The notes under the pieces: generated by a model | The model's input: only the letters and a program-made list of their open reading frames with translations | The model's database searches: none | Told to the model about the DNA's origin: nothing | Program-made: the position numbers and the translations under genes | Part shown: in pieces, positions 1 through 64,000 of the stretch | Layout: every line of letters begins with the position of its first letter | Numbering within the stretch: the stretch's first letter is position 1 | NCBI GenBank assembly: GCA_026393755.1 | Contig: JAPKZO010000036.1 | Span: forward strand, 1 to 64,000 | Direction of reading: 5' to 3' | Source: Acidobacteriota bacterium | GTDB lineage: Bacteria > Acidobacteriota > Vicinamibacteria > Vicinamibacterales > JAKQTR01 | Length of the DNA: 64,000 bases

Positions 1-1020
1 ACCATCACTAACGCGGGCGCGGACTTCACGATCAACCCGAAGGTGGCGTCGGTGACGCCGACGGTGGCGGGCAAGACGTATGGCGACGTCGACCCGGCAT
101 TGACGGGGACCCTGAGTGACTTCCTCGCGGCTGACAACGTGACAGCGGTCTACGCCCGGACGGCCGGAGAGACGGTGGCGGGGAGTTCGTACACCATCAA
201 CGCGACGCTGAATCCGTCAGGAGCGCTAGGGAACTACAGCATTACCTATAACACTGCGGCCTTCACAATCGCCAAGCGCCTGGCGGCGTGGACGACGAAC
301 GCAAGCGGCAAGACGTACGGCGACGCGGACCCGGCCCCGCTGACGACAGGGAGCGGCAGCAATTTCACGGCGGCGGACAACGTGACGGCGACCTACGGCC
401 GTGCGTCTGGCGAGACGGTGACGGGCGGGCCGTATCCCATCACGGCGACGCTGAGCCCGGCAGGCGTGCTGAGCAACTACACCATCACTAACGCGGGCGC
501 GGACTTCACGATCAACCCGAAGGTGGCGTCGGTGACGCCGACGGTGGCGGGCAAGACGTATGGCGACGTCGGCAAGACGTATGGCGACGTCGACCCGGCA
601 TTGACGGGGACCCTGAGTGGCTTCCTCGCGGCTGACAACGTGACAGCGGCCTACGCCCGGACGGCCGGAGAGGCGGTGGCCGGGAGTCCCTACACGATCA
701 GCGCGACGCTGAGCCCGGCAGGCGTGCTGAGCAACTATACGATCACGAACGCCGGGGCGGCCTTCACGATCAACAAGCTGGCGGCGACGTGGACGACCAG
801 CCCCAACAGCAAGACCTACGGGACCGCCGATCCGAGTCCGTTGACGACGGGGAGTGGCACTTTCCTGACGGCGGACAACATCAGCGCAACCTACACCCGA
901 GCCCCCGGGAATACGGTCGCGGGCGGGCCGTATCTCATTACGGCAACACTGGTCGATCCGAACGGGAAGTTGGTGAACTATGAGCCGGTCACCAACATCG
1001 GCGCGAGCTTCACGATCAGC
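1..1020 (+). repeat. Coding MBG repeat array with near-identical 480-bp-spaced copies
   Basis: Bases 1-90 recur exactly at 481-570, and the following ~100 bases match with few differences at 592-690. The DNA repeat therefore comprises two alternating MBG modules of about 240 bp. This degree of nucleotide identity points to recent duplication or gene conversion within the gene. Confidence 0.85.
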
Positions 1021-2529
1021 CCGGCCAATACCACGACGACCGCACCGAGCATCAATGCGCACTTTGGGGATCCGCTCGTGACACTCACCGCGAATGTCAA
1101 GGCCGGCTTGCCGTCTACGGCAACCGTCAATGAGGGGTCGGTCACTTTCGTCGTGACAACGACGAGCGGCACAGTGCTTGCCACACTGGGACCCGTAACT
1201 GTTGCTGCCGGCGCGGCGAGCGCAAGCGTGACACTTGGATCGAGCTTTGTCGCTGGCCACTACAACGTCGCTGTGACGTACAACCCAGCCAGTGTTGCGC
1301 CGAATTTCAGCGCCGGCGGTACAACCTCCGGGTTGACAATAGACCCGGCGCAAACGACGCTCGTCATTACGAAGCCCGCAGACACTCAGTACAGCGATCC
1401 GGTTAAGCTGGCAGCCACCGTCAGCCCGACGATTCTCAATGGCCAGACAATCTCCGGTTCCGTGGAGTTCTTCATCGCCGGAGTGTCGGTTGGTTCGGCT
1501 GCGGTGAACAATGCCGGCGTGGCGACGAAGTCGGGAATCTCGAACATGCGGGTGCCCGCCAACTACGCTGTAACGGCTGCATTCACTAGCACGAACTCCA
1601 ACTTCACCGATAGCAGTGGCGTCGGAGTTGTTCTCACCGTAACCCCGGAGGACGCGCGAGCGGTTTCCACGGGATTGACGTCACTGAGTACTCCTTCCAC
1701 CAGTACCTCCAACGTGTCCGCGAAGCTCATGGCGACGGTCCAGGACATCACGGGCATCCTGCTCGACCCCGCCTATGACGGCGACCTCGGCGATACACGG
1801 AACGCGCGCGTAACGTTCGTGAACCGTAATCAATCGAACGCGCCGTTCCCGGGCTGCTCTGACCTGACTCCCACTCTAATTGCTCCAGCCGACCTCAAGA
1901 CAGGTGTTGTGTCCTGTGTGACCACGCTGACAACGGGAAGCGCGGACAGTGCCACCTATGAAGTAGGAATCGTGGTCACTGGCTACTACACGAGGAACGA
2001 CTCGTACGACGACTTCGATGTCAACGTGTACAAACCCGGTACCGGGTTCCTCGGCGGCGGCGGGTACCTGATCAACACCGCGTCGGTCGGTGTGTATGCT
2101 GGCACGGCCGGGACGAGAACGAACTTTGGCTTCAACGCGAAGGCGAAGACGCCAAAGGTACTCCAAGGGCACGTGAACATCATCGTACGAAGCCGCCAGG
2201 CCGACGGCCGGTGGAAGATCTACCAAATCAAGAGCAACGCGATTGATTCTCTGAGTATTACGCCGGGCACGGTAAAGGGTACTGGCACGGGACAGTTCCT
2301 CTCCAAGGCAACTATCTCGGATATCACGAATCCCCTCGCGCCGACGTCGCTCGGCGGCAACTACCAACTCCAGGTCACGGTCTTCGACAACGGCGAGCCC
2401 GGAACAAGCGACACGCTGGCGGTGGCGCTCTGGGACGGAAGCGTACTTCTGTTCTCCAGCAACTGGTCCGGTACGCCTCCCAAGACCGTCCCGCAGATCC
2501 TCGCAGGCGGTAACCTGCAGGCTCGTTGA
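1..2529 (+). CDS. MBG-repeat/Ig-like secreted protein, 5' end missing
   Basis: The frame is open to the left edge, so the gene is partial; the first possible internal start (GTG at 43) lies within a repeat and is not the true start. The first ~340 residues are MBG-type repeats of about 80 residues with the recurring motifs GKTYGDVDPALTG, DNVTA.YAR and NYTITNAG.FTI. Ig-like (Big_3-type) beta domains follow to about residue 540. The last ~280 residues are an unrecognised Gly/Thr-rich region (GFLGGGGYLINTASVG). MBG proteins are usually large exported or surface adhesin-like proteins; no signal peptide or C-terminal anchor is visible here. Export and surface role are inference from the family. 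Confidence 0.8.
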   Translation, partial: TITNAGADFTINPKVASVTPTVAGKTYGDVDPALTGTLSDFLAADNVTAVYARTAGETVAGSSYTINATLNPSGALGNYSITYNTAAFTIAKRLAAWTTNASGKTYGDADPAPLTTGSGSNFTAADNVTATYGRASGETVTGGPYPITATLSPAGVLSNYTITNAGADFTINPKVASVTPTVAGKTYGDVGKTYGDVDPALTGTLSGFLAADNVTAAYARTAGEAVAGSPYTISATLSPAGVLSNYTITNAGAAFTINKLAATWTTSPNSKTYGTADPSPLTTGSGTFLTADNISATYTRAPGNTVAGGPYLITATLVDPNGKLVNYEPVTNIGASFTISPANTTTTAPSINAHFGDPLVTLTANVKAGLPSTATVNEGSVTFVVTTTSGTVLATLGPVTVAAGAASASVTLGSSFVAGHYNVAVTYNPASVAPNFSAGGTTSGLTIDPAQTTLVITKPADTQYSDPVKLAATVSPTILNGQTISGSVEFFIAGVSVGSAAVNNAGVATKSGISNMRVPANYAVTAAFTSTNSNFTDSSGVGVVLTVTPEDARAVSTGLTSLSTPSTSTSNVSAKLMATVQDITGILLDPAYDGDLGDTRNARVTFVNRNQSNAPFPGCSDLTPTLIAPADLKTGVVSCVTTLTTGSADSATYEVGIVVTGYYTRNDSYDDFDVNVYKPGTGFLGGGGYLINTASVGVYAGTAGTRTNFGFNAKAKTPKVLQGHVNIIVRSRQADGRWKIYQIKSNAIDSLSITPGTVKGTGTGQFLSKATISDITNPLAPTSLGGNYQLQVTVFDNGEPGTSDTLAVALWDGSVLLFSSNWSGTPPKTVPQILAGGNLQAR
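550..591 (+). repeat. 21-bp in-frame tandem duplication
   Basis: The 21-mer encoding GKTYGDV occurs at 550-570 and is repeated exactly at 571-591, giving GKTYGDVGKTYGDV. The equivalent position in the upstream repeat (70-90) has one copy. It looks like a slippage product, or possibly an assembly artefact in a repetitive gene. Confidence 0.9.
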
Positions 2530-3148
2530 AGGCGGTAGCCTCACCAGCGCCGTCCAGGTTCACGATGGGGTCGACCGCCACAGAATCACCGCCGGTTGAG
2601 TGCGGGGCTTTGCGTTCCTCGCGGACCTCACCGAGGAAGAGCGCGTGCTCGCTGGTGACCAGCATCAGCGTTGCCCTTTTCTTGCCCTTTGGACGCCACA
2701 AAGTCCGGCAAGCGGCAGCAAACAGCGGCACAAAGCGAAACCGCAAGATCGTCAGGTGTTCCGGTGTCAGGCGCGCGGTCCGACACAGCGGCGCAACGCC
2801 CAGCAAGACGCGGCTAACGACGCTTGTTCCGCCTGTTAACCGGAGGGTTGTCCGCCTTCGCTCGCCGAGACTCGAGGCGAGCTTCGGCGAGATCCCGCCG
2901 AAGCTTCGCACCCGTACACCACGAAGCGTAGGCGAATAAGTTCGAATCTTACCTGAGGAGCCAGACCCGCTCGGAGCGCACGCGGGCTCGCTCCGAAGAA
3001 GAGCGCGCCGGAGCCTTGGCGAAGGCGTGCCGAGGATCCAACTTCTCCACTTCCCGTCTACTCCATCAGAGTTGGCGACGAAATCGCGCCGTAGCTCCGT
3101 CTGCGGAGTGAAGGCGGATGAGGAGCCAATCTCATTTTGTCGCAATCA
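2530..3148. other. Gene-poor stretch
   Basis: Open frames exist on both strands but I recognise no protein family in them. The right half holds GC-rich short inverted repeats built from GCTCGGAGCG/CGCTCCGA and CCGAAGCTTCG words, and one copy of the tRNA 3'-end-like repeat (2921-2959). I see no convincing start codon with a ribosome binding site. Confidence 0.5.
2921..2959 (+). repeat. tRNA 3'-end-like repeat, copy A
   Basis: This 39-bp segment matches 8820-8858 at 35 of 39 positions. It contains a T-arm-like hairpin: ATAAG (2936-2940), loop TTCGAAT (2941-2947), CTTAC (2948-2952), followed by CTGAGGA and GCCA. No matching 5' acceptor strand or anticodon arm is found upstream, so it is not a functional tRNA. 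It could be an attachment-site remnant or a dispersed tRNA-derived repeat. Confidence 0.6.
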
Positions 3149-3721
3149 CTACCCGTCGCCCGACAGTTCGGCGAGCAGCCACGCCTTGGCGAGCAGCCAG
3201 TCGCGTTTCGCGGTGCCCGGGGAGACCTGGAGGAACGTCGCGGCCTCATCGATGGTCAGCCCGCCGAAGTAGCGCAACTCGACGAGGCGGCTCTTGCGGG
3301 GATCGATGCGGGCCAGAGCCTCGAGCGCTTCGTCCAGTTCGAGCAATTCCACGCCGTGCCCGGGAGCCGGCAGCCGGGCCTCTTCGATCGGCAACTTCGT
3401 GACGCCACCCCCGCGCTTGGCGGAGGCCCGCTCCCGCACGTGGTCCACGACGATCCGCCGCATGATCTGGGCGCAGAGCGCCAGGAAGTGGACCCGGTTC
3501 TCGCAGCCAATCCCGCCCGCGCGCACGAGCCTGAGATACGCCTCGTTGGCCAGCCCGACGGACTCGAGGCTGTCGCCCGGACGGCGCCTCCAGAGCTGCC
3601 GGTGCGCGATGCGGCGAAGCTCCGCGTAGACGAGGGCAACCAGGCGGTCCAGAGCATCCTGGTCGCCGTGCTTCCATGCGTCCAGCATCGCCGTCAGATC
3701 GGCGTCTTCCCACTTCGCCAC
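3149..3721 (-). CDS. ECF RNA polymerase sigma factor (Sig-70_X6-like)
   Basis: 190 residues, the usual ECF size. The sigma-2 region spans about residues 25-95 (YAELRRIAHRQL, NEAYLRLV, FLALCAQIMRRIVVDHVR). Sigma-4 covers about residues 125-185 (LVELRYFGGLTIDEAATFL then VSPGTAKRDWLLAKAWL). The RxxRRxxxDHxR-type segment and this spacing fit the TIGR02999-like ECF group common in Acidobacteria and Planctomycetes, often encoded beside Ser/Thr kinases. It is divergent from the kinase fusion at 3919 across a 197-bp intergenic region. That suggests the kinase controls or is controlled by this sigma factor; no anti-sigma gene is seen. Confidence 0.9.
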   Translation of the reverse strand: MAKWEDADLTAMLDAWKHGDQDALDRLVALVYAELRRIAHRQLWRRRPGDSLESVGLANEAYLRLVRAGGIGCENRVHFLALCAQIMRRIVVDHVRERASAKRGGGVTKLPIEEARLPAPGHGVELLELDEALEALARIDPRKSRLVELRYFGGLTIDEAATFLQVSPGTAKRDWLLAKAWLLAELSGDG

Positions 3722-3918
3722 GTTGCGCGAATCCTACACCGGCTCGCCGCCCGTTGGCCATTCCGCCGCCCACTTGCGGATTGAAGATAGATGGACGGTC
3801 GCCGGACCACTTCGCGTCGAGGATGCTACAATTCGCGCCGTCCGCCTGCGGCGCTGCCTGCCGCCGGCCCCCGGCCGGGCAGAAGGTCGCGCGCTTAGGC
3901 CTCCCATCGGAGTTCGCC

Positions 3919-6900
3919 ATGAAGCAGGAACTCTGGCGGCGCGTCGAGGCACTGTTCCACGCGGCGCGCGCGCGCGCGCCGGAAGCCCGCGCGGCGTTTC
4001 TGGAAGAGGCCTGCGGCGGAGACGTCGTGTTGCGACATGAGGTGCTCCGGCTCCTCTCGAAGGAAGCTCAGGCCGCCAGCTTCCTGGAAAACCCCTCCTG
4101 CGAGTTTCGCGGGGAAGTCGAGGCGCTGCTTGCCGGGGACGCGGACGACGATGCGATTCCGGTGACGACACCGGCCGCGCCCGCCCGCCCCGTTCTCGAG
4201 GCCGGCCGGCGCCTCGGGCCGTACGAGATTCAGTCGGTGATTGGCCGCGGTGGCATGGGCGAGGTCTACAAGGCCCGAGACACGCGCCTCGACCGCACGG
4301 TTGCCATCAAGGTTCTCCCGCCGGGGCTCGCCGCGGATTCCGGCCTTCCGACATCGAAGACCCCCTGGCGCACCCGCTTCGACCGCGAGGCGAAGGCGAT
4401 CGCCAGCCTGAATCACCCGCACGTCTGCGCGCTTCACGACGTGGGAGACCAGGCAGGCCTGACGTTCCTCGTGATGGAGTACATCGAGGGGCAGACGCTC
4501 GCCGATCGCCTGCAAGGCGGTCTGCTGCCGGTGGACGAGGCGCTCACGAGCGCAATCGAAATGGCGGACGCCCTGGCGGCCGCCCACCGCCAGGGCGTCA
4601 TTCACCGCGACCTCAAGCCGGCGAACGTGATGGTGACGGCCGACGGGCAGGTGAAGGTTCTCGACTTCGGCCTGGCGAAGCACGTGGGCGCGCGGTTCGA
4701 CATCGAGCAGAGTGCGATGACCCCGACCGCTCCGCCGCCCGAGAGCGACCTCACGGAAGACGGCGCGGTGCTTGGCACGGCGGCCTACATGTCGCCCGAG
4801 CAGGTGGAGGGCGCCACGCTCGATGCTCGCTCCGACGTCTTCAGCTTCGGAGCCGTGCTCTATGAACTGCTGACGGGGCGGAGAGCCTTCCAGGGGCACT
4901 CGCCGATCTCGAAGATGCAGGCGATCCTGCGCGACACCCCGGTGCCCGTCCACCGCCTTCGACACGACGTTCCCAGAGCGCTCGAAGCCATCGTGACCCG
5001 GTGTCTCGAGAAGGAGCGTGATCTCCGCTATCCCTCGGGCGTCGAACTCCACGAGGCCCTGGCCGGCTGCCAGGCGCAGATGGCCACCCGGCCCGGGCCG
5101 TGGACGCTCCTGCGAGACCGGCGGTTGGCGGTTCCCGCGCTTGCAATCGTCGTCGTGTCGCTCGCGGCCGTCTCGTGGTCGCTCTGGGGGTTGTCACGCG
5201 TCAGTTGGGCCCGGAGGATCGCGTTGCCCGAGATCGCGCGCCTGATCGACGAAGGGCGGAATGCCGCGGCGTTCCGCCTGGTCCGGCGCGCTGAGCGCTA
5301 CCTGCCGAACGACCCGGAGATCGCGCGGCTCCGGGTGAACCACACGCGCCGCGCCTCGTTCCAGTCGGATCCACTCGGTGCCGACGTGCGGGTCCGCGAC
5401 TACATCGATACGGGCGCCGATGCCGAGTGGGACAACCTCGGCCGAACGCCCCTCGATGCGGTGGCCATTCCCGCCGGGCACCTGGCGTACCGGATCTCGA
5501 AGCCGGGCTATACGACCGCTGAGGGATACACGGCCAGCGCCGTCACCAGCGGTGTCGGGCGCGTGAGCGTCAAGCTGGATCTTGAAGGGACCGCGCCGCG
5601 CGGGATGGTCCGCGTGTGGGGGCGGATGCCAATCGGGAAATTCTGGCTGGACAAGTACGAGGTCAGCAACGCGCGCTACAAGGAGTTCGTCGATCGCGGT
5701 GGCTACGGAAAGGCCGAGTACTGGAAAGGGCCATTCGTCGAAGGCGGCCGGGTGATCGGTTGGGAACGGGCCGTCGCGCGTCTCACGGACGCCACGGGCC
5801 GTCCCGGCCCCGCGACCTGGCAGTTCGGCGCTTATCCCCGCGGACAGGACGACTACCCGGTCGGCGGCGTGAGCTGGTACGAGGCGGCGGCGTACTGTGA
5901 ATCGGAGGGAAAGGTGCTCCCGACGGTCCATCACTGGCAGGTGGCGGCACACCAGGGGATGTTCACGACCATCCTGGAGACGAGCAATTTCGGCGGGCGG
6001 GGACCGGCCCGCGTCGGAAGCTACGCGGGGCTCGGGCCGTTCGGAACCTACGACGCCGCGGGGAACGTGAGGGAGTGGTGCCTGAACGCGTCCGGCGACA
6101 ACCGCTGCATCCTGGGCGGGGCGTGGAACGACCCGCTGTATCTCTTCCAGCTCTCGGACGCGCGCCCCCCGTTGGACCGCTCGAACGGCAACGGCTTTCG
6201 TTGCGCGAAGTACGAGCTCGAGCCGCCGCCCGAACTCACCGGGTCCGTGGCCGTGTCTCTCGTCGCTGCCGACCGCTCCGGTGACCGGCCTGTCGGCGAC
6301 GAGATCTTCCAGGTCTACAAGGCGCTCCACGCGTACGATCACGGCGAGCTGGACGCAAGGGTCGAGGCGATCGACGAGGGTTCCCCTTTCTGGCGCCAGG
6401 AGAAGGTCAGCTTCCGCGCGGCCTACGGCAACGAGAGGGTGACCATGTACCTCTTCCTTCCGAAGAACGCCGTCCCTCCGTTCCAGGCCGTGGTGACGTT
6501 CCCGGGGACGTGGGCGCTGGACCTCCAAAGTAGCGCCCGGCTGGAGTCCCAGTGGTTCGACTTCTTCGTCCGGAGCGGCCGCGCGGTGGTGCACCCGATC
6601 TACAAGGGGATGTACGAGCGCACGATCGGGGAGAACTACGCCGCCTGCATCTCGAAGCCGAACGTCTGGCGCGAGCTGGCCCTTCAGTGGCACAAGGACC
6701 TCGGGCGAACCCTCGACTACCTGGAGACACGCGGGGACTTCGACCGCGAGAAGGTGGCGTACCACGGGCTCAGCCTCGGCACGGTGCAGGCCCCGAGACT
6801 GCTGGCGCTGGAGCCGCGCCTGAAGGCGGCGGTGCTGTTCTGGGGCGGGTTCCTTCACCGGGTCTCCGCCGAGGTCAACCCGCTCGACTACGCCCCTCGT

Positions 6901-7113
6901 TCGACGGTGCCGACGCTCATGGTCTCCGGTCGTTCAGACCCCCTCTTCCCGGAATCGACCAGCCAGATTCCCATGTTCCGCCTCCTCGGCACGCCCGACA
7001 AGGACAAGCGCCGCTTGGTCGTCGAGGGAGGGCACGTCGCCTTCAACCAGGAAGTGGTGCGGGAAGTTCTCGCCTGGCTCGACAAGTACCTGGGGCCCGT
7101 CAGGACCCGGTGA
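3919..7113 (+). CDS. Ser/Thr protein kinase fused to SUMF1/FGE-like domain and alpha/beta hydrolase
   Basis: 1064 residues from the ATG at 3919 (MKQELWRR); upstream codons lack family similarity. An N-terminal ~85-residue segment (LFHAARARAPEARAAFLEEA) typical of acidobacterial kinases precedes a PknB-type kinase: glycine loop IGRGGMGEVYKARD (~107), VAIK lysine 131, HRDLKPANV with Asp231, DFG Asp249, and APE-like SPEQ. A single membrane helix lies at ~403-425 (LAIVVVSLAAVSWSLWGL). A PEGA-like beta segment follows, then a SUMF1/formylglycine-generating-enzyme-like domain (~563-767: KYEVSNARYKEFVDRGGY, NVREWCLN, NGNGFRCAK). The last ~240 residues form an alpha/beta hydrolase with GLSLG nucleophile Ser952, SGRSDPLF acid and GGHVAF histidine. 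The kinase is cytosolic; the rest is presumably periplasmic. Confidence 0.92.
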   Translation: MKQELWRRVEALFHAARARAPEARAAFLEEACGGDVVLRHEVLRLLSKEAQAASFLENPSCEFRGEVEALLAGDADDDAIPVTTPAAPARPVLEAGRRLGPYEIQSVIGRGGMGEVYKARDTRLDRTVAIKVLPPGLAADSGLPTSKTPWRTRFDREAKAIASLNHPHVCALHDVGDQAGLTFLVMEYIEGQTLADRLQGGLLPVDEALTSAIEMADALAAAHRQGVIHRDLKPANVMVTADGQVKVLDFGLAKHVGARFDIEQSAMTPTAPPPESDLTEDGAVLGTAAYMSPEQVEGATLDARSDVFSFGAVLYELLTGRRAFQGHSPISKMQAILRDTPVPVHRLRHDVPRALEAIVTRCLEKERDLRYPSGVELHEALAGCQAQMATRPGPWTLLRDRRLAVPALAIVVVSLAAVSWSLWGLSRVSWARRIALPEIARLIDEGRNAAAFRLVRRAERYLPNDPEIARLRVNHTRRASFQSDPLGADVRVRDYIDTGADAEWDNLGRTPLDAVAIPAGHLAYRISKPGYTTAEGYTASAVTSGVGRVSVKLDLEGTAPRGMVRVWGRMPIGKFWLDKYEVSNARYKEFVDRGGYGKAEYWKGPFVEGGRVIGWERAVARLTDATGRPGPATWQFGAYPRGQDDYPVGGVSWYEAAAYCESEGKVLPTVHHWQVAAHQGMFTTILETSNFGGRGPARVGSYAGLGPFGTYDAAGNVREWCLNASGDNRCILGGAWNDPLYLFQLSDARPPLDRSNGNGFRCAKYELEPPPELTGSVAVSLVAADRSGDRPVGDEIFQVYKALHAYDHGELDARVEAIDEGSPFWRQEKVSFRAAYGNERVTMYLFLPKNAVPPFQAVVTFPGTWALDLQSSARLESQWFDFFVRSGRAVVHPIYKGMYERTIGENYAACISKPNVWRELALQWHKDLGRTLDYLETRGDFDREKVAYHGLSLGTVQAPRLLALEPRLKAAVLFWGGFLHRVSAEVNPLDYAPRSTVPTLMVSGRSDPLFPESTSQIPMFRLLGTPDKDKRRLVVEGGHVAFNQEVVREVLAWLDKYLGPVRTR

Positions 7114-7281
7114 GACGGGCGAGCTCGAGTCATCCTCCGAGCATGTCGAATTTGGCGCGGGCGGGCGGTCCGTTGGCCGTTTCCGCCCCCGCTTCCGGAG
7201 TACTGATGGGAGCGAGTGCCGCGTGAAGGCACCGCTTTCAGGAAGACGCCGCGAAGCGAAAGGCCACAGAGGAGATGTGCT

Positions 7282-8583
7282 ATGAGACTGCGCAGGTTGA
7301 TCCCCGCCGTGCCGATGATCTTGGCGCTGTTCGCGCCGGCGACTGCCGCCGCGCAAGTGCCGGCCGCCGTGCCGCTGCCCGCCGACTTGCAGGGCGAGCT
7401 GGGCGGCGTTCCGTATCGCATCCGGGTCCCGGCCAACTGGAACGGCACGCTGATCGTGTACGCCCACGGGTACGGCGAAAGTGCCGTGCCGCCGGCGCTG
7501 GCGCCGCTGCCCGCCGATGTGGACGCGCTCCTGGCAAAGGGGTTCGCGCTGGCCGCGTCGCGCTTCCAAGGGGGGGTGCCGGTGCCGCCACAGGTCCTTG
7601 CCGGGTACCAGGTCAAGGAGGGCATGCAGAACAACGTCGCGCTGACGGGCGCTTTTCGGGAGATCGTGGGCCGTCCTCTACGGACGATCATCTGGGGCAA
7701 GTCGCTGGGCGGCCTCATCGCGCTCGGCCTGATCGAGAAGTTCCCAGGCCTCTACGACGGGGCGGTTGCCCTGTGCGCCGCGGGTGCGGGTACGCCGCGT
7801 CGGTTCGACCATTTCCTCGACATCACGCTGGCCTACAAGGTCGCCTTCGGCTGGATGCCGGAGTGGGGGTCGCCCGGTGATCTTCGCGACGACCTGAACT
7901 ACATGACCGACGTACTCCCGCACGTGCCAACACCGACTCCCGGCAACTTCGGCCGCTGGGAATTCATCCGGCTGGTGAACCGGCTGCCGAACGACAGCTA
8001 CTACGTCAACCCGGTTGGGTTGCCGGAGAGAGGCCAGAACCTGTACTTCGCCTTCGCCGTTCGAGCGGAACTGGAGCGACGCGCGGGCGGGCCGGTGGCC
8101 GAGAACGTCGGCCGCGTGTACACGCTGAGCGACGACGACAAAGCCTACCTGGGCGGGCTCGGCGTGAACGCCGACGAGCTGCTGGCGGACATGAACGAGA
8201 TGACGAACATCACGTCCGACCGCAACGCCCGGAACTATGCCGCCCGCTATTTCGACCCGTCCGGTGACATCCGTCGGCCGGTTCTCACCGTGCACACGAC
8301 GGGCGATGCGCTCGCCCCGCCCAATCACGAGAGCGCGTACTGCGCCAGCGTCGGGCAGTTGGGCAACGGCGACCTGCTGATGCAGCAGTTCACCGCCGGG
8401 TATCGCACGCAGAGCGGGACCGCCGTGAACGGCCACTGCACGTTTACGTCGCCGCAGGATGTTGCTGGCATCGACGCGATGGTGAGCTGGCTCGACACGG
8501 GGATCCGGCCGGAGGAGGAGGCGCTCTTCCCGGCAACACTCGGATTCCTGCGAGGATTCGTCCCGCCGCCGTGGCCCTGGTGA
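7282..8583 (+). CDS. Secreted alpha/beta hydrolase
   Basis: 433 residues from the ATG at 7282, which has GAGGAG at 7269-7274. A signal peptide is clear (MRLRRLIPAVPMILALFAPA, then TAAAQ cleavage). The hydrolase core shows an HGYGES oxyanion-type turn, the nucleophile elbow GKSLGG and a late His in VNGHCTF, with VHTTGDALAPP as a probable Asp region. This fits a serine esterase or peptidase of the alpha/beta hydrolase fold acting in the periplasm or outside the cell. Substrate cannot be assigned. It lies 168 bp downstream of the kinase-hydrolase fusion on the same strand, so it could be a separate transcript. Confidence 0.85.
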   Translation: MRLRRLIPAVPMILALFAPATAAAQVPAAVPLPADLQGELGGVPYRIRVPANWNGTLIVYAHGYGESAVPPALAPLPADVDALLAKGFALAASRFQGGVPVPPQVLAGYQVKEGMQNNVALTGAFREIVGRPLRTIIWGKSLGGLIALGLIEKFPGLYDGAVALCAAGAGTPRRFDHFLDITLAYKVAFGWMPEWGSPGDLRDDLNYMTDVLPHVPTPTPGNFGRWEFIRLVNRLPNDSYYVNPVGLPERGQNLYFAFAVRAELERRAGGPVAENVGRVYTLSDDDKAYLGGLGVNADELLADMNEMTNITSDRNARNYAARYFDPSGDIRRPVLTVHTTGDALAPPNHESAYCASVGQLGNGDLLMQQFTAGYRTQSGTAVNGHCTFTSPQDVAGIDAMVSWLDTGIRPEEEALFPATLGFLRGFVPPPWPW

Positions 8584-8819
8584 ACGCCACCTGGGTGCCG
8601 GATGTCGTATAGCCGGCGCGACCCCGGATAAGGAGACACCGGGCGCAGACAACCAGATCGGCGCACAGCTCCAACCGTCGTACAGGTGGGTGCCTGAACA
8701 GCGCCCACCTCTCGCCGCGTTCCGGCGGCACGTGACATTCGACCTGACCGCTCGGCAGTGCGCCTGATGTTGGATGTGGCTTTGCGGCAGGCTCGGGTCG
8801 TCCCGAGCGACGTCGAGGG

Positions 8820-8858
8820 ACGAAGCGCAGGCGGGTAAGTTCGAATCTTACCTGAGGG
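8820..8858 (+). repeat. tRNA 3'-end-like repeat, copy B
   Basis: 35 of 39 bases match copy A at 2921-2959. The T-arm is perfect here: GTAAG (8835-8839), TTCGAAT loop (8840-8846), CTTAC (8847-8851), followed by CTGAGGG. No complementary 5' acceptor strand or anticodon arm is present upstream. It lies about 230 bp from the truncated recombinase. Confidence 0.6.
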
Positions 8859-9015
8859 GCAAACCTCTCCACGAAAACCACTCGCTTCCAGCCGCGGTTC
8901 TTAGAACTTCACCGCATTTGGCTTGTCAACCTGCGGAGTCGCCTCGAACCGATCGGGTAGGTACCGCCCGCGGAGTACAAAGCGCGATACGGTGAGCAGG
9001 CCAAGGTGGCCTGAC

Positions 9016-9087
9016 TCACACAACCCGCTCTCCGAGATTCGCGGTACGATTCATGTCCTCGAGCATGCGTTGGCGCAACGGTGTCAT
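9016..9087 (-). pseudogene. Truncated tyrosine recombinase N-terminus
   Basis: From the ATG at 9087 the minus strand encodes MTPLRQRMLEDM, then diverges to NRTANLGERVV and a stop at 9016-9018. MTPLRQRM.EDM is the characteristic start of IS91-associated/XerD-like integrases. The start codon keeps an excellent ribosome binding site (AAAGGAG, six bases upstream on the minus strand). Only about 12 residues match the family, so this is a remnant, identified from memory of the family start. Confidence 0.55.
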
Positions 9088-9319
9088 GGCGGTCTCCTTT
9101 CGGCGGAGAGGGAGATCTCTCCGACAATCGGAGTATCGTCAGACGCACGGTGGGATTCGCAGACCGAGATAGACGAGCGAGGGTTACACTATCCGCCGCA
9201 GGCGGATTGAGTTCAACAAGCGGCTGCACCCGACGGCCGCCTGACCTGGCGCGGCGCGGCCGCGGGTGGACCGCAGCCGTTGGGCAGAAACAACGCACAC
9301 GCGAGAACTGGAGAGGTAC

Positions 9320-9601
9320 TTGAGTAGTCGTCGTCGATGGCCGCCATGGTGGGACTGGGAATTGGAATTCAGTCCTCACCTGCTGAAGCGCATGGAAGAC
9401 CGGCGCTTCACGGAAGTCGATCTCAGGCGTATGCTGGAACATGCGACCGGAAATCGGCGGGACGCGGTGGCTGGGCGATGGATCATCCAGACACGGCACA
9501 GTCGGCGGGCGTGGGAAGTGATTGTGGAACCACTGACGACCGAACAACTTCTTCTGGTCGTCACCGCGTACCCTCTCGAGAACGAGAAGAAGGCGAGATG
9601 A
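9320..9601 (+). CDS. DUF4258-domain small protein (toxin-like)
   Basis: 93 residues from the TTG at 9320, with GGAGAGG at 9310-9316; an in-frame ATG at 9266 would add 18 residues without a visible RBS. The core FSPHLLKRMEDRRFTEVDLR...AWEVIVEP...LLVVTAYPLE has the DUF4258 pattern: HxxxRM.ER, a mid-protein W.I...H, and a C-terminal VVTAYP strand. DUF4258 proteins have a RelE/BrnT-like compact fold and often sit in toxin-antitoxin-like pairs. The stop overlaps the next start (ATGA), so translation is coupled. Toxin activity is inference only. Confidence 0.7.
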   Translation: MSSRRRWPPWWDWELEFSPHLLKRMEDRRFTEVDLRRMLEHATGNRRDAVAGRWIIQTRHSRRAWEVIVEPLTTEQLLLVVTAYPLENEKKAR

Positions 9602-9867
9602 ACACCCCGTATCTTGAAGTGACGTATCGCCGAGGGCGAGCGATCGCGGCCTACTACTACCTGCCGCGCCGTCCCGGTCAACGCAGCATGCGAACACGGC
9701 GGGTGGAGGCTGGCCTGTTGGTCGACTACGCCAGGGGCGGTCGGCCGATCGGCGTGGAAATCACCAACCCCGGCGCCCTCTCGGTGGCCGCGTTCAATCG
9801 GGTGTTGCGAGAACTCGGCTTCGCATCGGTGAGCCGGGAGGACGTAGCTCCGCTCATTGCTGCCTGA
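9598..9867 (+). CDS. DUF2283-domain small protein (putative partner of the DUF4258 protein)
   Basis: 89 residues, start ATG 9598 overlapping the DUF4258 stop by four bases. The pattern LEVTYRRGRAIAAYYYLP...RRVEAGLLVDYARGGRPIGVEI matches DUF2283: a short beta protein with an A.Y..L strand and a D....G...GIEI segment. DUF4258-DUF2283 pairs are common in accessory regions and are suspected toxin-antitoxin modules. By position and fold I infer that this is the neutralising partner, though the order is toxin first. Confidence 0.7.
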   Translation: MNTPYLEVTYRRGRAIAAYYYLPRRPGQRSMRTRRVEAGLLVDYARGGRPIGVEITNPGALSVAAFNRVLRELGFASVSREDVAPLIAA

Positions 9868-9998
9868 TCGGTCGGGCAATGTCGAACCTCCGCCCAACAT
9901 GGCTTGCGCCGACGGCGGCTGGTGCGATCGTGGGCCGCCGCGGCTGAAGCCTGACGTCTAGGGGGACAGCGGGGCAACGAAAGGTGAGGGATTCCCTG

Positions 9999-10706
9999 AT
10001 GAGACATTCAAGTGTGCTTGGGTTCGGTGGTGCATCAGCAATTGCTGTCGGCATGCTCAACATTCTTACAGGGGTGACGCACTTTTTGCTGCCGCGGGCT
10101 CAACTTCGAGGTGCCGGCGGCGTCACTGCAGCGTTCTTTCAGTCACTCTCTGAGAGCTCATTGGTCTTCTCGCTTCACTACTGGATTGTCGTCGCTCTCT
10201 CGCTGCTGACGCTCGCGGTTATCGTGGCCTTCCTCTCATTGCTTCGTGAACAGCTCACGGGACCTCTGTGTTGGGCGGCGGTTGTGGGCTTCCTCGGGGC
10301 GGCACTGGCAACAATCGATTTTGCCTATGTCGCCGTGGAGGCGCCCCGGCTGGCGAAGCTGTTCATGAGTGCCTCACCCGATGTACAGTCGCTATTGCTC
10401 GTCGTTGGTATGCCTCACATCGATCCGTGCTTCTTCGCGTGGGGCCTCATGGGGGTATTCGCGCTGACCGTAAACGCCGCAGCGCTACGCCGGAGGCTCG
10501 TTCCCCGCTCACTTGGGTACATCGGCCTTGTCGGCGGCGTGCTGTTTCTCCTTGTGTTTGTGGGATCGCTTTCACGATCTTCGTGGCTGATTGATTTCTC
10601 TGTAGGGTTGGGAGCGCTCGCCGTTGGCCCGGTATGGTACTTCTGGATTGGATTCGTGCTCAGGGCCAGAGGTCGATCCGAGGAATTGGCTCGACATGAG
10701 ATATGA
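9999..10706 (+). CDS. Multi-pass membrane protein of unknown function
   Basis: 235 residues from the ATG at 9999 (GGTGAGG at 9983-9989); a GTG at 9984 would add five residues. About six hydrophobic helices are visible: FGGASAIAVGMLNILTG, WIVVALSLLTLAVIVAFL, CWAAVVGFLGAALATI, FFAWGLMGVFALTVN, YIGLVGGVLFLLVFVG and FSVGLGALAVGPVWYFWIGF. The layout resembles DUF4386-like integral membrane proteins, without a motif I can assign. Its codon use looks less GC-biased than flanking genes, in keeping with the accessory setting. Confidence 0.65.
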   Translation: MRHSSVLGFGGASAIAVGMLNILTGVTHFLLPRAQLRGAGGVTAAFFQSLSESSLVFSLHYWIVVALSLLTLAVIVAFLSLLREQLTGPLCWAAVVGFLGAALATIDFAYVAVEAPRLAKLFMSASPDVQSLLLVVGMPHIDPCFFAWGLMGVFALTVNAAALRRRLVPRSLGYIGLVGGVLFLLVFVGSLSRSSWLIDFSVGLGALAVGPVWYFWIGFVLRARGRSEELARHEI

Positions 10707-10732
10707 GATGGAGGCCCCCTAACCCGCAAATT

Positions 10733-10778
10733 GGGCCTGATCCGACTATGCGGAGATCCGCATAGACGGATCAAGCCC
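10733..10778. repeat. 46-bp near-perfect palindrome
   Basis: Arms 10733-10754 and 10757-10778 are complementary at 20 of 22 positions, with a 2-base spacer. The perfect core is TATGCGGAGATCCGCATA (10747-10764). It begins 27 bases after the membrane-gene stop. It has no T-tract, so it could be a terminator, a transposon end or a recombination site. Confidence 0.7.
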
Positions 10779-10840
10779 AGAGGCCGCGCGATGCCGCGTG
10801 GAAGATCTACGTGAACGCCACCGTGGAAGCGGACCTGTGA

Positions 10841-10996
10841 TTCCTCGCGACCATCACCTTCTTCTTCTTGTTCCCCGTGGCCATCGTCATGGTCGTCGTC
10901 GCCGTCGTTGAACTAAACCGCTTCGCGGCAGTCGCGCTCGCCAACGCTCATTACCCGCCGACCGCCCCCATCTTCGGCCACCCGTTTCTCCTCTGA
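10841..10996 (+). pseudogene. Possible membrane-protein fragment
   Basis: An open segment of 51 codons directly after an in-frame stop reads LATITFFFLFPVAIVMV then VVAVVELNRFAAVAL and ends at TGA 10994-10996. It has a hydrophobic helix followed by a polar tail but no good start codon before the helix. It is probably a decayed C-terminus; chance coding is not excluded. Confidence 0.3.
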
Positions 10997-11021
10997 CGGA
11001 TCGCTCTTCGCCTCGTCGCGC

Positions 11022-11225
11022 ATGACGATTCGCGTCGAGCAGATTATCGGCGCGGTGAAGCGACTTCCGAAGAGGGAGTTCGCGCAGTTTCGAAAGTGGT
11101 TTGCGGAATACGACGCGGCTGTCTGGGACTGGCAGATCGAACAGGACACAGCGGCTGGGCGGCTGGACGCTCTCGCTCGCGAAGCACTTCGGGACCACGC
11201 AGGGGCGCACACTCGCGAACTATGA
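11022..11225 (+). CDS. Putative antitoxin of a RelE/ParE-type pair
   Basis: 67 residues. The N-terminal half (MTIRVEQIIGAVKRLPKREF) followed by AQFRKWFAEYDAAVWDWQIE and DTAAGRLDALAREALRDHAG matches a widespread family of small antitoxins encoded before RelE-like toxins. The last codons overlap the toxin start (ATGA at 11222-11225), typical of translational coupling. Because the toxin is broken, this antitoxin is probably orphaned. The family call rests on the RQIE/DW-QIEQD-AAGRLDAL pattern and the partner gene. Confidence 0.7.
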   Translation: MTIRVEQIIGAVKRLPKREFAQFRKWFAEYDAAVWDWQIEQDTAAGRLDALAREALRDHAGAHTREL

Positions 11226-11362
11226 AACACTACGCCACCGCGCGATTCTGGCGTTGCTACCGCACACTACCTCAGGAAGTCCGCCAGTTGGCCGATCGGT
11301 ATTTTGCTCTGCTCAAGAGCGACAGTTCACATCGATCGCTGCAATTCAAGAGACCTGGCTAG
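11222..11362 (+). pseudogene. Truncated RelE/ParE-type toxin
   Basis: The frame encodes MKHYATARFWRCYRTLPQEV, then RQLADRYFALLKSDSSHRSL and QFKRPG before a stop. Intact family members continue after LxFKK.G with W.VRV...YRAL. Here a similar remnant (LVAVRPRRAL) is seen in another frame at about 11360-11400, so a frameshift and loss of the C-terminus are likely. The IS256-type transposase fragment begins about 145 bases later, suggesting that insertion and deletion destroyed the toxin. Confidence 0.65.
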
Positions 11363-11507
11363 TTGCGGTCCGCCCGCGTCGGGCGTTAGAGTCCCAGCAT
11401 GTGGTGGAATTTCGGTAAACCGCTGAGCCTGGACAGGGGAAGCGGCCATCGTGCATCGTTCCGTGAGTTCTTCTCGGCAAAGAGGACCTACACGGAGGGC
11501 GACGACG

Positions 11508-11696
11508 ATGGCCAAGGCAAGGATGGATCTGACGGCGTTTGTTGGCAAGCTCCTTGAGGAGCAGGACGGGGATGTCCTTCGGGAGGGCATCCGGGTGCTC
11601 TCCCAGGCGTTGATGGAGAGCGAGGTCGCCGGCTTGATCGGTGCGGAGCGGTACGAACGCACGAGCGACCGGGCCGCGTATCGGAACGTGTGCTGA
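11508..11696 (+). mobile_element. IS256-family transposase N-terminal fragment
   Basis: From the ATG at 11508 the frame encodes MAKARMDLTAFVGKLLEEQD, continuing as GDVLREGIRVLSQALMESEV and IGAERYERTSDRAAYRN. This is the start of a Mutator/IS256-type transposase, usually about 400 residues; the frame is cut after ~60 residues at about 11690. The bases upstream to ~11380 may include the left end of the element. What follows is not IS sequence but the end of another gene and HipT, so an IS-linked deletion has occurred. Confidence 0.8.
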
Positions 11697-11753
11697 TTGT
11701 GTGGGCGCCGTGGAAGTGCTGGCGGACCAGAATCGTCAAGAAGGGTAACGCCG

Positions 11754-12668
11754 GTGAGCTGCCTGATCTGTCTCGGTCCTACGGATTCATCGCCATATCA
11801 CGCCCGCTGCCTCCGAAGGTTGTTCGGGGCTGGGTCGGTACCGGATCTGGACATCGATCTCGCGCGTCTCCATACCGTCGCCTTGGCGATGGTCGGACGT
11901 ACTACTCTGTCGGGCATCCAGCGGAAGATCTCGATCGACTTGGCGGTCGAGCGGGGAGCGTTGCGACTGGTGCTTGGAGCCGGTCACTTCATTCTGAAGC
12001 CACAAGCGCAGACGTTTCCAGAAATTCCCCAGAATGAACTGCTGACGACGCGGATGGCGGAGCACGTGGGGATCGACGTTCCGCCCTGTGGTCTCGTCCG
12101 TTTGCGTGACAACACACTCGCGTACATCGTTCGGCGGTTCGATCGTCTTCAGGATAAGCGGAAACTGCGCCAGGAAGATTTCTGCCAGCTTGCGGAAAAG
12201 CCGCCCAAGGATAAGTACGAGGGCTCGGGTGAACTGTGCGTTCGGCTGCTCCGTCGCTACGCGAGCGAGCCGCTGGTTGACGTGTTGCGCCTGTACCGCT
12301 TGATGGTGTTCTCGTGGTGGACGGGCAACGGTGACATGCATCTGAAGAACTTCTCGCTGTTGACCGGCGACGATGACCTGCATCGACTCTCTCCAGCCTA
12401 CGACCTCATATGTACAAGGCTGGTCATCCCCGGTGATCAGCTCGCGTTGTCGGTAGGCGGCAAGTGTGAACACCTCACACGCGAGGACTGGTTGGCTTTC
12501 GCCAAATATGGGGGAGTTCCTGATCGATCGGCGCAGCGCATCTTAGCGACGATTGTATCGTCGCTGGACGCGTGTCTGCAGATGATTGACCGGTCTTTCC
12601 TCAGTAGCGCATTCACGGACGCCTATCGCGATCTGCTGCGAGAGCGGGCAGCCGTTCTTGCAGCGTGA
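11754..12668 (+). CDS. hipT: HipT-like kinase (short HipA-family toxin)
   Basis: 304 residues from the GTG at 11754. It lacks HipA N-subdomain 1, as in HipT of HipBST systems. The N-terminus carries SCLICLGPTDSSPYHARC, a CxxC...HxxC cluster. Kinase features follow: Gly-rich loop LSGIQRKISI, GHFILKPQA lysine, QNELLTTRMAEHVGIDVPPC, catalytic loop GNGDMHLKN and metal-binding SPAYDL. HipA-family kinases phosphorylate aminoacyl-tRNA synthetases and cause growth arrest. Immediately upstream a short tail in another frame (EVLADQNRQEG, then stop, ~11706-11748) may be the end of a lost hipS or hipB. The partner genes appear deleted at the IS256 fragment, leaving the kinase without visible antitoxin. 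Confidence 0.8.
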   Translation: MSCLICLGPTDSSPYHARCLRRLFGAGSVPDLDIDLARLHTVALAMVGRTTLSGIQRKISIDLAVERGALRLVLGAGHFILKPQAQTFPEIPQNELLTTRMAEHVGIDVPPCGLVRLRDNTLAYIVRRFDRLQDKRKLRQEDFCQLAEKPPKDKYEGSGELCVRLLRRYASEPLVDVLRLYRLMVFSWWTGNGDMHLKNFSLLTGDDDLHRLSPAYDLICTRLVIPGDQLALSVGGKCEHLTREDWLAFAKYGGVPDRSAQRILATIVSSLDACLQMIDRSFLSSAFTDAYRDLLRERAAVLAA

Positions 12669-13073
12669 AGCGAGTGAGTGACGTTGGTCCCAAAACGCGA
12701 CAGCCAGCGCTAGAGAAATCCGGCTTCAGGCGATCCGTCGTTCCTGACCGACATCAGCCCGCTGCTTTCGGCTGGCTACACGTGGGACCCGGAGGCGGAA
12801 GCACCGCTCGTTTCTTTGCGGCTGATCGAACGTTTACCCGGCGATCCCTGGAAGGGCGCAGCGTAGCAGTTGCTGACGGTCCGGTGCGCTGGGATATCCG
12901 CCGGGCGTTCATCGGAACAGAGGCGCACCCGCTTTCGTAGCTTCTGGAGAGCGTTTCTGCACCGCGAACCCCGGTCCGATGGCCAGAACGGGAGTGCCTG
13001 TTTCGGCTGAACCCCTGGGGTCGCACGCGGGCCGGTATCTGGAACGCAGCCCAGGTGAATCAGGGAGGGGATC
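12669..13073. other. Gene-poor stretch with a coding remnant
   Basis: It contains a C-terminal coding remnant (12732-12866). The rest, to the small membrane gene at 13074, shows no family or clear repeats. Confidence 0.45.
12732..12866 (+). pseudogene. Remnant of an unknown protein's C-terminus
   Basis: An open segment reads DPSFLTDISPLLSAGYTWDP and then EAEAPLVSLRLIERLPGDPW KGAA before the stop at 12864. An in-frame stop 24 bases upstream means there is no start. The pattern looks like a real protein tail, perhaps from a nucleotidyltransferase-type toxin gene, but I cannot assign it. It fits the surrounding debris of defence and toxin genes. Confidence 0.35.
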
Positions 13074-13232
13074 GTGGACAGGAGATCGTGGCTGAAGGTT
13101 GCGGCCGGGCTGAGTTTCCTGCAAGGGCAAGTCCTGCTGCCGGGCGTGGCGTCCCACGTGGTCTTCCTCTCAGCCGGTATCGCGTACCTGGGAGGAGCCG
13201 TCCTCAACTGGAAGGCATCGAAGGGTCGCTAG
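13074..13232 (+). CDS. Small membrane protein, 52 residues
   Basis: GTG start at 13074 preceded by GGGAGGGG. The product begins MDRRSWLKVAAGLSFLQGQV, followed by a second hydrophobic stretch (VVFLSAGIAYLGGAVL) and a basic tail (NWKASKGR). Two short helices and the strong ribosome binding site argue for a real gene. I recognise no family. Confidence 0.5.
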   Translation: MDRRSWLKVAAGLSFLQGQVLLPGVASHVVFLSAGIAYLGGAVLNWKASKGR

Positions 13233-13363
13233 CCCGCTTCGGACAGTGGTTCTGTGCTTCCCATCGCAGTGGTGGACCCGTCATCCAGCCGCGAGGCAAG
13301 GCCCGGCAGCAGTCTACCCATGACTGTCGATCGAGAGGCGGAGCTTGCGTCAGGAAGAGCGAA

Positions 13364-13864
13364 TCATCGGGTCAATGTGAACTGGCCGCTGTTCATGGCG
13401 CCGCCGCAGGACACGGTGGACATCATTCCGGACATCATCCCGGACATACTGCCCGAGTAGGTCCCCGTCAGGGCGTGTCCATCGTCGGACATCTGTCCCT
13501 GGCCATCCACCAGCATGGAGCAGGACGACATCGTGCCGCTGAATCCGCCGCTCGGCACCGTCATGTGGAACGACACGGTGGAGCCGCTGATGGCGCCCTG
13601 CATCGAGCCGTTCCCCATCATGCTTCGGCTGGTGTCGCTGATGTTCATCGTGCCGGTCATGGAGTTTCCGTTCTGGGTGAGGGCCCACGTCATGCTCTCC
13701 CGGCCGGTCGTGTCCGCCGACGTGCCAATCCACGTGCCGGACAGGCTCGTGAGCGGGGCAGCGGGGGTCTGCGTAAGTGCGGTGGGTGCGGTAGGTGTCG
13801 CCGCGCTTCCAGCGCACGCGGTCGTGAACATCAGACTCAAGGCAACGAGAGCATATCTGCGCAT
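13364..13864 (-). CDS. Secreted lipoprotein of unknown function
   Basis: 166 residues from the ATG at 13864; an upstream start would spoil the signal. The N-terminus MRRYALVALSLMFTTACAGS has a lipobox-like TTAC, so it is probably lipid-anchored. The body is Ser/Gly/Met-rich with SGTWIGTSADTTG, ALTQNGNSMTGTM and LTGTYSGSMSGMMSGM. These are beta-strand repeats like small lipocalin-type or META-like acidobacterial lipoproteins in which a G.W.G....T motif recurs. Function unknown. Confidence 0.65.
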   Translation of the reverse strand: MRRYALVALSLMFTTACAGSAATPTAPTALTQTPAAPLTSLSGTWIGTSADTTGRESMTWALTQNGNSMTGTMNISDTSRSMMGNGSMQGAISGSTVSFHMTVPSGGFSGTMSSCSMLVDGQGQMSDDGHALTGTYSGSMSGMMSGMMSTVSCGGAMNSGQFTLTR

Positions 13865-14009
13865 ATCACGCTTCCGATTGGGTTTACGCCGAGTTGTAGA
13901 GGTGGGTTGTCCCACTCGTCACCATAACAGATTCACAGAACCGACTTTCGGTGACACCAGGAGCGATCCACGCATCGGTGCGGCGAGCGCAGCCCATAAC
14001 GAGGCATCC

Positions 14010-15305
14010 TCATCGCTTCGGTTGCGGCGGCACTGCAGCCGCAAGCCGAACCTCATTCACGGAGCAGACGACGCGAATGTCACCTGACAAACGACGGTCG
14101 TGGCTTGCGCGTCCCCAGAACTCTCGTGCCGCCGTGCGAGCGTCGTCCCAGACGTCCAGCGTGTCGGAAGCCGCCCTCGGCAACGCAAACGTCCTCGCGC
14201 GCACTTGGCCGTCGGCCAAAGGCGCGTACAGCATCGAGACCTGATCGAACGCCGGCGCGAGCCGGAAACTCGAACCATCGGGGAACAAGAGGATGTTGAA
14301 CTGATGTCGATCGGTATTCCCGATAAACGCGCCAAAGGCATCAAGCCATCGAAGGCGACGCGCGTCTTCATCAGACAGGCGACCGGCGTTTCTCAGCTCG
14401 ACCGCCGCCCGGGCCCAGGAGTGCGCCGGATCGTTGCAGACCGCGGCCAGGCTCAGCACAGCAATGCGTCCACGCGCCCCAAGCCGATCAAATCGCTCGC
14501 TCTCGAGGAACCGGTGCGAAGGCGTCTCCACGACTTGCGTGCGGGCCGCCGACACGCCGTGCGATGAAACCACGTCGAGCGCCAACGCTTCCATGGCAAG
14601 CAAGTCACACCACCGCCTCGCCACAGCATCTGCGGAGCGGGCGGCGAACTTGATGAGCCGGTGACGTCTGTCAACAAACACCCCGAATTTCGGCCGCTCA
14701 CCGCCGGCCGATGAACCGGGCGGATGCCCGGCCATCGTCGCTTCTGCCAGTTCGGGATAGTCGTCGTGCGTTTTCGCACCGGTGTCAAGCGCTTGCCATC
14801 GCGCAAATGATTCGTCGCCGAGGATCAGATTGCCTGGCAGATCTTCGCCGCGTCTCGACATGGCGATGAGAACATGATGATCAGACCAGTCAGCCAGACG
14901 CGTCGGCAACCGAAGATCGGCGTGAATTGCAGCGAAGTGTCGGCCCAGGAAACCCGAAGGCCGCGCATCTGCGATTTCGATGGGCAGTCCGTCGGACACC
15001 GCACCGGCTGGCATCCAGACTGTCTGACGCGATGCCAGGGTGAGCACCTCGCCCGCCGAACGAGCGACGCCGTTTTCAAGTATGCGAAACACTGGGAACC
15101 GCGACGCGTCGAGGCCGGGCCACAACTCGCGCAAGCCATAGCGTGTGGCTCGTCCTCGACCGATGCGGATTACACGCGCCTCGGCTTTGCGGACGGCTCG
15201 CATCATCGTCGGTGCGGACACTCCAAGCCTCTGCCGGAGGTCGGCGGCGTCAACAACCCTACGGCCTAGCTCGCTCAGAAGATTGTTCACAATGAAACGA
15301 TTCAA
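14010..15305 (-). CDS. hipH: YjjJ/HipH-type HipA-family kinase with N-terminal HTH
   Basis: 431 residues from a TTG at 15305; a GTG at 15290 (MNNLLSELGRRV) is equally possible. Residues ~5-60 form a winged-helix segment (DLRQRLGVSAPTMMRAVRKA, ARVIRIGRGRATRYGL). The rest is HipA-like: RPKFGVFV, LIKFAARS lysine, ARRWCDLLAMEALAL, catalytic loop IGNTDRHQFN and metal-binding APAFDQVSM. Fusion of HTH and kinase in one chain matches E. coli YjjJ (HipH), a HipA homologue without a separate antitoxin. The HTH probably represses its own promoter, where direct repeats lie. Confidence 0.85.
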   Translation of the reverse strand: MNRFIVNNLLSELGRRVVDAADLRQRLGVSAPTMMRAVRKAEARVIRIGRGRATRYGLRELWPGLDASRFPVFRILENGVARSAGEVLTLASRQTVWMPAGAVSDGLPIEIADARPSGFLGRHFAAIHADLRLPTRLADWSDHHVLIAMSRRGEDLPGNLILGDESFARWQALDTGAKTHDDYPELAEATMAGHPPGSSAGGERPKFGVFVDRRHRLIKFAARSADAVARRWCDLLAMEALALDVVSSHGVSAARTQVVETPSHRFLESERFDRLGARGRIAVLSLAAVCNDPAHSWARAAVELRNAGRLSDEDARRLRWLDAFGAFIGNTDRHQFNILLFPDGSSFRLAPAFDQVSMLYAPLADGQVRARTFALPRAASDTLDVWDDARTAAREFWGRASHDRRLSGDIRVVCSVNEVRLAAAVPPQPKR

Positions 15306-15390
15306 TCATATCGTACTATGGCATAATATCGAATAAAATGCAGCACTTGTCGATGACTGTGAAACAAATAATGAAACGAGTATGAAACGA
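15293..15390 (-). promoter_or_regulatory. AT-rich promoter with TGAAACRA direct repeats upstream of hipH
   Basis: TGAAACGA occurs at 15293-15300, 15372-15379 and 15383-15390, and TGAAACAA at 15360-15367. The last three are 11-12 bases apart, about one helical turn. The stretch is far richer in A/T than its surroundings. It is a likely autoregulatory operator for the HTH of the HipH-like protein; this is inferred. Confidence 0.5.
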
Positions 15391-15482
15391 TTTAACGTGT
15401 GAACGAGGAGACACAATTTCCAGAAAGGTCACTCGGTTCCAGCGCCGTTGGATTCGACGCGATCAAGGAGCGCGGCCGGCCT

Positions 15483-15707
15483 TCAGCGCGACTGTGGACG
15501 TGTCTTCACGTAGCCGAAGTAGAAGAACACGGCGCACAAAACGACTGACACGACCGCCCTCACGCCAAAGAGTCGTGGGGAGATCGTGAATCCAAAGAAC
15601 GGAAACGGCACGGAGATGTCGTACAGGAACAGATACCCATTCGCGATCGTGCCGGCGAATGCTGCGCCAGAGAAGAACTTGAACACTTCCCGCCAATTGA
15701 TTCGCAT
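15483..15707 (-). CDS. Small two-helix membrane protein
   Basis: 74 residues from the ATG at 15707, with GGAGGG seven bases upstream on the minus strand. MRINWREVFKFFSGAAFAGT continues through two hydrophobic helices (AGTIANGYLFLYDI and VRAVVSVVLCAVFFYFGY), with a basic C-terminus. It resembles small uncharacterised membrane proteins of Acidobacteria. The start lies about 100 bp from the operator at 15810, on the opposite side from the kai operon. Confidence 0.65.
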   Translation of the reverse strand: MRINWREVFKFFSGAAFAGTIANGYLFLYDISVPFPFFGFTISPRLFGVRAVVSVVLCAVFFYFGYVKTRPQSR

Positions 15708-15809
15708 GGTCACACCCTCCGTTTCAGTAGCCAGGAGGCCGATGCGCGAGAGTATAGCGCGACGCCACCGGCCGCGTGGGAGAGCCCCCTCGGGACGTAT
15801 CGAACCATC

Positions 15810-15825
15810 TGTTCAATTTTGAACA
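15810..15825. promoter_or_regulatory. Inverted-repeat operator S1, kai operon
   Basis: TGTTCAATTTTGAACA, extending to the 18-bp palindrome CTGTTCAATTTTGAACAG (15809-15826). It lies 36 bp before the first gene of the kai operon. A second palindrome, GTTACCAGTAAC, follows at 15840-15851. It is the best match to the motif found at about ten other promoters in the window. Confidence 0.75.
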
Positions 15826-15861
15826 GCGTAGACCCACCTGTTACCAGTAACGTCGCTTCTC

Positions 15862-16044
15862 ATGACAGACCGCGCAGAGCTCATGCGACTGAGCCTGCAA
15901 CTCGAGCGTGACCTGGTGGCTCAAATGCACCTCAGAGTGCTCTTGACCGCCACCGAGACAACCGTCGCCGGTCGCCGGCTGGAATTGCGAAACCTCAAGG
16001 CTCGCATGGCGCGCCGATCGCCCGGGCCAGGACAAACTGAATGA
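15862..16044 (+). CDS. Small helical protein, first gene of the kai-like operon
   Basis: 60 residues (MTDRAELMRLSLQLERDLVA...), highly charged and almost wholly helical, probably a short coiled coil. Its stop overlaps the KaiC-like start (ATGA, 16041-16044), which shows coupling and argues that it is translated. I recognise no family. It could be a docking or regulatory peptide for the ATPase; that is speculative. Confidence 0.65.
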   Translation: MTDRAELMRLSLQLERDLVAQMHLRVLLTATETTVAGRRLELRNLKARMARRSPGPGQTE

Positions 16045-17798
16045 CACAAAAGACGAAGACAAGGCCACCATCTTCCCTGACGCTCCCGAAGGCCCTCACG
16101 GGCATCCAGGGTCTGGACGAAATCACCGGGGGAGGGTTGCCATGCGGACGGCCCACGCTGGTCAGCGGAGGCGCCGGCTCCGGAAAGACGATGTTCGGAC
16201 TGGAGTTCCTGGTTCGGGGCGCCACGCAATACGGCGAAACCGGCGTGTTCATCTCGTTCGAGGAGACAATCCCGGACCTGGCCAAGAACGCCGCTTCCCT
16301 GGGCTTTGATCTGCACGGGCTCGTGGCCGACAAGAAGCTCTTCCTGGACCACGTGCACATTTCGCGAAGCGAGATTGCGGAAACCGGGGAATATGACCTC
16401 GACGGTTTGTTTATTCGCATTGCCGATGCCGTCAAGAGGGTCGGGGCTCGGCGAGTCGTCCTGGACACCATTGAAGCGCTGTTCAGCGAGTTGCCGAACC
16501 CGGGTATCCTGCGCGCCGAAATCCGCCGCCTGTTCGGCTGGCTCAAGGACCAGGGACTCACCACGGTCATTACCGCCGAGCGGGACCGGCCCGACAAGCT
16601 GACCCGGCACGGCATTGAGGAGTTCGTTTCAGATTGCGTGATCGTCCTGGACCATCGTATTCGGGAGGAGATCTCGACCCGGCGCCTGCGCATCGTCAAG
16701 TACCGCGGATCGACTCACGGCACGAACGAGTACCCCTTCCTCATTGATGAGCACGGCATTTCGGTCCTGCCGATTTCCTCGCTGGGCCTGGACCATGCGG
16801 CGCCCGCCGAACGCATCTCGACGGGTATCGACCGGCTCGACGGCATGATGGGCGGCAAGGGCTTCTATCGGGGCAGCAGCATTCTGATGTCCGGCACCTC
16901 CGGCACCGGCAAGACGAGCGTGGCGGCACATTTCGTGGATGCGGCCTGCCGCCGCGGCGAGCGCTGTTTATATTTTGCTTTCGAGGAATCGCCCAAGCAG
17001 GTCATTCGCAATATGCGTTCGATCGGCATCGACCTCGAACCCTGGGTCAGCAAAGGGCTCCTGCAATTCCATGCGGCGCGTCCCACCTACGGGGGAATCG
17101 AAGAAGTCCTGTTAGTGACCCACAAACAAATCTCCGCCTTCAAGCCCAGCATCGTGGTGGTGGACCCGATTACCAATCTGCTCATGGTCAGCACCCTGAA
17201 CGAAGTGCGGTCCATGCTCACGCGGCTGGTCGATTTTCTGAAGACGCAGGAGATCACGGCGATATTCGCCAGTTTGACAGCGGCAGGCGGCGACCTGGAA
17301 GCGAGCGAGGCGGACGTCTCCTCCCTCATGGACACCTGGCTCCTGCTGAAAGCCGTTGAGGTCGGGGGAGAGCGGAACCGCGCGCTCTACGTGCTGAAAT
17401 CGCGAGGCATGGAGCATTCCAACCAGATTCGCGAATTCGTGCTCACCAACGACGGCCTCCGCATGCTGGACGTGTACCTCGGGCCCGAGGGCGTGCTGAC
17501 CGGTTCCGCCCGGATGTCACAGGAAGGGCGCGAGAAAGCCGCAAGCACATTCCGCAGCCAGCAACTGCAGGGCCGCGGGCGCGAACTGGACCGCAAGCGC
17601 CAGATCTTCGAAGCCCGCATGACCATGCTCCGGGCGGAGTTTGAAGTGGAAGAAGAGATCATTCAACAGAGCATCGCCGAATCGAAATTACTCGACGCGG
17701 AACTGTTGCAGGACCGCGGGCAGATGGTGCGCAGCCGGGAAGCCGACACCTCTGCCTACAAGAAGGTGGGGAGCGCGCCAGCCGCGCGGAAACGCTGA
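16041..17798 (+). CDS. kaiC: KaiC-like tandem RecA-type ATPase
   Basis: 585 residues with two KaiC domains. CI-like (~15-245): Walker A GGAGSGKT, catalytic Glu pair FEET, Walker B-like RVVLDTIEALF. CII-like (~255-490): Walker A GTSGTGKT, FEES Glu pair, SIVVVDPITNLL. A C-terminal coiled coil (~500-570: RGRELDRKRQIFEARMTMLR) replaces the cyanobacterial KaiC tail. KaiC proteins are hexameric ATPases and autokinases that signal through KaiB and partners. No KaiA or SasA-like kinase is present, so this is a KaiBC-type module outside cyanobacteria, more likely stress signalling than a true clock. It is in an operon with two kaiB genes and a Crp/Fnr regulator. Confidence 0.92.
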   Translation: MTQKTKTRPPSSLTLPKALTGIQGLDEITGGGLPCGRPTLVSGGAGSGKTMFGLEFLVRGATQYGETGVFISFEETIPDLAKNAASLGFDLHGLVADKKLFLDHVHISRSEIAETGEYDLDGLFIRIADAVKRVGARRVVLDTIEALFSELPNPGILRAEIRRLFGWLKDQGLTTVITAERDRPDKLTRHGIEEFVSDCVIVLDHRIREEISTRRLRIVKYRGSTHGTNEYPFLIDEHGISVLPISSLGLDHAAPAERISTGIDRLDGMMGGKGFYRGSSILMSGTSGTGKTSVAAHFVDAACRRGERCLYFAFEESPKQVIRNMRSIGIDLEPWVSKGLLQFHAARPTYGGIEEVLLVTHKQISAFKPSIVVVDPITNLLMVSTLNEVRSMLTRLVDFLKTQEITAIFASLTAAGGDLEASEADVSSLMDTWLLLKAVEVGGERNRALYVLKSRGMEHSNQIREFVLTNDGLRMLDVYLGPEGVLTGSARMSQEGREKAASTFRSQQLQGRGRELDRKRQIFEARMTMLRAEFEVEEEIIQQSIAESKLLDAELLQDRGQMVRSREADTSAYKKVGSAPAARKR

Positions 17799-18176
17799 AT
17801 GGCGACCACCAGGATCAAGACGCGGGCGCGGCCCAGTAAGGCCGCCTTCGAAAGCCTCAAGCCGGCCCCCGTCCATCGAGGGGCGAAGCCACCAGGACCG
17901 AAGGCGTGGAAGCTGAGACTCTACGTAGCGGGCCAGACACCCAAGTCGATTTGCGCCTTTGCCAACCTCAACGTGCTGTGTGAAAAGCACTTGAAGGGCC
18001 GCTATCAGATAGAAGTGATCGACCTGCTGGAGCATCCGGAGATGGCGCGCGGCAACCAGATCGTCGCCATTCCAACCCTGGAAATCAAGCTTCCGCAGCA
18101 AGTGCGAAAGATCATTGGAGACCTGTCCAACACCGATCGTGTGCTGGTGGGTCTGGCTCTGCAGCCGGTTGACTAG
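17799..18176 (+). CDS. kaiB: KaiB-like protein 1
   Basis: 125 residues, starting at the base after the KaiC stop. The first ~35 residues are a basic, Pro/Lys-rich extension. The KaiB domain follows: [40 protein letters not shown] and [20 protein letters not shown]. The thioredoxin-like KaiB fold binds the KaiC ring. The IxAxPTL motif with cis-Pro is intact. The N-terminal extension is unusual relative to the ~100-residue family length. Confidence 0.9.
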
Positions 18177-18196
18177 CCCGGCTCGGAAATGTCTGT

Positions 18197-18511
18197 ATGA
18201 AGAAACTCCCGACGAAGTCCAAGGCCCGCGAGCCCCACTACGTTCTGCGTTTGTATGTCAGCCGATCCACATTGAAGTCAAAGCTGGCGATCGAGAACAT
18301 GAAGCGGGTCTGTGAGGAGCACTTGAATGGCCGGTATGACCTCGAAGTCATCGACATTCACGAGCATGCGAATCTGGCCAGAAACGAACAGATTGTGGCG
18401 GTACCGACGCTCATCAAGCGGCTCCCGCTCCCGCTTCGAAGGCTCGTTGGCGACATGTCGGATCTGAACAAGGTGCTCTTTGGACTTGACCTCAGACAGC
18501 AGGGGTCATAG
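18197..18511 (+). CDS. kaiB: KaiB-like protein 2
   Basis: 104 residues, standard KaiB length: HYVLRLYVSRSTLKSKLAIE, GRYDLEVIDIHEHANLARNE, QIVAVPTLIKRLPLPLRRLV. It lies 20 bp after the first kaiB and is divergent enough (roughly half identical by eye) to be an old paralog. Having two kaiB genes per kaiC suggests mixed or alternative complexes. The stop abuts the GTG of the Crp/Fnr gene. Confidence 0.9.
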   Translation: MKKLPTKSKAREPHYVLRLYVSRSTLKSKLAIENMKRVCEEHLNGRYDLEVIDIHEHANLARNEQIVAVPTLIKRLPLPLRRLVGDMSDLNKVLFGLDLRQQGS

Positions 18512-19264
18512 GTGGCAGCAGGCAAGAAGACGTTGGTTCGGCCGATCCGATTGCCCATTGGCGCTCGGGCACGACGTGTGCCCGTCGACGAGCCGGAGGC
18601 GACCGTCGTGGTGACGACGAAGAACGCACCAGTCGGATGGGAAGGCCTTCTGACTCAAAGCTCCAGGGGCAAGACCGCGTTGGAATGCGGCGACAACCAC
18701 ACGATCTTCATGCAGGGACAGCCTGCGGATTCCCTGTACTTGCTCCTGCGAGGCAAGGTGAGGCTCGCGGCGACCACACAGGGCGGCAAGGAAGCGATTG
18801 TCGCGACGCTCGGTTCCGGTCAGTTCTTCGGGGAAGGATGCCTCGCCGGTCAGCCGTCGCGCGTGGTCACGGCGACTTCCGTGGGAGACTGCACGCTAAC
18901 CAGGTTTGAGAAGCCGACCCTGGCACGAATGCTCCACGAAGAGCCGGGACTCGCGGAGACTTTTGTCACGCATCTGCTTTCCCGACTCGTCCGGTACGAA
19001 GCGGATCTGATCGACCAGATGTTCAACTCCAGCGAGAAGCGCCTGGCTCGGATGCTCCTGCTGCTGTCGCATTTTGGGAAGGACAGCACGACCGAAACGG
19101 TCGTGGCCGGCATCAATCAGGAACACCTGGCGCAGATGGTCGGCACGACCCGGTCGCGGATCAACGTGTTCATGAACAGGTTCAGGAAGCTCGGCTTCAT
19201 CGATTACAGCAGTGAAGCCGGACTGACGGTCCATCGTGGCCTTCTCAGCGTCCTGCAGGACTAG
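18512..19264 (+). CDS. Crp/Fnr-family regulator, paralog 1
   Basis: 250 residues, GTG start immediately after the kaiB2 stop. After a ~45-residue leader comes a cyclic-nucleotide-binding-like beta roll (GDNHTIFMQGQPADSLYLLL, GKVRLAATTQGGKEAIV, GQFFGEGCLAGQ), a dimerisation helix (YEADLIDQMFNSSEKRLARM) and a C-terminal HTH with recognition helix TTRSRINVFMNRFRKLGFI. No FNR-type cysteine cluster is seen. The CRP cAMP-pocket Arg-Ser pair is not obvious, so the ligand is unknown. The helix is nearly identical to that of the paralog at 34156. Placement in the kai operon suggests it is the output or partner of the KaiC module. Confidence 0.9.
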   Translation: MAAGKKTLVRPIRLPIGARARRVPVDEPEATVVVTTKNAPVGWEGLLTQSSRGKTALECGDNHTIFMQGQPADSLYLLLRGKVRLAATTQGGKEAIVATLGSGQFFGEGCLAGQPSRVVTATSVGDCTLTRFEKPTLARMLHEEPGLAETFVTHLLSRLVRYEADLIDQMFNSSEKRLARMLLLLSHFGKDSTTETVVAGINQEHLAQMVGTTRSRINVFMNRFRKLGFIDYSSEAGLTVHRGLLSVLQD

Positions 19265-19314
19265 CGGGACGAGCAGGTCATCAGAAAACCGCCGGAACTT
19301 TGGCTCCTCTGACG

Positions 19315-21501
19315 TCACGGGTTTTTCAGATTCACGACAGCGTCGCCGACAAGCGTGGTGTTCCTGGCAAGGGCGTGCACGAGCTTCGCTGTCTCGGCAC
19401 GGGCGGTCGTCCAATCCTGCTTCTCAACCGCCTCGGTGATGCCGGGCAGTTCGAGATGCGCGTACGTGTAGCGCGCGGCGTAGATCATGTGCTTGAACCA
19501 CGGGCGGCCGGGGATGCCCTCCGGGGACAGCCAGTTTGCTTCCACATCCAGGATGCGCCTGTTCAGCGCGGCGGCCTTCTTCTGGTCGAGCGGGCCGGCG
19601 GCGAGCGCCACGTCAATAGCCTGCTTCAGCTCGCGGCCCGCGGCGGCAAACCCCTCCGCTGCAGCGATCGCGGGACCGAGATCCAGTTCTCCAGCGCGGC
19701 ACCCAACCGACGTTGCGCCGCCAGCCGTGCCAGACGGAACGCCGGCCCCGCATAGTTCCTTCAAGAACTTCGCGATGTCGCGGCCGTAGAAACCGAAGTC
19801 GAGGGGCAGGACGTCGGCGTTGGCCAGCCGCAGCGCGAGCACGCCCCAGAGCTGCGACATCAGCGTGTGATAGCGGTAGCCGGGATCGCCGAAGTGATTG
19901 ATCCAGAAGTAGTCGTCGTACACCGAGTGATACACGCCATACGGCCCGTCGAACGTCAGGCCGACAACGGGCCGCCCGAGTGCATTCAGGAACACGGTGT
20001 GGTCGGAGCCGCTGCCGATTCGCGTGTCCACCAGCGACTCATCGTCTACGGCCGCCTTGCGCTCGCCACCGCCGGTGGCCGCGAATCGCGCGGAGTCCGT
20101 CGCAGCCGACTTCTTCCACGCGTCGTACAGCGACGTGCCGGCCGGATCGTCGAGCGTGCGGCTGACCTCGACCAGCAGCGGCGCCAGCGAGCCCACCGCA
20201 CTGCCCTGGAAGTTCGGGCCCGACGCCGACGAGTCGACGTTGATGTAGGCGACGAGCTTGCGTGCGAGGTCGGCGGCGAACTGCTCGCCCCATTCGGTCG
20301 AACCGGTGAGGCCGACTTCCTCGCCGTCCCAGCTGCAGACGACAAGCGTGCGACGCGGCCGTGTCCCGTTCTTCGCCATTTCGCCGAGCGCGCGCGTCAG
20401 CTCCAGCATGGACGCGGTGCCGCTCGAGGGATCCACGCCGCCGAACTCCCACGCGTCGCGGTGATTGCCGAGGAGCACCCACTCGTCCGGCACGTCGGTG
20501 CCGCGCAGACGCGCCTCGACGACGTAGTTGGGTTTGACGCTGTTGTCCATGTCCACCTTGAGGTGGACCTTCACCCGCCCGCCGCCGAGCCGATAGGTGA
20601 TCGGCAGGCCCCCCTGCCACTCCTTCGGGGCCTCGGGGCCGTCCATCTGCTCGAGCAGCGGCTTCGCGTCGTGCCACGACATCACGGTCGCCATGATCTT
20701 CGGCACCGACTGCGCCTCTTCAGGCTTGATGCGGCGAGCGCCCTCGGTCGAGGCCCATCCAGGCGTCAGCGGATCCCCGGGCACGATGAAGTCGTACGTG
20801 ATCGCGCCCCGCTGGAGGTGCGTCTCCGGCCCCCAGGGGCCATCGGGAAAGACCGCGCCCTTCGTGAAACCATCTTCGGCCGGATCGGAGTAGATGATGA
20901 GCGCGGCCGCACCGCGCCTCTCGGCGGTCAGCGCTTTGAACCCGCGGTAGCTGTACGGATTCGAGTAGCGGACAATCACCACCTTGCCGCGAACGTCGAT
21001 GCCCTGCTTCTGCAACAGGTCATAGTCCTCAGGATTGCCGCCGCGCGCATACACCAGCGGAGCCGTCACCTCGCCCGACGCCGACATGGCGAGATAGCCT
21101 CCGCTGACGCGCGGGTTCTTCGTATCCGGATCGACGTCGTAGGCCGCTTCGCGCAGCCCGGCGGTGTAGCGCACGGGTTCCACCATCTCCAGCGTGATCT
21201 GGCGGGGCGAGGAGTTGTAGACGTCGTAGCGGTGAATGGTGACATCCTGCCAGCCCTGACGCTTCCACGCGTCGGCGACATAACGCGCCAGTTCGAAGTT
21301 CCGCTCGGACCCGGCCGGGTGTGGCTCGGCGGTGAGATAACGGTGGAACGTGCGCACGCTCTCGGGCGACGGCAGCGACTTGAGCGTCCGCTCGATCTCG
21401 GCCTCCCGCGCGGTCGACGCAATGGTGTAGCCGGTGAAACGCTGAGCCGGCGCGGCGCCAGCCACGAAGACACACAGGCACAGCACGGAGACCTTTTTCA
21501 T
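19315..21501 (-). CDS. M28-family metallopeptidase, glutamate carboxypeptidase II-like
   Basis: 728 residues from the ATG at 21501 (MKKVSVLCLCVFVAGAAPAQ, a signal peptide). The architecture is that of PSMA/NAALADase: an N-terminal segment with a PA domain (~150-260, GKVVIVRYSNPYSYRGFKAL), a catalytic M28 domain with zinc-ligand motifs GNHRDAWEFGGVDPSSG, CSWDGEEVGLTGS, VAYINVDSS and the distal SGSDHTVF, and a C-terminal dimerisation domain. It acts in the periplasm or outside on acidic or other peptides, releasing C-terminal amino acids. It lies downstream of, and co-oriented with, the aminotransferase/CoA-transferase genes, so it may feed that pathway. Confidence 0.9.
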   Translation of the reverse strand: MKKVSVLCLCVFVAGAAPAQRFTGYTIASTAREAEIERTLKSLPSPESVRTFHRYLTAEPHPAGSERNFELARYVADAWKRQGWQDVTIHRYDVYNSSPRQITLEMVEPVRYTAGLREAAYDVDPDTKNPRVSGGYLAMSASGEVTAPLVYARGGNPEDYDLLQKQGIDVRGKVVIVRYSNPYSYRGFKALTAERRGAAALIIYSDPAEDGFTKGAVFPDGPWGPETHLQRGAITYDFIVPGDPLTPGWASTEGARRIKPEEAQSVPKIMATVMSWHDAKPLLEQMDGPEAPKEWQGGLPITYRLGGGRVKVHLKVDMDNSVKPNYVVEARLRGTDVPDEWVLLGNHRDAWEFGGVDPSSGTASMLELTRALGEMAKNGTRPRRTLVVCSWDGEEVGLTGSTEWGEQFAADLARKLVAYINVDSSASGPNFQGSAVGSLAPLLVEVSRTLDDPAGTSLYDAWKKSAATDSARFAATGGGERKAAVDDESLVDTRIGSGSDHTVFLNALGRPVVGLTFDGPYGVYHSVYDDYFWINHFGDPGYRYHTLMSQLWGVLALRLANADVLPLDFGFYGRDIAKFLKELCGAGVPSGTAGGATSVGCRAGELDLGPAIAAAEGFAAAGRELKQAIDVALAAGPLDQKKAAALNRRILDVEANWLSPEGIPGRPWFKHMIYAARYTYAHLELPGITEAVEKQDWTTARAETAKLVHALARNTTLVGDAVVNLKNP

Positions 21502-21562
21502 AGTGGCCTTTCTCAATTCATCATCGATCGGGTGTCGAGACTCGACGGATGGCGGCTTCCAA

Positions 21563-22357
21563 TCAGATCGGGAGCGCAACAGGTCTGCTGTGCGCCAGGC
21601 GCGTACGTTCGTGCAAATCCCTCAGGATCCTCAGCTCATCGTCGGTCGGCGGGGCAACGACGTCCACACGGTCGGCTACCTTCAACGGCCAGCCGGTTGC
21701 CTTCACGGCCTGTCCCACGGTCGTGTGCTCGTAGCGCGCCACGAACTGAAGCTCGTCGCTTCCCGCCTCGGGTTTGAGCACCCCAATGTCGGTAATGATG
21801 ACCTGAGGCCCGTCCCCGCGTGCGCCGGATCGGGCGCGCGAACCATGGCCGCTCAGAAAGCCGGCGCTGCTGCGAAAGTCCAGTGCCGGCACGAACGAGC
21901 GCGCAGACTGCTTGAGCACGACGAACACCTGTCTGGCGCTGGTCGCGATCTCTGGAGCGCCGCCGCCTCCGGGCAGCCGGGTCTTGGGCCTGGCATAGTC
22001 GCCGATGACGGTGCTGTTGAGATTGCCGAAGCGGTCAATCTGTGCCGCACCCAGAAAGCCCACATCGATCCGACCAGCCTGCAGCCAGTAGGCGAAGATC
22101 TCGGGAAGCGGGACGACAGCCGTGGCGGTGTCGGCAAGCTCGCCATCGCCGATGGAAAGCGGCAGCACGTTAGGCCGCGCGCCAACGGTGCCCGATTCGT
22201 AAATGAGCACGATGTTCGGCGCCTGCGTGAAGCGCGCGAGATTCGCCGCCGCCGACGGCAAACCGATGCCCACGAAGCACACGCAGCCGTCCCACAACAG
22301 CCGCGCCGAGGCCACCGTCATCATCTCGTCCGCGGTGAACGCTCTGGAGTCGGTCAT
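21563..22357 (-). CDS. CoA-transferase family I, beta subunit
   Basis: 264 residues from the ATG at 22357, overlapping the alpha-subunit stop by a few bases. Features include ADEMMTVASARLLWDGCVCF, GIGLPSAAANLARFTQAPNI, ESGTVGARP and GAAQIDRFGNLNSTVIGDYA. The YESG-type motif carries the Glu that forms the CoA thioester in family I enzymes. Family members include glutaconate, 3-oxoacid and IpdB-type enzymes. The substrate here is probably the carboxylate produced by the upstream dehydrogenase. Confidence 0.88.
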   Translation of the reverse strand: MTDSRAFTADEMMTVASARLLWDGCVCFVGIGLPSAAANLARFTQAPNIVLIYESGTVGARPNVLPLSIGDGELADTATAVVPLPEIFAYWLQAGRIDVGFLGAAQIDRFGNLNSTVIGDYARPKTRLPGGGGAPEIATSARQVFVVLKQSARSFVPALDFRSSAGFLSGHGSRARSGARGDGPQVIITDIGVLKPEAGSDELQFVARYEHTTVGQAVKATGWPLKVADRVDVVAPPTDDELRILRDLHERTRLAHSRPVALPI

Positions 22358-22358
22358 C

Positions 22359-23207
22359 TCACGCCTCCGCCATTCGGACGGAGCGCAGGAACTCCGCATG
22401 ATCCTCGGTTCCCCTCACGTGCCGATTGATCCACTCGGTGAACCGCGCCCGATCGCGGGCGATGTCATCCCAGGCCAGATAGAAAGCGTTATCCCGCGAA
22501 TAGTACCCCTGGGCGTAAGACGGATAGGCACCGCCGGGAACACACGCGACGGCTGTGACCACCCAGTGGGGCAGCACGATCGCGTTCATCGGAGCCTCGA
22601 GTTCGTCGACGATCTCTTCGACCGAAACGATGAGCGTCTTCGCGGCGAGCCCAGCCTCCTTCTGCGCGCCGACGATGCCCCGCACGAGCACGTTGCCGTG
22701 TCGATCCGCCTTCTGTGCGTGCAGGATCGTGACATCAGGATTGACGGCAGCGACCGTGGCAATCTCTTCTCCGGTGTAAGGGCAGGTGACGCTGCGAATG
22801 GCGGGATTGATGGCGGCCAGGTCCGTGCCGATGTACCCGCGCAGCATCCCGAACGGCAGGTGCGAGGCTCCGGCGGTGTAGGCGGCCGCGAGGCCGGCAT
22901 GAGAGTGCTCGGTGATCTCCAGCGGCGCGGGCCAGCCGTTCTCCACGGCGTCGCGAAGTCTGTGGAGCGATCCGACGCCCGGGTTTCCGCCCCAGGAGAA
23001 CGTGAGAGCGCGGGCGCAGCCGGCGCCGATCATCTGATCGTAGATGAGGTCCGGCGTCATCCGAATCAGATGGAGATCCTTCCGCCCCTGCCGGATGAGC
23101 TCGTGACCGGCGGCGAACGGGATGAGATGCGTGAAGCCTTCCAGCGCGACGCTCTGCCCGTCGTGCACGTGCAAGGCGAGCGCTTCTTTGAGGCCGAGAA
23201 CGGGCAT
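22359..23207 (-). CDS. CoA-transferase family I, alpha subunit
   Basis: 282 residues from the ATG at 23207, two bases after the dehydrogenase stop. Features include DGQSVALEGFTHLIPFAAGH, RMTPDLIYDQMIGAGCARAL, FSWGGNPGVGSLHRLRDAVE and a late YSRDNAFYLAWDDIARDR tail. This tail is typical of the glutaconate/IpdA-like alpha subunits, not the shorter SCOT type. It forms a heteromer with the beta subunit at 21563. Confidence 0.88.
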   Translation of the reverse strand: MPVLGLKEALALHVHDGQSVALEGFTHLIPFAAGHELIRQGRKDLHLIRMTPDLIYDQMIGAGCARALTFSWGGNPGVGSLHRLRDAVENGWPAPLEITEHSHAGLAAAYTAGASHLPFGMLRGYIGTDLAAINPAIRSVTCPYTGEEIATVAAVNPDVTILHAQKADRHGNVLVRGIVGAQKEAGLAAKTLIVSVEEIVDELEAPMNAIVLPHWVVTAVACVPGGAYPSYAQGYYSRDNAFYLAWDDIARDRARFTEWINRHVRGTEDHAEFLRSVRMAEA

Positions 23208-23209
23208 GG

Positions 23210-24778
23210 CTACTCCACCACCGTCTGGGATTGTTCCCGCATGTACTGGGGCAGGTAGTAGTAAGAACCGATGGCTTTGCCGGTCGAGCCGGATCCCTTC
23301 CAGCCCCCGAATGACTGGTAGCCTGGCCACGCCCCGGTGGTCGCGCCCTGCGGCCGATTCACGTACGTCACGCCGGCTTCGATACGATCGAGGAACGTGG
23401 CGACCTCCTCATTGCTGCCGTAGACGCCGGCGGTAAGGCCCAGCGTCGTGTCGTTCGCGCGCCTCAATGCCTCGTCCAGATCCTTCACGCGGTTGACCAT
23501 GAGGATGGGCTGGAACATCTCTTCCTTGAAGAGGGGATGATCGTGCGGAGCCTCCGCGACGGTGGGCGCCACAAAGAACCCGCGCGCAAGATCGCCCTCC
23601 GAAAGACGGACGCCGCCGGTGAGAATGCGTCCTCCGCCGGTCCGGAGTTCGGCGCAATAGCGCTCGAAGTTCTTCGCTGCCCCCGCCGAGATGACAGGCC
23701 CCAGCCAGTTCTTCCGCTTCGTGGGATCGCCGACGCACAACGCCTTCGTGTTCTCGACCACGCGTTCGATCAGGGCGTCTGCCACACCCGACTCCACATA
23801 GACGCGGGACAGCGCCGAGCACTTCTGGCCGCACATGCCGAAGGCGGAACGGACGATGCCGATTGCCGCTCGATCGAGGTCGCCGTGTCTGGTCACCACG
23901 CAGGGGTTCTTTCCGCCCATCTCGGCGATGCACGGGCGCGGCCAGGCGCCGGCACCCATCAGGCGGTAGATCTTCATGCCCACTTCGGCCGAGCCGGTGA
24001 TGGTGACGCCGGCCAGATCGGCGTGGTGGATGATGGCCTCGCCGACCACGGAACCTGGCCCGCTCAGGTAGTTGAATACGCCCGGCGGGAAGCCCGCGTC
24101 GCGAAGACAATCCGCCAGCAGGCGCCCGGTCCATGGCGTATCGGTCGCGCCCTTGAGGACAACGGTGTTGCCGGTGACGAGGGCAGCGGCCACGGGGCCG
24201 CCCGCCAGCGCGAGCGGATAGTTGAAGGGCGTGATCACGGCCCAGACGCCGTGAGGCTTCAGCACGCTTCTGTTGTGGGATCGGAAATCAGGCAACGGGT
24301 CGTCCGGCATCACGTGATCGAAGCCGTGATGTCGCTCGAATTCATCCGCGTAGCCCCGGAAGAAATCCGCCGTCTCCTGGGTCTCGCCGAGCGACTCCAT
24401 CCGGTTCTTGCCGACCTCGAGAGAGATGGCGGCGCCAAGCTGATACACGCGTTCCTCGATGAGCGCCGCGGCGCGGCGGACCAGCGCGAGCCGATCGCTT
24501 GTCGGCGTGGTCCGCCAGCCATCGAACGCGTGCCTTGCGGCAGACATGGCGCGCTCCACGTCGGCAGCATCGCCGAGCGGGAAATGGCCCAGCAGCAGAC
24601 GATCGTCGATCGGGCTGTAGTTCGCGTACGTTCTGGCGGCGGCGACATCGCGCCCGTCGATATACAACGCGTGGGTGGCGCCCAGCCGGGCCCGCACCTC
24701 CGCGAGAGCCGCCTCGAAGCGCTCGTGCATCTCCTCCGGCGGATTGAACATCGTCGAATAGGTGAGTTTGAACGTCAT
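23210..24778 (-). CDS. Aldehyde dehydrogenase, 1-pyrroline-5-carboxylate dehydrogenase-like
   Basis: 522 residues, ATG 24778 overlapping the aminotransferase stop (ATGA). The NAD-dependent ALDH fold shows ITPFNYPLALAGGPVAAALV, NTVVLKGATDTPW, GSAEVGMKIYRLMG, EMGGKNPCVV and the active Cys in FGMCGQKCSALSRVYV. The GQKCSA form is characteristic of P5C dehydrogenases. It oxidises a semialdehyde to the acid. In this operon the semialdehyde probably comes from the class III aminotransferase; glutamate semialdehyde is one candidate. Confidence 0.88.
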   Translation of the reverse strand: MTFKLTYSTMFNPPEEMHERFEAALAEVRARLGATHALYIDGRDVAAARTYANYSPIDDRLLLGHFPLGDAADVERAMSAARHAFDGWRTTPTSDRLALVRRAAALIEERVYQLGAAISLEVGKNRMESLGETQETADFFRGYADEFERHHGFDHVMPDDPLPDFRSHNRSVLKPHGVWAVITPFNYPLALAGGPVAAALVTGNTVVLKGATDTPWTGRLLADCLRDAGFPPGVFNYLSGPGSVVGEAIIHHADLAGVTITGSAEVGMKIYRLMGAGAWPRPCIAEMGGKNPCVVTRHGDLDRAAIGIVRSAFGMCGQKCSALSRVYVESGVADALIERVVENTKALCVGDPTKRKNWLGPVISAGAAKNFERYCAELRTGGGRILTGGVRLSEGDLARGFFVAPTVAEAPHDHPLFKEEMFQPILMVNRVKDLDEALRRANDTTLGLTAGVYGSNEEVATFLDRIEAGVTYVNRPQGATTGAWPGYQSFGGWKGSGSTGKAIGSYYYLPQYMREQSQTVVE

Positions 24779-26091
24779 GACCAGTCCGACTCCGCAATGA
24801 GGCGATCCAGAACGGCGAGGGCGTCGCCCAGTTCCGTTTCCGTGATGACGAGCGGCGGTGCGAGCACGATCAGGTTGCCGCGGATTGCGAACGACACACC
24901 CGCGGCCCGGCCCCGGCCGACGAGCGACTTGAGCGCCGGGTGAACCTCCGGCCACGGACGCAGCGGTTCCCGCGTGGCTCGATCTTTCACGAGCTCCAGC
25001 ACTGCAAAGAGGCCGTGACCTCCACGCACGTCGCCGATGACCGCGTGCCTGGTCTGCATCGCCCGAAGCGCCTCGAACATCCACGCCCCGAGGCTCCGGG
25101 ATCGCTCGATGAGTCCTTCTTCTTCGTACGCCTGGATTGCGGCGACACCGGCCGCACACGAAAGAGGATGGCCGCAGTAGGTGAGACCCGTCTCGAGCAT
25201 CTGGCGCTCGAGCTTCGCGGCCACCTCCGCCGAGAGCACGACGGCGGCAAGCGGGATGTGCGCGCCGGTCAGTCCTTTCGCGAGCGTCATCAGATCCGGC
25301 CGTCCCGCCTCGCCGTACCGCTGCCAGGCGAACCACTCACCGCAGCGGCCGAAGCCGCTCATCACTTCATCGGCGATGAGGTAGACGCCGCGCCGCCGTG
25401 TTTCCTCCCGGAGGGCCGGCCAGAACGTATCCGGCGCGACGATGCCATTGGTGCCGGCGTTGGGCTCCATCAGAACGGCGGATGCGCCCTCGTGCTCGTC
25501 AATTGTCCGTCCGACCGACGCCGCGGCCCTGGTTCCGCAGTCGGCTTCTGATGTGGAATTGAAAGGACAGCGGTAAGCGTATGGAGGCGGCACGTGGACG
25601 ACGCCGTACCGCGTCGGGTCCGTTTGAGCCACCGTGCGGCTGTCTCCGCTGAAGGCCATCGCCGCGTAGCTGGCGCCGTGGTAGCCGCGATCCCGGGTGA
25701 TGATGAGGCCGAGAGGATAGCCGGAGGCCAGTCGAGCGAACTTCACCGCGTGTTCGTTGGCGTCGGCGCCACCGAGTGTAAAGAACACCCGTCCGCCCTC
25801 GAATCCTGATTTCTCGAGCAGGCGCTCGGCCAGGCGCGCCCGCGGCTCAGCGCCCCACGCGGCCGACGTATAGCAGAGTGTTGCCGCCTGCGCCTGGATG
25901 GCCGCAACGACGCCTGGATGCTGATGCCCGAGATTCATGCACTCGGACAGGCTGCTCATGTCCACCAGGATGCGGCCGTCTTGATCCCAGAAACGCGCGC
26001 CGCGTCCGCCGACGATGGTGGGGGCGTCCCAGTCCGCCTGGACGCACCAGCTGTGCAGAACGCTGTGCCGCTCGGCCCTCAACGCGGACAT
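24775..26091 (-). CDS. Class III PLP-dependent aminotransferase
   Basis: 438 residues. Motifs: GRGARFWDQDGRILVDMSS, HQHPGVVAAIQAQAA, FFTLGGADANEHAVKFAR, the PLP Asp in YLIADEVMSGFGRCGEWFAW, and the Schiff-base Lys in MTLAKGLTGAHIPLAAVV. These enzymes use omega-amino acids, diamines, taurine or beta-alanine as donors. First gene of a four-gene unit: aminotransferase, dehydrogenase, CoA-transferase alpha and beta. The order implies amine to semialdehyde to acid to acyl-CoA. The start is 67 bp from the divergent permease. Confidence 0.88.
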   Translation of the reverse strand: MSALRAERHSVLHSWCVQADWDAPTIVGGRGARFWDQDGRILVDMSSLSECMNLGHQHPGVVAAIQAQAATLCYTSAAWGAEPRARLAERLLEKSGFEGGRVFFTLGGADANEHAVKFARLASGYPLGLIITRDRGYHGASYAAMAFSGDSRTVAQTDPTRYGVVHVPPPYAYRCPFNSTSEADCGTRAAASVGRTIDEHEGASAVLMEPNAGTNGIVAPDTFWPALREETRRRGVYLIADEVMSGFGRCGEWFAWQRYGEAGRPDLMTLAKGLTGAHIPLAAVVLSAEVAAKLERQMLETGLTYCGHPLSCAAGVAAIQAYEEEGLIERSRSLGAWMFEALRAMQTRHAVIGDVRGGHGLFAVLELVKDRATREPLRPWPEVHPALKSLVGRGRAAGVSFAIRGNLIVLAPPLVITETELGDALAVLDRLIAESDWS

Positions 26092-26158
26092 ATCCGTGTA
26101 AGATCCACCCGGGCCTCATCTCTTGTCAATGTTCGCGTCTGTTCTTCATGGAGATGTG

Positions 26159-27493
26159 ATGGTGGCGAAACCCCCTTCCGTCAGAAAACTGGGCCTCTGG
26201 ATGTCGATCGCCCTCGTGATGGGCAACATGATCGGCTCCGGCGTCTTCCTGCTGCCAGCCTCGCTTGCCCCCTACGGCTTGAACAGCGTCGTCGCCTGGT
26301 TTTTCACCGCCGCCGCTGGCATTGCCCTCGCGGTTGTCTTCTCCCGCTTGAGCCGGGCGTTTCCCAAAGGGGGCGGGCCGTATGCGTACACGCATGCGGC
26401 TTTCGGTCCGATGCCGGCGTTTCTTATTGCCTGGGGTTACTGGATCAGCGTGTGGGTGGGAAATGCGGCGATTGCCACGGGGAGCGTCAGCTATCTCGTG
26501 CCCTTCATCCCGCGCATTGCGTCGGACCCGCATGTCAGCGCGGCTGTCGTCCTGGTGTTTCTGTGGCTCCTGACAGCGGTGAACTGCATCGGGGTGCGCT
26601 CGGCGGGATGGGTGCAGGGCGTGACCACCGTGCTGAAGGTCATTCCGCTGCTGGCCATCTCCGCCGTCGGGCTCTTTGCCGTCAAGCTGAACAGCCTGAC
26701 GCTGAACGCCGCGGTTCCGTTCTCTGTCAGCGCTGTGACGGCGTCGGCCACGCTGACGCTGTGGGGAATGCTGGGTCTGGAGTCGGCCACCATCCCCGAC
26801 GGCAAGGTCGAGAACCCGGAGCGCACGATTCCGCGGGCGACCATGATTGGCACCGTGTTCACGGCCCTCGTCTACGTGGTGTCGTGCAGCACCGTCCTGA
26901 TTCTGCTTCCCACCAGCCAACTCGCGTCCTCCAACGCTCCCTTCGCCGACGTGGCCCGGATGTTCTGGGGTCAGGCCGGTGCCACAGTTATCGCGCTGGC
27001 GGCCGCAGTCAGCGGCTTTGGCGCCCTGGCCGGGTGGATTCTGCTGCAGGGCGAAGTGCCGCACGTGATGGCCAAGGACGGTGTCTTCCCGAAGGTCTTT
27101 GCCAGGGCCTCGCGCAGGAACACGCCCGTATTTGCGCTCGTCTTCGGCAGCGTGCTCGTCACCATCCTCGTGCTGCTGAACGCCAACGAGACGACGGTGA
27201 AGGTGTTCACCTTCATGGTGCTGCTTTCGACAACGGCGTGCCTCGTGATGTATCTGGTCTGCTGCCTGGCGCTCCTTCGCCTCCAGTGGCTGGGCCGTCT
27301 TGGAGAGGCCAGGCGCGGCACCGCGGGGTTGGCCGCCGTCGGCCTGTTTGCCGGGCTCTATTCGTTGTGGGCCATTGTCGGCGCCGGCCGCGAAGCCTCG
27401 CTGTGGGGCCTGGTGCTGTTCGCCCTGGGCGGACCGGTGTACTGGCTGATGCGCCGACGATCGGGGAGCGCGCAACGGTCGCAACAAGTCTGA
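26159..27493 (+). CDS. APC-family amino acid/polyamine permease
   Basis: 444 residues from the ATG at 26159 (GGAGA just upstream); TTG 26123 or ATG 26129 are weaker. About twelve membrane helices. Helix 1 carries the APC motif GNMIGSGVFLLPASL; then AFPKGGGPYAYTHAAFG, GYWISVWVGNAAIATGSVSY and WGMLGLESATIPDGKVENPE follow. Closest in pattern to AdiC/PotE-type basic amino acid or agmatine/putrescine exchangers. It is divergent from the aminotransferase operon and probably imports its substrate. Confidence 0.88.
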   Translation: MVAKPPSVRKLGLWMSIALVMGNMIGSGVFLLPASLAPYGLNSVVAWFFTAAAGIALAVVFSRLSRAFPKGGGPYAYTHAAFGPMPAFLIAWGYWISVWVGNAAIATGSVSYLVPFIPRIASDPHVSAAVVLVFLWLLTAVNCIGVRSAGWVQGVTTVLKVIPLLAISAVGLFAVKLNSLTLNAAVPFSVSAVTASATLTLWGMLGLESATIPDGKVENPERTIPRATMIGTVFTALVYVVSCSTVLILLPTSQLASSNAPFADVARMFWGQAGATVIALAAAVSGFGALAGWILLQGEVPHVMAKDGVFPKVFARASRRNTPVFALVFGSVLVTILVLLNANETTVKVFTFMVLLSTTACLVMYLVCCLALLRLQWLGRLGEARRGTAGLAAVGLFAGLYSLWAIVGAGREASLWGLVLFALGGPVYWLMRRRSGSAQRSQQV

Positions 27494-27517
27494 AGCGCCG
27501 GGACGGCCGCATCAACG

Positions 27518-29896
27518 TCAACCTGCTTCCTGCGTGATGTCCCACTTCCAGTTCCGAATCTCCGGCAGATCCTCGCCGTATGTGTTGATGTGTGCCTTGT
27601 GCTCGACTAGCTTGTCCTTGAGTTGCTGCTTCAGACAGAGCCCCCGGTTACCGGTCTGCGGCAGGCGGTCGATGGTATCCATCACAAGGTGGAAGCGGTC
27701 CAGATCGTTCAACACCGTCATGTCGAAGGCGGTGGTGATCGTTCCTTCTTCCTTGTAGCCGCGGACGTGGATGTTGTCGTGGTTGGTGCGGCGGTAGGTC
27801 AGCCGGTGGATCAGCGACGGGTAGGCATGGAAGGCGAAGATGACCGGCTTGTCCCTCGTGAAGATCTCGTCAAAATCCCTGTCGCTCAATCCGTGCGGGT
27901 GCTCTGTTTGCGGCTGCAGCTTCATGAGGTCGACGACGTTGACCACCCGGATTCTCACATCGGGCAGATGCTGCCTCAGGATGGAGACTGCCGCGAGCGT
28001 CTCCAGCGTCGGCACGTCGCCACAACAGGCCATCACCACGTCGGGCGCCACGCCCTGGTCGTTGCCGGCCCACGGCCAGACGCCGATGCCTGCGGTGCAG
28101 TGCGCGACGGCGGCGTCCATTGCCAGCCACTGCGGCGCCGGGTGTTTGCCCGCGATGACGACGTTGACGTAGTGGCGGCTGCGCAGGCAATGATCCATCA
28201 CCGACAGCAGGCAATTCGCGTCCGGCGGCAGATACACGCGCACGATTTCGGCCTTCTTGTTCATGACCACGTCGATGAAGCCGGGATCCTGATGTGTGAA
28301 GCCGTTGTGATCCTGGCGCCAGACATGCGAGGCCAGCAGGTAGTTGAGCGAGGCGATCTTCGGTCGCCACGGCAGGCGCGACGTCACCTTGAGCCACTTG
28401 GCGTGCTGATTAAACATCGAGTCGACGATATGGATGAACGCCTCGTAGCAGTTGAAGAGCCCGTGCCGCCCGGTGAGGAGGTAGCCCTCGAGCCAGCCCT
28501 CGCATTGGTGCTCGCTGAGCATTTCCATCACGCGCCCGGTGGGAGCAAGGAACTCGTCGTTCGGCACCATCGCGGCGCCCCATTGGCGGTTGGTGACTTC
28601 AAAGAGGGCTTCGAGGCCGTTGGAGAGCGTCTCGTCAGGGCCAAAGACCCGGAAGTTCCGCTGTTCACTGTTCAGCTTCGCCACGTCGCGCAGGAACCGG
28701 CCGAGCACATGCGTGTCGCCGATGCCGCGCACTCCCGGCGAGAGCACGTCGACTGCGTAGTCGCGAAAGTCCGGCATCCGCAGATCACGGAGCAGCCTGC
28801 CGCCGTTGGCGTGCGGATTCGCGCCCATGCGTCGATCGCGTGTGGGCGCAAGTTCCGCCAGTTCCGGCTTCAGGCGGCCCTGCTCATCGAAGAGCTCCTG
28901 CGGCCGGTAGCCCCTCAGCCAGTCTTCCAACTGCTTGAGGTGCTCGGGATGCGTGGCCGGATCGGAGAGCGGCACCTGATGTGATCGGAAGGTGCCTTCA
29001 ACCTTCAGGCCATCGACCATCTTCGGTCCCGTCCAGCCCTTCGGTGAGTCAAGAACGATCATCGGCCAGCGCGGACGCGTGATGTTGCCGCGGACGCGGG
29101 CGTCCTGCTGGATCTGTATGATCTGCTCCACCGCCGTATCGAGCGTCGTGGCCATGGCCTCATGCATCCGCGCCGGATCGTGGCCCTCGACAAACAGCGG
29201 CGTCCATCCGTAGCCGAGAAGCAACTGTTTCAGTTCCTCGCGGGTGATGCGGGCGAGGAGGGTCGGGTTGGAAATCTTGTAGCCGTTGAGATGCAGGATC
29301 GGCAGCACCGCGCCGTCGGTGGCCGGATTGAGAAACTTGTTCGAATGCCACGCCGTGGCGAGCGGTCCGGTTTCCGCCTCGCCATCGCCGACGACGCAGG
29401 CGACGACGAGATCGGGATTGTCGAACACCGCCCCAAACGCATGGCTGAGCGAATAGCCGAGCTCACCACCCTCATGGATCGAGCCCGGGCACTCCGGCGA
29501 AGCGTGGCTGGGGATGCCTCCGGGAAATGAGAACTGAACGAACAGCTTCCGCAGCCCCGCCTCGTCCTGGCTGATGCCGGGGTAGATCTCGCTGTACGTG
29601 CCCTCGAGGTACGTGTTGCTCACAACCGCCGGGCCTCCGTGCCCGGGGCCGGAGACGTAGATCATGTTGAGGTTGTACTTCTTGATGACCCGGTTCAAGT
29701 GCACATAAATGAAGTTCTGCCCCGGGGTCGTGCCCCAGTGTCCCAGCAGCATGTGCTTGACATCCGCAAGCGTGAGCGGTCGCTTCAGCAGCGGATTGTC
29801 GCACAGGTACATCTGGCCGACCGACAGATAGTTGGCGGCGCGCCAGTAGGCATCCATCCGATAGAGCAGTTCCGGCGCGAGTGTGCGGGTGGTCAC
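27518..29896 (-). CDS. xfp: Xylulose-5-phosphate/fructose-6-phosphate phosphoketolase
   Basis: 792 residues, full family length. Motifs: [74 protein letters not shown], the thiamine diphosphate/Mg site [20 protein letters not shown] and [11 protein letters not shown]. It cleaves xylulose 5-P (or fructose 6-P) with phosphate to acetyl phosphate plus glyceraldehyde 3-P (or erythrose 4-P). It lies three bases after acetate kinase, so the acetyl phosphate made is converted to acetate with ATP gain. Confidence 0.95.
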
Positions 29897-29899
29897 GGC

Positions 29900-31102
29900 T
29901 TACCTCTTCCGTGTGGAGCCCAGCTTGAGGACGCGGGTGACGGACTTCGCAATCATCAGTTCCTCGTCGGTGCGGATGACGCGCACGGTGACGCGACCGG
30001 CGTCCCGTGAAATCAGCGGCGCATTCTCCGCATTGCGCTTCCGGTGCAGTTCGATGCCAAGAAAGCCGAGTCCGTCGCAGATCCGCTCCCGGATGGGCGG
30101 TGCGTGCTCGCCGATGCCTCCCGCGAAAACGAGCGTGTCCAATCCGCCGAGCGCCGCGGCGAAGGAACCGATCCACTTCTTCGCCTGATAACAGAAGAGC
30201 GCCACGGCGTCCGCCGCCCGCGCGTCGACGGCTTCGTCGGCGAGCAGGTCGCGCAGGTCGGAACTCGTCCCCGATACTCCGAGCAGACCGGATTCGTGGT
30301 TCACCATCTGCTGAAAGCGCCCCGCGGTCATGTGGTCGGCGTGTGCGAGGTAGTACAACAGGCCTGGATCGAGGTCTCCCGTGCGTGTGCTCATCACCAG
30401 TCCGGCCGTGGGCGTAAAGCCCATGCTGGTCTCGATGCTCTTGCCGTGGCGCACGGCGGCGAGGCTGGCGCCATTGCCGAGATGCGCGAGGATCACGCGG
30501 CCCTTCGTGGCCGCGGGATCAAGGCGGCCGAGTTCTTCCATCAAGTACGCGTAGGACAGGCCGTGGAAGCCGTAACGCTCGACGCCCCTGGCCTGGTAGC
30601 GCCGCGGGATTGGCAGCAACCTGGCGACCCGCGGCATCGAGCGGTGAAACGCCGTATCGAAGCATGCCACCTGGGGCAGCGTCGGATACCGCCGCAGGCA
30701 CGCTTCGATCATCGCGATCTCGCGTGGCAGATGTTCCGGGGCATAGGGCGAGATCCGGCGCAGTTCCGCGAGCAATCTCGGCGTGACCCGCTCCGGTTCG
30801 GCGTGCTTCATGCCGTGCACCACGCGGTGTCCCGCAGCATTGACCGACGCGAAGATCGGCTGGGCCTCAAGCCAATCGAACAGGAAACCCACCGCAGTGC
30901 GGTGGTCGGCGGCGGCAAGGCGGCGGGGAACCGGCGGTGTCCCCGTCGCATTGTTGACGATGAGGTTCGTGCCGCTCAATCCGATGCGATCGATCTTCCC
31001 ATCAAGCAGCCGCCGCGGTGTGTCGCCTGCTTCGTACACCGCGAACCGAATGGTCGACGAGCCGCCGTTGATCGTCAGGACGCAGGGCAACGCCACGTGC
31101 AT
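29900..31102 (-). CDS. ackA: Acetate kinase
   Basis: 400 residues from the ATG at 31102 (MHVALPCVLTINGGSSTIRF). Family motifs: NGGSST at the N-terminus, VERYGFHGLSYAYL, ILAHLGNGASLAAVRHGKSI, STRTGDLDPG and VFAGGIGEHAPPIRERI. It makes ATP and acetate from acetyl phosphate. First gene of the ackA-xfp pair, and possibly cotranscribed with the Met-rich peptide gene, which ends 42 bp upstream on the same strand. Confidence 0.93.
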   Translation of the reverse strand: MHVALPCVLTINGGSSTIRFAVYEAGDTPRRLLDGKIDRIGLSGTNLIVNNATGTPPVPRRLAAADHRTAVGFLFDWLEAQPIFASVNAAGHRVVHGMKHAEPERVTPRLLAELRRISPYAPEHLPREIAMIEACLRRYPTLPQVACFDTAFHRSMPRVARLLPIPRRYQARGVERYGFHGLSYAYLMEELGRLDPAATKGRVILAHLGNGASLAAVRHGKSIETSMGFTPTAGLVMSTRTGDLDPGLLYYLAHADHMTAGRFQQMVNHESGLLGVSGTSSDLRDLLADEAVDARAADAVALFCYQAKKWIGSFAAALGGLDTLVFAGGIGEHAPPIRERICDGLGFLGIELHRKRNAENAPLISRDAGRVTVRVIRTDEELMIAKSVTRVLKLGSTRKR

Positions 31103-31144
31103 GGGGTCAGGCCCACGAGGAATCATCGCCTGAGGCCGAGGCAC

Positions 31145-31237
31145 CTAGTGCTTCATGCCGCCCATCTGTTTCATCATGGGGCACATCGCCATGGAGTCCT
31201 TGCCGGCCTGCATATGCTCCATCATGTTGAATGTCAT
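31145..31237 (-). CDS. 30-residue Met/His/Cys-rich peptide, putative copper-binding
   Basis: ATG at 31237 with a perfect AAGGAG eight bases upstream on the minus strand. The product starts MTFNMMEHMQAGKDSMAMCP and ends MMKQMGGMKH. Nine of 30 residues are Met, with two His and one Cys, an extreme metal-ligand composition. It is divergent from a copper-type P1B ATPase and upstream of ackA-xfp. Operator S2 lies 48 bp upstream. I know no named family for it; a copper-binding or chaperone role is inferred from composition and neighbours. Confidence 0.65.
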   Translation of the reverse strand: MTFNMMEHMQAGKDSMAMCPMMKQMGGMKH

Positions 31238-31284
31238 CGGTATTCTCCTTCGATGGATCATCGGTCCAATCACGGTGGCGGGCG

Positions 31285-31300
31285 TGTTCAATACCGCACA
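31285..31300. promoter_or_regulatory. Inverted-repeat operator S2
   Basis: TGTTCAATACCGCACA. The left half is exact; the right half is GCACA instead of GAACA. It is 48 bp upstream of the Met-rich peptide start and 188 bp upstream of the P1B ATPase start. Its context (GGGCG before, GCCT after) resembles site S5. Confidence 0.55.
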
Positions 31301-31487
31301 GCCTCACAGAAGCTCCCGGACGCAGAACGCACGCTCCGGTGCCGAATGGTCTGCGGTGCTTCTGCGGCTTCTGCTCACACTCACAGGACGAGTCACCTCG
31401 AAGGAGGCCACATCCGGTGAAGTTCTTGCAATTGCACCGTGAACTGGGACCAGATTGGCGTGTAAGCTCTTCTTGAGGGCCACACGG

Positions 31488-33830
31488 ATGAACACCGCTC
31501 ACGCTCGCGCGACGACCACAGAAACGATTCTCAAGGACCCCGTCTGCGGCATGACGGTCTCGCCGGACTCGCCGCACCGTATCGATCATCACGGACGCAC
31601 CTTTGTTTTCTGCTGCCGGGGCTGTCTCGCCAAGTTCACGGCGAATCCGGATCAGTACGTGGATGTCACGACGACGAAGCCGGCCGAGCCTCTCGCGAGC
31701 CGCCGTGGCGCTGGGGAATACACCTGCCCGATGCATCCGGAGATCGTCAAAGACGCGCCCGGGCCTTGCCCGATTTGCGGCATGGCGCTCGAACCGCGAA
31801 CGCCGTCTGGCAGCGCCGAGGAAGAGGGCGGGGAACTGGTTGACATGACCCGTCGCTTCCGGGTGAGCGTCTTCCTGACCCTGCCGCTGCTGGTTGCGGC
31901 GATGGGCGAGCACATTCCCGGGCAACCTCTGGAGCACCTGGTCTCGCCACGGATGCTCAGTTGGCTGGAACTGCTGCTTGCAACACCGGTGGTGTTCTGG
32001 GGCGGCTGGCCGTTCTTTGTTCGCGCCTGGCAATCGCTGGTGACCAGGCACTTGAACATGTTCACCCTGATTGGGCTGGGTGTGGGCGTGGCGTACGGGT
32101 ACAGCCTTGTCGCGACGCTGCTGCCGTCGATCTTCCCGGCGGCCGTCCGCGCTGCCGACGGAACCGTTGCTGTCTACTTCGAGGCTGCAGCGGTCATCGT
32201 CTCTCTGGTGTTGCTCGGCCAGGTTCTCGAGCTCAGGGCCCGCCATCAGACAGGCGCCGCCATCCGCGCCCTGCTCGGCCTCGCGCCGAAGACGGCCCGC
32301 CGCCTGAAAGATGACGGCAGCGAAGTCGACGTGCCACTGGCAGAGGTCACCGTTGGCGATCGGCTGCGCGTACGTCCTGGCGAGAAGGTTCCGGTCGATG
32401 GGGTCGTGTTGACAGGCATCAGTTCGGTGGACGAGTCCATGGTGACGGGCGAGCCAATCCCGGTCGAAAAGCGGGAGGGAGATTCTCTGATAGGGGGAAC
32501 GATCAACAGCACGGGCGCGCTCGTCATGCGGGCCGACAAGGTGGGAAGCGAAACGCTGCTGGCTCGCATCGTTCAAATGGTCGCCGACGCTCAGCGGAGC
32601 CGCGCGCCGATCCAGAGGCTTGCCGATGTGGTGGCCGGCTATTTCGTTCCGGTCGTCGTGCTGTCAGCGATCGTCACATTTGCGGCCTGGGCCGTGGTCG
32701 GACCGGACCCGCGCCTCGCGCATGCGCTCATCGCCGCGGTGGCCGTCCTGATCATCGCGTGCCCGTGCGCGCTCGGATTGGCGACCCCCATGTCGATCAT
32801 GGTGGCGACCGGCAAGGGCGCCACAACCGGCGTGCTGTTCAGGAATGCAGAAGCCATCGAGGTCATGAGGAAGGTCGACACGCTGGTCGTGGACAAGACC
32901 GGAACGTTGACCGAAGGGAAACCCAAGCTGGTCACGGTTGAGTCGGTGGACGGCTCGGACTCATCTCTCCTGCTCACGGCGGCGGCGTCGCTCGAGCGCG
33001 GGAGCGAACACCCTCTGGCTGCGGCCATCGTTGCCGGCGCCGAGACCCGCCATCTCCAACTCGTCGACGCCGATCATTTTGAATCGCGCACCGGCAAAGG
33101 CGTTTCAGGCCGGGTTGGTGGACAGGATGTCGCCCTGGGCAATCTGGCGCTGTTGAGCGACATGAAACTCGAACCGGGCGCCCTCGGGCCTCGCGCCGAA
33201 GGTCTCCGGGCTGACGGCCAGACGATCATGTTCGTCGTGATGAGCGGCAGGGTCGCCGGGCTGGTGGGAGTCGCCGATCCCATCAAGGAGACGACGCCAG
33301 GGGCCATTCGCCAACTGCAGGCCGAGGGCCTTCGCATCGCGATGCTGACAGGGGACAGCCGCACGACAGCCGAGGCCGTGGCTCGCGCACTCGGCATCGA
33401 CGAAGTGGTGCCGGAGGTGCTTCCGGATCAGAAGGCCGAAGCGATCAAGCGGTTTCAGCGCGAGGGGCGCATTGTCGCGATGGCCGGCGACGGCATCAAC
33501 GATGCACCGGCCCTGGCCCAGGCCGACGTCGGCATCGCCATGGGAACCGGTACCGACGTCGCGATGGAGAGCGCGGGCGTCACGCTCGTCAGGGGCGACC
33601 TCGGCGGCATTATTCGCGCGAGGCGGCTCAGCCGGGCGACCATGCGGAACATCAAGCAGAATCTCTTCTTCGCGTTCGTCTACAACGCGATCGGGGTTCC
33701 GGTCGCGGCCGGCGTCCTCTATCCGTTCTTCGGCGTCCTGCTGAGTCCTATTATCGCCGCCGCGGCCATGAGCTTCAGTTCGGTGTCGGTCGTCGCCAAC
33801 GCGTTGAGGCTCCGGCGCGTCCGACTGTAA
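31488..33830 (+). CDS. Copper-type P1B ATPase with YHS and metal-binding N-terminus
   Basis: 780 residues from the ATG at 31488. An N-terminal YHS domain ([10 protein letters not shown]...[10 protein letters not shown]) is followed by a heavy-metal-binding segment ([20 protein letters not shown]), then P1B membrane helices. Core motifs: [17 protein letters not shown], the transmembrane metal site [20 protein letters not shown], phosphorylation Asp in [12 protein letters not shown], an SEHPLA histidine and [20 protein letters not shown]. The CPC with late transmembrane asparagine and serine signatures ([24 protein letters not shown]) supports Cu(I) export. It probably exports copper from the cytosol and is paired with the divergent Met-rich peptide. 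Confidence 0.92.
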
Positions 33831-34155
33831 CGGTCTGGGCTCCCTCGGTCTGGATCTGTTGGTCGGGATGCCGTCATTTTACGGCTTCAGACGATATCCG
33901 GGTTATCTGGCAGGTGTCCTCGTTCCGGTGCGCCAGGGGCGGCCAGCTCGAGAAGGACGAACGGGGTGGACGCGGCTGGCCGGGGGAATTGCCCTCCCCC
34001 CCCGTCATGCTAAAATACCCCTCGGTGATTTGGACGGTTTGAACAGATCGGTTCCTCGGTGAGGCTGCGTGGGCTTATTCAGGGCGGTTCTGGCAAGAAA
34101 CAGCGCCGGGCGTTCTGGGAAATGGGGACGAAGGGCTGAGTGCCGGGAGCGTTAG
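33831..34155. other. Intergenic region before the second Crp/Fnr gene
   Basis: A small open frame at 33859-34062 has no supporting features. A GGGGG...CCCCC hairpin lies at about 33983-34005. A -10-like TAAAAT is at 34012-34017, and an isolated half-site TTTGAACAG is at 34038-34046. The half-site could reflect weak autoregulation by the Crp/Fnr protein. Confidence 0.45.
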
Positions 34156-34830
34156 ATGGTCAAGCATCAAACTCGCGTCAATCCGCCGAAGCAACGACCA
34201 TTCGACATCCGTGCGTTCCTCGAGTCGGGAGGCGTCGCCGGGAAGGTCGTCACTCGTCAGAGCGGCGACGTGGTCTACTCGCAGGGCGAACCCTGCGACA
34301 GCGTCTTCTATATTCAGAAAGGCACGGTGAAGCTCGGGGTCCTCTCCCACGAAGGCAAGGAAGCCATTGTGGCGATGGCGGGGCCGGCGGATTTCTTTGG
34401 TGAAGGGGCCCTGGCGGGACAGGTCCTCCGGATGGCGACCGCGACTGCCACAAGTGTGAGTTCGCTCCTCGTCGTCGAGAAGCAGAAGATGCTCCGGCTG
34501 CTTCACGACCAGCACGAGCTCTCGGATCGGTTCCTGGCCTATGTCCTGTCGCGCAACATTCGCGTCGAGGCCGATCTTGTGGATCAACTGTTCAATTCCA
34601 GCGAGCGACGGCTGGCCCGGACGCTGCTCCTGCTCGCCCGCTATGGCAAGCAGGACGCCCCGCATCGGGTATTGCCCAAGATCTCGCAGGAGATGCTCGC
34701 GGAAATGGTCGGCACGACCCGCTCGCGCGTGAACTTCTTCATGAACAAGTTCAGGAAGCTCGGTTTCATCGAATACAACGGCGGACTCAAGGTCAACGAC
34801 TCCCTGCTGAGCATCGTGCTGCACGACTGA
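34156..34830 (+). CDS. Crp/Fnr-family regulator, paralog 2
   Basis: 224 residues. Beta-roll effector domain (~30-120: RQSGDVVYSQGEPCDSVFYI, KGTVKLGVLSHEGKEAIVAM, DFFGEGALAGQ), dimer helix (RVEADLVDQLFNSSERRLAR) and C-terminal HTH with recognition helix TTRSRVNFFMNKFRKLGFI. Like paralog 1 it lacks an FNR-type cysteine cluster. The two share nearly the same recognition helix and so should bind the same operator. It follows the copper ATPase but is separated by 325 bp, so it has its own promoter. Confidence 0.9.
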   Translation: MVKHQTRVNPPKQRPFDIRAFLESGGVAGKVVTRQSGDVVYSQGEPCDSVFYIQKGTVKLGVLSHEGKEAIVAMAGPADFFGEGALAGQVLRMATATATSVSSLLVVEKQKMLRLLHDQHELSDRFLAYVLSRNIRVEADLVDQLFNSSERRLARTLLLLARYGKQDAPHRVLPKISQEMLAEMVGTTRSRVNFFMNKFRKLGFIEYNGGLKVNDSLLSIVLHD

Positions 34831-34962
34831 CGCGACGCGACTTTTCGGCGGGGTCCCCGACGCTTCTGCCGTGGTGGGGCCCCGGGTCCATCCCGGTCAT
34901 TCCCGCGCCCGCAATGACCCTCATCGCGCGCGACCGCCATGGTTGCGTGGGAGGAGATCGCC

Positions 34963-36441
34963 TTAGCGCACCGGCGCATCCTTCGGGAGCCACTCGACGG
35001 CGCCGAACTTGTGACCGCTGCTGATGTAGCCGTAGAGCAAACTGAACGCCCCAATCGTCTGGTGTCGATCTGGCAGGTTGGGATAATACGCGTCCCGGCG
35101 GGATGCGACGTACTTGAGCGTGACCGTGCTGTGGTGGTAGACGCGCACCGTCAACGCCGCGTCCCCGCGGGCGATTTGCTCCGACCCTCGATTTTCGGTG
35201 GAGGCTGTGCCGCTGACGTAGTACCCGCGCACCGTCATGTCGAGGTTGGCGATGCCGCCAAACAGCAGGCGGAGCGCGAGGAGCCCCTGTGGTGTGGCGC
35301 CGTAGTGGTAGTCGCGTTCGGCACTGCTGCTGTGGCTGACGCCCGCCGCGCCATATCCGAGACTGCCCAGCAGCGTGCCCTGGAACTGCACCGATCGAGC
35401 GATCCGCCACGCGCCCGTCGTGCCGAGACCGAGGGCCGTGCTCGACACGCGGAAGATCTGCGGCGTGATGTAGTCGTAGCTGCCGTAGAGGCCCCACACC
35501 CCGCGATAGGCATCGCCCACCGCGTAGTCAGTTCCAGCCAGGAGGCCTCGGCTCATGATGTTCTCGAACGCACTGGTGTTGACAGCCGTGAACTGGAAGT
35601 CAAAGTAGTCAAACGGGCGCGTATAGCGATAACCGGGCTTCCCAGGGAGCCCGTAGGACATCTGAAAGTCCGCGATGGCCTCCTTGCGTTTGAAAGTCTG
35701 CGAGACGCCCTCCTGGGATACCTTCTCGCTCAGGCTCGCGCCGAGCCGCAAACGCGCGAACAGAGCCGGGTCGCGGCTCGGGAGGACCTCGTCGAACCGC
35801 TCGCCGCCGGCAAGACGATTGAAGCCGGTGGCCGGAGAGATCAACGCCGCGCCAAGCCCCCGCCAGAACCCGACGTTACCGTTTCCTCTCTCCAGCAACA
35901 GGCTCGCCGTCCGGAAGAGCGATTCGCCGAGGAACGTCCCGCCGAAGCCGGTGGTGATCTGGTCGTTATATGAGGGCGGGCCGGTCTCGCCCGCGATCTC
36001 CCAGAGCATGCTGCCGGCGAAGGTATAGCCGAGAGCTGTCCAGTAGTTGAGGCCGGCCGATCGCGCGAAGCCGAAGTAGAGCGATCCCTGGTACGGGTGG
36101 TAGAACTGATTCATAGCAAACGGATCGGTGTCGACGATCCATTTGTGCGTGGCATTCCTCCGGATCGAAGCAACGCTGATGCCATAGACCACCTTGTCGG
36201 TGGTGTAGTAGTTGAACCGATTCAAGAGGGCGTCGAATCCGACAATCTCCAGGGCCGGGACAAGAAAGCTCTTGCGGACCGTCTTTTCCGCCGGCGGCAC
36301 CGGAGGCGGGGCGATCGTGTCGGCGACGATGGGAGTCGTCTCCGGTGGCACCAGTGACGTCGTCTGCGCTTCGGCGGTACCCGCGGATCCCAGCACGCCA
36401 GTCACCATCAGCACGACTGCCAGAATTCTCATTCGGTTCAT
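34963..36441 (-). CDS. DUF3943-like outer-membrane/periplasmic protein
   Basis: 492 residues from the ATG at 36441, with GGAGGAG upstream; a signal peptide is clear (ILAVVLMVTGVLGSAG...AEAQ). The body has the pattern of DUF3943: NYWTALGYTFAGSMLWEIAG, FGGTFLGESLFRTASLLLER, GLGAALISPATGFNRL, followed by beta-rich segments ending in SSGHKFGAVEWL. The alternating aromatic strands suggest an outer-membrane barrel. Function unknown; probably envelope-associated. Confidence 0.7.
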   Translation of the reverse strand: MNRMRILAVVLMVTGVLGSAGTAEAQTTSLVPPETTPIVADTIAPPPVPPAEKTVRKSFLVPALEIVGFDALLNRFNYYTTDKVVYGISVASIRRNATHKWIVDTDPFAMNQFYHPYQGSLYFGFARSAGLNYWTALGYTFAGSMLWEIAGETGPPSYNDQITTGFGGTFLGESLFRTASLLLERGNGNVGFWRGLGAALISPATGFNRLAGGERFDEVLPSRDPALFARLRLGASLSEKVSQEGVSQTFKRKEAIADFQMSYGLPGKPGYRYTRPFDYFDFQFTAVNTSAFENIMSRGLLAGTDYAVGDAYRGVWGLYGSYDYITPQIFRVSSTALGLGTTGAWRIARSVQFQGTLLGSLGYGAAGVSHSSSAERDYHYGATPQGLLALRLLFGGIANLDMTVRGYYVSGTASTENRGSEQIARGDAALTVRVYHHSTVTLKYVASRRDAYYPNLPDRHQTIGAFSLLYGYISSGHKFGAVEWLPKDAPVR

Positions 36442-36512
36442 CCAGGCTCCTCCGACGGGGCACTCGAGCCGTCGCCGACGGGAGCAGCAGCCCCGGTCAG
36501 CACCATGCGGGC

Positions 36513-36653
36513 TCATAGTGCCAGCACCACTTCGAGCGCGACCCTGACGAGCAGCACGATGGGCGCGCCAATCACCAGGATGGCGATCGGGACAGCCAGC
36601 GCAACGAGGGTGACCTCGCCAAGAGTCGCCAGGCCATTGAGGAATGTCCGCAT
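36513..36653 (-). CDS. Small single-helix membrane protein
   Basis: 46 residues from the ATG at 36653 (MRTFLNGLATLGEVTLVALA, then VPIAILVIGAPIVLLVRVAL). One or two hydrophobic helices and almost no soluble part. It belongs to the series of tiny membrane proteins in this region. Operator S3 lies 63 bp upstream, between it and the DksA-like gene. Confidence 0.55.
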   Translation of the reverse strand: MRTFLNGLATLGEVTLVALAVPIAILVIGAPIVLLVRVALEVVLAL

Positions 36654-36715
36654 GGCGACAGTGTGGCGTACGGCGGCAAGCCGCGCTGTGCCGAACGGAA
36701 CAGGGTCAAGAGACG

Positions 36716-36731
36716 TGTCCAATATTGGACA
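36716..36731. promoter_or_regulatory. Inverted-repeat operator S3
   Basis: TGTCCAATATTGGACA, a perfect 16-bp palindrome with both half-sites carrying the same T-to-C change from TGTTC. The compensating change in both arms supports a real site. It sits 63 bp and 72 bp from the two divergent start codons (36653 and 36803). Confidence 0.7.
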
Positions 36732-36802
36732 GACAGCCGCCGCAGGAGCGCGCATCCTATTGCAGTTACTCAACCGCGTTTTCAGGAAAGGACGGCCCAG
36801 CC

Positions 36803-37258
36803 ATGACGACCACCACGAGAACTGCCGCCGCCGCTCCCCGCCCGAATCAGGCGCGGCACAAGGACCTGCAGGTGATGCTGCAAGACCGGCAGCGCGAGCT
36901 GCAAGATGTGCTTCGCTGCCGGGTCCGCGGCGTGCCCTCCGGCGGGGCAGGCGACGGGCTCGACGAAACCGAGCACGCCGAAGCCGACATCCAGGAGCAT
37001 ATCGAGGTCGCCCTGATCCAGATGAAGGGAGAGACGCTCCAGCGGCTTCGCGAGGCGCTGGTTCGGCTGGAGGCCGGTGAGTACGGCTACTGCACCGAAT
37101 GCGATGGTGAGATCTCGGAAAAGCGGCTGCAGGCGCTCCCGTTTGCCGTGCGCTGCAAGGCCTGCGAAGAGCTGCACGAGCAGCACACCGCCCGGGAGCG
37201 GCGGATCAACTCGCCTCAGGGCTTCGCGTTCAGCTTCACTCAACAGGCTCGATCGTGA
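36803..37258 (+). CDS. DksA/TraR-family zinc-finger protein
   Basis: 151 residues from the ATG at 36803. A helical coiled-coil part (LQVMLQDRQRELQDVLRCRV, EADIQEHIEVALIQMKGETL) is followed by a four-cysteine zinc finger YCTECDGEISEKRL...VRCKACEE. DksA-type proteins bind in the RNA polymerase secondary channel, usually with ppGpp, in stringent or stress responses. The C-terminal ~25 residues are extra. The upstream palindromic operator suggests control by the local Crp/Fnr proteins. Confidence 0.9.
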   Translation: MTTTTRTAAAAPRPNQARHKDLQVMLQDRQRELQDVLRCRVRGVPSGGAGDGLDETEHAEADIQEHIEVALIQMKGETLQRLREALVRLEAGEYGYCTECDGEISEKRLQALPFAVRCKACEELHEQHTARERRINSPQGFAFSFTQQARS

Positions 37259-37297
37259 GCCGGTACGCCCGTTCTTCTTGACGCGCGTTGGCGGGCT

Positions 37298-37328
37298 GGA
37301 TCAGCGGCTTGGTGGAGGCCGCTGATCC
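37298..37328. terminator. Strong hairpin between converging genes
   Basis: GGATCAGCGGC (37298-37308) pairs perfectly with GCCGCTGATCC (37318-37328) around a 9-base loop. It lies between the convergent DksA-like and DUF3309 genes. There is no U-tract, so it is a probable bidirectional attenuating stem, not a classic intrinsic terminator. Confidence 0.6.
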
Positions 37329-37354
37329 CAACCCGACCAGTCTTCAGTCAGCTG

Positions 37355-37507
37355 TCACAGCCGGCCCGTGAGCAGCAGGATCACCAGGATCAACACGACG
37401 AGTCCGATGCCGCCGCTTGGGCCGTATCCCCAGTTGCGGCTGTGTGGCCAGGTTGGCAACGCGCCGAGCAGCATCAGTACCGCGATCACGACCAAGATAG
37501 TAATCAT
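37355..37507 (-). CDS. DUF3309-family small membrane protein
   Basis: 50 residues from the ATG at 37507, with a GAGGAGAA ribosome binding site. MITILVVIAVLMLLGALPTW, a Trp/Tyr-Gly turn (HSRNWGYGPSGGIG) and a second helix (LVVLILVILLLTGRL) fit DUF3309 exactly. These ~50-residue proteins are widespread, often in stress-induced gene sets; function unknown. A TGACGGT-CAG-ACCGTCA palindrome lies just upstream. Confidence 0.75.
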   Translation of the reverse strand: MITILVVIAVLMLLGALPTWPHSRNWGYGPSGGIGLVVLILVILLLTGRL

Positions 37508-37524
37508 CGATCTTCTCCTCATTA

Positions 37525-37541
37525 TGACGGTCAGACCGTCA
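37525..37541. promoter_or_regulatory. 17-bp palindrome upstream of DUF3309 gene
   Basis: TGACGGTCAGACCGTCA, perfect 7-bp arms around CAG, 18 bp before the DUF3309 start. It is unrelated in sequence to the TGTTC-N6-GAACA motif, so it may be a second regulator's site or an mRNA 5' hairpin. Confidence 0.45.
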
Positions 37542-37573
37542 CCGCCTGTTGTCTACCCGCGGAGCGTCTTCAC

Positions 37574-37939
37574 CTAACCAACCCTCGGAGTCTTGGCGTC
37601 GGCCGCGTAACGCTGAACATCCTGTGCGGCGATCTCGACGTGTTTCGCACCACGTTCGACGTCCCTCGCACCTCGCACAACGGTGTCACACACATCGTCG
37701 CGAACCCCCTGCCCCTTGCGGGTGAGTCCGTCGACCGCTCCGGTGGCGCGGATCTTTGCCTCCCGATAACGCTCGGAAACCGCGTCGCCGAGGTTCTTCG
37801 CCGAGTCCACAGCCCGCGCCTTGATCTCCGCGGCCGCCCGCGGAGCCAGCCACAGCGCCAGTCCCGCGCCGACGACCCCGCCCATCGCGAGTCCTGCCAG
37901 GAATCGAAAGTCGTGAGTCTGTCTATCCTGTCCGTTCAT
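37574..37939 (-). CDS. YtxH-like membrane-anchored stress protein
   Basis: 121 residues. One helix near the N-terminus (FLAGLAMGGVVGAGLALWLA followed by PRAAAEIK) matches the YtxH signature G...G...LLFAP..G...R. The rest is a long charged amphipathic helix (AVDSAKNLGDAVSERYREAK, VVRGARDVERGAKHVEIAAQ) like LEA/YtxH repeats. YtxH proteins are general-stress membrane proteins. Upstream is the ATCACACATGTGTGAT palindrome. Confidence 0.75.
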   Translation of the reverse strand: MNGQDRQTHDFRFLAGLAMGGVVGAGLALWLAPRAAAEIKARAVDSAKNLGDAVSERYREAKIRATGAVDGLTRKGQGVRDDVCDTVVRGARDVERGAKHVEIAAQDVQRYAADAKTPRVG

Positions 37940-37980
37940 TGTTCGTCCTCCTGCGTATTGACGCTCATATAGGAAGGTCG

Positions 37981-37996
37981 ATCACACATGTGTGAT
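37981..37996. promoter_or_regulatory. 16-bp palindrome upstream of the YtxH-like gene
   Basis: ATCACACATGTGTGAT, perfect, located 42 bp upstream of the YtxH-like start and just after the BON gene stop on the minus strand. It is not the S-type motif. It could be an operator or a short stem. Confidence 0.45.
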
Positions 37997-38003
37997 TCAG
38001 GCC

Positions 38004-38426
38004 TCAGTGCACCACCACCAGGTGGTCCAGTACTCGGGTGACGCCGTTTGTGTCTCGCGCGAGCTTGAGCGCCTGGTCGCGCTCAGCGATCGATCGGACG
38101 GTGCCGGTCAGCGTGACGACGCCGCCGGCCGTGGAGACGCCAATCGTTCGCGCGCGCACGAGATCGTCCAGCGCCATCTTCGACTTGATCTTCCCGCTCA
38201 GGCCGGCCTCCTGGGCGAAGGTTTCCACCTTCCGTGCGGCGCGTACGGCCTGTTCATCAAACTGCTTCAGGCGATCACCGGCGGTTCCGGTGTTGATCGT
38301 TCCCGCTGTGGTTGTGGCGCTGCCCCAGCGGCCTGCCATCACGTCAGCGGGAGACCAGAACCCCATCAACCACGCCCCGATTGCGACGACTGCGATCAGC
38401 AGGACCAGCCGAAAGATCATCTTCAT
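38004..38426 (-). CDS. BON-domain protein
   Basis: 140 residues with an N-terminal membrane anchor or signal (MKMIFRLVLLIAVVAIGAWL) and a C-terminal BON domain (~70-140: SKMALDDLVRARTIGVSTAG, GVVTLTGTVRSIAERDQALK, GVTRVLDHLVV). BON domains bind phospholipid in the periplasm and are found in OsmY-type osmotic and envelope-stress proteins. It is in a minus-strand series with the YtxH-like and DUF3309 genes. Confidence 0.85.
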   Translation of the reverse strand: MKMIFRLVLLIAVVAIGAWLMGFWSPADVMAGRWGSATTTAGTINTGTAGDRLKQFDEQAVRAARKVETFAQEAGLSGKIKSKMALDDLVRARTIGVSTAGGVVTLTGTVRSIAERDQALKLARDTNGVTRVLDHLVVVH

Positions 38427-38573
38427 ACCGACCTCCGTTTACAGCCTTCGACGCGATCGTCAGGCAGCCCGCGGTCCTTGACCACACGCCCCGCGTACGG
38501 GATGGCGCCCGTTGTAGGCAGCCGTCCATGCCCTCCAGCCACTAGCAGTGTCGTGTATGCGCGCCGATCGCGC

Positions 38574-38589
38574 TGTCCCGCATTGCACA
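38574..38589. promoter_or_regulatory. Weak inverted-repeat operator candidate S11
   Basis: TGTCCCGCATTGCACA; each half deviates from TGTTC/GAACA at one position. It is 148 bp upstream of the BON gene, a longer distance than the strong sites. A second imperfect repeat (TGTCGAGGGTGCACA) follows directly. Low confidence. Confidence 0.3.
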
Positions 38590-38656
38590 CCTGTCGAGGG
38601 TGCACAGGCCGTTGTTCCGGCGACAACCGGCACGGAAGGGATGCCGGGCGCCGTCG

Positions 38657-41290
38657 TCAGTCCCCGAACCTGCGGATGAACCACGCCTTCACCGCTTGCG
38701 TCAGCACGGCGTAGCCCAGCAGCATGATGGCCAGCAGCAGCCAGTACAGGGGAGGGAGCGGGACGAACCCGAGCGTGCTGGCCAGGGGCGAAACCGTCAG
38801 CCCGGCGCCAACCGCGACGATGAGCACGGACGTGAGGATGAGCGGCCAACTCGCCCGGCTTTCGATGAACGGGATCTTGTTGGTACGGATGACATGGATG
38901 ATGAGCGTCTGCGTGAACAACGACTCCACGAACCAGCCCGTGTGGAACAGGGCGGGATTCTGCCAGCAGTCGAAGACGTACAGCATCACGAAAAATGTCG
39001 CATAGTCGAAGATTGAGCTGATCGGCCCGATAAATAGAATGAAGCGCAGGATCTTGCTGATGGTCCACTGGCGCGGCTTGGTCAGCCAGTCAGCATCCAC
39101 CTCGTCGGTCGGGATCGTGGTCTGCGAGAAATCGTACAGGAGGTTGTTGGTCAGCACCTGGATTGGCAGCATGGGCAGAAACGGCAGGAATGCGCTGGCC
39201 CCCACGACACTGAACATGTTGCCGAAGTTCGAACTGGCCGCCATCTTGATGTACTTGACGATGTTGCCAAACACCCGCCGGCCTTCGAGCACGCCCTGTT
39301 CCAGCACCAGCAGGCTGTTCTCCAGCAGGATGATGTCGGACGATTCCTTGGCGATGTCCACGGCGGTGTCGACCGAGATGCCTACGTCGGCAGCCTTCAG
39401 GGCCGGGGCGTCGTTGATGCCATCGCCCATGAACCCGACGGCGTGGCCCTTGCTCTGGAGCGCCCGGATGATGCGTTCCTTGTGTGCCGGGACCAGCCTC
39501 GCGAAAACGCTGGCATGGCTGGCGGCGTCGGCCAGTTCCGTCTCGCTCATCGTTTCGACTTGAGAGCCGAGCAGCAGGTGCGCGACCGGCATGCCCACTT
39601 CCTTGCAGATGTAGGCCGTGATGATCTCGTTGTCGCCCGTCAGGACCTTGACCTCCACGTTCAGGCGATGAAGCCGGCTCAACGCCTCTGTCGCCGTGTC
39701 CTTGGGCGGATCGAGGAAGGCCAGGAAGCCCAGCAGGATCAGATCCGATTCATCCTTGACCGCGTACACGGGATCATCTGACGAGCCCGGCATGTGCTTG
39801 TACGCGAGGGCAACGACCCGGAAGCCCTGACTGTTCAGGTCGTCGGCCAACCGTCGGCGTGTGGCGTCGTGCTCGGGCAGAACCTCGATGACCTCCCCTT
39901 TGACTTCCACCCGGGTACACACACTCATCACTTCATCCACGGCGCCCTTGCAGATCAGCGTGTTCAACCCGGTTTCGTCTTCCACGACCACTGACATTCG
40001 CCGACGGACAAAGTCGAACGGGATCTCGTCGATCTTGCGGTACTTCTCGTCCGCTTTCAGGTGCGCTCTCAGTTCCTCATGGTCGAGGATCGCCTTGTCC
40101 AGCAGGTTCTTCAGCCCGGTGTGGTGATAGCTGTTCAGGTAGCCGTAGTGCAGCACCTTCTCGCTGGGATCGCCGTACACGTCCAGGTACTTTTCGAGCA
40201 CGATCCTGCCCTGGGTGAGGGTGCCCGTCTTGTCGGTGCACAGCACATCCATCGCCCCGAAGTTCTGGATCGAGTTCAGGCGCTTGACGATCACCTTCTT
40301 GCGCGCCATGGCCAGCGCGCCTTTCGACAGGTTCACCGTCACGATCATGGGGAGCATCTCGGGCGTGAGCCCGACGGCTACGGCCAGGGCAAACAGGAAC
40401 GCTTCCATCCAGTTGTGTTTGCTCAGCCCGTTGATGAGGAACACCGCCGGCACCATCACGGCGATAAAGCGGATCATCAGCCAGGTGAACTTGTTGACGC
40501 CCGTATCGAAGCTGGTCAGCTGCCGCTGCCCGACAATCCTGGCGGCGAGCGATCCGAAATAGGTGTGGTCCCCGGTATGGATGACCACGGCGGTGGCGGA
40601 GCCGCTCTCCACGTTGGAGCCGAGGAAGCAGAGGTTGAACAGATCGAGCGGGTTCTCGATATTGGCTGGTGCCGGGCCAGCCGTTCGCTCCACCGGCACC
40701 GCTTCACCGGTGAGGGCCGCCTGATTCAGGAACAGGTCTTTGGCGGATATGACCCGGACGTCTGCCGGGACCATGTCGCCGGCTGCCAGCCGGATGATGT
40801 CGCCAGGCACCAGCAGCTTGAGCGCGACTTCCTCTTCCTTGCCGTCCCGCACCAGTGTCGCCGTATTGCTGACCATCGCTCTGAGCGATTCGGCTGCATG
40901 ATCGGCCCGCATCTCCTGGACGAAACGCAAGACGATGCCCAGCGCCACCATCACCAGAATCACCACCGTCGCCCGCAGGTCACCCGTGAGATACGACAGG
41001 GCGGCCAGCGCCAGGAGCAGAAGCACCAGTGGATTCTTGATGTTTCGCAGGAGGCGCATCAGGGCCGTTTGAGGCTTTTCCCGTGCGATCTCATTGGTCC
41101 CGAACTGCTTCAAGCGGGAATCGGCTTCGGCCTGGTTCAGCCCGCTTGCCCGGGAGGCAAGCCTCTTCAGAACGGCATCGGCATCGGCGCGTGCCGCTTC
41201 CAGCAGTTGGACGGGATCTGGCGCACCGTGTCCTCCGGGGAAGTGACCCGGGCGCGGTGGTGGGGCCAGCGTCATTTCGGGCGCATTCAT
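38657..41290 (-). CDS. mgtA: Magnesium-translocating P-type ATPase (MgtA/MgtB)
   Basis: 877 residues, full P3B/MgtA length. An N-terminal Mg-ATPase segment (SGLNQAEADSRLKQFGTNEI) is followed by the actuator TGEAVPVE, the phosphorylation site CTDKTGTLTQGRIVLEKYL, the hinge [20 protein letters not shown], and C-terminal helices including LPIQVLTNNLLYDFSQ, characteristic of MgtA/B. It imports Mg2+ across the inner membrane. Placement in a stress cluster suggests induction under low Mg or acid stress. Confidence 0.93.
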   Translation of the reverse strand: MNAPEMTLAPPPRPGHFPGGHGAPDPVQLLEAARADADAVLKRLASRASGLNQAEADSRLKQFGTNEIAREKPQTALMRLLRNIKNPLVLLLLALAALSYLTGDLRATVVILVMVALGIVLRFVQEMRADHAAESLRAMVSNTATLVRDGKEEEVALKLLVPGDIIRLAAGDMVPADVRVISAKDLFLNQAALTGEAVPVERTAGPAPANIENPLDLFNLCFLGSNVESGSATAVVIHTGDHTYFGSLAARIVGQRQLTSFDTGVNKFTWLMIRFIAVMVPAVFLINGLSKHNWMEAFLFALAVAVGLTPEMLPMIVTVNLSKGALAMARKKVIVKRLNSIQNFGAMDVLCTDKTGTLTQGRIVLEKYLDVYGDPSEKVLHYGYLNSYHHTGLKNLLDKAILDHEELRAHLKADEKYRKIDEIPFDFVRRRMSVVVEDETGLNTLICKGAVDEVMSVCTRVEVKGEVIEVLPEHDATRRRLADDLNSQGFRVVALAYKHMPGSSDDPVYAVKDESDLILLGFLAFLDPPKDTATEALSRLHRLNVEVKVLTGDNEIITAYICKEVGMPVAHLLLGSQVETMSETELADAASHASVFARLVPAHKERIIRALQSKGHAVGFMGDGINDAPALKAADVGISVDTAVDIAKESSDIILLENSLLVLEQGVLEGRRVFGNIVKYIKMAASSNFGNMFSVVGASAFLPFLPMLPIQVLTNNLLYDFSQTTIPTDEVDADWLTKPRQWTISKILRFILFIGPISSIFDYATFFVMLYVFDCWQNPALFHTGWFVESLFTQTLIIHVIRTNKIPFIESRASWPLILTSVLIVAVGAGLTVSPLASTLGFVPLPPLYWLLLAIMLLGYAVLTQAVKAWFIRRFGD

Positions 41291-41391
41291 CGCAGTCGTG
41301 CGGCTTCGAGGAGGAGTTCGGAACCCGGGCGCTCGGGTCCACTGGCCTATGTCGTCAGCGGCCGGACGCCCGGTTCAGAACATCACCGAGG

Positions 41392-42468
41392 CTAGCGAAT
41401 CGACTGGAAGTTGAGGATGGTCGCCGCGATGGCGCCCAGAATCGTGCCTCTCCCGCTGACATACGTGCCGTACTGATAGCGGCCGCCGTAGCCATCCTGA
41501 TAGCCGCGACGGAAGCCCTCGCGGAAGTAATAGTTGTAGTCGCCGCGATCGACGTAGAAGCCGTTGTACCCGAAGTTCGCATCCTGATACGCGTAGGCGT
41601 TCCGGTAGTTGCCGGCCCAGCGATCCTGCCGGTCTGCCATCCCGGCGCGAAGACCCTGGTCATAGCCGTAGTTCACCGCCTGCCGCAGCAGGTCCACGCC
41701 GTACTGATTCGTCTCGTAGTACTGGCCTCCACGAGAGTAACGATACGTTGAGCGCGTGTAGAAGTACGGGTCGGAGCCGTAGTTGTAGTTGCGCTGACTC
41801 TGGATACCCACCCGCAGCTGATTGAGGCCCGCCACGTACTGTAGTTGCACGTTGTACTGCGCCGTGCGGTTCGCCCGCTGTAGTTGGACGGCCTGGTCCT
41901 GCGCCACGCGCGTCTGCTGATTCAGAACAGCTCCGTACTGCACCAGACGCTGTTGCTGCTGGACAATCAACCTCTGTTGCTCAGGCTGGGCGAGGCGCTG
42001 AAACGACCGCGGCTGCTGCGCCACGCGCGTCTGCTGTAGCTGCTGATCCCGCGCAGCCTGCTGCTGCTGCGCCACGCGCGCATTCTGTTGCTGGACCTGC
42101 TGCCGTTGGGTCACGCGTGCAGCCTGCTGCTGTTGCGCGACGCGTGCAGCCTGCTGCTGATTCTGCGCCTGCTGCTGATTGCGCGCGGCCTGCTGCTGAT
42201 TGCGCTGCGCCTGCTGCTGATTGCGCTGCGCCTGCTGCTGCTGTGCCGCCCGAGCCTGCTGTTGATCCTGCGCCTGCTTGTCCTTCGCCTGTTTATCCTT
42301 CGCCTGCTGGGCGCGCTTATTCGCCTCCTGCTGCTTCTTGTCCTTCTGGTCCTGCTGCTGTTGCTGACCCCGCTGTGGCTGGGCGTTGAGCGCGACGCCC
42401 AATCCCAACAGTGCGACTGCGCCGATTCCCACCGCCCCGACCATCCGATTCAAGACATTGCCTCTCAT
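41392..42468 (-). CDS. Secreted Gln/Ala-rich low-complexity protein
   Basis: 358 residues from the ATG at 42468 (RBS GAGGTGGG), with a signal helix (MVGAVGIGAVALLGLGVALN). Residues ~30-190 are almost wholly Gln, Ala, Arg and Lys: QQQQQDQKDKKQQEANKRAQ and repeated RNQQQA and RVAQQQQA units. The C-terminal ~130 residues are Tyr/Asp/Gly-rich (YNYGSDPYFYTRSTYRYSRG, FREGFRRGYQDGYGGRYQYG). Structure and function are unknown; a prion-like or matrix-forming envelope protein is possible. It may share operator S4 with the divergent gene. Confidence 0.7.
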   Translation of the reverse strand: MRGNVLNRMVGAVGIGAVALLGLGVALNAQPQRGQQQQQDQKDKKQQEANKRAQQAKDKQAKDKQAQDQQQARAAQQQQAQRNQQQAQRNQQQAARNQQQAQNQQQAARVAQQQQAARVTQRQQVQQQNARVAQQQQAARDQQLQQTRVAQQPRSFQRLAQPEQQRLIVQQQQRLVQYGAVLNQQTRVAQDQAVQLQRANRTAQYNVQLQYVAGLNQLRVGIQSQRNYNYGSDPYFYTRSTYRYSRGGQYYETNQYGVDLLRQAVNYGYDQGLRAGMADRQDRWAGNYRNAYAYQDANFGYNGFYVDRGDYNYYFREGFRRGYQDGYGGRYQYGTYVSGRGTILGAIAATILNFQSIR

Positions 42469-42840
42469 TGCCCACCTCTTTTCAAACTCTGTATCACTCG
42501 CCGGCAACCCCGTCCACCAAGCCGCCTCACCTACGTGACCGGGCGCGCCCCTGACTCGACGCTCATCTTCCCGTCGTGCCTGCTCATCCAGCCGCCCCGC
42601 ACCGTTCGGGTTGACGCGCGACTCGTACCAACCACGATAGGGCAATCGCTGATACGCGTATGTGCCGTTGGGAACACCCCCCCGCGTGGCTGGTTCAGAT
42701 GATCGTGCCGGGGAGGCCGGGTGACCGCGGCCAGCCGGTGGCCTGTGCGTTCTTGTACATCCGTCCAGCAGCCGCACTGGTACGCTCGGGATATTGACGA
42801 CATGTTCGAGCCGGTGTGTTCGTTACCGAGGAGGACTTCG
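42469..42840. other. Divergent intergenic region with operator S4
   Basis: 372 bp between the Gln-rich gene and the glycine-zipper gene. It holds operator candidate S4 and no convincing short gene. Confidence 0.5.
42744..42759. promoter_or_regulatory. Inverted-repeat operator candidate S4
   Basis: TGTGCGTTCTTGTACA; half-sites TGTGC and GTACA each differ at one position from the consensus. It is 81 bp upstream of the start at 42841. Its relatives are S7 and S10. Confidence 0.35.
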
Positions 42841-43986
42841 ATGAAACGTTTCAGGCACGTGATGATTCTGGGGGTTGGACTGCTGGTCGCGAGTGCCAGC
42901 GCGGCGACGGCCCAGCGCCCGGGCTTTCGCCATCTTCTGACAGGCACCTATCAGCTTGATCTCAACCAGGGCGACGATCCGCAGCGGGCCGCTCAACGGG
43001 CTGCCAGCGCGGTGCCTTCTGACCAGAGGGACCGGACGTATCAGAGCCTGCTGGCCCGGCTAGAGGCGCCCGATCAGATCGCGATCGAGCGCCATGCGAA
43101 CAGCGTGACGATGGCGTCAACGCGAGCCGCGCGCGTGACATTCGAAGCTGACGGCCTGGACCGCCAGGAAGAATGGTCTGCTGGGCGAACCATGAACACC
43201 CGCGCCACTCTCGAGGGGGAACGGCTGGTGGTGGTGACCACCGGTTATCGAGGCAGTGATTTCACGGTGACCTTCGATCCGATGAACAACGGCCGCAGCC
43301 TGTACATGACGCGCACCATCGATGATGAGCGGCTCCGTCAACCAGTGACGGTTCGAAGCTCCTATCGGCGGCTGTCGAATGAGGCCCGATGGAACATCGA
43401 GACCATCGGGACTCCAGGCCCGACCCGCAACGTTGTCGGACCGGGACGCGATGTCGGCGTGCCGGATGGCACACGCTTCATCGTGGTGCTGGACAACGAC
43501 CTGACCACGGCAAATGCACGTGAGGGCGACTCCTTTACGATGACCACCCAAAGCCCGTCACAGTATGCGGGCGCCGCGATCCAGGGGAGCGTGTCCTCCG
43601 TGAACGATTCGGGACGCATGAGAGGACGGGCGGGCATGATGCTGAACCTGCAGAGTATCCGGTTTCGCAACGGCCGTTCGTATCAGTTCGACGGGATCAT
43701 CGTGGACGTCCGCACGCCAGGCGGAGAGACGATCAGGGTCAATCGAGAAGGCGGCGTGGATAATCGCGACGGCCAGACCCAGAAGATCGTGGAACGCAGC
43801 GTCCTTGGCGCAGCGCTCGGCGCGCTCATTGGCGCGGTGGCCGGCGGCGGCAAAGGTGCCGCCATCGGTGCGGCGATTGGCGCGAGTGGGGGTGCCGGCA
43901 CGGTCATGATCGAAGGACGGGATCGGCTCGATCTGCCGCGCGGCACGGAGTTGACCATCCTGTCGGGCGACCCAAGGAGACAGTAA
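42841..43986 (+). CDS. Secreted glycine-zipper protein of unknown function
   Basis: 381 residues with a signal peptide (MKRFRHVMILGVGLLVASAS...ATAQ). The N-terminal half is a beta-rich domain (GTYQLDLNQGDDPQRAAQRA...). The middle resembles the periplasmic beta domain also seen in the gene at 44312 (GTRFIVVLDNDLTTANAREG, AGAAIQGSVSSV). A glycine zipper near the end (LGAALGALIGAVAGGGKGAA, IGAAIGASGGAGTV) is followed by LDLPRGTELTILSG. Envelope localisation is likely. It is a distant paralog of the 44312 lipoprotein. Confidence 0.7.
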   Translation: MKRFRHVMILGVGLLVASASAATAQRPGFRHLLTGTYQLDLNQGDDPQRAAQRAASAVPSDQRDRTYQSLLARLEAPDQIAIERHANSVTMASTRAARVTFEADGLDRQEEWSAGRTMNTRATLEGERLVVVTTGYRGSDFTVTFDPMNNGRSLYMTRTIDDERLRQPVTVRSSYRRLSNEARWNIETIGTPGPTRNVVGPGRDVGVPDGTRFIVVLDNDLTTANAREGDSFTMTTQSPSQYAGAAIQGSVSSVNDSGRMRGRAGMMLNLQSIRFRNGRSYQFDGIIVDVRTPGGETIRVNREGGVDNRDGQTQKIVERSVLGAALGALIGAVAGGGKGAAIGAAIGASGGAGTVMIEGRDRLDLPRGTELTILSGDPRRQ

Positions 43987-44047
43987 ACGATCGCCGACGG
44001 GTGGTCACATCAGCAGATCACGGAGAACTTCACACAGGAGACGGCAC

Positions 44048-44254
44048 ATGTGGAACAAAGATGAACGCGACGGGAAGATCGATCAGGCGAAGGGTCGGGC
44101 CAAACAGGCGGCGGGCGATCTGACCGGCAACAAGGACTTGAAGGCCGAGGGTCGAAAGGACGAGGCTTCCGGCAAGGTGCAGGAGGCGGTCGGTCACATC
44201 CGTCGAGAGACCGGCGACGCTATCAAGGACATCGGCGCCGCAATCAAGAAGTGA
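44048..44254 (+). CDS. CsbD-family stress protein
   Basis: 68 residues with the CsbD signature: MWNKDERDGKIDQAKGRAKQ, AAGDLTGNKDLKAEGRKDEA, SGKVQEAVGHIRRETGD. CsbD/YjbJ proteins are small hydrophilic helical proteins strongly induced by general stress in many bacteria, with unknown molecular role. RBS ACAGGAG is at 44034-44040. Confidence 0.92.
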   Translation: MWNKDERDGKIDQAKGRAKQAAGDLTGNKDLKAEGRKDEASGKVQEAVGHIRRETGDAIKDIGAAIKK

Positions 44255-44260
44255 ACCCGG

Positions 44261-44292
44261 GCCGGCGGCCTGCTTTCGCGCAGGCCGCCGGC
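44261..44292. terminator. 12-bp perfect GC hairpin between convergent genes
   Basis: GCCGGCGGCCTG (44261-44272) pairs perfectly with CAGGCCGCCGGC (44281-44292) around CTTTCGCG. It lies between the convergent csbD and glycine-zipper lipoprotein genes. No U-tract is present. Confidence 0.65.
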
Positions 44293-44311
44293 GGGTCGGG
44301 AACCGACTCGG

Positions 44312-45130
44312 CTACCCCTTCTTGATCGGCACGCGAACGTCGACCGCCTGATCGAGGCCAAGCGACAGCACCGTGCCGCGCGGCAGGTGGATCTGTGGAC
44401 CGCGCTGGTTCATTGTCACGGCCGTCCCGGCGCCTCCGCCGATGGCCCCGCCAATCGCGGCACCCTTCTTGCCGCCGAAAATCGCACCGAGAATCGCACC
44501 GCCGGCCGCTGGGATGCCGATCGTGGCGATATCCTTGTTCTTCCCAGAGGGCGCCAGAAAGCTGACGCGCGCCGCAATCTGGTACCGCTCGTCGCGCCCC
44601 GCGACCGACACCGAACTGAAGAGGAGCGCCAGCGTGCCGCGGCCCTTTACCTTCCCGGACGACTGGACCCCCACGACCGCGCCCCGGACAACGCTGCCGG
44701 CAGGAATGACCTCTGTGCCGTCGACCAGTATCGCGTTGGTGAGCGTCGCCTCGACCGGATCTTCGACGCGGCTTGAGTCCGAACCGACCGGCGACTCCAA
44801 TCGGACGGCGAGCCTGGTTCCGTCCGGGACCGTGAATTCGCGGAATTTCGCCATCGCGGGAAGCGGGCCTGGGGTCTGGTTCACCAGGCGCACGTCGACG
44901 ATTTGACCGCGAGGGACCACGCGAGTGGCCGACCCCACAGTGATGCTCACGCTCTGATCGTCGAGTGCGGCGAGCGTTCCGGTGACGACGCCGCCGTCCT
45001 GTCGCGTGACTTCGATCTGGGTGCCGACCGGCACCTTTTCAAGATTGACTTTGCCCGAGCAGCCGGCACCGGCAACCACGAGCGCGAGACCGACGGCCAG
45101 CAGGATGTTCTTCATGGTGTTGTCCCTCAT
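44312..45130 (-). CDS. Glycine-zipper lipoprotein
   Basis: 272 residues from the ATG at 45130 (AGGAGG ten bases upstream on the minus strand); ATG 45115 is an alternative. The signal ends in a lipobox (ALVVAGAGCSGK). A beta-domain follows (GTQIEVTRQDGGVVTGTLAA, GTRLAVRLESPVGSDSSRVE, DGTEVIPAGSVVRGAVVGVQ), then the glycine zipper (AGGAILGAIFGGKKGAAIGG, AIGGGAGTAVTM) and LPRGTVLSLGLDQ. The pattern is like acidobacterial YXWGXW/SLBB-adjacent lipoproteins. It probably lies in the outer membrane. Operator S5 is upstream. Confidence 0.75.
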   Translation of the reverse strand: MRDNTMKNILLAVGLALVVAGAGCSGKVNLEKVPVGTQIEVTRQDGGVVTGTLAALDDQSVSITVGSATRVVPRGQIVDVRLVNQTPGPLPAMAKFREFTVPDGTRLAVRLESPVGSDSSRVEDPVEATLTNAILVDGTEVIPAGSVVRGAVVGVQSSGKVKGRGTLALLFSSVSVAGRDERYQIAARVSFLAPSGKNKDIATIGIPAAGGAILGAIFGGKKGAAIGGAIGGGAGTAVTMNQRGPQIHLPRGTVLSLGLDQAVDVRVPIKKG

Positions 45131-45174
45131 CGCCTTCAACCTCCTGATTGTGCAGCCGATGCGACGTACGGGCG

Positions 45175-45190
45175 TGTTCACTTTGGAACA
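45175..45190. promoter_or_regulatory. Inverted-repeat operator S5
   Basis: TGTTCACTTTGGAACA, exact TGTTC-N6-GAACA. It sits between divergent genes, 45 bp upstream of the glycine-zipper lipoprotein and 51 bp upstream of the PerM-type transporter. Confidence 0.7.
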
Positions 45191-45240
45191 GCCTGCCGTC
45201 AGGCGCCAGAGGTACTGTCCACGATCGAGGCGTCCGAAAC

Positions 45241-46296
45241 ATGTACCGGTTTGTCCAGACAATCACTGCGGTGGCCGTCGGCGCCGTGGTGCTCTACAGG
45301 CTGGAACGCATTGCTGTCGCGTTGATTGTCGCGATGTTGTTTGCGTACCTGATTGCCCCGCTCGTGCAATCCGCCGAGGTTCCGTTACGCGCCGTGAGAA
45401 TCCCGCCGCGCCTGTCGCGAGGGGTGGCCATCGGCATCATCTACGCAATCATCGCCGGGGTCGCGTGGGGCGGAGCCGCAATTCTCCTTCCAACCGTGTC
45501 CCAGCAAGTCGATGAGGCCGCGTCGCTGGCGCCAGGCTACGCGCAGTCACTGCGCACGTGGCAGGGAGGGTGGTCGAGGTACTACCAGCGGTTGAGACTG
45601 CCGATCGAAGTGCGACGACGCGTCGACCAGGGGTTGGGCGACGTTGGCGATCGCATCGTCGAAGGTGTACGGAACTCGCTCGTCGCCGGCTTCGGCATCC
45701 TCTCGTACCTGCCGTGGCTGGTGTTGATTCCCGTTCTGTCATTCTTTCTCCTGAAAGATGCCGAGCGTCTCAGGCAGTCCACCCTCGACGCGCTTCCAGA
45801 ACGCTTTCGCGGGCGCGGATACCACCTGTTCGACGAGCTGAACACGACGCTGGCCGCCTACATTCGCGCGCAACTTCTGGCGTGCCTGCTGGTCGGCGTC
45901 GTCTGCGGGCTCGGGTTTGCAGCGCTCGGTCTGCCGTATGCGGTCCTGCTCGGCGTGCTCGCGGGTGTGGTCGAGTTCATTCCGTTTGTCGGCCCGATTC
46001 TGATCATCGTCGTCGCCGGCATCGTCGGAGCACTGCACGCACCAATGCTGGCGGTCTATTCGACCGGTTTCCTCGTGATCATGCGGGTGATCGAAGACTA
46101 CGTGATCTATCCACGCCTGATGGGAAACGGTGTCCATCTGCATCCATTGGCCGTGATCGTCGCGGTACTCGTCGGCTTCGAACTAGGTGGACTCGCCGGG
46201 ATATTCCTGGCGGTTCCGGTCGTCGCAGCCTTGTCGGTGGCCTGGCGTCATGGGCTCGGGTGGCTGAGCCAGCCGCACGGCCCCGTTGAGTTATGA
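45241..46296 (+). CDS. AI-2E/PerM-family transporter
   Basis: 351 residues from the ATG at 45241. About eight membrane helices with the family hallmarks: VALIVAMLFAYLIAPLVQ, RGVAIGIIYAIIAGVAWGGA, ILSYLPWLVLIPVLSFFLLK, GVVEFIPFVGPI and DYVIYPRLMGNGVHLHPLAV. Members export AI-2 (TqsA), act as Na/H antiporters or are of unknown substrate. The stop overlaps the methyltransferase start, so the two are cotranscribed. Confidence 0.9.
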   Translation: MYRFVQTITAVAVGAVVLYRLERIAVALIVAMLFAYLIAPLVQSAEVPLRAVRIPPRLSRGVAIGIIYAIIAGVAWGGAAILLPTVSQQVDEAASLAPGYAQSLRTWQGGWSRYYQRLRLPIEVRRRVDQGLGDVGDRIVEGVRNSLVAGFGILSYLPWLVLIPVLSFFLLKDAERLRQSTLDALPERFRGRGYHLFDELNTTLAAYIRAQLLACLLVGVVCGLGFAALGLPYAVLLGVLAGVVEFIPFVGPILIIVVAGIVGALHAPMLAVYSTGFLVIMRVIEDYVIYPRLMGNGVHLHPLAVIVAVLVGFELGGLAGIFLAVPVVAALSVAWRHGLGWLSQPHGPVEL

Positions 46297-47165
46297 GCGA
46301 CTGGGGCAGGCCGGGAGGACGTGCCGTGCTCACTCGCGGGCGACGCGCACGCAAGCCTGTCCGTCTGACGCCCGCCAAGCGGTATCGGCGCTTCTGGGCC
46401 GACCTGGGCGACCGGTTTCCCGACCTGGGCGGGGCAGCCTCGACGCGGTACTACGCAGACAACGAACGCCGTCTCTTCACTGATCACTTTCCGTCGCTGA
46501 AGGGCCTGAGCCTCTTCAAGACCGACCTCTGGGACGAAGCCAGAAACACGCGTATCCTGGTCTGGGCTGGCGAGCAGGGCGCCCGCGTCTACGGCATCGA
46601 CATCTCCGAGCCCACCGTGATCCGGGCTCGCGCCGCCTTCGAGCGCAAGCCGAACGGTTGTCACGGCACGGTGGCCGATCTTCGCGAGCTGCCCTTCCTC
46701 GACGCGAGCTTCGACGCGATCTACTCCATGGGAACGATCGAGCACTTCGACGAGACCCAACGGGCGATTGAGGAGATGGCTCGCGTGCTCAAGCCGGGCG
46801 GGCGCGCCATCGTCGGCGTGCCGAATCGTTACGATCCGTTTCTCCGGCCCGTCTTCGTGGCTGCGCTCCAGGCTATGGGGCTCTATGCCTATGGCGACGA
46901 AAGATCCTACTCCCGCCGTGCCCTGAGGAAGATGCTCGAGCGGGCCGGCCTCGAGGTGGTTGCCGAAACGGCGATTCTGTTTGTTCCGGGCTGGCTCAGA
47001 ATGATTGATCTCGCGTGTCATGCGTGGTGCCGGCCGCTCGCGACGGTCACTGGCGCCCTCGTCTGGCCGTTCGCCTTTCTCGATCGCCACTGGCCAGCCG
47101 TGCGGCGACATGGGTATTTACTCGCGACGATCGTCGTGAAGCCGGACGCTGCGGCCGCGGGATGA
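46293..47165 (+). CDS. SAM-dependent class I methyltransferase
   Basis: 290 residues, overlapping the PerM stop by four bases (ATGA). The Rossmann methyltransferase pattern shows RILVWAGEQGARVYGIDISE (motif I, degenerate glycine loop), TVADLRELPFLDASFDAIYS and EEMARVLKPGGRAIVGVPNR. This is typical of ubiquinone/small-molecule Methyltransf_11. The C-terminus has a hydrophobic segment (GALVWPFAFLDRHWP). Substrate unknown; perhaps envelope lipids or polysaccharide, given the neighbours. Confidence 0.85.
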   Translation: MSDWGRPGGRAVLTRGRRARKPVRLTPAKRYRRFWADLGDRFPDLGGAASTRYYADNERRLFTDHFPSLKGLSLFKTDLWDEARNTRILVWAGEQGARVYGIDISEPTVIRARAAFERKPNGCHGTVADLRELPFLDASFDAIYSMGTIEHFDETQRAIEEMARVLKPGGRAIVGVPNRYDPFLRPVFVAALQAMGLYAYGDERSYSRRALRKMLERAGLEVVAETAILFVPGWLRMIDLACHAWCRPLATVTGALVWPFAFLDRHWPAVRRHGYLLATIVVKPDAAAAG

Positions 47166-47186
47166 GAGGGGAGCGCCGGCGCCGCG

Positions 47187-48569
47187 TCACCGTTCCTGAA
47201 CCCGACCCTTCACACCTGGCGTGTGCACGTCCAGCCGCGCAGCCATCACCGCAAAGAGAAGCCAGTAGTGCCTGCAGTTCAGCAGATCGGTCGAGATCGC
47301 CTCGATGAGGAACGCCGTTCCGGCTCCGGCGTAGGCAGCGGCCTCCCACCGGAGAAGCGCGGATCCGGCCAACAGACGGCGGATCGTCGAGCCGCCCGCG
47401 ATCAGGATCAACAGGAGAGCCGCAAGTCCCGCTGCCCCGAGTTCGGCCACCGGCTTCAGGTAGGTCGAGTGAGGGGTGATGAGCCAGATCGTGCTCGGAA
47501 ACCGACCCTCGCGCTGCAGACCGGATGTGAAGGCCTCTTGACCTGCGGGCCCAACACCTGCAGGCCACGAGCGTTCAATCGCGAGAAGGCTGGCGCGCTT
47601 GTTGAAGAGGTACGTCGTCGGCATCACGACCCAGTTGTCGTCGCGCCACCGAAACGACGCGAGCGGCGTGCCGCCGACCAGTTGAGCCGCGCTCATGTTC
47701 GCGATGGCGGTTCCCCGCAGCACCATCACGTGCGATCCCAAAGTGAAGACGGATGCCACGATCACACACACTGCGACAGCCAGCCCCAGCCGCACGCGTG
47801 GGCGGTGGGGTCGGGGTCCCCGCCGGATCGGTTGAGCCAACGCCCACATCACGCTTAGAGCGGCAGCCAGACACATCGCGGTCTTCGAGAACGTGGCGCC
47901 GAGACCCAGCACCAGCAAGAAGACGAGCGCACGATCGCGGCGCCGCCATCCCTGCCTCATTCTGCTCGCGACAAACAGGGGAACCGCCATCAGAATCATG
48001 CTCGCCAGCATCTGCGGGCCGGCAGTGAGCGCCTGCGCCCGGGCAGCGTGTCCGAGGTAGGGAACAGGCGTCAGCGCGACGGTCGCCAGTCGATTGGCAA
48101 GGCCGGCGTATGACGCAAGGCTGCCGGCGATCCCGATCGCCGCGGCGACGGCGGCCGAGTACCCGAACCAGTCGCCAAAGCGATCGAGAAGACGCGGTGT
48201 CGCCGTGAGGCGCACGACGAGGTAGAGACCGGTCAGAGAGACAGCCCCCAAAGTTTCGATGAGCCCGTCTCGGCTGCGTGGCTCGCTCGACCACGCATAC
48301 GCCAGCACGTTGGCGGCGAGCCATGCGGCCGCCGCAACATCGGTAAGGGCGAACCGCCACTGCACGCTTCCCCGCAACCACATGACAGCCGAGGCGCCGA
48401 CCAGTAACACCAACACGATTTCAGGGGGTTGGAGTTTGACGCCCAGCCACGGAAGAACCCAGAGACGGTGGAAGGGAAGAACCACGAGGTACCCCGCCCA
48501 GAGCGTCGCGATTGCCGCAGACGCGACATCCGCGCCAGGCGAACGCCTCGACGGGTCATCTGTTGCCAT
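47187..48569 (-). CDS. O-antigen ligase/Wzy-like polymerase
   Basis: 460 residues from the ATG at 48569; a TTG at 48578 overlaps the upstream stop. About eleven membrane helices and the Wzy_C/WaaL loop region (SWPAGVGPAGQEAFTSGLQR, TPHSTYLKPVAELGAAGLAA). HSTYLKPVAELG corresponds to the conserved H-N/S-x-Y/F-L...E-x-G motif of O-antigen ligases. It probably links or polymerises surface glycans. It is in an operon with the double exosortase upstream. Confidence 0.85.
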   Translation of the reverse strand: MATDDPSRRSPGADVASAAIATLWAGYLVVLPFHRLWVLPWLGVKLQPPEIVLVLLVGASAVMWLRGSVQWRFALTDVAAAAWLAANVLAYAWSSEPRSRDGLIETLGAVSLTGLYLVVRLTATPRLLDRFGDWFGYSAAVAAAIGIAGSLASYAGLANRLATVALTPVPYLGHAARAQALTAGPQMLASMILMAVPLFVASRMRQGWRRRDRALVFLLVLGLGATFSKTAMCLAAALSVMWALAQPIRRGPRPHRPRVRLGLAVAVCVIVASVFTLGSHVMVLRGTAIANMSAAQLVGGTPLASFRWRDDNWVVMPTTYLFNKRASLLAIERSWPAGVGPAGQEAFTSGLQREGRFPSTIWLITPHSTYLKPVAELGAAGLAALLLILIAGGSTIRRLLAGSALLRWEAAAYAGAGTAFLIEAISTDLLNCRHYWLLFAVMAARLDVHTPGVKGRVQER

Positions 48570-48574
48570 CCCAA

Positions 48575-50056
48575 TCAACCGATCCGTGACGCATCAGCCG
48601 TGCCGTCGCGTTCCGCCGCCCCGGCCCGCACGGGCCGGCGAAGCAGCCAGTCGATGTTCGCGATGGCCAGGACGACGAGCAGCGGGCCGATCACCGCCCA
48701 CGCGCGCACGTCGCGGACGTGGAGCGTGAGATCAGAACGGCTGGCAAGGAGGCGCAATGCCACAAAGGTCGCCATCTGGACGAACTCGAGGAGTGCCAGG
48801 CCGATTATCAATCGTCTCCACCCGATGGCGGCGAAGGCCGCGACCCACACCGCCATGAAGAGGCCAACCTGAAAGGCGGGAAGCAGCATGACGGCGCCCT
48901 GCGGATCGTCGAGCGGCTTGCCTGCCCCAACACCAGCAGGCACAGCGCCGCCGACAAGTTCCGCCGCGCGAGTCAGGACGTGCGCGTACGGTACGCCGAG
49001 CAGATATGCGACCAGCACGCCCAGCGTCATGCCCGTCAGTGCCAGACGCGCGCCTGTGCCGCCGGCGCCGTGACGCCAGACCGCGGCGGCGGCGACGACC
49101 GCGGCGGCGAGAAGCAGCTGGTAGAACGCGTGGATCAGGAAGAACGGTGATGCCACCAGTGCGGCCGGGAGTGCCACCACCAGCAGCCGGGCGATGCCGA
49201 GACCGATGAAGAGCGGTGCCGCGGCGGCCAGACCCAGCGCGCACCGGCGCCACGTGCCGGCATAGGCGATGACCGCCGCCAGGTAGATCGGGATGAGCGG
49301 CGTGGAGATGCACTCCTGGGTCACCTCGAAACCGCCCCTGGATGTCCACAGCACATTGACTGCAGCATGAGCCTCAACGCCGAAGACAGAGAGAACCGTT
49401 GCCGCTGCACGGCTGATGAAGGCAGCCACCGCGAGAACGCCAGCGCTCTCGACGTAGAGCGGCGACGCGGCGGTAGACAGAAAGAGCAACGCCCCCGCGA
49501 CAATGATGAAGCGCGGCGTCAGGCGGGCCGAGGAGAACGCCGCGACCGGCGGCGTGACGCGCGTGACGGATTCGCCAACATGATTCCGGTCTCCGGTGTC
49601 GCCGTCTGCGCGGCGCATCCAGCCGAAGACGTACGCCGCGACGGCGAGGATGAGCGCCGCGGGCCATGCGTAGAGGTGGAGTATCTCGAACCACACCGGC
49701 GAGACGGCGACGCGGCCGAGCGTGCCGATGCGCAGCGTGTTGAGGCCGAGGACCAGCATCAGGCCGCCGCCGGCTCCGGCCAGCCGCATGCGCCGACTGG
49801 TTGGGTACGCGAGGATGGCGCCAGCACAAATCGCCAGCGCATCGGCGCCGCTGCACGAGAGAGTGACGTCGATGGAGCCGGCGGGGGCTCCACAAAACGT
49901 CACCGCGAGCCGTGACTCAAGTCGGGTAAGAGGCAGCAGCGCGTGTGTCTCGAACCAGGGGAGGCGCAGAAGGCCGAACGAACCCAGGCTCCAGGCCGTC
50001 GCTCGCAGGGCGAAACTAGCGGCCCGGGTCGGGCTGTGGACAGTGTCCGTCGGCAC
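48575..50056 (-). CDS. Double exosortase-like integral membrane protein
   Basis: 493 residues from the GTG at 50056 (AGGAGG upstream). Two exosortase-type active-site sets occur in one chain. Half 1 (~60-150): Cys in SCSGADALAICAGAIL, Arg in LNTLRIGTLG, His in EILHLYAWP. Half 2 (~215-310): Cys in TQECISTPLIPIYLAAV, Arg in GLGIARLLVVALP, His in IHAFYQLLLA. Exosortases are membrane Cys proteases/transpeptidases that process PEP-CTERM-like tails. About 14 membrane helices in all. It lies opposite an IPTL-CTERM-like protein and upstream of an O-antigen ligase gene. Confidence 0.75.
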   Translation of the reverse strand: MPTDTVHSPTRAASFALRATAWSLGSFGLLRLPWFETHALLPLTRLESRLAVTFCGAPAGSIDVTLSCSGADALAICAGAILAYPTSRRMRLAGAGGGLMLVLGLNTLRIGTLGRVAVSPVWFEILHLYAWPAALILAVAAYVFGWMRRADGDTGDRNHVGESVTRVTPPVAAFSSARLTPRFIIVAGALLFLSTAASPLYVESAGVLAVAAFISRAAATVLSVFGVEAHAAVNVLWTSRGGFEVTQECISTPLIPIYLAAVIAYAGTWRRCALGLAAAAPLFIGLGIARLLVVALPAALVASPFFLIHAFYQLLLAAAVVAAAAVWRHGAGGTGARLALTGMTLGVLVAYLLGVPYAHVLTRAAELVGGAVPAGVGAGKPLDDPQGAVMLLPAFQVGLFMAVWVAAFAAIGWRRLIIGLALLEFVQMATFVALRLLASRSDLTLHVRDVRAWAVIGPLLVVLAIANIDWLLRRPVRAGAAERDGTADASRIG

Positions 50057-50119
50057 GTCGAACCTCCTGGATCGAGACACGGCGCGGACGGAATATACCC
50101 AGCCGTCTCGGGATCGGGA

Positions 50120-50135
50120 TGTTCAATAGGGAACA
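50120..50135. promoter_or_regulatory. Inverted-repeat operator S6
   Basis: TGTTCAATAGGGAACA, exact half-sites, between the double exosortase (64 bp) and its presumed substrate (103 bp). Confidence 0.7.
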
Positions 50136-50237
50136 GCCGGTGCCGCGGCGCTGCCATATAGTCACAACGAATAGCGCCGATCCGATATCGGCCGGACCTG
50201 ATACTCCGCGACGTACGTCGGAACAGGGAGATGCAAC

Positions 50238-51053
50238 ATGAAGCGTCTATGCTTCAGCCTGGTTGTGAGTGTGGCATCCGCCGCGCTGCTCGTCGGTTCG
50301 TCCTCCGCACTGGCCCAGGTGGCCCCGACACTTGGAACTGCGGGCCAGTTCGGCGTACTCGCGAACTCGGCCGTGACCGGGTCCACAGGATCCGGCACGG
50401 TGGTCAGCGGCGACGTGGGTTCTTACCCGACTCCCACCATCAACAATTTTCCTCCTTCGACGGCCGCTGCGCCTTACACGGTTCACCGCTCCGCTGATGG
50501 AGTCGTACAGCAGGCGCACACGGACGCCAAGACGGCGTACGATTTCCTGGCCGGCCAGGGCGGAACGACGTTGAATGACAATCTGAGTACCAACGGAATC
50601 ATCGGCCCGGGTGTCTATTCACTGGGTGCGGCAGACCTGCCGGCATCGACCACCCTCACGCTCAACGGATCGGGCATCTTCATCTTCAACGTTGCGAGCA
50701 CGCTCACGATGAACACCAGTTCAGCGGTGACCGGCACCGCGAATCCGTGCAACGTGTACTGGCGGGTCGGCACGTCCGCAACGCTCAATGGAACGTCCTT
50801 CATCGGCACCGTCATCTCGGACGCGAGCATCACCGTGGGGGGAGGCACCGTGTCCGGGCGTGTCCTGGCTGGAACCGGTGCAACAGGCGCGGTGTCGATG
50901 CCTGGTTCCGGCGGCAACACGATCGGCGGCTGCAGCACCACCCCCGTTCCGACGCTACCGCAGTGGGCGGCGGCGTTTCTCCTCGCGGGACTCCTGGGCG
51001 TCGGGTACCTTCGGCTGCGGCGCCGATCTGCCGGCACCCAGCCAACGGCGTAA
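50238..51053 (+). CDS. DUF3494 (ice-binding-like) protein with IPTL-CTERM-like sorting tail
   Basis: 271 residues. Signal peptide (LVVSVASAALLVGSSSALAQ), then a DUF3494-like beta solenoid (~30-235: TAGQFGVLANSAVTGSTGSG, VVSGDVGSYPT, NGSGIFIFNVASTLTMNTSS, VYWRVGTSATLNGTSFIGTV). The C-terminus is VPTLPQWAAAFLLAGLLGVG followed by YLRLRRRSAG. This is a tripartite sorting signal: motif, helix, Arg cluster. It resembles the IPTLxxW tail of exosortase substrates. DUF3494 proteins can bind ice or act as adhesins. Probably surface-anchored via the exosortase encoded divergently. Confidence 0.85.
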   Translation: MKRLCFSLVVSVASAALLVGSSSALAQVAPTLGTAGQFGVLANSAVTGSTGSGTVVSGDVGSYPTPTINNFPPSTAAAPYTVHRSADGVVQQAHTDAKTAYDFLAGQGGTTLNDNLSTNGIIGPGVYSLGAADLPASTTLTLNGSGIFIFNVASTLTMNTSSAVTGTANPCNVYWRVGTSATLNGTSFIGTVISDASITVGGGTVSGRVLAGTGATGAVSMPGSGGNTIGGCSTTPVPTLPQWAAAFLLAGLLGVGYLRLRRRSAGTQPTA

Positions 51054-51068
51054 GTCGAGGAGGGGCAC

Positions 51069-51503
51069 GTGGCCGTCTCGGTACCAAAGCGACTCGGGAT
51101 CGGCGCTCTCGTCCTGCTGGGCACGTTCCTGCTGGGGTACGTGCCCGCCTCTCTCAATGCCCGCGACGCGCGGGCGGAACAGGAGCGGCTCACGCAGCAG
51201 TTGATGTTGACTGGACTCGAGGTCCAACTCGGGATGATGAGTTATGAAGCGAACCGAGATAACTACGGGCTCGCCGCCCAGCTGGCCACGCCGTTCTTCG
51301 ACGCCGTGAGAGGCGCGATTGCGCGTCCAGCCAACCAGGACGCGGCATCTTCGTTACAGGCCGTGATCGCTCGCCGCGATGAGATTACCTCGGACCTCGC
51401 CCGGGCCAACCCCGTGGTCAAGGGCAAGCTCGCCCAATTGTACGCAGACTGCTATCGTCTGACGCAGACTCCGGGCGCCGCCCACCCGACCGTTTCTCGT
51501 TGA
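51069..51503 (+). CDS. Membrane-anchored small periplasmic protein
   Basis: 144 residues, GTG start at 51069 with GAGGAGGGG upstream, 15 bp after the sorted protein. One N-terminal helix (LGIGALVLLGTFLLGYVPAS), then a helical, charged domain (ARAEQERLTQQLMLTGLEVQ, VIARRDEITSDLARANPVVK). No family recognised. The tight spacing suggests a shared transcript with the DUF3494 protein. Confidence 0.65.
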   Translation: MAVSVPKRLGIGALVLLGTFLLGYVPASLNARDARAEQERLTQQLMLTGLEVQLGMMSYEANRDNYGLAAQLATPFFDAVRGAIARPANQDAASSLQAVIARRDEITSDLARANPVVKGKLAQLYADCYRLTQTPGAAHPTVSR

Positions 51504-51570
51504 GTTCGCTCCCCCGGAATCGAACGTGCAGAACAACCGCCAGGATGAATCCTGGCGGCCTTCCTCGACA

Positions 51571-51720
51571 TCACGCGATCCGGCGTCCCTGAATCACCCT
51601 GATCAGCAACGCGACGACGGCCACCACCAGAAGGATGTGGATGAACCCACCCATCGTGTAGGACGTCACCAGTCCCAGGAACCACAAGACGAGCAGAATG
51701 ACGAAGATTGTCCAGAGCAT
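51571..51720 (-). CDS. lmo0937-family small membrane protein
   Basis: 49 residues from the ATG at 51720: MLWTIFVILLVLWFLGLVTS, YTMGGFIHILLVVAVVALLI, RVIQGRRIA. This is the lmo0937/YqaE-neighbour type: two helices with GGxIHxLLVxA in the second. Such proteins are widespread and of unknown function, often stress-linked. Operator candidate S7 lies 88 bp upstream. Confidence 0.8.
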   Translation of the reverse strand: MLWTIFVILLVLWFLGLVTSYTMGGFIHILLVVAVVALLIRVIQGRRIA

Positions 51721-51807
51721 GTTGATCACCCACGTGAAATCAGACAGTTGTCTACGTCCCGCCGTTACTTCCGTACCATGAGACTAGCAGTGACGCCCAC
51801 GAAGGTC

Positions 51808-51823
51808 TGTCCACTTGTGTACA
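51808..51823. promoter_or_regulatory. Inverted-repeat operator candidate S7
   Basis: TGTCCACTTGTGTACA; the left half matches S3, the right half is GTACA. It lies 88 bp upstream of the lmo0937-type gene and beyond the PBP stop. Confidence 0.4.
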
Positions 51824-51896
51824 CCGGTTGGCGCGCGTGCGAGATCGACGACGTCGCGTCGAATGACCGTCAGGGCGTCTGTGCCGATGGAGGCCG

Positions 51897-54224
51897 CTAA
51901 TGAGGCCTCTCGCGAATTGCCTCGAGCAGAGGCGACACTGCGGTCTTGTTGTCGATCATCGGCGCGGCTTTGGGCCGGCCAGTCTGAGCCTTGGCGGACA
52001 CTGCTCCTGGGGGCGTCGCGGCAGGGGAGGCTCCAGGCCGCGCGGTGCCGCTCGCCTCCGCCGGCGCCAGCAGCGCCAGGTACTTGTCAATCCCGTCCTC
52101 GATCTCGCGGGGAAAGTGCGGCGCCTTTCCGGCGAGCTGGTCCTTGTAGATGCGGAGCATGATTTCGCGGAAGATCGGCAACGCGGTGCGCCCGCCAGTC
52201 TCGCTCCCTCCCAGGGGGCGATTGTCGTCAAAGCCGATCCGGACCGCCACCGTGATCCCCGATGCCCCGTAGGTGGATCCCACAAAGAGCGCATCGCGGA
52301 AATCGCTCGTCGTTCCGGTCTTGCCCATCACCGGGACCGGAAAATCCCGGGAATCGAGACTGTGGGCCGTGCCATCAGGGAGACGCACGACGCCCCTGAG
52401 CCCTTCCTGAATCAACCGCAGGGCGTCGGAGTCAATCTGACGCCCGCGCAGCGGCGCGCCGTACAACAGGTTGCCGGAGACGTCGGTCACGCTCTCGATC
52501 ACGTGCGGTTCGGCCAGCACGCCCGAAGCAATGGCGCGATAGGCGTCCGCCAACTCGAGCAGCCGCACCTCTGACGCCCCGAGCGCCGTTGACAGATACG
52601 GCTGCAGCGGCGATCGGATCCCCATCTCGTGGGCGATCCGGATCACCGTGCCGACGCCAATCTCGCGAGTGATCCACACGGCCACGGCATTGCGCGACTC
52701 GGCGAGGGCCTGGCGCATCGGGATGGGGCCCTTGAACTGGTTGTCGTAGTTGGCGATCCACTTGACGCCGCCGGAGTTTCCGAGCGGCACCTCGATCGGC
52801 TCGTCCGGCACGGTTGTGTCTATATCCAGGCCGGCTTCGAACGCGGCCAGGTACACGGGCGGCTTCATCGCGGAGCCCGGCTGGCGCAGCGAACCGGTGG
52901 CGCGGTTGTAGTCGGAGTAGCGCGTATCGCGATCCCGGTAGACCTGCCGCCCGCCGACCTCCGCCAGAATCGCCGCTTCCGCGTTGCCGAGCACGACCAC
53001 CGATCCCTGGATCAGCCCCTTCATCTTCGGATGCCGCTTCTCGTAGCTCGCCAGACCGTGCTCGAGCGCTTCGTTCACGATCGTCTGCACGCGCACGTCA
53101 ATGGTCGAACGGACGACGATCCGTCCCTGGAACAGGTCTTCGACGCCGACGCCGCTCTTGCCGCGCCGGGTCAGTTCGTCGAGGACGTGCTCGACCGCTG
53201 CCGGTGCATCGGTCTTGATCGGGCTCAGCGCCACGACGCGGATGGGTTCGCCCTGGCAGCGCTTCGCCAGTTCTTCGGGAATGGCTCCGCTGCGCGCCAT
53301 GAGGCCGAGGATCTGATTGCGGCGAGCGAGTGTCCGCCGGTTGCCTGCCACCGGGGCGTAGTCGCGCGGCGACTTGCTGATCGCCGCCAGCAGCGCGGCG
53401 TTGCCCGCGTCGGCCGGTGTATAGCTCGCCAGGGGTTTGCCGAAGTAATACTCGGAGGCGGCGGCGAAGCCGTAGCGGCCGTTGCCCAGATAGATGAAGC
53501 TGGCATAGCGCGCAAAGATCTCGCGCTTGGCCCGCTCCTGCGATCCATATCGCCTGCGCATCTCCTGTTCGAGCCACAGCGTGAGGCGGACCTCTTCCAT
53601 CTTTCGCAGGAGTTTGTTCACGGCTGACGCGCCCAGGACCACGGAGAGGAGCCGGGTTGGGGCCAGACCGGCGTGGAACCGCACGTCTGCGTCCGGCCGG
53701 CTCGTCAGCGTCTGCAGGAAGTACCCGCGGACCAGTTGCTGCGTCAGCGTGGAACCCCCTTGCGGCAGGAGCAGCCGCAAGCCATGGCCGCCCTTCCACC
53801 ATTCACTGAACGAGCGCGCCGCCATCTTCTGGATCACCCGCGGCAGCGCGCTGTAGTCCACGCCCGAATGAGAGAAGAAGCGCTTGTCCTCGGCGGCGAT
53901 GATGGCCTGGCGCAGGACGGTCGGTACCTCGTCATAGGTGACGACTCGGCGGTACTCATACGCCACCTCGATCAGCGCCTTGCCGTGCACGTCGTTGACG
54001 ACGCCGGTGGTGGGAGGCTCGAACCGGATGAACGGCTCGAGGTCCGGCACGCCGGAACGGTCGAAGTAGACGTGGTGGACCAGCCACGCGCCCGTCAGCA
54101 GCACGAGCGCCACGGGGAAGATCGCCGCACCGAGGAGCACGACACGCCGTCGCCGCGTGGCTGTCAGCCGGGTAGCCAGGCGCCGTGCGACGCGGAAGAG
54201 TGATCGGATTCGAGCCGGCAGCAT
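51897..54224 (-). CDS. Class A penicillin-binding protein (bifunctional PBP1-type)
   Basis: 775 residues from the ATG at 54224. An N-terminal membrane anchor (VVLLGAAIFPVALVLLTGAW) precedes a glycosyltransferase GT51 domain (~95-270: AIIAAEDKRFFSHSGVDYSA, GGSTLTQQLVRGYFLQ) and a transpeptidase domain (~390-700) with active Ser in GSAMKPPVYLAAF, SRN motif and KTG in VMGKTGTTSDFRDALFVG. A 2B-like UB2H segment between anchor and GT51 is short. It polymerises and crosslinks peptidoglycan. Operator S8 is 60 bp upstream. Confidence 0.92.
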   Translation of the reverse strand: MLPARIRSLFRVARRLATRLTATRRRRVVLLGAAIFPVALVLLTGAWLVHHVYFDRSGVPDLEPFIRFEPPTTGVVNDVHGKALIEVAYEYRRVVTYDEVPTVLRQAIIAAEDKRFFSHSGVDYSALPRVIQKMAARSFSEWWKGGHGLRLLLPQGGSTLTQQLVRGYFLQTLTSRPDADVRFHAGLAPTRLLSVVLGASAVNKLLRKMEEVRLTLWLEQEMRRRYGSQERAKREIFARYASFIYLGNGRYGFAAASEYYFGKPLASYTPADAGNAALLAAISKSPRDYAPVAGNRRTLARRNQILGLMARSGAIPEELAKRCQGEPIRVVALSPIKTDAPAAVEHVLDELTRRGKSGVGVEDLFQGRIVVRSTIDVRVQTIVNEALEHGLASYEKRHPKMKGLIQGSVVVLGNAEAAILAEVGGRQVYRDRDTRYSDYNRATGSLRQPGSAMKPPVYLAAFEAGLDIDTTVPDEPIEVPLGNSGGVKWIANYDNQFKGPIPMRQALAESRNAVAVWITREIGVGTVIRIAHEMGIRSPLQPYLSTALGASEVRLLELADAYRAIASGVLAEPHVIESVTDVSGNLLYGAPLRGRQIDSDALRLIQEGLRGVVRLPDGTAHSLDSRDFPVPVMGKTGTTSDFRDALFVGSTYGASGITVAVRIGFDDNRPLGGSETGGRTALPIFREIMLRIYKDQLAGKAPHFPREIEDGIDKYLALLAPAEASGTARPGASPAATPPGAVSAKAQTGRPKAAPMIDNKTAVSPLLEAIRERPH

Positions 54225-54283
54225 GTCGTGTGTCCTTCGCGTTCCTGCTTGACGCCAGCATGCCGAAGCGGAGCACGGACGTC

Positions 54284-54299
54284 TGTTCACTGTTGAACA
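54284..54299. promoter_or_regulatory. Inverted-repeat operator S8
   Basis: TGTTCACTGTTGAACA, exact half-sites, 60 bp upstream of the PBP start. Confidence 0.7.
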
Positions 54300-54348
54300 C
54301 TGTGGCTCCGCCGCCCCGCGCCACAGGAAGATCCAGCTGACGGGGGCG

Positions 54349-54364
54349 TGTGCATAAGTGAACA
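54349..54364. promoter_or_regulatory. Inverted-repeat operator candidate S9
   Basis: TGTGCATAAGTGAACA; left half one off, right half exact. It is 50 bp from S8 edge to edge and 161 bp upstream of the start at 54525. Confidence 0.45.
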
Positions 54365-54524
54365 GACGGCGTCACTCTTCGCATCTAGCATGTTGCGGAA
54401 GGACAAGTGGCGCGACCGTGTCGGCAGTGTTGAGGGTCGCAGGTTCCGGGCAAGCATCGATTGGCCGCCGAAACGGCGCCGTCGGGTGGCTCATCCAGAT
54501 GCCGTATTCACAAGGAGGTCAGCA

Positions 54525-56168
54525 ATGATAGGTGTGCTTCGTCGTCGTTGTACCGTTGGTGCCGTCGCGGTCGTTGCGGGACTCGCGCTGGCATCAGGGG
54601 CCGCCGGGCAGGGCAGTAGCACGGGTGCCATGCACGAGGCCACTCATCTCGGCGGGCCGACGGCGTTCTACGCGCCACCCTTGAGATCGGCCGCCAACCT
54701 GAAACAGATGGCGGCAAGAAAGGGCATGGCGGACGACATCCGGTTGGTGCTGACCGAGAGCGGCATTCCGGAAACGGCGGACGCCGTGCTGGCGACCCTC
54801 GCCGGGGCCGGCGCTTCAGTAAAGGGCGGCTTCTGCGACGAGGCGACACCAGCCGATGGCGTCATCGTGGAATGCGAGTTCCGGAAGGGATCAACCCTGC
54901 TGTGGATGGCCTACCGGCCCAACATCGGGAAACGAGTCCGCACGCCGGGCAGGCTCGAAGCCGTCAGATGGGCAGGCCCCAAGCCGTTCAAGGCATTTCT
55001 CTTCCGCGTGACGAACGACTACAAGATCTACACATTCATCCTGCCGATGGTTTGTTCCAACCTGTCGCTCATGTCGGTCACAGAGATCCCTGGTGAGCCG
55101 GTGACCGTATCGATTGACCGGGTGTGCGATCCGGCCACGGGCAACATACGGACCACCGTGAGGGCCAGCAGCAAGGACATGGCGCGCGTGCAGCGGGTGA
55201 GCGTGGCGATCAACGGCCAGCCGGCCGGTGAGTTGACCGCGTCGGCATGGACAGTCACCACCACCAGATCCGGCGACTACGCGTTCGACGCCAGCGATAC
55301 GAAGGGCAGACCGTATACCCTCGCGCCGCGAACGATGCGCGTGGACGCATGCCAGCCGCCGCCGCCGCCGCCGCCCAAGACGGTGATCGCGCCGACGTGC
55401 AGCTTTGTGTTGTCCTCCCTTCGAGTGAAGGGCGGCTACGAGATCTCGGTTGACGCGACGAAGAGCTCAACCGGTACGAGCAACGTCGCTCCCGCCATCA
55501 CGGTGGACCTGCGCGACGACAAGGGCGCAACGGTCGGACAGACCACGCTCGACAGCACCCTCATCGGGAAGATTATGGTGCGGCGGCACGGCATCTATCA
55601 CGGCACCGCGACGGTGAGGACAGCGCAGCCCTTCGAGGCTGGCAACTTCCGCTACGAGGGCACGGCCACGTGCGAGGCGAGCGTCACGATCGAGAAACCC
55701 ACGGGCCCAGCGGTCTTCTTCGACGTCCTCGGCGGCAAGGAAAGACGCGTACGCCCGGATGCTGACACGGGCGCGGATTTCGCCCAGTGCTCGCCGCTGG
55801 CCGGCGTGAAGTTCGGGGTCGCGAAGCGATTCCGGAACGACGTTGAAATAGCCGGAGCCGTCGGCGTGGCGATCAGTCTGGTCACCGACAGCCAGAAGGT
55901 CAAGGAGTCGGAACTCTTTGTCGATGCCGAGGTGAACAAGTATGCGTCCGGCGGCGCCTTCATCGGCACCGGACTCTCGCTCTGGGACATTACGCGGAGC
56001 GACACGTGGACGCCTGCCTGGCTTCTGCACTTTGGCCTCCCGCTGTCGAAAGGCGAGAAGCACATGGTGCTCTTCATGGTCGAGGGCCGTCTGTTCTTCG
56101 ACCACATCGGCGATCCCAGCAACAACTACCTGGTGTGGGCTGGATTGCGGGTGAGACTGGGGCGGTAA
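54525..56168 (+). CDS. Secreted protein of unknown function, proline-hinged two-domain
   Basis: 547 residues from the ATG at 54525 with a perfect AAGGAGG upstream and a signal peptide (RCTVGAVAVVAGLALASGAAG). The N-terminal ~250 residues are a mixed domain with Cys pairs (KGGFCDEATPADGVIVECEF). A poly-Pro hinge (CQPPPPPPPKTVIAP, ~280) follows. Next comes a Thr/Val-rich Ig-like region and a C-terminal beta-strand region (LLHFGLPLSKGEKHMVLFMV, NYLVWAGLRVRLGR) that looks like barrel strands ending in a charged residue. It may be an outer-membrane protein. No family recognised. Confidence 0.65.
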   Translation: MIGVLRRRCTVGAVAVVAGLALASGAAGQGSSTGAMHEATHLGGPTAFYAPPLRSAANLKQMAARKGMADDIRLVLTESGIPETADAVLATLAGAGASVKGGFCDEATPADGVIVECEFRKGSTLLWMAYRPNIGKRVRTPGRLEAVRWAGPKPFKAFLFRVTNDYKIYTFILPMVCSNLSLMSVTEIPGEPVTVSIDRVCDPATGNIRTTVRASSKDMARVQRVSVAINGQPAGELTASAWTVTTTRSGDYAFDASDTKGRPYTLAPRTMRVDACQPPPPPPPKTVIAPTCSFVLSSLRVKGGYEISVDATKSSTGTSNVAPAITVDLRDDKGATVGQTTLDSTLIGKIMVRRHGIYHGTATVRTAQPFEAGNFRYEGTATCEASVTIEKPTGPAVFFDVLGGKERRVRPDADTGADFAQCSPLAGVKFGVAKRFRNDVEIAGAVGVAISLVTDSQKVKESELFVDAEVNKYASGGAFIGTGLSLWDITRSDTWTPAWLLHFGLPLSKGEKHMVLFMVEGRLFFDHIGDPSNNYLVWAGLRVRLGR

Positions 56169-56276
56169 CGCGCTGGAGTCAACGACAATCAGCAGTCCGT
56201 GCTGTCAGGGCCGGTGGTCCGAAACGACCGCCGGCCCGACGGCGCGTTCACCAGTCAGCGAAAGGACCATTCCGTC

Positions 56277-56555
56277 ATGACGATCACATTACCGGGTCTC
56301 ATCCTCCTCATCGTCATCGCAGCCGTCTGCGGATCGGTGGGGAAGGCCATCGCCGGGGGCGCCAGAGGCGGACTGATCGTCTCGGTCGCTCTCGGCTTCA
56401 TCGGAGCCGCGCTCGGGCCCTGGATGGCAGGTAAGCTTGGCCTGTCGGAACCCCTCGTGCTCCAGATCGGCGGGCATCCCTTTCCGGTGCTGTGGTCGAT
56501 CATCGGCGCCGCGATCTTCGTCGCGATCATCCACCTTGTCTCCAGGCGGCGGTAG
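56277..56555 (+). CDS. GlsB/YeaQ/YmgE-family membrane protein
   Basis: 92 residues from the ATG at 56277: ITLPGLILLIVIAAVCGSVG, KAIAGGARGGLIVSVALGFI, GAALGPWMAGKLGLSE. The G-rich transglycosylase-associated-protein pattern, three helices. These are stress-induced inner-membrane proteins. It is longer than usual by the IGGHPFPVLWSIIGAAIFVA insert and final helix. The first of three short membrane-protein genes. Confidence 0.85.
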   Translation: MTITLPGLILLIVIAAVCGSVGKAIAGGARGGLIVSVALGFIGAALGPWMAGKLGLSEPLVLQIGGHPFPVLWSIIGAAIFVAIIHLVSRRR

Positions 56556-56593
56556 ATGAGGGTCAACCTCGAAAGCGCGTCACGGAGGACAAC

Positions 56594-56797
56594 ATGAAGT
56601 CAATGCACATGTATCTGGTGGGGTACGTCATTGCCGTGGGCGGACTCATCGCCGCGCTGTGGAAGCTTGGCGTGCTCGATCGCGTGGGGCCGACGTGGAC
56701 GGTGATTGGAGTCGTGATCGCGATCGGGCTGGGGGTCATGCTATCGGTCTCAATCGGGACGTCGAAGACCGTCGAGGTGGACGAGAAGCACTCGTAG
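56594..56797 (+). CDS. Small two-helix membrane protein
   Basis: 67 residues, ATG at 56594 with GGAGGAC upstream: MYLVGYVIAVGGLIAALWKL, TWTVIGVVIAIGLGVMLSVS and a charged tail. No named family recognised. In-line between the GlsB-like and DUF3185-like genes. Confidence 0.7.
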   Translation: MKSMHMYLVGYVIAVGGLIAALWKLGVLDRVGPTWTVIGVVIAIGLGVMLSVSIGTSKTVEVDEKHS

Positions 56798-56861
56798 ACA
56801 GCCCGTGGCGAAAATCGGAACGGGCCGCCAGGCGGCCACAGTTCAGGATGAGGGGGATGAC

Positions 56862-57068
56862 ATGCGGATAGTTGGAGTCGTCGTGCTGGTGGCCGGGATT
56901 CTGGCGCTCGTCTATGGCGGGTTCAGTTACACCAAAGAGACCCACGACGCCAAGCTGGGTCCCATCGAGATCTCCGTGAGCGAGAAACAGCAGGTCAATG
57001 TGCCCGTGTGGGCGGGCGTCGTCCTTGCGGTTGTGGGCGGCGGGATCTTGCTCAGCGGAAGGAAGTAG
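56862..57068 (+). CDS. DUF3185-like small membrane protein
   Basis: 68 residues from the ATG at 56862 (GAGGGGG upstream): MRIVGVVVLVAGILALVYGG, FSYTKETHDAKLGPIEISVS, VPVWAGVVLAVVGGGILLSG. The pattern of two helices around a T.E....G....V.E loop is common in stress clusters of Proteobacteria and Acidobacteria and resembles DUF3185. Role unknown. Confidence 0.7.
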   Translation: MRIVGVVVLVAGILALVYGGFSYTKETHDAKLGPIEISVSEKQQVNVPVWAGVVLAVVGGGILLSGRK

Positions 57069-57115
57069 CCTGGTCACTGCCGGGTCCCTCGGTGGAGCCG
57101 GCACGTCTGCTGATC

Positions 57116-59242
57116 ATGTGCAATATGTCTCGCTTCACTCGGGCTGTCGCCGTCGCGCTGGTGGGCGCGGCGCTTTCCGTGGCCGGCCAAGCCGTGGCCG
57201 CGAGTGCATCGGAGCCCTCCAATGTTCACGCGCTGCTCGACGTCCCGTACGTCTCCCAGACTCCCGAACTGTGCGGGGGAGCCGCGGTCGCCATGGTTCT
57301 GCGGTATTGGGGCGAGCGCGGTGTGTTTCCCCAGGACTTCGCGTCATTTGTTGGCGCGGGTGACGGTGGGATTCTCACGGGCGCGCTGACATCGGCGGTT
57401 CGCAACCGCGGCTGGCAGGCCTTTGTCGTGCCCGCGGGTGAGGATGTTGGCCACTTGCGGATTCGATCGGAGATCGATCGGGGCCGGCCGCTCATCGCGC
57501 TCATCGAAGTTGGCACCCGCACCTATCACTATGTGGTGATCGTGGGCACGACGGATCAGGCGGTCGTGATCCATGATCCCGCGCGCGCGCCCTTCCGAGT
57601 GATGCCGTGGGCCGAGTTCGACCGGGCGTGGGCGGGCACCGGAAAATGGATGATGCTCGTGCTTCCTCCAGAGAAGATCCCGACTGGCGCCAGTCGGGGG
57701 AACGTTTCGCCCGCCTCATCGGCCGTTGCCGTTGAGGCCGGCCAGACGGCCTGCGGTGCGCTCGTGGACCGCGGCGTGCAGATGGCGCTCGCCGGCGACG
57801 GTGAGGGCGCCGAACTCGTGCTGGTCGCCGGCACGCGGCTCTGTCCAGCTGATCCGGCCTCGTGGCGGGAGCTGGCGGGATTGCGATTCTCGCAGTCGCG
57901 CTGGTCCGAGGCCCAGGCGCTGGCGCTCTCCGCCCTTGGCCTCGCGCCAGAAGACGACTATGCGTGGCAGCTTGTGGCGACCAGTCGATACTTGATGGGC
58001 GATTTGATAGGAGCGCTCGACGCCTGGAACCGTACGGGCGAGCCGCGTGTCGACACCACCACGATTCACGGCGCCGGGCGGACACGGCAGCCGGTTGTGG
58101 TTCGCGCCGCCGGGCTGCAGCCCCGACAGGTGCTGACCGCCGAGGCGATGGGGCGCGCGCTGCGCCGCCTTCGCGACTTGCCGGTGGCATCCAACGCGCA
58201 CGTGAGGTACGAACCCATCGCTGGCGGGCTTGCCACGCTCGACCTCAGCATTGACGAGCGCAGAGTTGCACCGAGCGGGTGGGTAGGGGCCGCGACCATG
58301 GGTGTGCGGGCGTCCCTGCTCCACGAACTGCGAGTCGACGTCGCCGGGCCCTTCGGTGCCGGCGAGCTGATGAGCGGAGCGTGGCGGTGGCAAACGGGGC
58401 GTCCGCGCGTGTCGCTCGGGCTGGCGCTTCCGGCTCCTCAGGGGCTTCCCGGCATCGCCTCGCTCGACGCGTCGTGGGAGCGGCAGTCGTACGGTGCGAC
58501 GTCGCCGGCAGGCGACGCAACGCTCGTTCGCGAGGAACGTAGCCGCGTAGGGCTGTCTCTTGCCGATTGGTCCACCAGTCGGATCCGGTGGCAGGCTGGC
58601 GCCGCGCTCGACCAACTGCGGGAATACGCCACATTCGATCAGCAACGCTTCGAACAACACGACTATCTCGCGCTGGAGAGTACGCTCGACGTCCGTCTGG
58701 CCCGCGACCGTCTCGCGGTGGTGGCATCGGCAGGCTCGTGGACGCCGTGGGCCGGCGGCCAGCGATTCAGCACGGGCGGGCTGCTCGCGGCGTGGCGTTC
58801 GACTGCCGACGTCAGCGCGCCATCGTTGTCGGCGGTGACCGAGATCGCGGTCACGAGCCGTGCGGCGCCGCTGGCTCTGTGGCGAGGAGCAGGCACGGGT
58901 CAGGGGCGCAGCGGCCTGCTCCGCGCGCACCCGCTGCTCGACGGGGCGGTGCTGACAGGCCCGGTCTTCGGCCGCGAAGTCGCGCGCGGCTCGCTTGAGT
59001 ACGAGCGGCCGGTGATGCGCGCGCTCGGAGGCGGTGTCTCGATCGCGACGTTTGTCGACGCCGCGCGGGCGTGGCACCGGCTCAACGGTCTCGAGACGTC
59101 GCCGCTCTACGTCGACGTCGGCATTGGTCTGCACGTGCACGCCGCAGGCCTCGGTGGCGGCGTCCGCCTCAACCTCGCGCGCGGCCTGCGCGGCGGAGGC
59201 ACCAGACTCTCGGTCGGTTGGGCCACGGCCTGGCCTCGGTAA
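57116..59242 (+). CDS. PA2778-like C39 cysteine peptidase-TPR protein fused to a beta-barrel region
   Basis: 708 residues (ATG 57116; ATG 57125 is an alternative), with a signal peptide (AVAVALVGAALSVAGQAVAA). Residues ~38-190 form a C39-like papain-fold peptidase: catalytic Cys in QTPELCGGAAVAMVLRYWGE, His in TYHYVVIVG, Asp in VIHDPA. TPR-like helices follow (~215-310: PADPASWRELAGLRFSQSRW, APEDDYAWQLVATSRYLMGD). Residues ~340-708 are strand-rich with barrel-type ends (GVRLNLARGLRGGGTRLSVG), like a D15/BamA-type barrel. The PA2778 family normally ends after the TPRs. The next gene is PA2779-like, keeping that synteny. Probably outer-membrane anchored. Confidence 0.78.
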   Translation: MCNMSRFTRAVAVALVGAALSVAGQAVAASASEPSNVHALLDVPYVSQTPELCGGAAVAMVLRYWGERGVFPQDFASFVGAGDGGILTGALTSAVRNRGWQAFVVPAGEDVGHLRIRSEIDRGRPLIALIEVGTRTYHYVVIVGTTDQAVVIHDPARAPFRVMPWAEFDRAWAGTGKWMMLVLPPEKIPTGASRGNVSPASSAVAVEAGQTACGALVDRGVQMALAGDGEGAELVLVAGTRLCPADPASWRELAGLRFSQSRWSEAQALALSALGLAPEDDYAWQLVATSRYLMGDLIGALDAWNRTGEPRVDTTTIHGAGRTRQPVVVRAAGLQPRQVLTAEAMGRALRRLRDLPVASNAHVRYEPIAGGLATLDLSIDERRVAPSGWVGAATMGVRASLLHELRVDVAGPFGAGELMSGAWRWQTGRPRVSLGLALPAPQGLPGIASLDASWERQSYGATSPAGDATLVREERSRVGLSLADWSTSRIRWQAGAALDQLREYATFDQQRFEQHDYLALESTLDVRLARDRLAVVASAGSWTPWAGGQRFSTGGLLAAWRSTADVSAPSLSAVTEIAVTSRAAPLALWRGAGTGQGRSGLLRAHPLLDGAVLTGPVFGREVARGSLEYERPVMRALGGGVSIATFVDAARAWHRLNGLETSPLYVDVGIGLHVHAAGLGGGVRLNLARGLRGGGTRLSVGWATAWPR

Positions 59243-59254
59243 TTCCCGATCTGG

Positions 59255-59270
59255 TGTGCTGTTCGGAACA
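59255..59270. promoter_or_regulatory. Inverted-repeat operator candidate S10
   Basis: TGTGCTGTTCGGAACA; right half exact, left half one off. An overlapping perfect palindrome CTGTTCGGAACAG (59259-59271) has a shorter spacer. It lies 77 bp upstream of the PA2779-like start. Confidence 0.45.
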
Positions 59271-59347
59271 GCGGGCCGCCGTCAGGCTCGCTATGCTCGA
59301 CCCCGTCTGGTTCGACCGCCAGGCGGCGCGTCTTCTTGGAGGTGTGT

Positions 59348-59734
59348 ATGCGTATCCGAAGGATCATCGTGACCGTCGTCGTGTCGTCGCTCCTGTGGAG
59401 TTCGTCCGCGATGGCGCAGCAACGCCACGTCGTCGATCCCGCGCAAATGCGTCAAGCCATTGCCGACCAGGCGCTGACCGACCAGCAGAATCGTGAAGCC
59501 GTGCTCAGCGTCCTGCAGCATTCGCAGGTCCGCGACCTGGCCAGCAGCCTCGGGCTGAGTGTGACGAAGGCCGAAAGCGCGATCGCCACGCTCGACAGCG
59601 TGGAACTGGCGAGCCTGGCTGGACCGGCCCTCATGGCTGACGCCCAGTTGGCGGGTGGGGGAAACCAGACGATCGTGATTTCGGTGACGACGCTCCTCCT
59701 GATCATCATCATCATCATCCTGGTTGCGCGCTAG
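59348..59734 (+). CDS. PA2779-like small secreted/membrane protein
   Basis: 128 residues from the ATG at 59348 (GGAGGTG upstream). Signal peptide (IIVTVVVSSLLWSSSAMAQQ), a helical middle (REAVLSVLQHSQVRDLASSL, GLSVTKAESAIATLDSVELA) and a C-terminal helix (TIVISVTTLLLIIIIIILVA) ending the chain. This matches the PA2779 family layout. Following a PA2778-like peptidase gene supports the call. The pair's function is unknown. Confidence 0.75.
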   Translation: MRIRRIIVTVVVSSLLWSSSAMAQQRHVVDPAQMRQAIADQALTDQQNREAVLSVLQHSQVRDLASSLGLSVTKAESAIATLDSVELASLAGPALMADAQLAGGGNQTIVISVTTLLLIIIIIILVAR

Positions 59735-59755
59735 GCCGGGCGATTGTGAACAGAC

Positions 59756-61609
59756 GTGCCTGAACAGCCGGCCGCTCCTCCGATGTCTCAACGCCCGCCG
59801 CGGGCGTTGAGGATCATCGATCTGGTCCGGCCTCACTGGAAGGGGCTGACGCTCGCTCTAGTGGCCGTGGTGGGCGAGACGCTGACCAGCGTTCTCGAGC
59901 CGTGGCCGATCAAGCTCGTTGTCGACAACATTCTGCAGTCGAAGCACCTGCCCGGGCTCCTGGACCGGACAGTGGCCGGGATCTTCGGCCAGGGCCCGTA
60001 CGCGATGCTGAACTTCGCCGTGGCCGCCGTGGCGGGCATCGCGCTGCTCGGCGCCATCAGCGCGTACTTCGAGAAGTACCTGACGACCAGCGTGAGTCAA
60101 TGGGTGGGACACGACTTGCGCCGGACCATCTACCACCACATCCAGCGGCTGTCGCTCGCCGAGCACGACAAGGCTCGAACCGGCGACATGATCACGCGGG
60201 TCACCACCGACATCGAAGTGATCCAGAGCTTCATCGACTCGGCGCTGCTCGGCATCATCGTCAATCTGATGACCCTGGCCGGCATGATCGGCGTCATGTT
60301 CTACCTCAACTGGCGCTTCACGCTGATCGCGCTGTCGGTGATGCCCGTGCTCTTTGCGGTGGTGTACCGCTACACCGGGCGTATCAAGAAGGCCTCGCGC
60401 CGGGTGCGCAAGAAGGAGGGCGAACTGCTGTCGGTGGTGGAGGAAGTGCTGACGTCAATTCGTGTGGTGAAGGCGTTTGCGCGGGAAGACTACGAGCAGG
60501 AACGATTCGAGACGGAGAGTCTGGCCAACGTCGAGGCTGGCCTCGAGGCCCGGAGTCTCAAGGCCAAGCTGGCCCCGGTCGTCGAGGTGATCGTCGCCGC
60601 CGGAACCTGCCTCGTGCTGTGGTACGGCGCGCGGCTCGCGCTGGCCGGCGAGCTCAGCGCGGGCGTGCTCATCGTCTTCCTCCTGTACCTGGGCAAGATG
60701 TACAAGCCCATGCGCGATCTCTCGAAGATGAGCGACGTCGTCTCAAAAGCCGCCGTTGGCTACGAGCGGCTTCAGGAAGTGCTCGGGATTGAGAACGACG
60801 TTCGCGACGCGCCTCGCGCGCGCCGGGCTCCGAAGTTCACTGGCCAGATCGAGTTCAACAAGGTCAGCTTCAACTACGGGGCCGACAAGCCGATCATCAC
60901 GGATGTGAGCTTCAAGGTCGAAGCCGGACAGGTCGCGGCCATTGTCGGCCCGTCAGGAGCAGGGAAGACGACCATCGTGAGCCTGATCCCGCGATTCTAC
61001 GATCCGGTGTCCGGACAGGTCCTCATCGAAGGCGCCGACATCAGGCGGTACCAGTTGAAGTCGCTGCGCGACCAGATGAGCTTTGTGCTGCAGGACACCC
61101 TGCTCTTCCGCGCGACGATCTGGGAGAACATCGCGTACGGCAAGCCTGGCGCGCCGACGGCCGAGATCAGGCGCGCGGCCGAGCTCGCCAACGCCCATGA
61201 ATTCATCGACGCCATGCCCGACGGTTACGACACGATGGTCGGTGAACGCGGCGTCACGCTCTCGGGCGGTCAACGGCAGCGCATCGCGATTGCGCGCGCC
61301 GTCATTCGCGACACGCCCATCCTGATTCTCGACGAACCAACGGCCGGCCTCGACGCGGTCTCCGAGCAGGCTGTCATGGAGGCCCTGAACAGACTGATGC
61401 AGGGGCGGACGTCCGTCGTCATCGCCCATCGGCTCGGCACAATCCAGCACGCCGACGTGATCTTCGTGATCAAGGACTGCGCGCTGGCTGAACAGGGCAC
61501 GCACGACACGCTGATGGCCCTGGGCGGGGTGTATGCGGAATTGCACAGTATCCAGACGCCCGATGGTGCCACCATCGGGACAGCCCCACCTGCGGTCGTG
61601 TCGCAATGA
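59756..61609 (+). CDS. ABC exporter, fused permease-ATPase (MsbA-like)
   Basis: 617 residues, GTG at 59756 (ATG 59783 possible). N-terminal six-helix exporter domain (VVGETLTSVLEPWPIKLVVD, EHDKARTGDMITRVTTDIEV) then ABC ATPase: Walker A VGPSGAGKTTIVSLI, Q-loop SFVLQDTLLFRATIWENIAY, signature TLSGGQRQRIAIARAV, Walker B ILILDEPTAGLD, H-loop IAHRLGTIQHAD. Probably exports lipid or drug-like substrates. The stop overlaps the next gene (ATGA), so the substrate may be linked to it. Confidence 0.92.
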   Translation: MPEQPAAPPMSQRPPRALRIIDLVRPHWKGLTLALVAVVGETLTSVLEPWPIKLVVDNILQSKHLPGLLDRTVAGIFGQGPYAMLNFAVAAVAGIALLGAISAYFEKYLTTSVSQWVGHDLRRTIYHHIQRLSLAEHDKARTGDMITRVTTDIEVIQSFIDSALLGIIVNLMTLAGMIGVMFYLNWRFTLIALSVMPVLFAVVYRYTGRIKKASRRVRKKEGELLSVVEEVLTSIRVVKAFAREDYEQERFETESLANVEAGLEARSLKAKLAPVVEVIVAAGTCLVLWYGARLALAGELSAGVLIVFLLYLGKMYKPMRDLSKMSDVVSKAAVGYERLQEVLGIENDVRDAPRARRAPKFTGQIEFNKVSFNYGADKPIITDVSFKVEAGQVAAIVGPSGAGKTTIVSLIPRFYDPVSGQVLIEGADIRRYQLKSLRDQMSFVLQDTLLFRATIWENIAYGKPGAPTAEIRRAAELANAHEFIDAMPDGYDTMVGERGVTLSGGQRQRIAIARAVIRDTPILILDEPTAGLDAVSEQAVMEALNRLMQGRTSVVIAHRLGTIQHADVIFVIKDCALAEQGTHDTLMALGGVYAELHSIQTPDGATIGTAPPAVVSQ

Positions 61610-62655
61610 CGGTTGCCGAAACGCGTCGAAGGACGATGACGATGAGACGAACCACTTCGCAGTTGTGCGCGATGCTCTTGCTGGCGCTGGCATTCTTGTC
61701 GGCTGGCGTCACCGCGCAGAAACCGGATTCAGAGGACTGGAAGACCGCCGCCGCCGCGTTCCCGGAGCGAATCTGGCGTGATCTGGGCGACACCTCGTCT
61801 CTGGACTTGACCTACGGGGCTGGTGGACGGGAGCACGCGCCGGACCCGGCCGACACGTTCACATTCGTCAGCGAGGACCTGGCCAACACAAGCCCGAAGT
61901 TCGAGGTCATCGACGGGCAGGGTGTGAAGTGGAAGGTGAAGCTGGGGGAGGAATCGCGGTCGGAGACGGCGGCGACGAGGTTCTTGTGGGCGGCCGGATA
62001 TTTTGTTGATGAGGACTATTACCTGGCCGAACTCACGGTGAAGGATCTGCCGACGCTGCACCGGGGCCAGAAGTTCGCGTCCTCCGGGGGCCGGGTCAAC
62101 GGCGCCCGCCTGGAGCGGAAACTGGCAGGAGTCAAGAAGCTCGGAGACTGGGACTGGTTCGACAATCCGTTTGTCGGGCAGCGCGAAATGAACGCCCTGC
62201 GCGTCATGATGTCGCTCGTGAACAACTGGGATCTGAAGCAGGTCAACAACGCCGTCTATGTCGTCAACGGCGAACGCCACTTCGCCATCAGCGACCTTGG
62301 GGCGTCGTTCGGAAAGACGGGCAGGATCGGCTCGCAGACCAAGGGCGAGCCTGGAGACTATGGCGCATCGAAGTTCATCGCGAAGGACACATCGGAGTCC
62401 ATCGACTTCGTGATGCACAGCCGCCCCCTATTCTTCTTTGTGGTTTCCCCTTCCTACTACCGTGAACGGACCCGGATGGAGAAGATCACCAAGCACATCC
62501 CGCGTGCCGACGCGCACTGGCTTGGGCAGCGGCTGTCGGCATTGAGCGAGGGCCAGATCCGCGACGGCTTCCGGGCCGCCGGGTTTGAAACCGCCGACGT
62601 CGACACCCTCACCAGGACTCTTCGGCAACGGATTGCGGCGCTGGAGGCACTGTGA
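61606..62655 (+). CDS. Secreted protein with possible atypical-kinase-like motifs
   Basis: 349 residues, overlapping the ABC stop by four bases. A signal peptide is present after the second ATG (TSQLCAMLLLALAFLSAGVT). The body has KWKVKLGEESRSETAATRFL (a Lys then a downstream Glu), MMSLVNNWDLKQVNN (Asp then Asn, as in kinase catalytic loops) and HFAISDLGASFGKTG (DxG-like metal site). These resemble HipA/PI4K-like atypical kinases, but I know no named family. Being secreted makes a kinase role unusual. Function is inferred from three motifs only. Confidence 0.5.
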   Translation: MTVAETRRRTMTMRRTTSQLCAMLLLALAFLSAGVTAQKPDSEDWKTAAAAFPERIWRDLGDTSSLDLTYGAGGREHAPDPADTFTFVSEDLANTSPKFEVIDGQGVKWKVKLGEESRSETAATRFLWAAGYFVDEDYYLAELTVKDLPTLHRGQKFASSGGRVNGARLERKLAGVKKLGDWDWFDNPFVGQREMNALRVMMSLVNNWDLKQVNNAVYVVNGERHFAISDLGASFGKTGRIGSQTKGEPGDYGASKFIAKDTSESIDFVMHSRPLFFFVVSPSYYRERTRMEKITKHIPRADAHWLGQRLSALSEGQIRDGFRAAGFETADVDTLTRTLRQRIAALEAL

Positions 62656-62707
62656 TCGAGCGCACGCAACGACGGCCCTGGGGATCGGCAGCAGGGGAGG
62701 CCCGGTC

Positions 62708-63838
62708 GTGAGACTGATCGTCGAGCCGTTGGACGGTGTCGCGCCGCTCGTTGCCGCAATCAGGCGCGCCAGGAAGAGCGTGGAGATTGCCGTCTTCCGC
62801 CTCGATCGCAAAGACCTCGAAGAGGCGCTGGTGGCAGCGGCCGCGCGGGGCGTCCGGGTCACCGCGCTGATTGCGTTCGCGAACCGCGGGGGCGAGCAAC
62901 GCCTGCGGCAGCTCGAATTGCGGTGCCTCGACGCCGGAATCATCGTGGCGCGCACGGCCGACGACCTGATCCGGTACCACGGCAAGTACATCCTGATTGA
63001 CCGCCGCGTCCTGTACGTTCTGTCGTTCAACTTCACGCGTCTCGATATCGATCACAGCCGGGGATTCGGCGTCTTCACCAACCGGCCGGACTGCGTCCAG
63101 GAAGCGGCGAAGCTGTTTACGGCCGACTGCACGCGGACTCCCTACGCGCCGAAGATCGAGACGTTTGTCGTCAGTCCGGCGAATTCGCGGCATGTGCTGG
63201 GGACGTTCCTGAAGCGGGCGAAGAAGGAGCTCTTGATCTACGACCCGAAGATCTCGGACAGGGAGATGCTGGGGATCCTGCGCGCGCGCACGAAGGCGGG
63301 TGTCGAGGTCAGGGTGATCGGGCAAGTGTCGGGAAAGGTTCCGTTCGAGGTGAAGAAGCTGGCGGGCATGCGGCTCCACACGCGCACCATCATCCGAGAC
63401 CGGCGCCAGGCCTTTGTCGGCAGCCAGAGCCTTCGGCCAGCCGAACTGGACTCACGCCGGGAGGTGGGCCTCGTCGTTCAGAACCCGAGAGCCGTAAACA
63501 AACTCATCGACACATTCGAGTCCGACTGGGCCGCAACGGTCACCAGGAGCGCGCCGGTATCGCAAGACGCCGCCGCCGCGCCGATTGAGACGCCGACCAC
63601 TGCGACTCCCAAGGAGGTCGCCAAGGCGGTTGACGTCTTCACTCAGGAACTGCAGTCGCTGAGCGTCACCGTGAAGAAGGCGGTGAGGCAGGCAGTGGTC
63701 AAGGCCGGAGATGACGTGCTCCACGACAAGGACGTCAAGGACACGATGAAGCAAGTCGTCAAGGTGGCGGTAAAAGAAGCCGTCAAGGATGCGGTTCAAG
63801 AGGCCCAAGAGGCTCTGCCGCCGAGGAGAGTTGAATGA
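62708..63838 (+). CDS. Phospholipase D-like protein
   Basis: 376 residues from the GTG at 62708 (GGGGAGG upstream). Two PLD-type halves: HKD-like motif 1 YHGKYILIDRRVLYVLSFNF and motif 2 HTRTIIRDRRQAFVGSQSLR (HxR rather than HxK). No signal peptide. The last ~90 residues are Lys/Val/Asp-rich helices (VKKAVRQAVVKAGDDVLHDK, VKVAVKEAVKDAVQEAQEAL). PLD-fold enzymes hydrolyse or transfer phosphodiesters of lipids or DNA. The second Lys-to-Arg change may lower activity. Part of the ABC exporter operon. Confidence 0.8.
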   Translation: MRLIVEPLDGVAPLVAAIRRARKSVEIAVFRLDRKDLEEALVAAAARGVRVTALIAFANRGGEQRLRQLELRCLDAGIIVARTADDLIRYHGKYILIDRRVLYVLSFNFTRLDIDHSRGFGVFTNRPDCVQEAAKLFTADCTRTPYAPKIETFVVSPANSRHVLGTFLKRAKKELLIYDPKISDREMLGILRARTKAGVEVRVIGQVSGKVPFEVKKLAGMRLHTRTIIRDRRQAFVGSQSLRPAELDSRREVGLVVQNPRAVNKLIDTFESDWAATVTRSAPVSQDAAAAPIETPTTATPKEVAKAVDVFTQELQSLSVTVKKAVRQAVVKAGDDVLHDKDVKDTMKQVVKVAVKEAVKDAVQEAQEALPPRRVE

Positions 63839-64000
63839 ACACGAAGCGTTGGATTCGAAGTCGAGGGGCATCAGGGCTGGTGGCCCTCGCCCTGTCGGTT
63901 GCCGCCCCCGCGATGCTGGCGTGCCAGGCTGCCCCGCCGAACACCGCACGACCCGAAGATGCCGTTGGCTTCAAGGAGTTTTCCGTCGGCCTGGATGCGT
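63835..64000 (+). CDS. Lipoprotein start, cut by the right edge
   Basis: ATG at 63835 overlapping the PLD-like stop (ATGA). It reads MNTKRWIRSRGASGLVALAL then SVAAPAMLACQAAPPN, with a signal and lipobox (MLAC). Only 55 residues are in the window. Role unknown; it continues the exporter operon. Confidence 0.75.
   Translation, partial: MNTKRWIRSRGASGLVALALSVAAPAMLACQAAPPNTARPEDAVGFKEFSVGLDA

Follow-up and report, generated by a model that had tools for sequence, protein, structure and literature searches.

The mechanism of exosortases has, to our knowledge, been inferred almost wholly from comparative genomics, and we know of no case in which the acceptor of their targets has been established. 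Nor are we aware of an exosortase whose chain combines two complete active sites, in a comparison that did not extend to the standard survey (Haft 2012). In a study of Nostoc sp. HG1, ice-binding proteins with a DUF3494 domain were reportedly found to carry PEP-CTERM tails. For archaeosortase A, which serves PGF-CTERM proteins in Haloferax, it has been proposed that a Cys thioester forms and that the C-terminus is then handed to a lipid amine (PMC7157517). A sorting enzyme with one adjacent target, called a "dedicated system", is exemplified by a rhombosortase whose one GlyGly-CTERM target is encoded next to it (PMC3237569). Our literature search returned no paper that joins an exosortase with IPTL-CTERM or DUF3494, nor one that describes a tandem arrangement. 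We describe here such an arrangement from a soil-type Acidobacteriota bacterium. Positions refer to the window, i.e., the whole stretch of 64,000 nucleotides that was analysed.

Architecture and distribution of the tandem exosortase

The ORF of the tandem exosortase lies at 48575..50080 on the minus strand and encodes 501 residues from a GTG at 50080, or 493 residues from a GTG at 50056, from which residues are numbered here. The longer form may be the genuine one because the sequence R-[FS]-x-V-P-T, upstream of the 493-residue start, is conserved in relatives. The initial annotation had described a 493-residue protein with two exosortase active sites; both sites were recovered, but the length may be 501 residues and a third domain had been overlooked.

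The whole protein scored 40.4 bits with TIGR04178, above the cut-off of 23 for superfamily membership, and 60.4 bits over two stretches with the XrtH model TIGR04177, whose cut-off of 86 was not reached. When each half was searched separately, as had been suggested, the first gave 40.9 bits with TIGR04178 (cut-off 23), 44.2 bits with XrtM and 43 bits with XrtH. The second matched nearly the full XrtH model (36.3 bits, E 5e-9) and scored slightly below the TIGR04178 cut-off of 23, at 20.3 bits. The C-terminal 166 residues matched none of the models searched. Profile comparison aligned the two halves with each other (E 3.7e-7), with C68 and C249, and R109 and R290, in register. The earlier proposal of a fused exosortase is thus borne out, since both halves match exosortase models and align in register. 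Neither an XrtH by the curated cut-off nor a single-domain enzyme, the protein belongs to the exosortase superfamily but has a new architecture.

Domain 1 (residues 9-165; 49562..50032, minus strand) is a canonical exosortase domain, with the catalytic-type residues C68 (49853-49855), R109 (49730-49732) and H127 (49676-49678). Domain 2 (residues 174-330; 49067..49537, minus strand) is a divergent one, with C249 (49310-49312), R290 (49187-49189) and H309 (49130-49132), so that the Cys-Arg-His set does occur twice in one polypeptide, as first noticed from the sequence. When both domains were aligned jointly with single-domain exosortases from other Acidobacteriota (24 sequences), the C, R and H columns of all three groups coincided. 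The three residues of domain 1 are conserved in 27/27 orthologues and in 24/24 single-domain exosortases. Among 28 domain 2 sequences, C and H are present in all and R in 27, the gap being a deletion in genome G090. That gene (L046:8201-9502) has lost about 50 residues of domain 2 in frame, R290 included, which could reflect either a natural variant in which domain 2 is dispensable or a fault in the assembly. Domain 1 also contains a second invariant Cys, C77 (49826-49828), nine residues past the catalytic one, the equivalent of which is missing from most single-domain exosortases.

Because both Cys-Arg-His sets are conserved, both active sites are probably in use. Their surroundings differ. 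Domain 1 retains the canonical C-[SN]-G ... N-x-x-R ... H motif of single-domain exosortases in the form CSG, whereas domain 2 has kept C, R and H, lost the Gly and the Asn, and acquired its own invariant T-x-E-C-x-x-T-P-L. In profile comparisons domain 1 is far closer than domain 2 to the single-domain enzymes (E 3.6e-30 vs 7e-11). These differences support the asymmetry suspected at the outset. They also speak for an alternative in which domain 1 is the sole peptidase and domain 2 uses its C/R/H for a different reaction, e.g., a second transfer or another substrate class, or serves as a structural partner. If domain 2 were purely structural, however, one would not readily expect C249 and H309 to be invariant and R290 to be absent only from the G090 deletion. 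We regard this alternative as plausible, if somewhat improbable, and favor the use of both sites.

Family-mean hydropathy and loop charge yielded 12 transmembrane (TM) helices arranged as 3 x 4. The mean charges of the 13 loops, in order, are +1.5, -1.5, +2.2, -0.3, +2.6, about -1, +2.2, -0.2, +2.9, -1.3, +1.9, +0.2 and +2.5, and with the positive loops inside, all six Cys/Arg/His residues face outside. A hydrophobic peak at residues 212-223 in domain 2 was read as an interfacial helix, because counting it as a TM segment would place C249 inside. Domain 3 (residues 333-473; 48638..49060, minus strand), which lacks the Cys, Arg and His residues, is probably a degenerate exosortase repeat, mainly because its four-TM and charge plan equals that of domains 1 and 2. 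Its weak profile match (score 22.3; highest score among 40 block shuffles 17.8, reversed sequence 11.9) is suggestive of a sequence relation, although not significant by profile comparison alone. It has invariant residues of its own, D384, Q386, Q396, R451 and P458. The helix order of an AlphaFold2 model of the enzyme (pLDDT 81.6, pTM 0.62) agrees with this topology. Solved structures gave neither a sequence match nor a significant Foldseek match. Placement of the fold by VIA-align was rejected, as Z did not exceed 5.3, in the range of unrelated helical bundles.

The tandem protein is found in about 29 of 193 genomes of the class, at 34-75% identity. In a sample of 396 genomes of the phylum, matches to the whole tandem model were limited to the class, and no tandem exosortase was seen outside it; the hits there were single-domain ORFs matching domain 1 and, more weakly, domain 2, each as one domain. 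A pattern scan of contig records recovered only Acidobacteriota-like sequences, with two exceptions, a short contig whose title gives Limnocylindrales and a record without a phylum name; the patterns were specific to this family, so that a more distant tandem enzyme might occur elsewhere. In a tree, all domain 1 copies form one group (96/90) and all domain 2 copies another (100/100), consistent with a single old fusion, which appears to date to the ancestor of the class (Vicinamibacteria-like Acidobacteriota). The arrangement is conserved across the whole class.

A tailed DUF3494 protein as probable partner of the enzyme

The gene divergent from the exosortase gene (50238..51053, plus strand) encodes a putative substrate of 271 residues, a DUF3494/Ice_binding protein (PF11999, 94.1 bits; cut-off 28.7) with an N-terminal segment resembling a signal peptide. 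As the initial annotation had stated, it ends in VPTLPQW, a helix and an Arg cluster; the C-terminal sorting tail, PVPTLPQW followed by a hydrophobic helix and RLRRR, was located by DNA pattern and tail profile at 50943..51035 (plus strand), with the motif at 50946-50966. Its description as IPTL-CTERM-like holds for the V-P-T-L motif and for three orthologous DUF3494 tails, which pass the IPTL-CTERM model PF18203 (24-25 bits; cut-off 20.8). The window's tail, however, scored 7.8 bits with TIGR04174, below the cut-off of 20.5, and PF18203 was not among the matches listed for the window's protein.

The genome (4.43 Mb, 100% complete) contains one such tail. The DNA pattern [IV]PTLxxW occurs once, at the motif; the tail profile matched one protein (E 2.8e-13; next 1.24); and PF11999 likewise matched the 50238..51053 product alone. 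The genome count of IPTL-CTERM-type tails that had been proposed as a check therefore came to one, beside the tandem exosortase. A search for another exosortase H that could explain the tail found no other XrtH-like enzyme. One further exosortase of the genome exceeded its cut-off; it is encoded on contig C28 next to PEP-CTERM proteins, resembles XrtD/XrtW and carries EpsI. The genome encodes at least nine PEP-CTERM proteins, and the window's DUF3494 protein is not among the nine TIGR02595 matches. A weak exosortase match on contig C32 was discarded because it sits in a glycosyltransferase-like ORF. With a single VPTLPQW tail in the genome and the XrtD-like enzyme beside PEP-CTERM proteins, each of the two exosortases would have its own tail class. 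These counts support the view that, in the window's genome, the tandem exosortase has a private substrate, the DUF3494 protein, apparently its sole target.

Enzyme and substrate also co-occur across the class. DUF3494 is present in 15 of the 29 genomes with the tandem enzyme and in 7 of the 164 others (p 9e-10), and tailed DUF3494 genes mostly lie beside the tandem exosortase. Tails of the form V-P-[TSA]-L-[P] followed by a helix and Arg residues adjoin the enzyme in 17/29 loci, in variable gene order; no adjacent tail was found in the other 12, some of which are cut by contig ends. Strong tail matches (E < 1e-8) were confined to genomes with a complete or partial tandem enzyme, but since the tail profile (A3) was derived from the enzyme's neighbors, only the absence of tails elsewhere counts as independent evidence. 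The partial enzymes are those of G076, truncated within domain 2 by the end of its contig, and of G048, where a domain 3 fragment is all that remains. The DUF3494 proteins of G123, G146 and G148, genomes without the tandem enzyme, are tail-free. G053 and G057, which do have the tandem exosortase, encode additional, distant DUF3494 paralogues with PEP-CTERM tails, and one domain type is thus served by two sorting systems.

Incidental adjacency, with the DUF3494 protein merely tail-anchored in the membrane and the exosortase acting on other targets, would fit the score of the window's tail under the IPTL-CTERM cut-off. The co-occurrence statistic, the repeated adjacency across gene orders and families, the operator shared by the two genes (see below) and the tail-free DUF3494 proteins of genomes lacking the enzyme all argue against it, and we consider it very improbable.

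The idea of a dedicated exosortase fits the window's genome, where one tail, one DUF3494 protein and one tandem enzyme are found and the genes are adjacent, but not the whole family. In family f14 it is not DUF3494 proteins but other surface proteins (fn3, Ig-like) that carry the tails, and a genome can have up to 15 of them; therefore, one-to-one pairing is not general. The several VPALPL-type tails of f14 genomes, together with the different motifs of the two domains, could mean that each active site serves a tail class of its own. The window's genome and several others nevertheless retain both sites while showing a single matching tail, which makes this doubtful, and we rate it as distinctly unlikely.

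Neighboring genes and a shared operator

The end of the exosortase ORF is overlapped by a gene for an O-antigen ligase/Wzy_C-like membrane protein (47187..48578, minus strand). The ligase gene reported to follow the exosortase is thus present, although its PF04932 score falls just under the cut-off (30.4 bits, E 3.9e-7; cut-off 31.7); its product is likely a remote Wzy_C member that narrowly misses that threshold. It has a homologue in G036 (E about 1e-203), and in these two genomes a Wzy_C-like ligase lies nearby instead of the YfhO-like GT-C protein (YfhO match below the Pfam cut-off) encoded by an overlapping gene behind the exosortase in 12/29 loci. Convergent to the ligase gene is that of a class I SAM-dependent methyltransferase (46293..47165, plus strand; PF08241, 78 bits), homologues of which, most with E 1e-98 or better, lie near the tandem exosortase in 18/29 loci, counting the window. 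On the other side, the substrate gene is followed by one for a small protein (51069..51503, plus strand); G004 and G009 have homologues of it close to their tandem exosortases. The conserved GT-C or ligase and methyltransferase neighbors suggest that the tail may be transferred to a glycan or lipid.

A palindromic operator, TGTTCAATAGGGAACA ("operator S6"), lies between the divergent genes at 50120..50135 and forms a Crp-type 5-6-5 dyad. The claim that the two genes share it proved sound, such sites being far more frequent in the window than chance predicts (11 matches vs 0.6 expected). In a stricter form, the palindrome has eight distinct sites in the genome, five of them within a stretch of about 50 kb on this contig, and exact copies occur near the exosortase in the G004, G057 and G090 loci. 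Another palindrome, CGACGTACGTCG (50209), was rejected as an operator because its frequency is at chance level.

Sites of the form TGTTCA-N5-GAACA are found at 15810, 31285, 45175, 50120, 54284 and 54349 in the window and at 66148 on the same contig. They precede a KaiC gene (16041), a gene for an AI-2E family transporter (45148) and the exosortase/DUF3494 pair, as well as a pair encoding a penicillin-binding protein and an unknown protein (51900-56165). From their positions, they appear to mark a local regulon. Behind the operator of the KaiC gene, an apparent operon (16041-19261) encodes KaiC, two KaiB-like small proteins (identified by eye) and a Crp-family regulator (18512-19261), which is a candidate for the operator-binding protein. 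The window encodes a second Crp-family regulator at 34156-34827. Since Crp-family sites share the 5-6-5 form, these two genes may be linked to the operator. Elsewhere in the window lie phosphoketolase-like and acetate-kinase-like genes (27521-31144, judged by eye) and a gene for a HipA_C-domain protein with a possible N-terminal HTH (14013-15305).

Proposed sorting pathway and comparison with known systems

We think it likely that the tandem exosortase is the center of a dedicated sorting system that combines cleavage, transfer to an acceptor, use of both active sites and shared operator control. The sequences show the two complete active sites and their conservation, the topology, the operon and operator, the co-occurrence across the class and, in the window's genome, the one-to-one pairing; from these we infer catalysis, division of labor, acceptor and regulator as follows. 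The signal peptide would export the DUF3494 protein, and the C-terminal helix would hold it in the inner membrane with VPTLPQW on the outer face. There the 12-TM enzyme, with one canonical active, one divergent active and one degenerate repeat, would cut at VPTLPQW via a Cys thioester. The new C-terminus would pass to an amine or to a polyprenyl or glycolipid acceptor, whose synthesis or modification would fall to the GT-C protein or ligase and the methyltransferase; both cleavage at VPTLPQW and transfer are expected by analogy with archaeosortase A. The transfer would either free the DUF3494 protein or anchor it at the surface. Domain 1 would perform the common exosortase reaction and domain 2 would have an altered specificity, while the Crp-type operator between the genes would place enzyme and substrate under joint control. 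The two sites of the three-repeat chain might also act sequentially on one substrate, with domain 1 cleaving, domain 2 performing transfer or re-ligation and the third repeat degenerate. We know of no sortase-like enzyme with such a division of labor between two different active sites, and we hold this sequence of steps to be unlikely.

A single enzyme and target, a defined operon and two sites per chain make the dedicated system compact enough for reconstitution. The presence of both active sites in one polypeptide makes single-site mutants feasible, and the candidate acceptor pathway comes down to one methyltransferase and either a GT-C protein or a ligase. The related tail-free DUF3494 proteins found where the tandem enzyme is absent provide a natural control.

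Among described enzymes, XrtH (TIGR04177) is the best or near-best model for both halves and has the same Cys-Arg-His set, but it has just one domain, of about 158 positions, whereas the tandem enzyme comprises two such domains and a third. The tail shares with IPTL-CTERM (TIGR04174/PF18203) the V/I-P-T-L-x-x-W motif followed by a helix and an Arg tail, and differs from it by an extra Pro (PTLPQ) and its sub-threshold TIGR04174 score. The XrtD/XrtW enzyme with a C-terminal EpsI on contig C28 belongs to the same superfamily, is also a fusion of about 500 residues and serves C-terminal tails. However, it combines one exosortase domain with EpsI and acts on PEP-CTERM tails, and its C-terminal half is unrelated to that of the tandem enzyme. 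The Nostoc sp. HG1 proteins similarly combine an ice-binding-type domain with an exosortase-type tail, but theirs is reportedly a PEP-CTERM tail in an ordinary exosortase system with no tandem enzyme. Archaeosortase A, the source of the mechanistic analogy, is a single-domain archaeal enzyme with a different tail. The rhombosortase system, finally, resembles that of the window's genome in having one enzyme and one target encoded by adjacent genes, although its enzyme is an unrelated serine protease with one active site.
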